Source: a virus. Taken from it: a stretch of DNA of 34,854 nt. A program made the translations under genes and the position numbers. Positions 1-34,854 of this stretch are shown here, piece by piece. The stretch covers positions 1-34,854 of IMG/VR virus record IMGVR_UViG_3300007542_000083, one strand, 5' to 3'. How positions within the stretch are numbered: the stretch's first letter is position 1; each line of letters begins with the position of its first letter. Below the pieces are notes generated by a model. It saw only the letters and a list, made by a program, of their open reading frames with translations, searched no databases and was not told where the DNA came from.

Positions 1-1494
1 AACATTGAATTCAACCTTTGGTCTTGGATTCGCCAAATGTGTAAATACGGAGACTTTTTCTTGAAATTAGAAATTGCTGAAAAATATGGTGTTTATAATG
101 TAATTCCTTATACAGCTTTCCATATTGAAAGACAGGAAAACTATGATAAAGAACACCCAAATGCAGTACGATTTAAGTATTCACCAGAAGGTATTTACGC
201 TGGTGGTTCTGGTTATTATGGTTCTCCTAATATAGGAACTTATGATAACGAACCAGGTATTTATTTTGATAATTATGAAATGGCTCACTTTAGATTGTTA
301 ACTGATGTTAACTATCTTCCTTATGGTCGTTCATATTTGGAACCAGCTCGTCGTATTTTTAAACAATACATTTTGATGGAAGATGCTATGTTAATTCATA
401 GAATCTCTCGTTCACCAGATCGCCGTGTTTTCTATATTAACGTTGGTTCTATTCCTCCTAATGAAGTAGAAAACTTTATGCAAAAAACCATCAGTACTAT
501 GAAACGTACTCCGTTGATGGATTCTCAAACAGGTGAATACAACTTAAAATATAACATGCAAAACTTATTGGAAGACTTTTATATTCCAATTCGTGGCAAT
601 GATACTTCAACCAAAATTGAAACCCAACCAGGTTTACAATATGATGGTATTCAAGACGTAACTTATTTAAGAGACAAATTATTTGCTGCTCTTAAAGTGC
701 CTAAAGCATTTATGGGTTACGAGAAAGATTTGACTGGTAAAGCTACATTAGCAGCTGAAGATATTCGTTTTGCTCGTACAATTAACCGCATTCAACGTAT
801 TGTGTTGTCTGAATTGTATAAAATCGCTTTAGTACATTTATACTCACAAGGTTATACAGGCGAACAATTAACTAATTTTGAATTAGATTTAACTACTCCT
901 TCAATCATTTATGACCAGGAAAAAATTGCCTTGTTAACTCAGAAGGTTGATTTAGCTCAAAAGATTATGGACCTTAAAATATTACCATCAGATTGGATAT
1001 ATGATAACGTGTTCCATTTCAGTGAAGATCAATACGATGAATATAGAGATTTGATTGTTGAAGACCAAAAACGTGCCTTTAGACAAAAACAAATTGCTGA
1101 AGAAGGTAATGATCCTAAGGTAACAGGTAAATCATATGGTACACCACACGACTTAGCATCACTTTATGGTAAAGGAAGAATGTATTCTGAACCAGAAAAC
1201 GTTCCTGTAGGATATGGCGATGATTTAAAATTAGGTCGTCCTGAAGAAAAATCAACTAATCGTAATACACAAGATGATAACTTTGGTAAAGACAGATTAG
1301 GCGCTAAAGGTATGAATGATAAAGACAACGAAAATGAACAGGGCGGTATTAATCCAAACTATAAAGGAGGATCGCCATTAGCGTTAGAAGCTAAGCAAGT
1401 TTATCTTAAAAATAAAACTTTAATTGAGGGTTTATTCAAAGATAAAAGAGATGGAGGAGATTCACTTTTAGATGAATCTAAATTAAAGAAGTAA
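1..1494 (+). CDS. 20: Portal vertex protein, gp20-like (5' partial)
   Basis: This is the dodecameric portal at the unique capsid vertex through which DNA is packaged and to which the neck attaches. The reading frame is open from the first base of the window, so the ATG at 37 is internal and the true start lies upstream; 497 residues are visible, against about 524 for T4 gp20. Recognisable T4-portal blocks are RSYLEPARRIFKQ and the following RSPDRRVFYINVGSIP (visible residues about 111-152), then LEDFYIPIRG and a VTYLRDKLFAALKVP block before the helical C-terminal half. The last 100 residues are charged and low in complexity. It heads the T4-order set portal-(small genes)-protease-scaffold-capsid. 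The family call is strong; the exact N-terminus is unknown. Confidence 0.9.
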   Translation, partial: NIEFNLWSWIRQMCKYGDFFLKLEIAEKYGVYNVIPYTAFHIERQENYDKEHPNAVRFKYSPEGIYAGGSGYYGSPNIGTYDNEPGIYFDNYEMAHFRLLTDVNYLPYGRSYLEPARRIFKQYILMEDAMLIHRISRSPDRRVFYINVGSIPPNEVENFMQKTISTMKRTPLMDSQTGEYNLKYNMQNLLEDFYIPIRGNDTSTKIETQPGLQYDGIQDVTYLRDKLFAALKVPKAFMGYEKDLTGKATLAAEDIRFARTINRIQRIVLSELYKIALVHLYSQGYTGEQLTNFELDLTTPSIIYDQEKIALLTQKVDLAQKIMDLKILPSDWIYDNVFHFSEDQYDEYRDLIVEDQKRAFRQKQIAEEGNDPKVTGKSYGTPHDLASLYGKGRMYSEPENVPVGYGDDLKLGRPEEKSTNRNTQDDNFGKDRLGAKGMNDKDNENEQGGINPNYKGGSPLALEAKQVYLKNKTLIEGLFKDKRDGGDSLLDESKLKK

Positions 1495-1504
1495 AAATCC
1501 TGAT

Positions 1505-1515
1505 ATATTTATAAC
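1505..1515 (+). promoter_or_regulatory. Intergenic ATATTTATAAC motif, copy 1
   Basis: ATATTTATAAC lies 12 nt before the ATG at 1528, in the 33-nt gap after the portal gene. It is one of eight near-identical copies placed just before gene starts; see the finding on this motif. The role (late promoter element or leader element) is inferred. Confidence 0.4.
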
Positions 1516-1527
1516 AAAACCTAAAGA

Positions 1528-2385
1528 ATGAATATTAAACATTCTAAGTATAAGAATACGGGATTATTGTTTGAACTTTTAGTTAGACAAATCACTGCTG
1601 ATACCTTATCTGGTAAGGATTCAAAAGCTACCGGTATTCTTAAAAAATACTTTGTCCGCACAGAATTAGGAAGAGAGTACAAATTGTATGAAACTCTTTC
1701 TAAGCATAAAAATATTACCGAAGGTAAAGCTGAAATTATAATTAATACAATTGTTGAAACTTCTAAAGACCTTAATAGAGGTGCTTTAAAAAGACAAAAA
1801 TATAATTTAATTAGTGAAATCCAAAAGCATTATAATTTAGAGGAATTTTTCAAAACTAAATTACCTAATTATAAAGCATATGCTTCGTTATACACTTTAT
1901 TAGAAATTTATAACAGCGAAAACCTATCTAATCCAGACCAAATTATTGATAACAAAATGTCTCTATTAGAGCATTTAACTTCTAAAAATATTATTAAAGA
2001 AAAAGTAGAAGATGATTTGTTAGAAGAATTTAAATCATATGATAAGGATTTACGTATCTTAACTTACAAAGTAATGTTAGAAAAATTCAATGGTAAATAT
2101 GAATCATTGAATGATAATCAAAAAGTGGTTTTAAAAGAATTCATCAACTCAGTTGATTCAACTCCAAAATTAAGAGAATTTTATAATGGTAAAGTTGGAG
2201 AAATTAAAGAAGAAATAAATAAATTATCTAAAAAAGTTACTGATAAAGCTGTTCAGATTAAATTAAATGAAGTAGCTAACTTACTTTCTCCATTAAATAA
2301 AACAGCCAACGTTGGTAATAATGATTTAGTTAATTTGTTACAATATTATGCATTGTTAGAAGAATTAACTAAAATACATGGCTAA
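1528..2385 (+). CDS. Conserved-looking phage head-module protein, function unknown
   Basis: The 285-residue product is mostly helical and Lys/Glu/Leu-rich, with no signal peptide or membrane segment. The N-terminus (KYKNTGLLFELLVRQITADTL) looks like a folded domain, and the rest is charged helix with possible coiled coil around residues 220-260. I do not recognise a named family. It sits immediately after the portal, where T4 carries the small prohead core proteins gp67 and gp68, and it overlaps the next gene by 8 nt, so it is probably translated with it. A role in prohead assembly is inferred from position only. The start is the only plausible ATG, without a Shine-Dalgarno sequence. Confidence 0.6.
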   Translation: MNIKHSKYKNTGLLFELLVRQITADTLSGKDSKATGILKKYFVRTELGREYKLYETLSKHKNITEGKAEIIINTIVETSKDLNRGALKRQKYNLISEIQKHYNLEEFFKTKLPNYKAYASLYTLLEIYNSENLSNPDQIIDNKMSLLEHLTSKNIIKEKVEDDLLEEFKSYDKDLRILTYKVMLEKFNGKYESLNDNQKVVLKEFINSVDSTPKLREFYNGKVGEIKEEINKLSKKVTDKAVQIKLNEVANLLSPLNKTANVGNNDLVNLLQYYALLEELTKIHG

Positions 2386-3313
2386 TTACAAGTATAAATT
2401 AAAAGAGGCAGACGGTGTAATCAAACCTAAAGACGTTGATCCTGAATTATTAGATAGGATTGAAAGACGTTATGGTAAAGTTGATTACAAAAATGACTTT
2501 TTTAATGATACTTTATCTACATACTTTAAAACAGTTGATGTTGATGATGAAACAGGTCAAATAAATCATCAAATTATAAAATTAGCTAACTTTGGTGATG
2601 CTTTAAAAGAATTATCTCAAGCAGCAAGAGCAGTTGCTGATTTATCTAAAACAACTGACGGTAAATTAGATCCTAAATTAGCAGTAATTGCTCAAGATGT
2701 AAAGGATGTATTTAATAAATTCAGAACCCATATTCGAAAAGAATATCCTGAACAATACGTTCAAATTAAAAATTTATTAGATGAAGTATCTTCTTTAGGA
2801 TCAACATCAATGTTTACATCAGGAGGCGAAGGTGAAAATCATACTGGTCCTTCTCCAAAAGGATCTACTTACGGAGCTTATAAACAAGCCGGATATAAAA
2901 AAGTAAATGAAGGTCCTGGAGCTACTATGGGTCCTGGTCCAAAAGCTGGTCCTGAAGGTGTTACTAAAAACAAATACATAACTGATTTTAAATACAAGTT
3001 AGTTAACCAAAAAGCATTGAATAAAGCAGCTAAGGGTATTGAAGTAAAACAACTTTGGGAAGAAACAGATGTTGAATCTTATTTACAAGATGCTAGTATA
3101 AATAAATCCTCAAATAAAAAGTGGGTTGGAAGTAGATTATTAGCTTTTGATAAAATTGAAAGACAATTAAACGAATTAATTCCTTTATTACAACAATCAA
3201 AACATGAAACAATGGATTACTATAAACAAAATCCAGACTCATTTAGTGTTGTATACGGAACTGATTTAGCACAAGAATATTTAAACGACTTAATAGAATT
3301 ATTTAAAAAATAA
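2378..3313 (+). CDS. Head-module protein of unknown function with FTSGGEGEN motif
   Basis: The product has 311 residues. Residues 1-140 are charged and helical. A Gly/Pro-rich flexible stretch follows (about 144-195, including FTSGGEGEN at 146-154 and GPGATMGPGPKAGPEG), then a second helical domain to the end. The nonapeptide FTSGGEGEN also occurs in the major capsid protein (residues 70-78), encoded with different synonymous codons. The start overlaps the end of the preceding gene by 8 nt, which suggests coupled translation. I recognise no family. Position between portal and protease suggests a prohead core or head-completion role, which is inference. Confidence 0.55.
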   Translation: MANYKYKLKEADGVIKPKDVDPELLDRIERRYGKVDYKNDFFNDTLSTYFKTVDVDDETGQINHQIIKLANFGDALKELSQAARAVADLSKTTDGKLDPKLAVIAQDVKDVFNKFRTHIRKEYPEQYVQIKNLLDEVSSLGSTSMFTSGGEGENHTGPSPKGSTYGAYKQAGYKKVNEGPGATMGPGPKAGPEGVTKNKYITDFKYKLVNQKALNKAAKGIEVKQLWEETDVESYLQDASINKSSNKKWVGSRLLAFDKIERQLNELIPLLQQSKHETMDYYKQNPDSFSVVYGTDLAQEYLNDLIELFKK

Positions 3314-3317
3314 AACA

Positions 3318-3554
3318 ATGGCAAACTTACCAGTAAACCCAATCGGACTTTATACTTCAACTACTGCAACTGGTAGTTTTGGTGGTTTCACAGTAGTATC
3401 AGGATCAAGTGCTGTTATTACTGGATTAAAAGATGAAAAAGATAGAATTTTAGCTACGGCAGCAGCACCTATGGTTATTCCTGCAGGACACACAATTCCT
3501 GTTTTTGTAACTAGTGCTTCATTAACTACTGGAGCGATTTTACTTTATCCATAA
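3318..3554 (+). CDS. Small beta-rich virion-like protein
   Basis: This 78-residue product is rich in Ala, Thr, Val and Gly with few charges (one short KDEKDR patch around residues 38-43). It looks like a small all-beta fold such as a capsid decoration protein, but that is a guess from composition. It follows the previous stop by 4 nt with an A-rich leader and no Shine-Dalgarno. Context is the head-assembly module. No family recognised. Confidence 0.45.
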   Translation: MANLPVNPIGLYTSTTATGSFGGFTVVSGSSAVITGLKDEKDRILATAAAPMVIPAGHTIPVFVTSASLTTGAILLYP

Positions 3555-3564
3555 TATTTATAAC
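3554..3564 (+). promoter_or_regulatory. Intergenic ATATTTATAAC motif, copy 2
   Basis: ATATTTATAAC begins on the last base of the previous stop codon (TAA, 3552-3554) and ends 2 nt before the ATG at 3567. That spacing would place a conventional transcription start at or inside the start codon, so this copy argues for a leaderless transcript or a role in RNA. Confidence 0.4.
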
Positions 3565-3566
3565 AT

Positions 3567-4178
3567 ATGGCAACTCTACAAGAACAATATAATTTGATTA
3601 AAGAAGGTAAAGGAGACAAACAATACTTCTTGAAACAAGCCAAATACTTATTTCCTGAATACATTACTGCTTTAAATGATTTTGATACTACTGTTCATAT
3701 TTTGAAAAGTAAAAGTCTTTTATCTGAAGCCGCAGGTGGTATAGTTACTTTAAAACCAGCAAATGTTGATTGGTTTAAAAAGTTTAACGATAGCCTTAAA
3801 GAAGCAGTAGGTGTTAAGAACAAAAAAGAATACGGTGATCAAAACGAGTTTGAAAAAATTGATAAAGAAGTTCAAAAAGACTTAGATAATCAATTTAATA
3901 ATAAAGACGACAAAAACATTGATAACGTTTATGGTCAATCATTTTTAATGGGATACTATACAGAAATGAAAGATCCTAAAAATGCTAAAAAAACCGTTGA
4001 TGAATTAAAACAAATCGTGTTGAAAAACATGACTAAAGATATTAATTATTATCACACAAAAGCTTCTTTTGGTGTTAAAGATATCGGATACACTGTAGAT
4101 TCTACCGGAATGGGCGAACCAAAAGCTCCTAAAGGTAAATACAAAGCTAGTGGTTACGGTGATCTAGATAAAAAATAA
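3567..4178 (+). CDS. Head-module protein of unknown function
   Basis: The 203-residue hydrophilic product is Lys/Asp-rich, with a central charged stretch (about residues 85-125, many Asp, Asn and Lys) and a Gly/Lys-rich C-terminus (GMGEPKAPKGKYKASGYG). There are no membrane segments. It ends 2 nt before the protease gene, so the two are probably co-translated. T4 places small prohead core components just before gp21; a core role here is inferred from order only, and I recognise no family. Confidence 0.5.
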   Translation: MATLQEQYNLIKEGKGDKQYFLKQAKYLFPEYITALNDFDTTVHILKSKSLLSEAAGGIVTLKPANVDWFKKFNDSLKEAVGVKNKKEYGDQNEFEKIDKEVQKDLDNQFNNKDDKNIDNVYGQSFLMGYYTEMKDPKNAKKTVDELKQIVLKNMTKDINYYHTKASFGVKDIGYTVDSTGMGEPKAPKGKYKASGYGDLDKK

Positions 4179-4180
4179 TT

Positions 4181-4783
4181 ATGAAGCAAGTATTAATCGA
4201 AACCCATCCTTTCCAGGTATCTCGTCAACAATTACATGAGGGAATGAAAGCTCCTTCAGGTAATCCTTTAGTTGAAGGTATTTTAGCAACTGCCGAAGTT
4301 AAAAACGGTAATGGTCGTTATTATCCAAAAGAGTTATGGGAAAGAGAAATCGATAAATACCAACAAGTTGTTAAAGAAAATAGAGCAACAGGTGAATTAG
4401 ATCACCCTGAATCCTCTATTATTAATTTAAAAAACGTTTCTCATATTATTAGAGAAATATGGTGGGACGGAGATAAAGTAATGGGTAAAATAGAAATCTT
4501 ACCTACTGTCTCTGGAGATATTTTAAAAGCTCTTGTTGATAACAATGTTCAAGTAGGTGTTTCATCTCGTGGAATGGGTTCATTAAAACAAATTGGTGAA
4601 ACATTAGAGGTACAAGATGATTTCGAATTATTATGCTGGGATTTTGTTTCTACCCCATCCAATCCAGGTTCATACATGCATGTAATTAAAGAGGGCAAAG
4701 AAGTTCCGACTTATCAATACGGTAAAGTTAATACTTTATTGACGGAACTTTTATGTGCTAATGGGTCTTGTCCCATATTTTAA
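4181..4783 (+). CDS. 21: Prohead core protease, gp21-like
   Basis: This serine protease of the T4 gp21 / herpesvirus assemblin-like fold matures the prohead by cleaving scaffold and capsid proteins, in T4 after a hydrophobic-X-Glu motif. Visible active-site blocks are GELDHP (His75) and VGVSSRGMGS (Ser128/Ser129), with the usual spacing, preceded by a typical YYPKELWEREI segment (47-57) and followed by FELLCWDFVSTPSNPGS (148-164). The length of 200 residues is close to T4 gp21 (212). It is followed by a strong terminator, ending the portal-to-protease unit. The second Ser of the pair may be the nucleophile; I cannot tell which. Confidence 0.88.
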   Translation: MKQVLIETHPFQVSRQQLHEGMKAPSGNPLVEGILATAEVKNGNGRYYPKELWEREIDKYQQVVKENRATGELDHPESSIINLKNVSHIIREIWWDGDKVMGKIEILPTVSGDILKALVDNNVQVGVSSRGMGSLKQIGETLEVQDDFELLCWDFVSTPSNPGSYMHVIKEGKEVPTYQYGKVNTLLTELLCANGSCPIF

Positions 4784-4812
4784 AGATACCTGCTACCTTA
4801 GGTAATAAATGT

Positions 4813-4856
4813 ACCCGTAAGCATACCATAAGAACTGCTTGCGGGTCTTTTTTTTT
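4813..4856 (+). terminator. Rho-independent terminator after the protease gene
   Basis: An 11-bp stem (4813-4823 with 4836-4846, one G-T wobble) closes a 12-nt loop and is followed by C and a run of nine T. It separates the portal-protease unit from the scaffold gene. Confidence 0.85.
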
Positions 4857-4902
4857 CTCAATAGGCGATTTTAAAGAATCTCCATATATGTATATTCGTA
4901 AT

Positions 4903-4922
4903 ATGCGATCTCTATATCGCAT
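4903..4922 (+). other. Hairpin in the scaffold-gene leader
   Basis: ATGCGAT (4903-4909) and ATCGCAT (4916-4922) form a perfect 7-bp stem with a 6-nt loop. No T run follows, so it is not a terminator. It lies about 95 nt before the scaffold ATG and just before a weak copy of the intergenic motif (GATTTATAAT, 4926-4935). If transcribed it could be a leader structure; function unknown. Confidence 0.35.
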
Positions 4923-4925
4923 TGA

Positions 4926-4935
4926 GATTTATAAT
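4926..4935 (+). promoter_or_regulatory. Possible weak copy of the intergenic motif
   Basis: GATTTATAAT resembles ATATTTATAA and is the only such match between the terminator at 4813-4856 and the scaffold start at 5016. It lies about 80 nt upstream of the ATG. A promoter must exist in this interval if the terminator is efficient; this is a weak candidate. Confidence 0.25.
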
Positions 4936-5015
4936 ATCTATTACGCTTCGACATTTTGTCAATAATAAGCGTACTTCCAACACAATTTAATTGAGGAAAA
5001 ACTAAAAAAAAAAGT

Positions 5016-6458
5016 ATGGTAAACAGAGACTTACTCGCAGAAGCCATTGCCGATGCCAAAGCTGTTAAGGAAACAGCCATCGCCAATGCAAAAGCTGCTT
5101 TGGAAGAAGCCTTTACCCCATTTTTGAAAGAGAAGTTAGCTGCAAAGTTAGCTGAAATGGATAACATGGAAGAGGAAGAAATCAAAGAAGCTGACGACAA
5201 AGAGGGGTACGAAGGTCAAATGGGCAAGAAAAAACTTGGCACCAAAATGACTGAAGCTGATGATGCTGAAGGGTACGAAGGCCAGATGGGTAAAAAACAT
5301 TTGGGTACTAAAGAAGTAGACGAAGCCGAAGAAATGAACCTTGACGAACTCCTTAAGGAATTAGATGAATTAGAAGAGAACATCAACTTGACTGACTTCC
5401 CAGACGAAGAAGGTGAACACGGAAACGTGGCCGCCAAAAACGTTAACGAAGACGCTCGTACAGATGCTGAAGAAGAGGGTTACCTCGACGGCATGAAGGA
5501 CGAGAAAGAAGACGAAGAAGATGAAGAAATCGATCTTGAAAACATGACCGAAGACGATCTCAAATCATTCATCGAAAGTGTAATCGCTGACATGGTTGAA
5601 GCCGGTGAATTAGAAGCTGGTGAAGGTATGGAAGGCGAAGAAGAAATTGAAAGTGAAGAAACTGAAGAAGAAGAAATCACTGAACGTAAAAAAGAAGGAT
5701 ATGACGATCGTGAAGACGAGTCAGTTTCAGCCCGTAGAGGTAAAGAAGCTGGTAAAAAGCAATCTTTCAAAGCCCGCAGAGATGATTCTTACGGTAAATT
5801 TGGAAAGCGTGATGCTGAAGCCGCTGGCAAAGTATCAGGTCCAGGTAAAAACAAAATTAACAAAGAAAATTACGACATGAAAGAAGAAATTGACGAGATC
5901 GTTGGTTCAGGAACCGACTTTGCTCAGTTAGCTGACATGCTAGGTGTTAGTCTTGATGCTGCTAAGTATTTAGTAACAGCTGGTGGATTAGCAGTTCCTG
6001 CTATCTTAGCTGCTATTAAAGTTGGTGGTGACAAAGCTATCCAATTCTTTAAGAAAATGGCTACTAAAAAATCAATGGCCGAAGGTGAAGAAATGGAAGA
6101 AATGAAAGCTGAATTAAATGAAGCTTACAAAACAATTTCTACTATCAAAGAAGAATTAGCTGAAGTTAATTTGTTTAACGCTAAGTTACTTTACACTAAC
6201 AAAATCTTCAAAGCTAAAAATTTGAGCGAAGCTCAAAAGGTTAAAGTATTAGCTGCTTTTGATAAAGCTGCTAGTGTTAAAGAAGCCGAATTAGTATTCG
6301 AAACCTTAAGTGAGGGAATGACTGCTAAGAAAGCTCCTATGAATGAGTCATTAATTCATGGTGGTGCTTCTAAAGCTGCTGGTGTAGCTACTAAGAAGCC
6401 AATTATGGAAGCTAATGACCAGGTTGTTAGATGGCAAAAATTAGCCGGTATTAAATAA
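5016..6458 (+). CDS. 22: Prohead scaffold/core protein, gp22-like
   Basis: This is the internal scaffold around which the capsid shell assembles and which gp21 later degrades. The 480-residue product is very acidic in the first 230 residues, with long Glu/Asp runs. There is a tandem duplication of a unit ending EGYEGQMGKK-LGTK (about residues 58-78 and 79-99). The C-terminal region (about 365-440) carries helical segments such as ELNEAYKTISTIKEELAEV and LSEAQKVKVLAAFDKAASV, like gp22-type scaffolds of T4-like phages. Between them, residues about 295-345 include a hydrophobic Ala/Gly-rich stretch. It sits between protease and capsid genes as in T4. An A-rich leader without Shine-Dalgarno precedes the ATG. 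Confidence 0.75.
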   Translation: MVNRDLLAEAIADAKAVKETAIANAKAALEEAFTPFLKEKLAAKLAEMDNMEEEEIKEADDKEGYEGQMGKKKLGTKMTEADDAEGYEGQMGKKHLGTKEVDEAEEMNLDELLKELDELEENINLTDFPDEEGEHGNVAAKNVNEDARTDAEEEGYLDGMKDEKEDEEDEEIDLENMTEDDLKSFIESVIADMVEAGELEAGEGMEGEEEIESEETEEEEITERKKEGYDDREDESVSARRGKEAGKKQSFKARRDDSYGKFGKRDAEAAGKVSGPGKNKINKENYDMKEEIDEIVGSGTDFAQLADMLGVSLDAAKYLVTAGGLAVPAILAAIKVGGDKAIQFFKKMATKKSMAEGEEMEEMKAELNEAYKTISTIKEELAEVNLFNAKLLYTNKIFKAKNLSEAQKVKVLAAFDKAASVKEAELVFETLSEGMTAKKAPMNESLIHGGASKAAGVATKKPIMEANDQVVRWQKLAGIK

Positions 6459-6483
6459 TTTAAAAAAACAAACAATAAAAACA

Positions 6484-8250
6484 ATGTCACAAGTACAATC
6501 ATTATTAGAAAGCGCTGCTGGTTCTTGGAAGAACTTGCAAAGCGACGCTGCCAGATTAGCCGGAAAATGGGCTAGAACTGGCTTATTGGAAAACTTGGCC
6601 GAGGTTGAAAAAAACAACATGTCTATCTTGTTGGAAAACCAAGCCAAGCAATTAGTAACTGAAAACAATACTATCGCTTCTAACTCTTATTTCACTTCAG
6701 GCGGTGAGGGTGAGAACTGGGCTGGTATTGCTCTTCCATTGGTACGTAAGGTATTCGGTACTATCGTAGCTAAAGAATTCGTTAGTGTTCAGCCAATGAA
6801 CATGCCTTCAGGTCTCGTGTTCTTCTTGGATTTCCAGTACGGAAACTCAAAGACTCCTTTCACTCAAGGTCAGTCATTGTATGGTAACAGAAACACTGCT
6901 TCTCAATTCCCATTCTCTACTCCAGCTGCTGAAGGTGGTTTATATGGTGGTCCAGAAGGTCGTTTCACTTACGCTACTAACAACTTCTCATCTTCATTGT
7001 TGCAAATGTCAGCTTCTTTAGCTAACACTTTGACTACAACTGGTGCTGGAACTGGTTCAATCGTTTCTGCCTCTTGGGCTGAATTGAACTTCGATTCTAC
7101 TTACTCTGCTTCTGTAGCTGCTGGTGAGGTTTACAAATTTACTGTAACTGCCTCTAACACTACTTTACCTGCTTTTGATCAGGACGCAGTTCGTGGTTTC
7201 GTATTGAGCTCTGGTTCAAACTTTGGTGCTAATACTTTGTTGCCAGCTTTCACTAGCTACAACTACACTGCTGGTACTATCAGCTTCTTCTTCACTGGTG
7301 CTGCTGACTTCGCTTCAACTCCAGAATCTGGATCTTTGATCACAGTTACTTACCAGAAGATTGGTTCTCAAGATGGTATCAACACTACTTCAGGTGGTAA
7401 CTTCGCTGGTTCTCCATACAACGGTCGTGGTGATTTCGAAGCTTCTGGTTCTTTCTCAGTACCTAACAGTGCTTCAACTGGCCAAATCGTTATCCCTGAG
7501 ATCAATGTTAAGATGCAATCTCAAGCCATCACTGCTAAGACTAAGAAGTTGAAAGCTGTATGGACTCCTGAGTTCGCTCAAGACTTGGCTGCTTACCAGA
7601 ACATCGATGCTGAAGCTGAATTGACTAACATCATGAGCGAGTACATTTCAATGGAAATTGATTTGGAAATCTTGGATATGTTGATCGAAGATGCTGCTGC
7701 TGCTACTGAGTACTGGTCAGCTATTAACAACACTGTAATCACTGGTTCTACTCCAACCTTGACTACCTTGTCTTCTGGTTACTACAACACTCAAGGTCAG
7801 TGGTTCCAAACTTTGGGAACTAAGATCCAGAAAGTGTCTAACAAAATCCACCAGTTGACTTTGAGAGGCGGAGCTAACTTCTTGGTTACTTCTCCAACAG
7901 TAGCTACTATCTTGGAATCAATCCCTGGATTTGCTTCAACTTCAAACGGTGATGCCGCTCAAATGGAATACGCCTTCGGTGTACAGAAAGTTGGTCAGGT
8001 TAACAACCGCTACACTGTATACAAGAACCCATACATGACTGAAAACTTGATCTTGATGGGTTACAGAGGTTCACAGTTCTTGGAAACTGGTGCTGTATTT
8101 GCTCCATACATTCCATTGATCATGACTCCATTGGTTTACGATCCTGATACCTTCACTCCAAGAAAAGGTCTCTTGACTCGTTACGCCAAGAAGATGTTAC
8201 GTCCTGAATTCTACGGTAAGATCTACATCAACGGTTTAAACACCTTGTAA
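6484..8250 (+). CDS. 23: Major capsid protein, gp23-like
   Basis: This is the HK97-fold hexamer protein of the head. Clear family blocks are WAGIALPLVRKVFGTIVAKEFVSVQPM (residues about 79-105, divided here by me) and the conserved core around ITAKTKKLKAVWTPEFAQDL and AEAELTNIMSEYISMEI. The N-terminal 60 residues contain LLE and VTE motifs of the kind gp21 cleaves; cleavage after Glu60 in QLVTE is the most likely maturation site, by analogy with T4 (after residue 65). Residues about 190-320 look like an inserted beta-rich domain. Length 588 versus 521 in T4. Codons differ from the neighbours (many AAC, ATC, TTC, TAC, TTG), as expected for the most highly expressed gene. Leader is A-rich; a terminator follows. 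Confidence 0.95.
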   Translation: MSQVQSLLESAAGSWKNLQSDAARLAGKWARTGLLENLAEVEKNNMSILLENQAKQLVTENNTIASNSYFTSGGEGENWAGIALPLVRKVFGTIVAKEFVSVQPMNMPSGLVFFLDFQYGNSKTPFTQGQSLYGNRNTASQFPFSTPAAEGGLYGGPEGRFTYATNNFSSSLLQMSASLANTLTTTGAGTGSIVSASWAELNFDSTYSASVAAGEVYKFTVTASNTTLPAFDQDAVRGFVLSSGSNFGANTLLPAFTSYNYTAGTISFFFTGAADFASTPESGSLITVTYQKIGSQDGINTTSGGNFAGSPYNGRGDFEASGSFSVPNSASTGQIVIPEINVKMQSQAITAKTKKLKAVWTPEFAQDLAAYQNIDAEAELTNIMSEYISMEIDLEILDMLIEDAAAATEYWSAINNTVITGSTPTLTTLSSGYYNTQGQWFQTLGTKIQKVSNKIHQLTLRGGANFLVTSPTVATILESIPGFASTSNGDAAQMEYAFGVQKVGQVNNRYTVYKNPYMTENLILMGYRGSQFLETGAVFAPYIPLIMTPLVYDPDTFTPRKGLLTRYAKKMLRPEFYGKIYINGLNTL

Positions 8251-8281
8251 TCTAACCTAAAAGGATAAACATTAACAAAGG

Positions 8282-8306
8282 GCCCCGCAAAAGCGGGGCT
8301 TTTTGT
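8282..8306 (+). terminator. Rho-independent terminator after the capsid gene
   Basis: A perfect GC-only 7-bp stem (8282-8288 with 8293-8299) closes an AAAA loop and is followed by a T-rich tract. Flanking A and T tracts (about 8275-8280 and 8300-8310) can extend the stem. It ends the scaffold-capsid unit. Confidence 0.92.
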
Positions 8307-8317
8307 TTTTATTTTCA

Positions 8318-8327
8318 ATATTTATAG
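8318..8327 (+). promoter_or_regulatory. Intergenic ATATTTATA(G) motif, copy 3
   Basis: ATATTTATAG lies directly behind the capsid terminator and 4 nt before the ATG at 8332. A promoter is expected here because the strong terminator intervenes; a start about six nt downstream would give a leaderless mRNA. Confidence 0.45.
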
Positions 8328-8331
8328 ATAT

Positions 8332-8607
8332 ATGTTTAATATATTTGAGGAATTAACTTGGCCACAATTTAGCAAATTGCCTAATATTGTTAAGTTACCT
8401 CTTAACGAACAAGTAACACATTACAATCAGTATTTATTTGAATTAAATACAGCAAGACAAAACTGGATAGATTACCAAAATAAAGGACCTCAATCTAACA
8501 TTATAGGTGTCTTAGCACAAGAAGAATCGTATATTAACATTGACTATCTTTTAGATTATTTTGCTCTATTGCAAGAAGATGGATCATATATTTATGTAAC
8601 AGGATAA
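8332..8607 (+). CDS. Small protein of unknown function
   Basis: The 91-residue product is rich in Tyr, Leu, Asn and Gln and mildly acidic, with no signal peptide or membrane helix. It follows the capsid terminator and the intergenic motif and ends 4 nt before the next gene, so it probably opens a new transcription unit. I recognise no family. Coding is supported by position, tight packing and typical codon use. Confidence 0.55.
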   Translation: MFNIFEELTWPQFSKLPNIVKLPLNEQVTHYNQYLFELNTARQNWIDYQNKGPQSNIIGVLAQEESYINIDYLLDYFALLQEDGSYIYVTG

Positions 8608-8611
8608 TAAC

Positions 8612-9250
8612 ATGCCAAATTTACCAATATCACAATTACCAGCATCAGATGCTTTAACCGGAGCCGAATTATTTGCTGTTGTACAAGGAGGAATTACTAA
8701 ATACACTACTTTAAATAATATTACCTATGCTCCCGGAAATACTTATGGATTATATGCTCAAACAGCAAACAGTACTCCTATAAGCGGTACTACTGCTGAA
8801 AGTTCTTTAATAAATGGGGGAGTAGGAACATTAAGTGTTCCAGCTAACGGTTTTAAAGTCGGTGATAGTTTTAGAGCTATTATGGCTGGTGTTTTAAATG
8901 TTGATAATAACCAAACTCTTCGAATTAGAGTAAAAGCAGGATCAATAGTTTTATTAGATAGTGGTCTTCAATCTATTTCAAACATTACTAACGATGTGTT
9001 TTCTTTAAATATAGATTTTACTATTAGACAAATAGGAGGTGCGGGAACAGCATCTATTGTTTCTTTAGGAGTTTTTAATTATACAAAAACAGTTAATGGT
9101 ACTATTGAAGGTTTTTCTTTTAATACTATTAATAACACTACTTTTAGTACTACAATTAGTAATACTTTAGTCATTACTGCTCAATGGGGTAGTACAAGTA
9201 TTAATAACAGCATTTACAGTGATATATTTGTTTTAAACAAAACTTACTAA
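8612..9250 (+). CDS. Virion appendage-like protein with fibre N-terminal motif
   Basis: The 212-residue product opens with LPISQLPASDALTGAELFAVVQGG, the short segment found at the start of many phage fibre and decoration proteins, where it usually mediates attachment to the particle. The remainder is Ser/Thr/Asn/Ile-rich with alternating hydrophobic residues, suggesting a beta-sandwich (jelly-roll-like) fold of an exposed trimeric knob. No enzymatic motif is visible. It ends just before the hairpin upstream of the DDAH-like gene. A head fibre or minor appendage is the likely role; a tail location cannot be excluded. Confidence 0.55.
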   Translation: MPNLPISQLPASDALTGAELFAVVQGGITKYTTLNNITYAPGNTYGLYAQTANSTPISGTTAESSLINGGVGTLSVPANGFKVGDSFRAIMAGVLNVDNNQTLRIRVKAGSIVLLDSGLQSISNITNDVFSLNIDFTIRQIGGAGTASIVSLGVFNYTKTVNGTIEGFSFNTINNTTFSTTISNTLVITAQWGSTSINNSIYSDIFVLNKTY

Positions 9251-9253
9251 TCC

Positions 9254-9286
9254 CTATACTTACCTAGGTCTAGGTAATATGTATAG
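9254..9286 (+). promoter_or_regulatory. Inverted repeat spanning the start of the DDAH-like gene
   Basis: TTACCTAG (9260-9267) and CTAGGTAA (9270-9277) are perfect complements with a 2-nt centre, and outer arms CTATAC (9254-9259) and GTATAG (9281-9286) can pair. The ATG at 9279 lies in the bulge between the arms. No T run follows. It could sequester that start codon or be a protein-binding palindrome; if closed, the internal ATG at 9318 would remain accessible. Confidence 0.45.
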
Positions 9287-10232
9287 TAGAATAATAAGTT
9301 TAACTAATAGTTTTAAAATGAAAGAGACCCCAAGTCAGTTACAATTACAAAGTTATGTAATGAACTTCCCTTTTTCGCTATCAACAGCGGATCCGAACAA
9401 CATCTGGATGCAAGAATTAACAGATGAAGAATTAGCAATTAATAGACCTAAAGCATACAAGCAATTTATGGACTTGTATAACTTTATGGCTGGACAATCA
9501 CTTGTTTATTTACTACCCTCAGAAGGTAATCTACAAGACCAAGTTTATGTAGCTAATTTGGGTTTACAATTACCTCATATTACAGACTCTAATAAAATTT
9601 TATTATCAAACTTTACATCAGACCCACGTAAAGGTGAAGAGTGGGTTGGTAAACATTTCTTTGATATGATGGGTTACGAAACTCATATTTCTCCTTTTAA
9701 ATGGGAAGGTGAAGCAGATATCAAATACCTTTACGATAATGTTTACATTGGTGGTTATGGTATCCGTTCAAATATTAAATCTTATGAATGGATGGAAGAA
9801 CAATTTGGTATGAATATTATCAAAGTAGCTATGGTTGATGAATATTTATACCATTTAGATTGTTCTATTTTTCCATTAAATACCGACCAAACATTAATTT
9901 GTACGGAGCTGTTTGACCCTGAAGAAATACGCGCTATAGAACAACATACTGAGATTATAGACATAGATGTTGAGGATGCCTTGGGAGGAATAACTAATTC
10001 TGTACGCATGGGTAATATGATTTTATGCGCCTCAAACATTTCAGAAATGAAAAAATCTCATGAATATTATGAGGGTGAAAAACATAAAATTGAAACACTA
10101 GAAAAAATCTGTTCTGATGCAGGTATGGAACCTGTAATATTTAACTTGTCAGAATATATGAAATCAGGTGCTATGTTGTCTTGTATGGTAATGCACTTGA
10201 ATAGAGTTGACCATTCTAAAACTTTACTATAA
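9279..10232 (+). CDS. Amidinotransferase / dimethylarginine dimethylaminohydrolase-like enzyme
   Basis: The product belongs to the guanidine-modifying superfamily (DDAH, arginine/agmatine deiminases, amidinotransferases), which use a Cys-His pair on guanidino substrates. Visible blocks are MNFPFSLST (28-36), DQVYVANLGL (87-96), PRKGEE (116-121), EGEADIKYL (143-151) with VYIGGYGIRS (155-164), YHLDCSIFPL (191-200, His192) and the C-terminal SCMVMHLNR with Cys302. The active-site set therefore looks complete. The substrate cannot be assigned. The length of 317 residues is near family norm (about 250-370). The first 13 residues are weak and the start may be the ATG at 9318. The next gene begins on its last stop base, so the two are translationally coupled. 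An enzyme of this kind inside a virion gene cluster is unusual. Confidence 0.75.
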   Translation: MYSRIISLTNSFKMKETPSQLQLQSYVMNFPFSLSTADPNNIWMQELTDEELAINRPKAYKQFMDLYNFMAGQSLVYLLPSEGNLQDQVYVANLGLQLPHITDSNKILLSNFTSDPRKGEEWVGKHFFDMMGYETHISPFKWEGEADIKYLYDNVYIGGYGIRSNIKSYEWMEEQFGMNIIKVAMVDEYLYHLDCSIFPLNTDQTLICTELFDPEEIRAIEQHTEIIDIDVEDALGGITNSVRMGNMILCASNISEMKKSHEYYEGEKHKIETLEKICSDAGMEPVIFNLSEYMKSGAMLSCMVMHLNRVDHSKTLL

Positions 10233-10957
10233 TGGCACAAACATTAAAAGAATGGTTAGGAGGGGAAGTTAAACAATTACAAAAACTTCCTGTTGGTGAT
10301 TTATCTAATACTTTCTTTTTTAGAGATCCTATTAGACCAAATTATATAGATCACGAACATTTTTATAGTCCTGCTGATGGAACTATTTTATACCAAAAAG
10401 TAGTACAACCTGATGAGGCTGTTGTTGAAATTAAAGGTATGAATTATACCTTAAAAGATGTTGTAGGTGATGACGAATATAATAAACCATCTTTAGTGAT
10501 TGGTATTTTTATGTCTTTTTACGATGTTCATATTAACAGAATTCCTTATGGAGGAATATTAACTTATGAACATTTGGAACCTATTGAGTCTACAAATAAA
10601 CCAATGTTAGCAGTTGAAAAAGATATCTTAAATAAAGTTATCAATCCAGCTAATATGGAATACTTAAAATACAACGAACGTATGTTTAATCAGATATATG
10701 TTCCTTCTTTAAATTATACTTATTATTTAATACAAATAGCTGATGAAGATGTAAACGTAATTGCTCCATTTAAGAAGCAATTAGATCTTTGTGCCCAAAA
10801 CGAAAGATTTAGTCTAATTAGGTGGGGCTCTCAAGTTGATCTAGTATTACCACTAGATGAGAGATTCGAATTTGAGACAGTGTTAGACGATGCTATGCAC
10901 GTTAACGCTGGACTCGATAAATTAGTAAAAATCAATTTCAAAAATTATGACCTCTAA
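10232..10957 (+). CDS. psd-like: Phosphatidylserine decarboxylase-like pyruvoyl enzyme
   Basis: Phosphatidylserine decarboxylase converts phosphatidylserine to phosphatidylethanolamine and is made as a proenzyme that cuts itself at a Gly-Ser bond to form a pyruvoyl group. The family signature is present: SPADGTI (46-52, Asp49), FMSFYDVHINRIPYGG (93-108, His100), YNER (147-150) and the self-cleavage site RWGSQVDLVLP (197-207, Gly199-Ser200). Asp49, His100 and Ser200 fit the catalytic triad of self-processing, so the gene appears intact. At 241 residues it resembles short soluble forms, and no membrane helix is visible. It overlaps the DDAH-like gene by 1 nt and PhoH by 11 nt. The lipid substrate is inferred from the family only. 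Confidence 0.82.
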   Translation: MAQTLKEWLGGEVKQLQKLPVGDLSNTFFFRDPIRPNYIDHEHFYSPADGTILYQKVVQPDEAVVEIKGMNYTLKDVVGDDEYNKPSLVIGIFMSFYDVHINRIPYGGILTYEHLEPIESTNKPMLAVEKDILNKVINPANMEYLKYNERMFNQIYVPSLNYTYYLIQIADEDVNVIAPFKKQLDLCAQNERFSLIRWGSQVDLVLPLDERFEFETVLDDAMHVNAGLDKLVKINFKNYDL

Positions 10958-11681
10958 CCACCATGAAGACGAGATCTTCAAAGAGAAAAGAAAACCAAAA
11001 AATCCAATTAGATTTAAAATTTCTTTAAACGAAGAACAAAAAGAAGCTAAAGCTAAAATTTTAGACAACACAATTACTTTATTAGCAGGAGCAGCAGGTT
11101 CAGGCAAAACCTTACTTGCCTGTCAAATTGCTCTTGAAAAATTATTTATGAAGGATTGTGAAAAGGTTATAATTACTCGCCCAACAGTATCTAAAGAAGA
11201 TATTGGATTTCTACCAGGCGATTTAAGAGAAAAAATGGATCCTTGGGTACAACCTATTTATCAAAACATGTTTTTACTTTATGATAAAGACAAAATAGAA
11301 AAGTGTATAAGCGATGGTTTGATAGAAATAGTGCCTGTATCATTTATGAGGGGACGTACGTTTGTAAACAGTGTAGTAATTGTAGACGAGGCTCAAAACG
11401 TTACACATGAGCAAATGGAAATGATTGTTACCCGTATAGGTAAAGGATCTAAAATGATGGTTTGTGGAGACGATGCTCAGGTTGACTTAAAACAAAAACG
11501 TGATTCTGGATTTAAATTTTTATATAAATCAGCTCGTAAAATTAAAGGATTAGAAGCTATTACTTTAAAACAAAATCATAGAGATGATATTGTAGAAGCA
11601 TTGATTGACTTGTATAATGAGGCATATGAACAAGGATTAACCTTAGGTACATCAGGAACTAACGGAACTTCAAAGAGATGA
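10947..11681 (+). CDS. phoH: PhoH-like P-loop ATPase
   Basis: PhoH-family ATPases are common in marine T4-like phages; their role is still debated (RNA metabolism or phosphate stress). The 244-residue product has Walker A GAAGSGKT (48-55), the family block ITRPTVSKEDIGFLPGDLREKM (76-97, split here by me), Walker B VVIVDEAQN (143-151) and GDDAQVD (174-180). The start overlaps the psd-like gene by 11 nt in another frame, giving a three-gene coupled set. The stop codon TGA abuts the intergenic motif, which opens the next unit. The family call is secure. Confidence 0.93.
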   Translation: MTSNHHEDEIFKEKRKPKNPIRFKISLNEEQKEAKAKILDNTITLLAGAAGSGKTLLACQIALEKLFMKDCEKVIITRPTVSKEDIGFLPGDLREKMDPWVQPIYQNMFLLYDKDKIEKCISDGLIEIVPVSFMRGRTFVNSVVIVDEAQNVTHEQMEMIVTRIGKGSKMMVCGDDAQVDLKQKRDSGFKFLYKSARKIKGLEAITLKQNHRDDIVEALIDLYNEAYEQGLTLGTSGTNGTSKR

Positions 11682-11690
11682 TATTTATAA
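11681..11690 (+). promoter_or_regulatory. Intergenic ATATTTATAA motif, copy 4
   Basis: ATATTTATAA starts on the last base of the phoH stop codon and ends 6 nt before the ATG at 11697. The context TGATATTTATAA is shared with the copy before 25850. Confidence 0.42.
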
Positions 11691-11696
11691 TATATC

Positions 11697-12182
11697 ATGG
11701 CTAATTTAACTGTAACTATACAAGAAACCGTAATATTACCTAATAATAATGTTGAAACTGCTTTAAATTCAAAAATTATTACAGGAGTTAATCAGGTTCA
11801 AAGAAGAACAGACACTATAGGACCTACCTTTAGTGGCAGTGGTCAACAAATTTTAGCTTTTGTTGACAGTGAATCACAACAAGTAGCAGGTTCATTTGTA
11901 CGAGATGCTGTAAAATATATTAGAATTACTAATTTAAACAATACTACAGCTTGTGATATTTATTTAATTCAAACAAGTGAAGATGAAACTTTATTCCAAT
12001 TAGATGCTGGTAAATCATTAATGTTTGCTAATGCTTATTTTGATTCATCTAATACTACTCAATATGTAGCTGGTGATTATGTTGATCAATTATATTTTTC
12101 ATCATTCTCTACTTTAGATTCTATAATGGCAAAATCTCAATCAGGAAGCATTCAATTAGAATACTTTGTAGCTTCTTCATAA
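11697..12182 (+). CDS. Virion-like beta protein of unknown function
   Basis: The 161-residue product is rich in Thr, Ser, Val, Ile and Asn with alternating hydrophobic residues, suggesting a beta-sandwich. Residues about 60-110 (VKYIRITNLNNT-A-DIYLIQTS) resemble short strands with loops seen in small phage structural proteins. There are no catalytic motifs, signal peptide or membrane helix. Its place between the enzyme trio and a fibre-like protein, both flanked by the same intergenic motif, suggests a minor virion component. I recognise no named family. Confidence 0.5.
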   Translation: MANLTVTIQETVILPNNNVETALNSKIITGVNQVQRRTDTIGPTFSGSGQQILAFVDSESQQVAGSFVRDAVKYIRITNLNNTTACDIYLIQTSEDETLFQLDAGKSLMFANAYFDSSNTTQYVAGDYVDQLYFSSFSTLDSIMAKSQSGSIQLEYFVASS

Positions 12183-12191
12183 TATTTATAA
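12182..12191 (+). promoter_or_regulatory. Intergenic ATATTTATAA motif, copy 5
   Basis: ATATTTATAA begins on the last base of the previous stop codon (TAA, 12180-12182) and lies 13 nt before the ATG at 12205. Confidence 0.42.
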
Positions 12192-12204
12192 TAAACTTTA
12201 GACC

Positions 12205-12579
12205 ATGGCATTAACTTATAGAAACGTAAAAGGTGAAGCATTAACTATTGATGAATTAGATGCTAACTTTCAATACTTTACAGGATCACACTCTATTACA
12301 GGATCATTAATAGTAAGCTCGGCAGTAACAGCTTCTGTCTTTACTGGTTCTTTTGTAGGAACAGGTGCTCTTACCACATTAACAACTACAGGAACACTTA
12401 CAGCTTCAGGATCATTAAGCACTTTTAACTATGTTTCAGGATCTGTTCTTACTCCAACACAATCAGCTGCTCCAAATTTTGATGGTGTAGATGGTCAATT
12501 TACTTTTGCTACTGTTAGTGGACAGTATTACATTTATGTTTGGATGAATGGTGGTTGGAGATCAGCTGAATTAACTTAA
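12205..12579 (+). CDS. Short fibre-adapter-like protein
   Basis: The 124-residue product begins ALTYRNVKGEALTIDELDANFQYF; the LTxxELDxNF element is typical of the start of phage tail-fibre and collar proteins. The middle (about residues 30-85) is a Thr/Ser/Gly repeat-like stretch with ITGSLIVSS, very similar to VITGSLVISGS near the start of the giant fibre protein at 15384. The C-terminal 35 residues (FTFATVSGQYYIYVWMNGGWRS) look like a small folded tip. It is probably a particle-bound fibre or adapter. A terminator follows. Confidence 0.55.
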   Translation: MALTYRNVKGEALTIDELDANFQYFTGSHSITGSLIVSSAVTASVFTGSFVGTGALTTLTTTGTLTASGSLSTFNYVSGSVLTPTQSAAPNFDGVDGQFTFATVSGQYYIYVWMNGGWRSAELT

Positions 12580-12602
12580 ATATAATAATAAAATAAATAT
12601 AT

Positions 12603-12633
12603 AAAGGGTTCCTAAATTGGAACCCTTTTTTTT
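12603..12633 (+). terminator. Rho-independent terminator before the neck genes
   Basis: A perfect 10-bp stem (12603-12612 with 12619-12628) closes a 6-nt loop and runs into eight T (12626-12633). It separates the accessory region from the neck module. Confidence 0.9.
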
Positions 12634-12634
12634 C

Positions 12635-12645
12635 ATATTTATAAC
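12635..12645 (+). promoter_or_regulatory. Intergenic ATATTTATAAC motif, copy 6
   Basis: ATATTTATAAC lies 2 nt after the terminator T run and 9 nt before the ATG at 12655. This is the strongest positional argument that the motif is a promoter element. Confidence 0.48.
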
Positions 12646-12654
12646 AAAATAATT

Positions 12655-13887
12655 ATGGCATCTACTGTAATTCCAATATGGCCCGGTTCAGCATCTTTTG
12701 CTCAAGTATATAATAATTATTATGTTAGTGGTAATTGGCCACCACCAACCCCTTTTGGGTTTTATGATAATGATCCTCAATTCCAAACCGATGCTAATAA
12801 AGTTTCTAACTTTTGTGCTTTGCACTTAGGTTATCCTATTGAAAACGTCGAATTACAAGATATTAACTTTTTTGCTGCTTTCGAAGAAGCAGTAACAGTA
12901 TATGGAAACGAATTATACGCTTTTCAATTAAGAGATAATTACTTATCTTTAGAAGGAGCTTCAACTCAAATTGATGTAAATAATTCTGTATTTACTCCTA
13001 CAATGGCTACTGTTGTTAGATTATCTCAACAGTATGGTGAAGAAGCAGGTGCTGGAGGTAATGTAACTTGGTATCAAGGCAGATTAACTCTAGTACCAGG
13101 ACAACAAAGATATGATTTATCAGCGTGGGCTGAAGCTGAAGGTATAACCGGAGGTATAGAAATTAAAAATGTTTGGTATCAACCACCACCTGCAGTTAAC
13201 CAGTTATATTCAACTGCCTTGTTAACAGGCCAGGGTGGCTTGGGAGGTGTCCCTCCAGCCGGTTTATACGGCTATGGATACGGTTACTCAAACTATTTAA
13301 TGATGCCTACCAGCTTTACTATGCAAAACATTCAAGCAATTGAAATGCAAAACCAAGTAATGCTTTCAAATTATACCTTTAATATTATAGATAATGTATT
13401 AACAGTATTCCCTGTTCCTGGAACAGGTTTTGGTGGAGAGGGATTTGAAGGAGGAGAAGAATTATATTATGGTCAATACTTAGTATTTGATTTTATTAAA
13501 ATACAAGATAGAATTGATGCTGCTTTTGCAGATGGTACAAACAAAATTACCAACACATCAGATGCTCCTTATTTAAATCCAACCTATTCTAAAATTAATT
13601 CAATAGGTAGAAGCTGGATTTTTGAATATACTTTAGCTAAAGCTAAAGAAATGTTAGGTTTAACTCGTAACAAATATTCTCAAATTCCTATTCCTGGGGC
13701 TGAAGTAACATTAAATGGTGATTCTTTAGCTACACAAGGTATTGCTGAACAAGAAACTTTAATTACAAGATTAAGAGAATATTTTGATCAAACTTCTCGC
13801 CAAGCATTGCTTGAAAGAAGAGCAGCAGAATCAGCAGCACGTGTACAAGAAATCAATCAGGTACCAATGACAATTTTTATAGGATAA
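12655..13887 (+). CDS. Neck protein, gp13-like (probable)
   Basis: In T4, gp13 and gp14 form the neck that joins head and tail after packaging. The 410-residue product has a C-terminal block (about 320-395: FEYTLAKAKEMLGL, IPIPGAEVTLNGD, LITRLREYFDQTSRQALLERR) like the helical end of gp13-type proteins in marine T4-like phages. Residues about 175-275 carry Gly/Tyr-rich and acidic loops that look like an insertion. It lies 1 nt before a gp14-like gene, as in T4. The call depends on the C-terminal block and gene order; T4 gp13 is about 309 residues, so this version is longer. Confidence 0.55.
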   Translation: MASTVIPIWPGSASFAQVYNNYYVSGNWPPPTPFGFYDNDPQFQTDANKVSNFCALHLGYPIENVELQDINFFAAFEEAVTVYGNELYAFQLRDNYLSLEGASTQIDVNNSVFTPTMATVVRLSQQYGEEAGAGGNVTWYQGRLTLVPGQQRYDLSAWAEAEGITGGIEIKNVWYQPPPAVNQLYSTALLTGQGGLGGVPPAGLYGYGYGYSNYLMMPTSFTMQNIQAIEMQNQVMLSNYTFNIIDNVLTVFPVPGTGFGGEGFEGGEELYYGQYLVFDFIKIQDRIDAAFADGTNKITNTSDAPYLNPTYSKINSIGRSWIFEYTLAKAKEMLGLTRNKYSQIPIPGAEVTLNGDSLATQGIAEQETLITRLREYFDQTSRQALLERRAAESAARVQEINQVPMTIFIG

Positions 13888-13888
13888 T

Positions 13889-14410
13889 ATGGCACTATAC
13901 GGACAAATGAGAGATATTAGTATGTTTCGATTCGTGAATCGCGAATTGATGCATAACATTATTTCTCAACAATGCGTATTTTACAAATACAATTCAACAA
14001 AAACAAAAGTAAACATGTATGGTGAAGCAACAACTGGAAGATATTTTGCTGATCCTGTTATATTGTTTGCTTTAATTGAAACTAGCCAGTTTGAAAACCC
14101 AACAAGTGATTTTGGTGTAGATTTTAATTGGAACGTTCAATATAGATTTTTAAAAGACGATTTAGTAGACGCTCAGGTTTTCCCAGAAGCAGGGGATATT
14201 ATTATGTTCCAAAATGGTTATTGGGAGATAGATAACGTTAGTACAGCTCAATTCTTTGTAGGTAAAGATCCTAAATATCCTTATTTAGATGGAGCAGGAT
14301 CAAATCCGTACGAAGAAGATTTAGGTCAGTTTGGATATAGTGTATCAGTTATATGTACAGCTCACTATACCCCATCAGACAAAGTTAACATAGAATTATC
14401 AAGATTATAA
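13889..14410 (+). CDS. 14: Neck protein, gp14-like
   Basis: The 173-residue product shows the gp14 pattern: an early QQCVFYKYNSTKTKVNMYGEA segment (27-47), a Pro-Val-hydrophobic strand (56-61), a DFGVDFNWNVQYRFLKDDLV region (74-93) and GDIIMFQNGYWEID (102-115), as in the T4 collar protein that completes the head. T4 gp14 is longer (256), so this is a compact form. It overlaps the next gene by 1 nt. Gene order gp13-gp14-gp15 supports the assignment. Confidence 0.68.
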   Translation: MALYGQMRDISMFRFVNRELMHNIISQQCVFYKYNSTKTKVNMYGEATTGRYFADPVILFALIETSQFENPTSDFGVDFNWNVQYRFLKDDLVDAQVFPEAGDIIMFQNGYWEIDNVSTAQFFVGKDPKYPYLDGAGSNPYEEDLGQFGYSVSVICTAHYTPSDKVNIELSRL

Positions 14411-15351
14411 TGGCTCAAGTTAGAAAACCAATACCAAAAACCCAACAACAGCTCTCTAATGAGCAGGTCACTCCTTATGATCAGCAGGCAGGTAACCCAA
14501 ATAACTTTATACAAACACCTCAAAATAACAGAGCCTTAAATACATCTTTTAAAGGTGATACTGTTAAACCTTTTAGTGTTGGTATTCAAGATATTGATGA
14601 GGCTGTATTTTATTACTTTCAAAATGTAATTCAACCCTCAGTAATACAAAATGGATCTAGATTAAATGTTCCTGTAATTTATGGTTCACCTGAAAAATGG
14701 AAATCATATCAAAAAGATGGATATTATAGAGATCAAAAGGGTAAAATTATGGCTCCTTTGATTATGTTCAAAAGAACAGATATAACTAAAAATAGAACCA
14801 TTGCAAATAAATTAGATGCTAACTATCCTAATAACTTTGGAGTATTTACAAAACAATATACTCAAAGAGATGCTTATTCTAATTTTAAAGTATTATCTAA
14901 TAGAATCCCTCAAAAAGAATTCTATGCTGTAGTAGTACCAGATTATGTTACTGTAACTTATGAAGTAGCTGTATTTACTTACTACGTAGAACAATTAAAT
15001 AAAATAGTAGAGGCAATGGAATACGCTTCAGATGCTTACTGGGGTAATCCACAACGTTACCAATTTAAAGCAATGATTGATTCATTTGGTTTCCAAACTG
15101 AATTAACTCAAGATAGTGAAAGAATAGTTAGAAGCACATTTAGTGTTAAATTAAACGGATATATTATACCAGAAATATTACAAAAAGATATAACAGCCCT
15201 TAAGAAATTTTCAAATAAGACCAAAATTATATTCTCAGTTGAAGCTGTAGATAACGCTGCTTTCTTTGAAGGCAACGTAGTAGGAGACAGAATTGTAACA
15301 GAAACAGCTTCTGACAAAGAAACTCAAAATAGATCAACTGCAATTGGATAA
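14410..15351 (+). CDS. 15: Tail completion and sheath stabilizer protein, gp15-like
   Basis: T4 gp15 caps the tail and stabilises the sheath where the tail meets the neck. The product has 313 residues (T4: 272). Family-like blocks are VPVIYGSPEKWKSYQKDGYYRD (87-108, split by me), APLIMFKRTDI (115-125), FTKQYTQRDAYSNFKVL and YYVEQLNKIVEAMEYASDAYWG. The first 45 residues are Gln/Asn/Pro-rich and probably flexible. It ends the neck module; sheath, tube and terminase genes are not in the window. Confidence 0.68.
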   Translation: MAQVRKPIPKTQQQLSNEQVTPYDQQAGNPNNFIQTPQNNRALNTSFKGDTVKPFSVGIQDIDEAVFYYFQNVIQPSVIQNGSRLNVPVIYGSPEKWKSYQKDGYYRDQKGKIMAPLIMFKRTDITKNRTIANKLDANYPNNFGVFTKQYTQRDAYSNFKVLSNRIPQKEFYAVVVPDYVTVTYEVAVFTYYVEQLNKIVEAMEYASDAYWGNPQRYQFKAMIDSFGFQTELTQDSERIVRSTFSVKLNGYIIPEILQKDITALKKFSNKTKIIFSVEAVDNAAFFEGNVVGDRIVTETASDKETQNRSTAIG

Positions 15352-15355
15352 CCTG

Positions 15356-15365
15356 ATATTTATAC
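15356..15365 (+). promoter_or_regulatory. Intergenic ATATTTATAC motif, copy 7
   Basis: ATATTTATAC lies 18 nt before the ATG at 15384 of the giant fibre gene, in the 32-nt gap after the gp15-like gene. Confidence 0.4.
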
Positions 15366-15383
15366 CAGATAACATCTAAGTTA

Positions 15384-18300
15384 ATGGCTCAAGTAAGATT
15401 TTTAGATCAGGTTCCCGTAGGTGTATATAATGTTGATACAGCTGGAAGCGGCGGTGGAACAATTGATATTTACCAAAACGGTGCATTAGTAAGTGCTAGT
15501 GTACCCTATATTAATATAAGTGGTTCAGCCGAATTATTTACATTCCAAACCTCAGGGGTAACAGTATATGTTTCATCCTCAGGCGTTGGATTTCCTTTTT
15601 CAGGTTCAGCTGTAATTACAGGATCTTTAGTGATCTCAGGATCTGATCCTCAACCAATTATAATTCAAAATTTACCATATGATGCAACCCCATCATATGT
15701 TGTAACATATAATACAGGAACTGGAGTATTTGAATATTCTGATATGCCATCTAGTGGTACTTCAGGTTCTTCTGGTTCATCTGGAACTTCAGGTAGCTCA
15801 GGCTCATCAGGCACTTCTGGTTCTTCAGGAACTTCAGGCTCATCAGGCACTTCTGGTTCAAGCGGAACATCAGGTTCTTCAGGAACAAGTGGAAGCTCAG
15901 GCTCTTCAGGAACATCAGGTTCAAGTGGAACAAGTGGTTCATCAGGAACTAGCGGTTCTTCAGGTTCAAGTGGAACTTCGGGTAGCTCAGGTTCTTCAGG
16001 AACAAGTGGCTCATCAGGTACTAGTGGTTCATCAGGTACTAGCGGTAGCTCAGGTTCATCAGGTACAAGTGGCTCTTCAGGCTCATCAGGTACTAGCGGA
16101 AGTTCAGGCTCATCTGGCACTTCAGGCTCATCAGGCTCAAGCGGAACATCAGGTTCTTCAGGAACTTCAGGTTCTTCAGGAACTTCAGGTATAAACGGTA
16201 GTTCAGGTACTAGTGGCTCATCAGGAACCTCAGGTTCAAGTGGTTCATCAGGTACTTCAGGTTCATCAGGAACAAGTGGTTCATCAGGAACAAGCGGCTC
16301 TTCAGGCTCAAGTGGAACAAGCGGCTCTTCAGGCTCATCAGGTACAAGCGGCTCTTCAGGTAGTTCAGGTACTTCAGGTTCATCAGGCTCAAGTGGAACT
16401 AGTGGTTCTTCAGGTTCATCTGGAACATCAGGTTCATCAGGATCAAGTGGTACCTCAGGAAGTTCAGGTTCTTCAGGAACATCAGGCTCAAGCGGAACTT
16501 CAGGCAGTTCTGGTACATCAGGTATTGATGGCTCATCAGGCTCATCAGGTACAAGTGGTTCTTCAGGTACAAGCGGTTCTTCAGGTTCATCAGGAACCTC
16601 AGGTTCATCCGGTTCTTCAGGAACTAGTGGTTCTTCGGGATCAAGCGGAACCTCAGGAAGTTCAGGTTCATCTGGAACAAGTGGCTCATCTGGAACTTCA
16701 GGTTCCTCAGGTACAAGTGGCTCTTCAGGTTCAAGTGGCACTTCAGGTTCAAGTGGGTCTTCAGGAACAAGCGGCTCTTCAGGCTCAAGTGGAACAAGTG
16801 GAAGCTCAGGTACATCAGGTTCATCAGGAACTTCAGGCAGCTCTGGCACTTCAGGCATTGATGGTTCATCAGGTTCTTCAGGAACAAGTGGCTCATCAGG
16901 TACTAGCGGTAGTTCAGGTTCATCAGGTACTAGTGGTTCTTCAGGATCATCGGGCACATCAGGTATAAGTGGTATTAATGGTACTTCAGGTTCAAGTGGA
17001 ACCTCAGGCAGTTCAGGTACTTCAGGCTCATCCGGATCTAGTGGAACATCAGGTTCATCAGGTTCAAGCGGAACAAGTGGTTCAAGTGGAACATCAGGTA
17101 GCTCAGGTTCTTCAGGTACAAGCGGAAGCTCAGGTTCTTCAGGTACAAGCGGTAGCTCAGGAACTTCAGGTTCCTCTGGTTCTTCTGGTACATCTGGTTC
17201 TTCTGGTACATCTGGTTCATCAGGTACTTCAGGTTCCTCTGGAAGTAGTGGCACCTCAGGTATAAGTGGCGTTAATGGTACTAGTGGTTCTTCAGGCTCA
17301 AGTGGCACTTCTGGATCTAGTGGTTCATCAGGAACATCAGGTTCAAGCGGAACGAGTGGTTCATCTGGTTCATCCGGAACCTCAGGCTCATCAGGTACAA
17401 GCGGCTCTTCAGGCTCAAGCGGAACTTCAGGTAGTTCAGGTTCATCAGGAACAAGTGGTTCATCAGGTTCAAGTGGAACAAGTGGTTCATCTGGAACAAG
17501 TGGTTCAAGTGGATCATCAGGTACTAGTGGCTCAAGTGGTAGTAGCGGTACTTCAGGTATAAGTGGTGTTAACGGCACTAGTGGTTCATCTGGTTCATCC
17601 GGAACCTCAGGTTCAAGCGGAACTAGTGGTTCTAGTGGTACTTCAGGTAGCTCAGGCTCATCTGGAACTTCTGGCTCATCTGGCACTTCAGGCTCATCAG
17701 GTACATCTGGTTCAAGTGGCACCTCAGGAAGTTCAGGTTCATCTGGAACTTCAGGTTCATCAGGAACTAGTGGTAGTTCAGGTACTAGTGGTTCATCTGG
17801 AACAAGTGGTTCTTCAGGCTCATCAGGCACATCAGGTTCTTCTGGAAGCAGCGGAACATCAGGTATATCAGGTGTAAATGGCACATCTGGCTCAAGTGGA
17901 ACTAGTGGTTCAAGTGGAACCTCTGGTTCAAGTGGTACAAGCGGATCTTCTGGCTCATCAGGTACATCAGGTTCATCAGGCACATCTGGTTCAAGTGGTA
18001 CTTCAGGTAGTTCTGGTTCATCAGGAACTAGTGGCTCAAGTGGAACAAGTGGTTCATCTGGAACTAGTGGTTCAAGTGGCTCTTCAGGCACTTCAGGCTC
18101 TTCAGGCACTTCAGGCTCTTCAGGCTCTTCAGGTACATCAGGTTCCTCAGGTACATCAGGTTCAAGTGGTTCAAGTGGTACTTCAGGTATAAGTGGTGTT
18201 AACGGCACTAGTGGTTCATCTGGAACTAGTGGTTCAAGTGGTACATCAGGAAGTAGTGGTTCAAGCGGAACAAGTGGTTCATCTGGTACATCAGGTTCAA

Positions 18301-21300
18301 GTGGAACCTCAGGTTCATCTGGTTCAAGCGGAACAAGTGGTTCATCTGGAACATCAGGTTCTTCAGGAACAAGTGGCTCATCAGGTTCTTCAGGAACAAG
18401 TGGCTCTAGTGGTTCAAGCGGAACATCTGGTTCAAGCGGAACAAGTGGTAGCTCAGGATCATCAGGTACTTCAGGTTCATCAGGATCAAGCGGTACTTCA
18501 GGTATATCGGGAGTAAACGGAACTAGTGGTTCTTCAGGAACTTCAGGCTCATCAGGTACTAGTGGCTCATCTGGTACATCAGGTAGCTCAGGTTCTTCAG
18601 GAACAAGTGGTTCATCCGGTTCAAGTGGAACTAGTGGTTCTTCAGGTACTTCAGGTTCAAGCGGTACATCAGGTAGTTCAGGTTCTTCAGGAACAAGTGG
18701 ATCTTCTGGCTCAAGTGGAACTAGTGGGTCTAGTGGAACTAGCGGATCTAGTGGTACATCAGGTTCAAGTGGTTCAAGTGGCACTTCAGGTTCTTCTGGT
18801 TCTAGCGGTACTTCAGGTTCTAGCGGAACTAGTGGTAGCTCAGGTACTAGCGGTTCATCTGGAACATCTGGTAGTTCAGGCTCATCAGGTACAAGTGGAA
18901 GTTCAGGAACTTCCGGCTCATCAGGTTCATCAGGTACAAGCGGCTCTTCAGGCAGCTCAGGTACTTCAGGTATATCTGGCGTAAATGGTACGTCAGGCTC
19001 TTCAGGAACTAGTGGTAGTTCAGGTACTGGTGGTTCATCTGGAACAAGTGGAAGTTCAGGCTCATCTGGAACTTCAGGCTCATCAGGCTCATCAGGAACT
19101 TCAGGTTCAAGTGGAACTAGCGGATCTAGTGGTACATCAGGTTCAAGTGGTTCATCAGGCACTTCTGGTTCTTCAGGTTCTTCTGGAACATCAGGTTCAA
19201 GTGGCACCTCTGGTTCATCTGGAACATCTGGCAGTTCAGGTTCCTCAGGTACTTCAGGTAGTTCAGGTTCTTCTGGAACAAGCGGTTCAAGCGGTTCATC
19301 TGGAACATCTGGTTCTAGTGGAACAAGTGGTTCATCAGGTTCTTCAGGAACAAGTGGCTCATCAGGTTCAAGCGGAACCTCAGGTAGTTCTGGCACTTCA
19401 GGTTCTTCAGGGACATCTGGATCAAGTGGTTCATCAGGGACTAGTGGTTCAAGCGGCTCTTCAGGAACTAGTGGTTCAAGCGGAACTTCAGGCTCATCAG
19501 GAACAAGTGGAAGCTCTGGAACATCAGGTTCTAGTGGCTCATCAGGTACAAGCGGTTCTTCAGGCAGCTCTGGTACCTCAGGTATAAGTGGTGTGAATGG
19601 AACTAGTGGTTCATCAGGAACTAGTGGTAGTTCAGGTACATCAGGTTCAAGTGGTTCTTCAGGAACATCAGGAAGTTCAGGAAGCTCAGGAACAAGTGGT
19701 AGTTCAGGTACATCAGGCTCAAGCGGAACATCAGGCAGCTCAGGTTCAAGTGGAACCTCAGGTTCATCTGGTTCATCTGGAACTTCAGGCAGCTCAGGAA
19801 CAAGTGGTTCAAGCGGAACTAGTGGCTCATCAGGCTCATCTGGTACTAGTGGCTCATCTGGTTCATCAGGAACTTCAGGTTCAAGTGGAACAAGTGGTTC
19901 ATCTGGTACTTCAGGCTCATCAGGAAGTAGTGGTACTTCAGGTAGCTCAGGAAGTTCAGGTACAAGTGGCTCATCTGGTACTTCAGGTAGTTCAGGAACT
20001 TCAGGTAGCTCTGGTTCATCAGGAACTAGTGGCAGCTCAGGTTCAAGCGGAACTTCAGGTAGTTCTGGTACTTCAGGTTCAAGTGGAACCTCTGGTTCAT
20101 CAGGTACAAGCGGCTCAAGTGGTTCTTCAGGAACTTCTGGCTCATCAGGCTCATCAGGTACAAGCGGCTCAAGTGGCAGCAGTGGTACTTCAGGTATAAG
20201 TGGTGTAAATGGAACTAGTGGTTCATCAGGAACAAGCGGTAGTTCAGGTTCTTCAGGAACATCAGGTAGTTCTGGTTCTAGTGGCACATCAGGTTCTAGT
20301 GGCTCAAGTGGAACTTCAGGCTCATCTGGTACTTCTGGAGCTAGTGGGGCTTCAGGAACAAGTGGTACTTCAGGAACATCAGGTTCAAGCGGTTCAAGTG
20401 GAACAAGTGGTTCATCAGGAACTAGCGGCAGCTCAGGTTCAAGTGGAACTTCAGGTAGTTCAGGTTCTTCAGGTTCTTCAGGTTCATCTGGTTCTTCAGG
20501 TTCATCCGGTTCATCTGGTACTTCAGGAAGTTCAGGTTCATCTGGAACATCAGGCTCTTCAGGTACTAGTGGTAGCTCTGGAACCTCAGGTTCATCAGGC
20601 TCATCTGGAACCTCAGGTTCAAGTGGAACAAGTGGCTCTTCTGGAACATCAGGATCATCAGGTTCAAGCGGAACAAGTGGTTCTTCTGGTTCTTCTGGAA
20701 CTAGTGGAAGTTCAGGAACAAGCGGTTCTTCAGGTTCAAGCGGAACAAGTGGTTCTTCAGGTTCTTCCGGAACCTCTGGTTCATCAGGATCAAGTGGTAC
20801 TTCAGGTATAAGTGGTGTAAACGGAACTAGCGGTTCTTCAGGAACAAGTGGTTCAAGTGGCTCATCAGGTTCTTCAGGAACATCAGGTAGCTCAGGTTCA
20901 TCAGGTACAAGCGGCTCTTCAGGTACATCCGGCTCTTCAGGTACTTCAGGTTCTAGTGGAACATCAGGTAGCTCAGGCTCATCTGGTACTTCAGGAAGTT
21001 CAGGTCATCAGGAACTAGTGGTTCTTCGGGTACATCAGGCTCTTCAGGCTCAAGTGGTACTAGTGGCTCATCAGGTTCATCAGGAACAAGTGGTTCAAGC
21101 GGTACTTCAGGTTCTAGTGGCTCATCAGGAACATCGGGTTCATCAGGTACTAGTGGTTCAAGTGGCTCATCTGGAACTAGTGGTTCAAGCGGTTCATCAG
21201 GAACATCTGGTTCATCTGGAACATCAGGTTCTTCAGGATCTAGTGGAACAAGTGGCTCTAGTGGCTCTTCAGGAACAAGTGGTTCAAGTGGTACTTCAGG

Positions 21301-24300
21301 TTCAAGTGGTTCATCAGGTACATCGGGCTCATCAGGATCAAGCGGTACAAGCGGAAGTTCAGGAACTTCCGGCTCATCAGGTTCATCAGGTACAAGCGGC
21401 TCTTCAGGCAGCTCAGGTACTTCAGGTATAAGTGGTGTAAACGGAACATCAGGTTCTAGTGGTACATCAGGCTCAAGTGGTTCAAGCGGTACTAGTGGCT
21501 CAAGTGGTAGCTCTGGTACTTCTGGGTCAAGTGGCTCAAGCGGAACAAGCGGTTCAAGTGGAACATCAGGCTCTTCAGGAACAAGCGGTTCTTCAGGCAG
21601 TTCAGGAACTTCTGGTTCTTCTGGAAGTAGTGGTACTTCCGGTTCATCAGGAACATCTGGTTCATCAGGTTCATCAGGAACAAGCGGCTCATCAGGTACC
21701 AGTGGCTCAAGTGGAAGCTCAGGTTCAAGTGGAAGTTCAGGCACTTCAGGTTCTTCAGGTTCTAGCGGAACATCAGGATCAAGCGGTTCTTCAGGAACAA
21801 GCGGTTCTTCAGGAAGTTCAGGAACATCAGGAAGCTCAGGCACATCAGGTTCAAGTGGAACAAGCGGTTCATCTGGAACTAGCGGAAGTTCAGGTTCAAG
21901 TGGAACATCAGGTTCTTCAGGCTCAAGCGGAACAAGCGGTAGTTCAGGTTCATCAGGAACAAGCGGTTCTTCAGGTACTAGTGGTAGCTCTGGAACTTCA
22001 GGTTCTAGTGGCTCATCAGGAACTTCAGGTTCATCAGGATCAAGTGGTACCTCAGGTATAAGTGGTGTAAACGGAACTAGCGGTTCTTCAGGTACTAGTG
22101 GTAGTTCTGGAACTTCAGGTTCAAGTGGAACAAGCGGTTCAAGTGGTTCTTCTGGTACTTCAGGTAGTTCTGGTTCTTCAGGAACTAGTGGCTCATCAGG
22201 AACATCAGGTTCATCAGGAAGTTCAGGAACAAGTGGTTCAAGCGGAACAAGTGGTTCAAGTGGTTCATCTGGTACTTCTGGTTCTAGCGGTTCATCAGGA
22301 ACATCAGGTTCTTCTGGTTCTTCAGGAACATCAGGAAGTTCAGGTTCAAGCGGAACAAGTGGTTCTAGCGGAACATCAGGAAGTTCTGGAACATCAGGAT
22401 CTAGTGGTTCTTCAGGAACATCTGGTTCTTCAGGTTCTTCAGGAACATCAGGTAGTTCTGGTACTAGTGGTTCATCAGGAACTAGTGGTAGTTCAGGTAC
22501 TTCAGGATCATCTGGTTCGTCTGGTACTTCAGGAAGCTCAGGTTCTTCAGGTACATCAGGTTCAAGCGGAACTTCAGGTTCTAGTGGATCAAGTGGTACA
22601 TCAGGTAGCTCAGGATCAAGCGGTACTTCAGGTTCATCAGGTACTTCAGGTTCAAGTGGAACTAGCGGTTCATCTGGTTCTTCAGGAACATCAGGTATAT
22701 CAGGTGTTAATGGAACAAGTGGTTCAAGCGGAACTTCTGGTTCAAGCGGCACTTCAGGTTCTTCAGGAACTAGTGGCTCAAGTGGTTCATCTGGAACTTC
22801 AGGCTCATCTGGCTCAAGTGGAACAAGCGGTTCTTCAGGCACATCCGGCTCATCTGGCACTTCAGGTTCATCAGGTAGCTCAGGTACTTCTGGTTCATCT
22901 GGAAGCAGTGGCACTTCAGGTTCTTCAGGAACATCAGGTTCAAGTGGCTCATCTGGAACATCAGGTTCAAGCGGTTCAAGTGGAACAAGTGGTTCATCTG
23001 GTACTTCTGGTTCTTCTGGAAGTAGTGGCACTTCAGGTTCTTCAGGAACATCAGGTAGTTCAGGTTCTTCTGGTACTTCTGGATCATCTGGTTCATCAGG
23101 AACTAGCGGTTCAAGTGGTACTTCAGGTTCAAGTGGAACTTCAGGAAGTTCAGGTACTTCAGGTTCATCAGGTTCTAGTGGAACATCAGGATCAAGCGGT
23201 TCATCAGGAACATCTGGTTCATCTGGAACATCAGGTTCTAGCGGAACATCAGGTTCTTCAGGATCTTCTGGAACAAGCGGATCTTCAGGTTCATCTGGAA
23301 CATCTGGTTCATCTGGTACTTCAGGGTCTTCAGGATCAAGTGGAACAAGTGGTAGCTCAGGCTCATCAGGAACTAGCGGTTCATCAGGAACTAGCGGTTC
23401 ATCAGGAACAAGTGGAAGCTCTGGAACATCAGGTTCTAGTGGCTCATCAGGTACAAGTGGCTCAAGTGGTAGCTCTGGTACCTCAGGTATAAGTGGTGTA
23501 AATGGAACATCAGGTAGCTCTGGAACTTCAGGTTCTAGTGGAACTAGCGGTTCAAGTGGTACTTCAGGATCTTCAGGTTCTTCTGGAACAAGTGGATCAA
23601 GTGGTTCATCCGGAACAAGTGGTAGTTCAGGAACAAGTGGTTCAAGCGGAACTAGTGGTTCATCAGGCTCATCTGGAACAAGCGGTTCTTCAGGTTCCTC
23701 AGGCACATCAGGTAGTTCAGGTACTTCAGGTTCATCTGGTACAAGCGGTTCATCTGGATCTTCTGGAACAAGCGGTTCTTCAGGTTCATCAGGTACTTCT
23801 GGATCTTCTGGAACATCAGGTTCAAGCGGAACTTCAGGATCAAGCGGCTCAAGTGGAACAAGCGGAAGCTCAGGATCAAGTGGAACCTCTGGTTCAAGCG
23901 GAACAAGTGGTTCAAGCGGAACAAGTGGCTCTTCAGGAACATCAGGATCAAGTGGTTCATCAGGAACATCAGGTTCATCCGGATCAAGCGGAACAAGTGG
24001 TTCTAGTGGAACATCAGGATCAAGTGGAACATCAGGTAGTTCAGGTTCTTCAGGAACAAGCGGATCAAGTGGCTCTTCAGGAACTTCAGGATCAAGTGGA
24101 ACAAGTGGAAGTTCAGGCACATCAGGATCTAGTGGTTCTTCTGGAACAAGCGGTTCATCTGGTTCTTCAGGAACAAGTGGAAGCTCTGGAACTTCAGGTT
24201 CAAGTGGATCTTCTGGAACATCAGGTTCAAGCGGAACAAGCGGTTCAAGCGGAACTTCAGGTTCAAGTGGATCTTCAGGAACATCAGGTATAAGTGGTGT

Positions 24301-25837
24301 TAATGGAACAAGCGGTTCTTCAGGTACTAGTGGTAGCTCTGGAACATCAGGTTCTAGTGGAACAAGCGGTTCAAGTGGTTCAAGCGGAACTTCAGGTAGT
24401 TCAGGAAGTTCAGGAACAAGTGGCAGTTCAGGAACTTCAGGTTCTTCAGGAACATCAGGTTCAAGCGGTTCAAGTGGAACAAGTGGTTCAAGTGGTTCAT
24501 CTGGAACTTCTGGTTCTAGTGGTTCATCAGGAACAAGCGGTTCTTCAGGAACATCAGGTTCAAGCGGCTCATCAGGAACTAGCGGAAGTTCAGGCTCAAG
24601 CGGAACAAGCGGTTCTTCAGGAACATCTGGTTCATCTGGCTCAAGCGGCACTTCAGGTAGTTCAGGTTCATCTGGTACTTCTGGTTCTTCAGGAACAAGT
24701 GGTTCATCAGGAACAAGCGGTTCTTCAGGTTCAAGTGGAACATCAGGATCTTCAGGTTCATCAGGAACATCTGGTTCTAGTGGTACAAGTGGATCAAGCG
24801 GTACTTCAGGTTCATCTGGAAGCAGCGGTACTTCAGGTAGTTCTGGTTCTTCAGGAACCAGTGGCTCATCTGGTACTTCAGGCAGCTCAGGTACTTCAGG
24901 TAGCAGTGGTTCATCAGGAACAAGTGGTAGCTCAGGCTCATCTGGAACTTCAGGAAGTTCAGGTACTTCTGGATCATCTGGAACATCAGGTTCATCCGGA
25001 ACTTCAGGCTCATCAGGTTCTTCAGGCACTTCAGGTTCATCAGGTTCTAGTGGTACTTCAGGCTCAAGCGGTTCATCAGGAACATCAGGTATAAGCGGAG
25101 TAAATGGAACATCAGGTTCTAGTGGTACTTCAGGTTCAAGCGGAAGCTCAGGTACTTCAGGATCAAGTGGTTCTTCAGGAACATCAGGTTCATCTGGCAC
25201 TTCAGGTTCTTCAGGAACAAGCGGTACTTCAGTATCAGTAAGTGGTACTAATAATACAATTGTTAAGTTTACAAGTGCTACAACAATTGGTAACTCTACT
25301 ATTACAGATGATGGAACTACTATTGATTTTGGTGTTCCAACAATGGATGTAGCAAGCGGTAACCTAAATATGGGTGGTGCTAACATCGACACTGGTGGAG
25401 GTAATATTGATATCACTGGAGGCGGAGGTATGAACTTTAACGCTGGTACTATAACAGGTACAGCAGGTTCAGTGATTAACGTAGATACCTTAAATGGTGT
25501 AACTAAAAACTTTGATATAACACACCCAACAAAAGGCGAACCTCATAGATTAAGATACTCAGTATTAGAAGGTCCAGAAATTGGTGTATATGTTAGAGGT
25601 AGATTAACTAATAATAACATAATTGAATTACCATACTACTGGGTTGATTTGGTACATGAAGATTCTATAACAGTAACTTTAACTTCAATAGGTAGTTACC
25701 AAAACTTATATGTAATATCTACAAGTCCAAAAATAATAACAATAGGAAGTGAAAACGGAAATATAGATTGTTACTATGTAGTATACGGAGAACGTAAAGA
25801 CGTAGACAAACTAACAATTGAATATACTAAAAAATGA
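15384..25837 (+). CDS. Giant Gly-Ser-Ser/Gly-Thr-Ser triplet fibre protein, interrupted by a 1-nt deletion
   Basis: As written, the frame from 15384 leaves the repeat at about 21005 and stops at 21431 (2015 residues). Adding one base there restores a single 3484-residue product ending at 25837. Parts: N-terminal domain of 124 residues with VITGSLVISGS; 1053 triplets of Gly-(Ser/Thr)-Ser (residues 125-3283) with 19 Ile-containing markers; and a 201-residue C-terminal part. The C-terminal part has a Gly/Asn-rich beta region (DTGGGNIDITGGGGMNF) and then a block HPTKGEPHRLRYSVLEGPEIGVYVRG (split by me) through LPYYWVDLVHEDSITVTLTSIG to ERKDVDKL. I associate that block with fibre proteins of cyanophages and other marine myoviruses. 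Glycine at every third residue fits a collagen-like or polyglycine-II helix. Most likely an extremely long tail fibre. The preceding gene is gp15-like and the next is another fibre. Confidence 0.8.
15756..25231 (+). repeat. 9-nt-period coding repeat, 1053 Gly-X-Ser triplets
   Basis: The whole 9476 nt (9477 with the missing base) is built of 9-nt units encoding GSS or GTS. GTS units are separated by one or two GSS units almost without exception. Serine uses all six codons (TCG rare) and Gly and Thr mostly three each, so protein identity is high while DNA identity between neighbouring units is not. Ile markers interrupt at 16191, 16524, 16857, 16965, 17262, 17559, 17865, 18189, 18504, 18972, 19584, 20196, 20808, 21428, 22058, 22697, 23489, 24290 and 25091 (first base of the Ile codon). 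Confidence 0.95.
21000..21011 (+). other. Single-base deletion (frameshift) in the giant fibre gene
   Basis: At 21003-21010 the pattern Gly-Ser-Ser reads GGT CA TCA; a T is missing between 21005 and 21006. Codon phase changes from position modulo 3 = 0 to 2 and stays so to the stop at 25837. The marker interval 20808-21428 is 620, while every other interval is a multiple of 9. No slippery heptamer is seen. A sequencing or assembly error is most likely; a real mutation is possible. Confidence 0.9.
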
Positions 25838-25847
25838 TATTTATAAC
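25837..25847 (+). promoter_or_regulatory. Intergenic ATATTTATAAC motif, copy 8
   Basis: ATATTTATAAC begins on the last base of the giant fibre stop codon (TGA, 25835-25837) and ends 2 nt before the ATG at 25850, the same tight spacing as the copy at 3554. Confidence 0.4.
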
Positions 25848-25849
25848 AA

Positions 25850-28210
25850 ATGGCTAAAAATGTCCAAATAATACCAGCTTCAGGAACTCTAGATTTCCAG
25901 GATGGAACTCAATCAGTTACACTAACCATGAAAAAATCAGGGGCAGTTGCTACAGGTGTTGATATATCTGTAAATGGTTCAGCTCCTGTAAGTATTCAAG
26001 GTACTCAAGGTACTCAAGGAAGACAAGGTATCACTGGACCTCAAGGTACTACAGGAACCCAAGGTACAACAGGTACACAAGGTACAACAGGTACCCAAGG
26101 TACAACAGGTACCCAAGGTACAACAGGTACACAAGGTACAACAGGTACCCAAGGCACAACAGGTACACAAGGTACAACAGGTACTCAAGGGGCTACAGGA
26201 ACCCAAGGTGCTATAGGAGCTCAAGGTATAACAGGTGCTCAAGGTGTTCAAGGTAATATTGGTCCTTTAGGTCCAACGGGTCCAACAGGCCCAACAGGTC
26301 CTCAAGGTACAACAGGTGCAACAGGTGCTCAAGGTATTCAAGGTATAACAGGTAATACGGGTCCCACTGGTCCAACAGGTCCTACTGGTCCTCAAGGTAC
26401 TACTGGTGGAACAGGCCCAACTGGTCCTCAAGGAACAATTGGAGCTCAAGGTATCCAAGGTCGCCAAGGTATAACAGGTCCTGTAGGTGCTACAGGTCCT
26501 CAAGGTACTACTGGAGGAACAGGTCCAACAGGTCCAACAGGTCCAACAGGTCCTCAAGGTATACAAGGTATTGTAGGAGCAACAGGAGCTACTGGACCAA
26601 CAGGCCCAACAGGTCCTACTGGTTCTCAAGGCACTACTGGTGCTACTGGACCAACAGGTCCTACAGGTGCTCAAGGTATCCAAGGTCGTCAAGGTATAAC
26701 AGGTAATACGGGTCCAACAGGCCCAACAGGTACCCAAGGTACTACAGGCCCAGTAGGTCCTGTTGGTGCTCAAGGTATTCAAGGTATAATAGGTCCAGTA
26801 GGTGCAACAGGTCCAACTGGTCCAACAGGTCCTCAAGGTACAACAGGTGCAACAGGTGCCCAAGGTATTCAAGGTCGTCAAGGTATTACTGGTAATACAG
26901 GAGGAACTGGTCCTACTGGTCCTACTGGTCCAACAGGTCCTCAAGGTACAACTGGTGCCACTGGAAGTACAGGTGCCCAAGGTATTCAAGGCCGTCAAGG
27001 TATAACAGGTAATACAGGAGGTACTGGTCCAACAGGCCCAACAGGTCCTACTGGTCCTCAAGGTACAACAGGGTCTATTGGTCCTATTGGTGCTCAAGGT
27101 TTACAAGGTATACAAGGTATAGTAGGTCCTTTTGGAGCTACTGGTCCTCAAGGTACAACAGGTGCAACTGGAAGTACAGGTCCTCAAGGTATTCAAGGCC
27201 GTCAAGGTATAACAGGTAATACTGGAGGAACAGGCCCAACAGGTCCTCAAGGTACTACAGGTGCAACTGGAGGAACAGGCCCAACAGGTCCTCAAGGAAC
27301 AACAGGCGCTACAGGTGCAACAGGTGCCCAAGGTATTCAAGGTCGTCAAGGTATAACTGGTAATACAGGAGGTACTGGTCCAACAGGTCCTCAAGGTACT
27401 ACTGGTGCAACTGGCGCTACAGGTTCTCAAGGAACAACAGGTGCTACTGGAAGTACAGGTGCTCAAGGTATCCAAGGTCGCCAAGGTATAACAGGTAACA
27501 CAGGTGGAACAGGCCCAACAGGTCCTCAAGGTACTACTGGTGCAACCGGTGGAACAGGTCCAACAGGTCCTCAAGGAGCAATTGGAGCTCAAGGTATCCA
27601 AGACCGTCAAGGTATAATAGGTCCTGTAGGTGCTACAGGTCCTCAAGGAACAACTGGTGCAACTGGAGGAACAGGCCCAACAGGTCCTCAAGGTACAACC
27701 GGGGGAACAGGTGCTCAAGGTATTCAAGGTCGCCAAGGTATAACAGGAGCAAATGGAGGTACAGGCCCAACAGGTCCTCAAGGTACAACTGGTCCTCAAG
27801 GTACTACTGGTGGATTTACTACAAATTCAAATGCTCAAATTAACTCATTAGGAGTAAACACTCCAGCACCAGGTATAGCCGGAGAAATTAGAGCTACAGG
27901 TAATATTATTGCTTTCTTCTCAGATGCTAGATTAAAAACTAATGTAGAAAAAATTGAATCTGCTTTAGAATTAATATCAAAGATTAGAGGTGTTAGATAT
28001 AATTGGACTGAAGAAGCTGAAGAAATGGCCCCTTCAAGAGCAGGTAAAACTGAAATTGGAGTTATTGCTCAAGAAATTGAAACAGTATTTCCAGAAGTAG
28101 TAGTAGATTGGGATGAATATAAGACAGTAGTATATGATAGATTAGTAGCGGTATTAATTGAAGCTGTTAAAGAACTTCATGAAGAAATTAAACAACTAAA
28201 AAATAAATAA
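25850..28210 (+). CDS. Collagen-like tail fibre with S74 intramolecular chaperone
   Basis: The 786-residue product has a 50-residue N-terminal beta segment, 201 uninterrupted-length Gly-X-Y triplets (residues 51-653), a short linker, and a C-terminal peptidase S74 / intramolecular chaperone domain starting at SDARLKTNV (Ser691-Asp692). The rest of the S74 domain shows [30 protein letters not shown] and [22 protein letters not shown]74 domains trimerise fibres and then release themselves by cleavage before the Ser. The triplets favour [12 protein letters not shown] and GIQGRQGIT; Pro is in X and Thr mostly in Y. It sits between the giant triplet fibre and a LamG-like protein. Role as trimeric tail or head fibre is well supported; receptor unknown. 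Confidence 0.9.
26000..27808 (+). repeat. Collagen-like Gly-X-Y coding repeat (201 triplets)
   Basis: Nine-nt-period repeat encoding GTQ/GTT units at the 5' end and then larger modules of [16 protein letters not shown] type joined by a recurrent [10 protein letters not shown] segment. One Gly is replaced by Asp (GAC, 27602-27604) where all other modules have GGC or GGT. Confidence 0.95.
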
Positions 28211-28213
28211 TAT

Positions 28214-29098
28214 ATGTTACCATATTCAGGAGAAATAGGATACGGTGATATTCGAGGAGAATTTGGAAGTCCAAATAACTTTAATTTGCAAGATGTTTGG
28301 AATGGAACTTATGGCCCTTTTAATGTATATAGTTATATCCAACCTATAGACCCGGGAGGAGCTAATTACTCTCCTGCTGATTTTTATGGGTATGATGGTC
28401 AATATATAGTTTCAAATAATCTAGTTACTGTTTGGGATGCCTGGCCTACCATTAACTCATACCCAGGATTTGGAACATCAATTACAGATGTCACATTTAA
28501 TGGACATGATGGTACTCTTTACAATGGAACTGGTTGGGATCCTAGTGATGGAGGATCTTTTTCTTTTGATGGTATAGATGATTATATAGCTGGTTTTACT
28601 CCTTACTGGACTTTTGGAAATGAAATAACAGTAGATATTTGGATTAAATGGAATACTTCTATTAACTATGGTCAAGGAGTTGGACAAGGAGTACTAAACA
28701 ATTATGACAATCCAGGTGATAATATGTGGTTAATGCATGGGAATGGTGGAGGCCAACAAACACTTTCTATATTTGCTTGGGATTCACCTACTTCTACAGT
28801 TGGAGGAGCTACATCAGGATATTTAACTACAGGTAACTGGTACAATTTAATAGGTGTTATAAACTCTGCCGGTTCTCAAATGTATACAAATGGTACTTTG
28901 ACAGGAACGGGGGGTGGTTTTGGTGGTGGAAATATGAATACAACCCCATCATCATGTTTATTAGGTGGGGGTGATGTTAGATATGATTTTAGACGTATGG
29001 GTGGAAATATAGCTGCTATTCATATTTACAACTCTGCTTTTATACAAGCTGAAGTAACCCAAAATTTTGGTGCTTTAAGAGGAAGATTTGGTATTTAA
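28214..29098 (+). CDS. LamG/concanavalin-like fold fibre-tip protein
   Basis: The 294-residue product starts with a phage structural segment (LPYSGEIGYGDIRGEFG, followed by SPADFYGYDG at about 53-62), then a LamG_3-like jelly roll. The lectin-type pattern is visible as DGTLYNGTGWDPSDGGSFSFDGIDDYI (about 100-126, split by me), ITVDIWIKWN, GNWYNLIGVINSAGSQMYTNGTL and IAAIHIYNSAF near the end. Such domains bind glycans on cell surfaces. It follows the collagen-like fibre by 3 nt, so it may form a receptor-binding tip or adhesin. The LamG fold is a good call; the target is unknown. Confidence 0.72.
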   Translation: MLPYSGEIGYGDIRGEFGSPNNFNLQDVWNGTYGPFNVYSYIQPIDPGGANYSPADFYGYDGQYIVSNNLVTVWDAWPTINSYPGFGTSITDVTFNGHDGTLYNGTGWDPSDGGSFSFDGIDDYIAGFTPYWTFGNEITVDIWIKWNTSINYGQGVGQGVLNNYDNPGDNMWLMHGNGGGQQTLSIFAWDSPTSTVGGATSGYLTTGNWYNLIGVINSAGSQMYTNGTLTGTGGGFGGGNMNTTPSSCLLGGGDVRYDFRRMGGNIAAIHIYNSAFIQAEVTQNFGALRGRFGI

Positions 29099-29135
29099 AT
29101 TTGGTTTTTTAAAATAATTTTATTATATTATAGTT

Positions 29136-29717
29136 ATGTATTCAAGACCTATATTTGATCCTAATTTAGAAGTTGATCAAACTAATTATTATTGGTTCGA
29201 AAATGGATTTACTTCAAAAGAAGTAACAGAAATCCTAGAACTTACAAAAACTTATGAATTTCAACAAGGTACTATTATATCTGGTAACACTGGAGATATA
29301 AGAAATAGTAGTATTAAATGGCTTGCTCCTGATGAAAAAACATCATGGGTTTATGATCGTTTAATGGGATGTGTTAAAGAAGCCAATAATGTTTGGAAAT
29401 TTAATCTTAATTCTATTTTAGATGATATTCAATATACTGAATATAGAGGTGGAGGAGGTCATTATGATTGGCATATAGACATAGGTCCAGGACCAATTTC
29501 CCACCGTAAAATTTCAGTTATTGTCCAACTTTCAAATCCTTCAGAGTATACTGGAGGTACTTTAGAAATAAGTTCAGGAAGTAATACTCAAAAAATATCT
29601 AATAAAAAAGGAGCCGTAATTGTATTTCCTTCATTTTTACAACATCGAATAACTCCTGTAGCCTCAGGTCTAAGAAAAAGTTTGGTATTGTGGGCTGGTG
29701 GAGAACATTATAAATAA
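29136..29717 (+). CDS. 2-oxoglutarate/Fe(II)-dependent oxygenase
   Basis: This 193-residue enzyme has the jelly-roll hydroxylase motif set: GGHYDWHIDIG with His113 and Asp115, RKISVIVQLSNPSEYTGGTLEI (124-145, split by me), FPSFLQHRITPV with His170, and GLRKSLVLW with Arg180 as the likely 2-oxoglutarate ligand. It resembles the PKHD/prolyl-hydroxylase group widespread in T4-like phages. Its gene opens a run of modification enzymes directly after two Gly-X-Y fibre genes, so hydroxylation of fibre Pro or other residues is a reasonable hypothesis, not a demonstrated function. An AT-rich 37-nt leader precedes it (29099-29135), with no clear copy of the intergenic motif. Confidence 0.82.
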   Translation: MYSRPIFDPNLEVDQTNYYWFENGFTSKEVTEILELTKTYEFQQGTIISGNTGDIRNSSIKWLAPDEKTSWVYDRLMGCVKEANNVWKFNLNSILDDIQYTEYRGGGGHYDWHIDIGPGPISHRKISVIVQLSNPSEYTGGTLEISSGSNTQKISNKKGAVIVFPSFLQHRITPVASGLRKSLVLWAGGEHYK

Positions 29718-29718
29718 A

Positions 29719-30708
29719 ATGATTGATAATCTTGTTAAATTAGTTTTAGATAAAGGAGGTTCTATATCTCATTTAAAAATTCCTTCAATTGATAGTAAAG
29801 GAACAGGTTTATGTAATCCTTCTATTTTTGTAGATAATGATGGAACTCTTTTACTTAATTTACGAAATGTAGGATATGTTCTTTATTTATGTGAAAATGA
29901 ACAAAAATTTCAAGGACGTTGGGGACCATTAGCATATCTCCACCCAGAAGAAGATCCCCATTTACGAACAGATAATTTTCTTTGTATTTTAGATCCTAAA
30001 ACCTTAGAAATTAAATCTTACAATAAAGTAAACACATCAGAATTGGATATTGAGCCTGTTTGGGATTTTATAGGACTAGAAGATGCTAGAGTAGTTCGTT
30101 GGGATGGTATTTTATACATTACAGGTGTTAGAAGAGATACTAAGCCAAATGGAGAAGGACGAATGGAATTATCTGAAATAGATAATTTTAAAACTGCTAA
30201 TGAAATTTCAAGAGTCAGAATAGAACCACCTAACGACCCTGATTCTTATTGTGAAAAAAATTGGATGCCTATTAATGATATGGATTACTGTTATGTTAAA
30301 TGGGCTAATCCAACTGAGGTAGTTAAAGTAGATCCTATTAAAGGAACTAGCGAAACCATATTTTTAGGAAATTTTAAAGAAATAAGTCCAAACCATGATG
30401 CTAGAGGAGGCTCATCAGTAGTTAAATGGAAAAACTACAGATTATGCGTTGTTCATGAAGTTGATTTTTGGATGAATGAAAATAATAATAAAGATGGTAT
30501 TTATAACCATCGTATTATTGTTTGGGATGAAAATTGGAATATTGTAAAATATTCTGATGTTTTTAAATTTATGACAGGACGAATTGAATTTATTTGTGGA
30601 GCAGCAGTTGTTGATAATGATTTAGTTTTAACTTATGGATTCCATGATAATGCAGCTTTTGCATTAAGAATCCCTGAAAATGTTGTAGAGGAATTAATCA
30701 ATGGATAA
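29719..30708 (+). CDS. Beta-propeller carbohydrate-active-like protein (GH43/GH130-like)
   Basis: I prefer the ATG at 29719, one base after the previous stop (TAA, 29715-29717), over a GTG at 29698 that would overlap it; this gives 329 residues. Blades of a five-bladed propeller are suggested by repeated strand-turn motifs: NPSIFVDNDGTLLLNLR (33-49), LEDARVVRWDGILYITG (120-136), WMPINDMDYCYVKW, GGSSVVKWKNYRLCVVHE and ICGAAVVDNDLVLTYG. The spacing of NPSI and LEDARVV resembles GH43 and GH130 enzymes (glycosidases or phosphorylases). Catalytic acids cannot be assigned with confidence. It is surrounded by sugar- and protein-modifying genes, so a role in fibre glycan handling is inferred. It overlaps the next gene by 8 nt. 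Confidence 0.55.
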   Translation: MIDNLVKLVLDKGGSISHLKIPSIDSKGTGLCNPSIFVDNDGTLLLNLRNVGYVLYLCENEQKFQGRWGPLAYLHPEEDPHLRTDNFLCILDPKTLEIKSYNKVNTSELDIEPVWDFIGLEDARVVRWDGILYITGVRRDTKPNGEGRMELSEIDNFKTANEISRVRIEPPNDPDSYCEKNWMPINDMDYCYVKWANPTEVVKVDPIKGTSETIFLGNFKEISPNHDARGGSSVVKWKNYRLCVVHEVDFWMNENNNKDGIYNHRIIVWDENWNIVKYSDVFKFMTGRIEFICGAAVVDNDLVLTYGFHDNAAFALRIPENVVEELING

Positions 30709-31930
30709 AATATTAGAAAACTTTATAAACCATCCTTACAATCCAGAAACTAATTTTTTGTTTGGAGAACAGTATTATCAAGAAGGACATAAAGCTGCTG
30801 CTTTAACATTATTTTTAAGAACAGCAGAATATGGAACTGATAAAGATTTAGTGTATGAAGCCTTACTTAAAGTAATGTTATGTTTAAAAGAATTAGAAGG
30901 ACGACCTCATTCAACAAGAGGTGCTATTTTAAATGCTATTACTTTTGATCGTGAACGACCTGAGGCTTATTATCATTTAAGTTGTGATCATCAAATTAAA
31001 GGTGAATGGCAAGAATCTTATTTAGCAGCTGTTCAAGGACTAGATAAATTAAATAATATGAAACCAACATTAACTAGTGTTAACTTTCCTGGTGAATATG
31101 CTTTGTTATTTCAAAAAGCAGTAGCAAGTTGGTGGATTGGATATTGTGATGAATCAAGAGAATTATTTAATCACTTACTAAAAGAATATTCAATGCGCTC
31201 TGAATTTGTAGAAGCTTGTTATACTAATTTATCTAAAATTCATGGAATCCAATATCCTTCTTTATTATATACAAAAGAAGAATACCCAAAACTTAAATAC
31301 AAATTTAAAAACTCAGATAAAATTGAAAAAAATTATTCCCAAGCATACCAGGATCTTTTTGTTTTGTCTATGTTAGATGGAAAAGAAAAGGGAACTTACG
31401 TTGAAATAGGAGCATCAGACCCTTATTACAATAGTAATACAGCTTTGTTAGAAAAAGATTTTGGTTGGACCGGAGTATCATTAGAAATTAACGAAGAAGA
31501 AGTAAATAAATTTAATTTAGAACGTTCTAATAAATGTATTCTTCAAGATGCTACAACTGTTAACTATGAAGAGTTATTTAATAATAACGGCTTAACTGAG
31601 GTTATAGACTATCTACAGGTTGATGTTGAACCCGCAGAAGTAACGTTTAATGTTTTACTTTCTATACCTTTTGATAAGTATAAATTTAGAGTAATTACAT
31701 ATGAACATGATTATTATTTAAATCATCCTGTTGATTATAGAAAACTTTCAAGAAAATTTTTAGAAGCTCAAGGTTATAAAATGATTGTAGGAGATATTGC
31801 TCCTGATTCAAATAGTACTTTTGAAGACTGGTGGGTACACCCTGAACTAGTAGACTCAGAAATTATTACAGCAATGGTTGATTACTCAGAAAAAATTAAA
31901 AGAGCAGATCATTATATATTAAATGGGTAA
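30701..31930 (+). CDS. TPR-like domain fused to FkbM-type methyltransferase
   Basis: The product has 409 residues. Residues about 15-180 form helical pairs of tetratricopeptide type (for example ALTLFLRTAEYGTD, PEAYYHLSCDHQIKGEWQESYLAAVQGL). From about 210 an FkbM/Methyltransf_21 domain follows: NYSQAYQDLFVLSML, SAM-binding VEIGASD (234-240), SNTALLEKDFGWTGVSLEIN (245-264) and LQVDVEPAE (305-313). FkbM enzymes O-methylate sugars or polyketides. TPR fusions of this type are often found with glycosyltransferases and may bind the protein substrate. Start overlaps the preceding gene by 8 nt and the end overlaps the radical SAM gene by 8 nt. Confidence 0.8.
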   Translation: MDKILENFINHPYNPETNFLFGEQYYQEGHKAAALTLFLRTAEYGTDKDLVYEALLKVMLCLKELEGRPHSTRGAILNAITFDRERPEAYYHLSCDHQIKGEWQESYLAAVQGLDKLNNMKPTLTSVNFPGEYALLFQKAVASWWIGYCDESRELFNHLLKEYSMRSEFVEACYTNLSKIHGIQYPSLLYTKEEYPKLKYKFKNSDKIEKNYSQAYQDLFVLSMLDGKEKGTYVEIGASDPYYNSNTALLEKDFGWTGVSLEINEEEVNKFNLERSNKCILQDATTVNYEELFNNNGLTEVIDYLQVDVEPAEVTFNVLLSIPFDKYKFRVITYEHDYYLNHPVDYRKLSRKFLEAQGYKMIVGDIAPDSNSTFEDWWVHPELVDSEIITAMVDYSEKIKRADHYILNG

Positions 31931-32768
31931 TCAAGACTGGAAAATAACACCTTATGCAACTATGGAGGTTACAACTAACCTTCCTAAAAAAGGTTGTGTA
32001 GTTGACTGTATTTTCTGTCCTCAACGAACCTTAGTTAAAAATTATAATGGAACTCGTCATTTATCTTTAGAAGACTTTAAGAGAGCAGTAAATAAAATTC
32101 CAACAGAAGTTAGAATCACATTTGCAGGATTTACTGAACCTTGGACTAATAGACATTGTACAGATATGTTACTTTATGCTTATGAAAAAGGCCATAGAGT
32201 AGCAGCTTTTACTACAGGAGTAGGAATGACAGTAGAAGATGTTGAAAGACTTAAAGATATTTCTTTTGATGAAGGACCAAATGCAGGGTTTGTTTTACAT
32301 TTACCTGACCAAGAAAGACTAGCTAAACATCCTATAACCCCTCGTTATATAGAAGTAATTGAAGCTTTTGGAGTACATCAAGATTCTTTCAATAAATTTT
32401 ATTTAATGTCTATGGGTAGTGTTCATGAAAAGGTAAAACATGTTTTTGATCGAGTTGCTAACCCTGAAATGTGGTCTAGAGCAGGTAATTTAATTGGAGA
32501 AGCAATTATGAAACCTGAACTATTAAATGTTAAAGAACTATTTAGATCAGTATATCATGGAGAGTCTCCTAAAACTTGTGGTTGTATAGAAAATTTGTAT
32601 CATAACGTGATGCTTCCAAATGGAGATGTATCTTTATGTTGTATGGATTATTCTTTAAGTTATATTATAGGAAATATGTTTGAACAAGAATATGAAGAAA
32701 TAATTCCAAAATTAAACACTTGTTATGATATGTGTCGTTATTGTGAAAATGGAGTAAACCCTAATTAA
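31923..32768 (+). CDS. Radical SAM enzyme with SPASM-like C-terminal cysteines
   Basis: The product has 281 residues. The iron-sulphur motif is Cx3Cx2C at Cys25, Cys29 and Cys32 (KGCVVDCIFCP), binding the 4Fe-4S cluster that cleaves S-adenosylmethionine. The C-terminal part has CGCIENLYHNVMLPNGDVSLCC and CYDMCRYCENG (first one split by me), the layout of a SPASM domain with auxiliary clusters. SPASM enzymes typically modify peptides or proteins (thioether, epimerisation, sulfatase maturation). The centre holds ITFAGFTEPWTN, a TIM-barrel strand with a conserved Glu. Substrate unknown; the neighbouring fibre and modification genes suggest a virion protein. It overlaps the preceding gene by 8 nt. 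Confidence 0.85.
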   Translation: MGNQDWKITPYATMEVTTNLPKKGCVVDCIFCPQRTLVKNYNGTRHLSLEDFKRAVNKIPTEVRITFAGFTEPWTNRHCTDMLLYAYEKGHRVAAFTTGVGMTVEDVERLKDISFDEGPNAGFVLHLPDQERLAKHPITPRYIEVIEAFGVHQDSFNKFYLMSMGSVHEKVKHVFDRVANPEMWSRAGNLIGEAIMKPELLNVKELFRSVYHGESPKTCGCIENLYHNVMLPNGDVSLCCMDYSLSYIIGNMFEQEYEEIIPKLNTCYDMCRYCENGVNPN

Positions 32769-32769
32769 A

Positions 32770-33771
32770 ATGAAACCAATTATAATAATATCCGCTTACT
32801 GTCCTGATGATGAAAGAAAACTAATACTTGAAAATTGTGTTAATTCTCTTCAACCAATTAGAAAAGATTTTGATATTTTAATTTCAACTCATTCTTATAT
32901 TCCTGAACATATTGGAAAAAAAGTAGATTTTGTTTTTTATGATGCTAATAATGATTTAATTTATGATTGGGACTTATTAAATACTCCTTGGTTCTCACCT
33001 TCCCCTGGGTTAGTTATAGTTTCTTCTTTAATCTCTAATTTTAGTACTTACTCTGCTTGTAATAGAATTATTATGGGTGGTTTTGGTATAGCTAAAAACT
33101 TTGGATATGAAAAAGCACATTATATAGACTATGATGCTATTATTAATGATTATTCTGATTTTTATGAAAACAATAAATTACTAGATAATTATGTCGCTAT
33201 CCAATATAAAAAAGAATATAGAAACTATGAACATAATATTGAAGGAGGAGTAGGAGTATTCCAGGCTGCAAATTTAAATAAAGTAAATAAGATTTTTACA
33301 ACATATAATGAAAAAGAACTATTAGAAGTATTAAAAAATGCTCCTAATAAAACAAATGAAATTATATACCAGGATCTATATAAACTAGATGGAGAAGAAA
33401 TTTTATATAAAAATTGGGATTCTCTTATAGAAAAAGGAAATATATTTAATCAATCTATTTCTACTCAAAAAGATGATTTAAATGATTGGACAGTTCCTTA
33501 TTATGATACTAAAACAGGTAAAATAAATGTTATAGCTTGGAACTCTAAAAAAGATTATCCTATTAATGTAAGTTTTATTATTAATCAAGAAAAAATTGTA
33601 ACATTAAATAATGTTAATAAATTTGAATGGAAAACATCTGAAGTAGATGACATTAATAATATTAATGAAATACTAATTATTGTTGATAATAAAATTAAAA
33701 ACCATGTAATTATTAATACTCCTGAATTAAAAGAAAAATTTATAAGAAATAATCAAACTCAATATAAATAA
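32770..33771 (+). CDS. Glycosyltransferase-like protein (probable GT-A fold)
   Basis: The product has 333 residues. The N-terminus (PIIIISAYCPDDERK, then FDILISTHSYIP) looks like the first strands of a nucleotide-sugar-binding GT-A fold. YEKAHYIDYDAIIND (113-127) gives a DYD motif in the position where metal-binding DxD motifs occur. The C-terminal 70 residues are Asn/Lys/Ile-rich and probably a separate beta region. It follows the radical SAM gene by 1 nt. The family is inferred from fold pattern rather than strong motif identity, so this is moderate. It would transfer sugar to a virion protein or glycan if the context is informative. Confidence 0.5.
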   Translation: MKPIIIISAYCPDDERKLILENCVNSLQPIRKDFDILISTHSYIPEHIGKKVDFVFYDANNDLIYDWDLLNTPWFSPSPGLVIVSSLISNFSTYSACNRIIMGGFGIAKNFGYEKAHYIDYDAIINDYSDFYENNKLLDNYVAIQYKKEYRNYEHNIEGGVGVFQAANLNKVNKIFTTYNEKELLEVLKNAPNKTNEIIYQDLYKLDGEEILYKNWDSLIEKGNIFNQSISTQKDDLNDWTVPYYDTKTGKINVIAWNSKKDYPINVSFIINQEKIVTLNNVNKFEWKTSEVDDINNINEILIIVDNKIKNHVIINTPELKEKFIRNNQTQYK

Positions 33772-33774
33772 TAT

Positions 33775-34641
33775 ATGATATATTTTGAATTAAAAAATAA
33801 AATTGCTACTCCTGAAAGTCCTGAAGTTTTTACTTTTAAAGTAGAATTAGATCCTAAGTTACAAAACATTTTAAAAGAACATTTAATTATTAAGTTTTGC
33901 ACTATTGGAAAAAACAACCCAGAAGGATGGGAAACTAAAATTACCCCAGGATGTTGGAGTGAATGGAATGGAGGAGGTAATAGTAGATGGGACATTATTA
34001 TTATGGATAATAATCGAAATATTTTATTTACTAGAGAATATAATTCTCTTTATGATGGTAGTGATTTAGACAAAGCATTTAATTTATATTGTAAAATAAA
34101 TAAACAAACAAAAGGAATAGTGATAGGATCCCATGATGGCCTTTTTGGACACTGGGTACAATCAGTAAGAGATAATGAAACAGAATGTTTAATTATTGAA
34201 GGATCAACCCCCCAATTTATAAAACTAACTGAAAATTATAATAAATATAAAAATTGTACATTAATAAATGAAATTGTTACTGTAAAAGGAGGTCCTGTAG
34301 AATGGCATACTGGGGGTGAAGGGTTTACTGATTCAATACATAAGGATGTTAATTTAAAGTTTTTAAAAGATGAAGAAATTAAAACAGAAATAAAAAATAG
34401 TATTTCTATAAATGATTTAATTGAAAAACATAATTATCAAAATTATGATTGGCTTCATACAGATATTGAAGGATATGATGCTGAATTAATTATGGGATTA
34501 AAATATTTACCTAAATTTATAATTTTTGAAAACGAACATTCTAAAACATTAGGAACTTATATACATGTTAAAAAATATTTAGAACATTTAAATTATAATG
34601 TTATTGAAATAGGTATTGACACATTAGCAGTAAAACAATGA
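33775..34641 (+). CDS. FkbM-type methyltransferase
   Basis: The product has 288 residues. The first 105 residues form an extra beta-rich domain (WSEWNGGGNSRWDIIIMDNN). The methyltransferase follows with IVIGSHDGLFGHW (115-127) as the SAM loop, LIIEGSTPQFIKLTENY (139-155), and the family signature YDWLHTDIEGYDAELIMGL (224-242) containing Asp230 and Glu232. It is a different subtype from the TPR fusion at 30701. The stop TGA overlaps the next ATG (ATGA), so translation of the following gene is coupled. Sugar O-methylation is the usual FkbM role; substrate here is unknown. Confidence 0.8.
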   Translation: MIYFELKNKIATPESPEVFTFKVELDPKLQNILKEHLIIKFCTIGKNNPEGWETKITPGCWSEWNGGGNSRWDIIIMDNNRNILFTREYNSLYDGSDLDKAFNLYCKINKQTKGIVIGSHDGLFGHWVQSVRDNETECLIIEGSTPQFIKLTENYNKYKNCTLINEIVTVKGGPVEWHTGGEGFTDSIHKDVNLKFLKDEEIKTEIKNSISINDLIEKHNYQNYDWLHTDIEGYDAELIMGLKYLPKFIIFENEHSKTLGTYIHVKKYLEHLNYNVIEIGIDTLAVKQ

Positions 34642-34854
34642 TAGTATTTGATAAATTTATAGAAAACCAAAAGGGAATTCAATTTAGTTCTTTAGAATCC
34701 CAAGAAATTGTTATTAAAATAATAGATGGATATACTGAACTTTGTTCATATGAAAGAAAAATGGATGTTATTCCAAATATAAACTATTATTTTTTTCATC
34801 CTGTTGATGTATATCACAGACGGTTTGAAATTTGGGATAATTTAGAACAAAATT
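34638..34854 (+). CDS. Start of an additional modification-cluster gene (3' partial)
   Basis: An open frame begins at the ATG overlapping the previous stop (ATGA) and runs in frame to the window edge, 72 complete codons. Visible residues (MIVFDKFIENQKGIQFSS at the start, then YYFFHPVDVYHRRFEIW) show no motif I can assign. The coupled start and matching AT-rich codon use make it a real gene. Its function is not determinable from the fragment. Confidence 0.65.
   Translation, partial: MIVFDKFIENQKGIQFSSLESQEIVIKIIDGYTELCSYERKMDVIPNINYYFFHPVDVYHRRFEIWDNLEQN

Follow-up and report, generated by a model that had tools for sequence, protein, structure and literature searches.

The question raised by this locus is what a run of contiguous enzyme genes does directly downstream of the giant triplet-repeat fibre genes of a phage. 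The window, that is, the whole stretch of DNA analysed here, is the complete 34,854-base IMG/VR record IMGVR_UViG_3300007542_000083, a fragment of the genome of an uncultured phage recognised as T4-like by its portal, prohead protease, major head protein and PhoH. The major head protein was closest to that of Flavobacterium phage immuto (54%), followed by that of Microcystis phage Mel-JY01 (49%). An original prediction, made from the letters of the DNA, had proposed that these genes form a dedicated system for modifying the fibres, and nearly all of its family assignments hold when Pfam profiles and AlphaFold/Foldseek comparisons are applied. Most likely, the region forms the initial half of a cassette with which the phage glycosylates its fibres; the remainder of the cassette lies past the end of the window.

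Fibre genes and cassette layout

The following features were used in this study (window coordinates unless stated otherwise):

15384..25837, + strand: giant Ser-type triplet fibre, almost only GSS/GTS, about 3,484 aa split between two frames
25850..28210, + strand: second triplet fibre, GPT/GTT/GPQ/GAT, Thr-rich (Pfam Collagen 2.4e-79)
28214..29098, + strand: LamG/ConA-like lectin-domain subunit of a fibre or adhesin, separating the fibres from the cassette (Laminin_G_3 7.3e-12)
29136..29717, + strand: ORF1, 2OG-Fe(II) oxygenase, PKHD/YbiX-like, putative fibre (possibly prolyl) hydroxylase (2OG-FeII_Oxy_3 4.5e-15)
29698..30708, + strand: ORF2, GT108/GH130-fold propeller, putative mannosyl-type glycosyltransferase (AlphaFold and Foldseek)
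30701..31930, + strand: ORF3, TPR domain plus FkbM, putative sugar O-methyltransferase (PF05050 22.6 bits)
31923..32768, + strand: ORF4, radical SAM/SPASM protein (Radical_SAM 28.4, SPASM 24.5)
32770..33771, + strand: ORF5, GT-A-fold nucleotide-sugar transferase-like protein (AlphaFold and Foldseek)
33775..34641, + strand: ORF6, FkbM methyltransferase 2 (PF05050 1.9e-6, 28.5 bits)
34638..34854, + strand: ORF7, 5' part of FkbM methyltransferase 3 (from twin contig L002)
L002:15218-17500: GT4 + TibC/BAHT fusion, 760 aa (TIGR04414 217.5 bits, above the cut-off of 200)

The earlier description of the fibre genes requires a correction, in that a single gene (15384-25837) encodes the giant fibre, its two frames being separated by an apparent single-nucleotide frameshift near 21011; this frameshift is absent from a twin contig (L002/L024) that is 99.99% identical to the window and extends past its end. 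The estimate of over 2000 Ser/Thr side chains was accurate (Ser plus Thr about 2,300 over both fibres), and the proposed X-position prolines are present in the second fibre (60 Pro at X and none at Y) but not in the triplets of the giant fibre, which have none. At its C-terminus, the second fibre carries an S74 chaperone domain (Peptidase_S74 5.8e-18). As originally described, seven consecutive ORFs follow the fibres on the + strand, with neighbours overlapping by 4-20 nt or lying 1-3 nt apart. In comparison with a relative of ~88% identity, the first five have dN/dS values of 0.09-0.15, indicating purifying selection.

Enzyme families within the window and beyond its end

ORF1 passes the PF13640 cut-off (56.8 vs 27 bits) and is nearest to PKHD hydroxylases. 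Its H113-x-D115...H170...R180 motif, which comprises the metal and co-substrate ligands, is intact, and H113, D115, H170 and R180 are invariant in 12 sequences.

Neither ORF2 nor ORF5 has a Pfam match, and a PDB profile search with alignments of the two families returned nothing meaningful, but fold searches resolved both and confirmed the earlier calls of a propeller and a glycosyltransferase-like protein. ORF5 is predicted to adopt the GT-A sugar-nucleotide transferase fold. For ORF2 (model pLDDT 82), the best PDB matches in the fold search were MPT-2 (Foldseek E 2.4e-9, probability 1.00, TM about 0.5-0.6), MPT-4, MPT-1 and GH130 enzymes, which places it with the five-bladed propeller common to the GT108 and GH130 families. 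At sequence level, no Pfam, NCBIfam or PDB profile match was found for it, and for this reason we describe ORF2 as working like a GT108/GH130 enzyme rather than as being one. Its predicted propeller is like that of the Leishmania MPTs (GT108) and the GH130 mannoside phosphorylases, whereas it differs from them in having no detectable sequence match and in being tied to TPR-FkbM proteins and Thr triplet fibres. The segment G126-L-E-D129-x-R131, which includes E128-D129-x-R131 and with it a candidate catalytic Asp, is invariant in the family, and homologues in two cyanophages were annotated by their depositors as beta-mannosyltransferase and MGP. The family is almost confined to phage contigs. 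Nine bacterial matches were found, mostly on short MAG contigs; a bacterial origin of these carriers was set aside in view of flanking genes that resemble phage tail genes.

Two FkbM methyltransferases had been proposed. ORF6 is above the PF05050 cut-off (28.5 vs 22.7), ORF3 falls just under it (22.6), and ORF7, complete in the twin contig, adds a third (317 aa; TIGR01444 1.9e-30, PF05050 67.8). In relatives, ORF3 is nearly always located immediately downstream of ORF2, and its TPR domain is a putative substrate-binding module. PF05050 was rejected as a marker of triplet type owing to its lack of specificity: it occurs in both Ser and Thr/Gln contigs, and in 0/19 of the Pro-type contigs searched. 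The assignment of ORF4 as a radical SAM/SPASM protein is also sound, with SPASM exceeding its cut-off (21.5) and Radical_SAM just below its own (29.5); the CX3CX2C cysteines (C25, C29 and C32) and C219/221/239/240/271/274 are invariant in nine sequences. In relatives, the ORF4 homologue forms fusions with either ORF2 or TPR-FkbM.

In the twin contig, ORF7 is followed by a small methyltransferase, a GT9-like gene, the GT4 + TibC/BAHT fusion, a fourth FkbM gene and then tail genes. The C-terminal TibC half of the fusion aligns with the solved TibC (2.8e-37), and D491, K615 and C714/717/733/745 match TibC D110, K230 and Cys 339/342/358/370 with identical spacing. In TibC these positions are the catalytic Asp, the Lys that binds the sugar and the four Cys of the iron finger, and all 19 phage sequences aligned share them without variation. 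None of the PHROG families covers this half. TibC is a dodecamer that uses ADP-heptose as donor and a proven O-heptosyltransferase for serine, not threonine, and BAHT genes adjoin the genes of their substrates (PMC4358343). The contig matching described below points to the same preference for Ser. Like TibC and AAH (TIGR04414), the phage enzyme is encoded beside the gene of a Ser-rich repetitive surface protein, although it is fused to GT4 and its partner is a triplet fibre instead of a beta-helical autotransporter. A literature search covering few subscription journals turned up no description of TibC-like enzymes that modify phage fibres.

Association of enzyme families with triplet type

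Because enzyme-anchored sets cannot reveal the substrate, contigs were fetched by fibre DNA alone. Viral contigs of at least 20 kb were collected by a Ser-, Pro- or Thr/Gln-type triplet DNA pattern, the Ser set being further restricted to contigs whose triplets span 150 aa or more, and whole records were searched. TIGR04414 was detected in 20/41 Ser-type contigs and in 0/38 Pro-type and 0/42 Thr/Gln-type contigs (0/80 pooled; Fisher 8e-12), where this and the following P values ignore kinship among contigs that are related by descent to some degree, and hence are optimistic. The result was similar for contigs of at least 80 kb (10/11 Ser vs 0/7 others, P 2.5e-4) and of 20-80 kb (10/30 vs 0/73, P 1e-6); 20 of the 21 Ser-triplet contigs lacking TibC are fragments shorter than 80 kb. 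The ORF2 family occurred in 26/42 Thr/Gln, 3/38 Pro and 0/41 Ser contigs (P 1.8e-12). Two unrelated enzyme families, TibC and ORF2, go with opposite fibre chemistries. Co-occurrence across phages had been suggested as a check, and the enzyme family indeed tracks the triplet type in more than 100 other viral contigs. A first, 'neutral' sample anchored on the tail sheath had given a borderline association of TibC with collagen (6/11 vs 5/26, P 0.04), owing to short flanks and to Ser triplets that escape PF01391, and was replaced.

Close linkage was observed for both families. In 14/20 positives, among them genomes of 249, 299 and 548 kb, TibC and a Ser fibre are no more than 6.5 kb apart, and no Ser fibre is present within 10 kb in 6/20; in contigs of at least 80 kb, 7/10 have it within 5 kb, where 1.4 would be expected at random (P about 5e-5). 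For ORF2, the distance to a triplet fibre is at most 7.6 kb in 18/20. Among isolates, Microcystis phage Mel-JY01 has a Ser fibre next to a GT4-TibC fusion, and Synechococcus phage DSL-LC02 has Thr/Gln fibres adjoining ORF2, TPR-FkbM and radical SAM genes. We also predicted that contigs with both enzymes carry an upstream Ser fibre. Such matches were found in L092's contig (184, just past its cassette) and in L086's (22), as well as in L116 and L139, which have TibC only, and none in several incomplete contigs; among records in which ORF2 but no TibC was seen, 0/16 had a Ser fibre. The substrate link, which had been proposed from position, is therefore strengthened by residue-matched co-occurrence, close linkage, a Ser-specific TibC family and one correct out-of-sample prediction (L092's contig).

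Most of the genes in the 22 radical-SAM, 55 ORF2 and 61 TibC loci examined have fibre genes (triplet, S74 or LamG) on one side and genes for tail or neck on the other. Domain shuffling has generated several fusions, such as ORF2~FkbM~rSAM, TPR~FkbM~rSAM, TPR~FkbM~DUF6445 and GT4~TibC~FkbM, and repeated fusion of the same domains suggests a single pathway.

With regard to the oxygenase, prolyl hydroxylation received divided support. Within this T4-like lineage, the gene accompanies Pro triplets in 12/15 vs 0/19 contig groups (P 8e-7; loci chosen independently of the oxygenase), but the fibre-anchored sample showed no significant link (5/38 Pro vs 4/42 Thr/Gln, P 0.44). Matching of oxygenase to Pro was dropped as a general rule, and hydroxylation is regarded as a possible step because the fibre-anchored sample fails to confirm the lineage result.

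Proposed pathway and alternative explanations

We consider it probable that the phage encodes a pathway that O-glycosylates and O-methylates its triplet fibres. The genes, their predicted folds and catalytic residues, and the observed co-occurrence and linkage are the basis from which we infer the following substrates, sugars, order of steps and purpose. Fibre chains would be synthesised in the host cytosol, and the 2OG oxygenase may hydroxylate residues in Pro-containing triplets. The GT108/GH130-type ORF2 enzyme would place a mannose-type sugar onto Thr-type triplets, or onto a first sugar already there, and the GT4-TibC/BAHT enzyme would transfer heptose or a related sugar onto serines of the GSS/GTS fibre. 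The GT-A (ORF5) and GT9-like enzymes might start glycan chains or lengthen them; O-methylation of the sugars would fall to the FkbM enzymes, with the TPR domain gripping the repeat, and the radical SAM enzyme could make a further change. The resulting sugar coat may stiffen or solubilise Pro-free triplet fibres, set receptor binding, or both. Downstream of ORF2-TPR-FkbM, one clade encodes a heptose-1-phosphate adenylyltransferase-like plus mannose-6-phosphate isomerase-like protein (both matches below curated cut-offs), which, by sequence similarity, would fit a supply of mannose or heptose sugars.

In this phage, the three fibre chemistries (Ser, Thr and Pro triplets) occur together, as do the three enzymes (TibC, ORF2 and oxygenase). 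The giant GSS/GTS fibre is the probable substrate of the TibC-type enzyme, and ORF2 probably acts on the second fibre, as may the oxygenase. An enzyme-to-triplet code, in which Ser- (GSS/GTS), Thr- (GTT/GTQ) and, at least in T4-like phages, Pro-type triplets each have a dedicated enzyme (BAHT-like, GT108-like and 2OG oxygenase, respectively) and glycans keep Pro-free chains usable, is somewhat favoured by us.

It was also considered that the enzymes act on other virion proteins, such as LamG adhesins, baseplate or capsid, with the triplet fibre a mere neighbour. ORF2 and TPR indeed occur beside LamG or S74 fibres with triplets undetected (L036 and L042/L175, the latter a 112-kb contig with LamG fibres and no collagen), and the phage-made glycans of mycobacteriophages are reported on capsid and tail tube, not on fibres; however, the residue-type matching is left unexplained, and we regard this possibility as unlikely. 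ORF2 and TPR without triplets were also found in L060 and L074, and TibC without a nearby fibre in L122-L125 and L218. Thus, the idea that the whole cassette is exclusive to Gly-X-Y fibres was rejected on account of L042/L175, L060, L074, L122-L125, L218 and the L056 clade, and the expectation that phages lacking triplet fibres lack the cassette failed for the propeller/TPR-FkbM core, which occurs beside non-triplet fibres or none (L042/L175, the L056 clade, L060 and L074). Conversely, L208 has a triplet fibre and no cassette.

A slightly less probable explanation is that the enzymes edit a host surface glycan (O-chain or capsule) against co-infection, their adjacency to fibres simply marking a host-recognition island. 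In T4-like pelagimyophages, glycosyltransferases from this hypervariable tail-fibre region have been interpreted in print as modifying the host O-chain (PMC7029224), the GT9-like genes resemble LPS heptosyltransferases, and in the L056 clade ORF2~TPR is located in a sugar-nucleotide gene cluster without fibres. Yet such editing predicts neither the matching of enzyme to triplet nor the short distance, a few kb, that separates enzyme and matching fibre in jumbo genomes, and TIGR04414 is a family of protein-serine glycosyltransferases (PMC4358343).

Doubtful, too, is co-inheritance of fibre type and enzymes in a few phage groups with no functional connection. Every set was drawn from metagenomic viral contigs and the statistics ignore kinship, but the positives span contigs of 20-548 kb with varying gene order. 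Moreover, within a lineage defined by gp18, contigs with the Ser fibre only have TibC only (L107 and L111), those with the Thr/Pro fibre only have ORF2 only (L009 and L011), and those with both fibres have both enzymes (the window, L004 and L092's contig). A DNA hypermodification cassette, with FkbM, radical SAM and glycosyltransferases acting on bases, is very improbable: although phage glycosyltransferases are often reported to be DNA-directed, and one cytosine methyltransferase-like gene is near ORF2 in L056, the cassette is flanked by fibre genes on one side and tail genes on the other, TibC transfers sugar to protein, and the window contains no recognisable genes for base synthesis.

Each element of the proposed fibre-glycosylation pathway has a precedent in mycobacteriophages, C. 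difficile or mimivirus. In mycobacteriophages Che8, Corndog and Myrna, phage-encoded glycosyltransferases reportedly act on virion proteins, namely on capsid and tail tube, whereas the targets proposed here are fibres and the enzyme set is larger. C. difficile SgtA adds O-GlcNAc to triplet Thr of BclA3, a GPT collagen-like spore protein (and to Ser as well in peptides), and its gene likewise adjoins that of the GPT-triplet protein (PMC7157674); it differs in belonging to a bacterial spore coat system and in having no detected relatedness to the cassette enzymes. Mimivirus L230 is a collagen lysyl hydroxylase/glucosyltransferase and likewise a virus-encoded hydroxylase and glycosyltransferase for Gly-X-Y proteins (PMC9614988), but it is Lys-based, from unrelated families and from a eukaryotic virus.

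The hypervariable regions for host recognition in large aquatic phages are crowded with glycosyltransferases and methyltransferases, commonly classed as genes for the host surface or for auxiliary metabolism, and the match between enzyme and repeat offers a concrete, testable job for them. If the proposal is true, many 'auxiliary' glycosyltransferases and methyltransferases in such islands would be fibre-maturation enzymes, Ser-specific BAHT enzymes would extend from autotransporters to virus fibres, and a nearly phage-only GT108-like propeller family would be added. Prediction of fibre function and host range would also change, because the receptor-contacting surface may be sugar and not protein. 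These ideas are testable now, since two isolated phages, Microcystis phage Mel-JY01 and Synechococcus phage DSL-LC02, carry adjacent enzyme-fibre pairs.

Serine-type fibre and TibC in an isolated phage

In the isolate Microcystis phage Mel-JY01 (L597), a Ser-type triplet fibre adjoins a protein containing the Ser O-heptosyltransferase-family domain TibC (L597:2-3052 and 4750-8430). This protein of 1,226 aa has the order GT4, methyltransferase region and TibC, and is annotated only as an FkbM methyltransferase.

Genes accompanying ORF2 and TPR-FkbM

Within a T4-like clade, the putative glycosyltransferase gene ORF2 and TPR-FkbM are immediately followed in two viral loci by a gene which, based on similarity, encodes a fusion of RfaE domain II-like (heptose-1-P adenylyltransferase) and PMI-like domains, with a possible role in sugar-nucleotide supply:
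L061:5747-6520, RfaE domain II-like and PMI-like fusion
L074:12264-13025, RfaE domain II-like and PMI-like fusion

Cyanophages have, either fused to TPR-FkbM or placed after it, a DUF6445 domain (L080:12971-14836; L079:15118-15711). This domain shows an HxD...H pattern resembling that of 2OG oxygenases and may stand in for the oxygenase of the window.

In another T4-like clade (L074, L223-L227), ORF2-TPR-FkbM is preceded on its upstream side by several radical SAM-like genes that neighbour one another.

In one clade (L056, L048, L054, L057 and L077), ORF2 fused to TPR shares a cluster with genes resembling those for a nucleotidyltransferase, an epimerase and a cytosine methyltransferase. No fibre was found near the cluster in this clade, which raises the question of a non-fibre role for ORF2.

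Reading frame of the giant fibre

The giant triplet fibre (window 15384-25837, + strand) switches from one frame to another near 21011. Because the frame is unbroken over the portion covered by the near-identical contig L024, the break is either a sequencing or assembly slip or a local variant.
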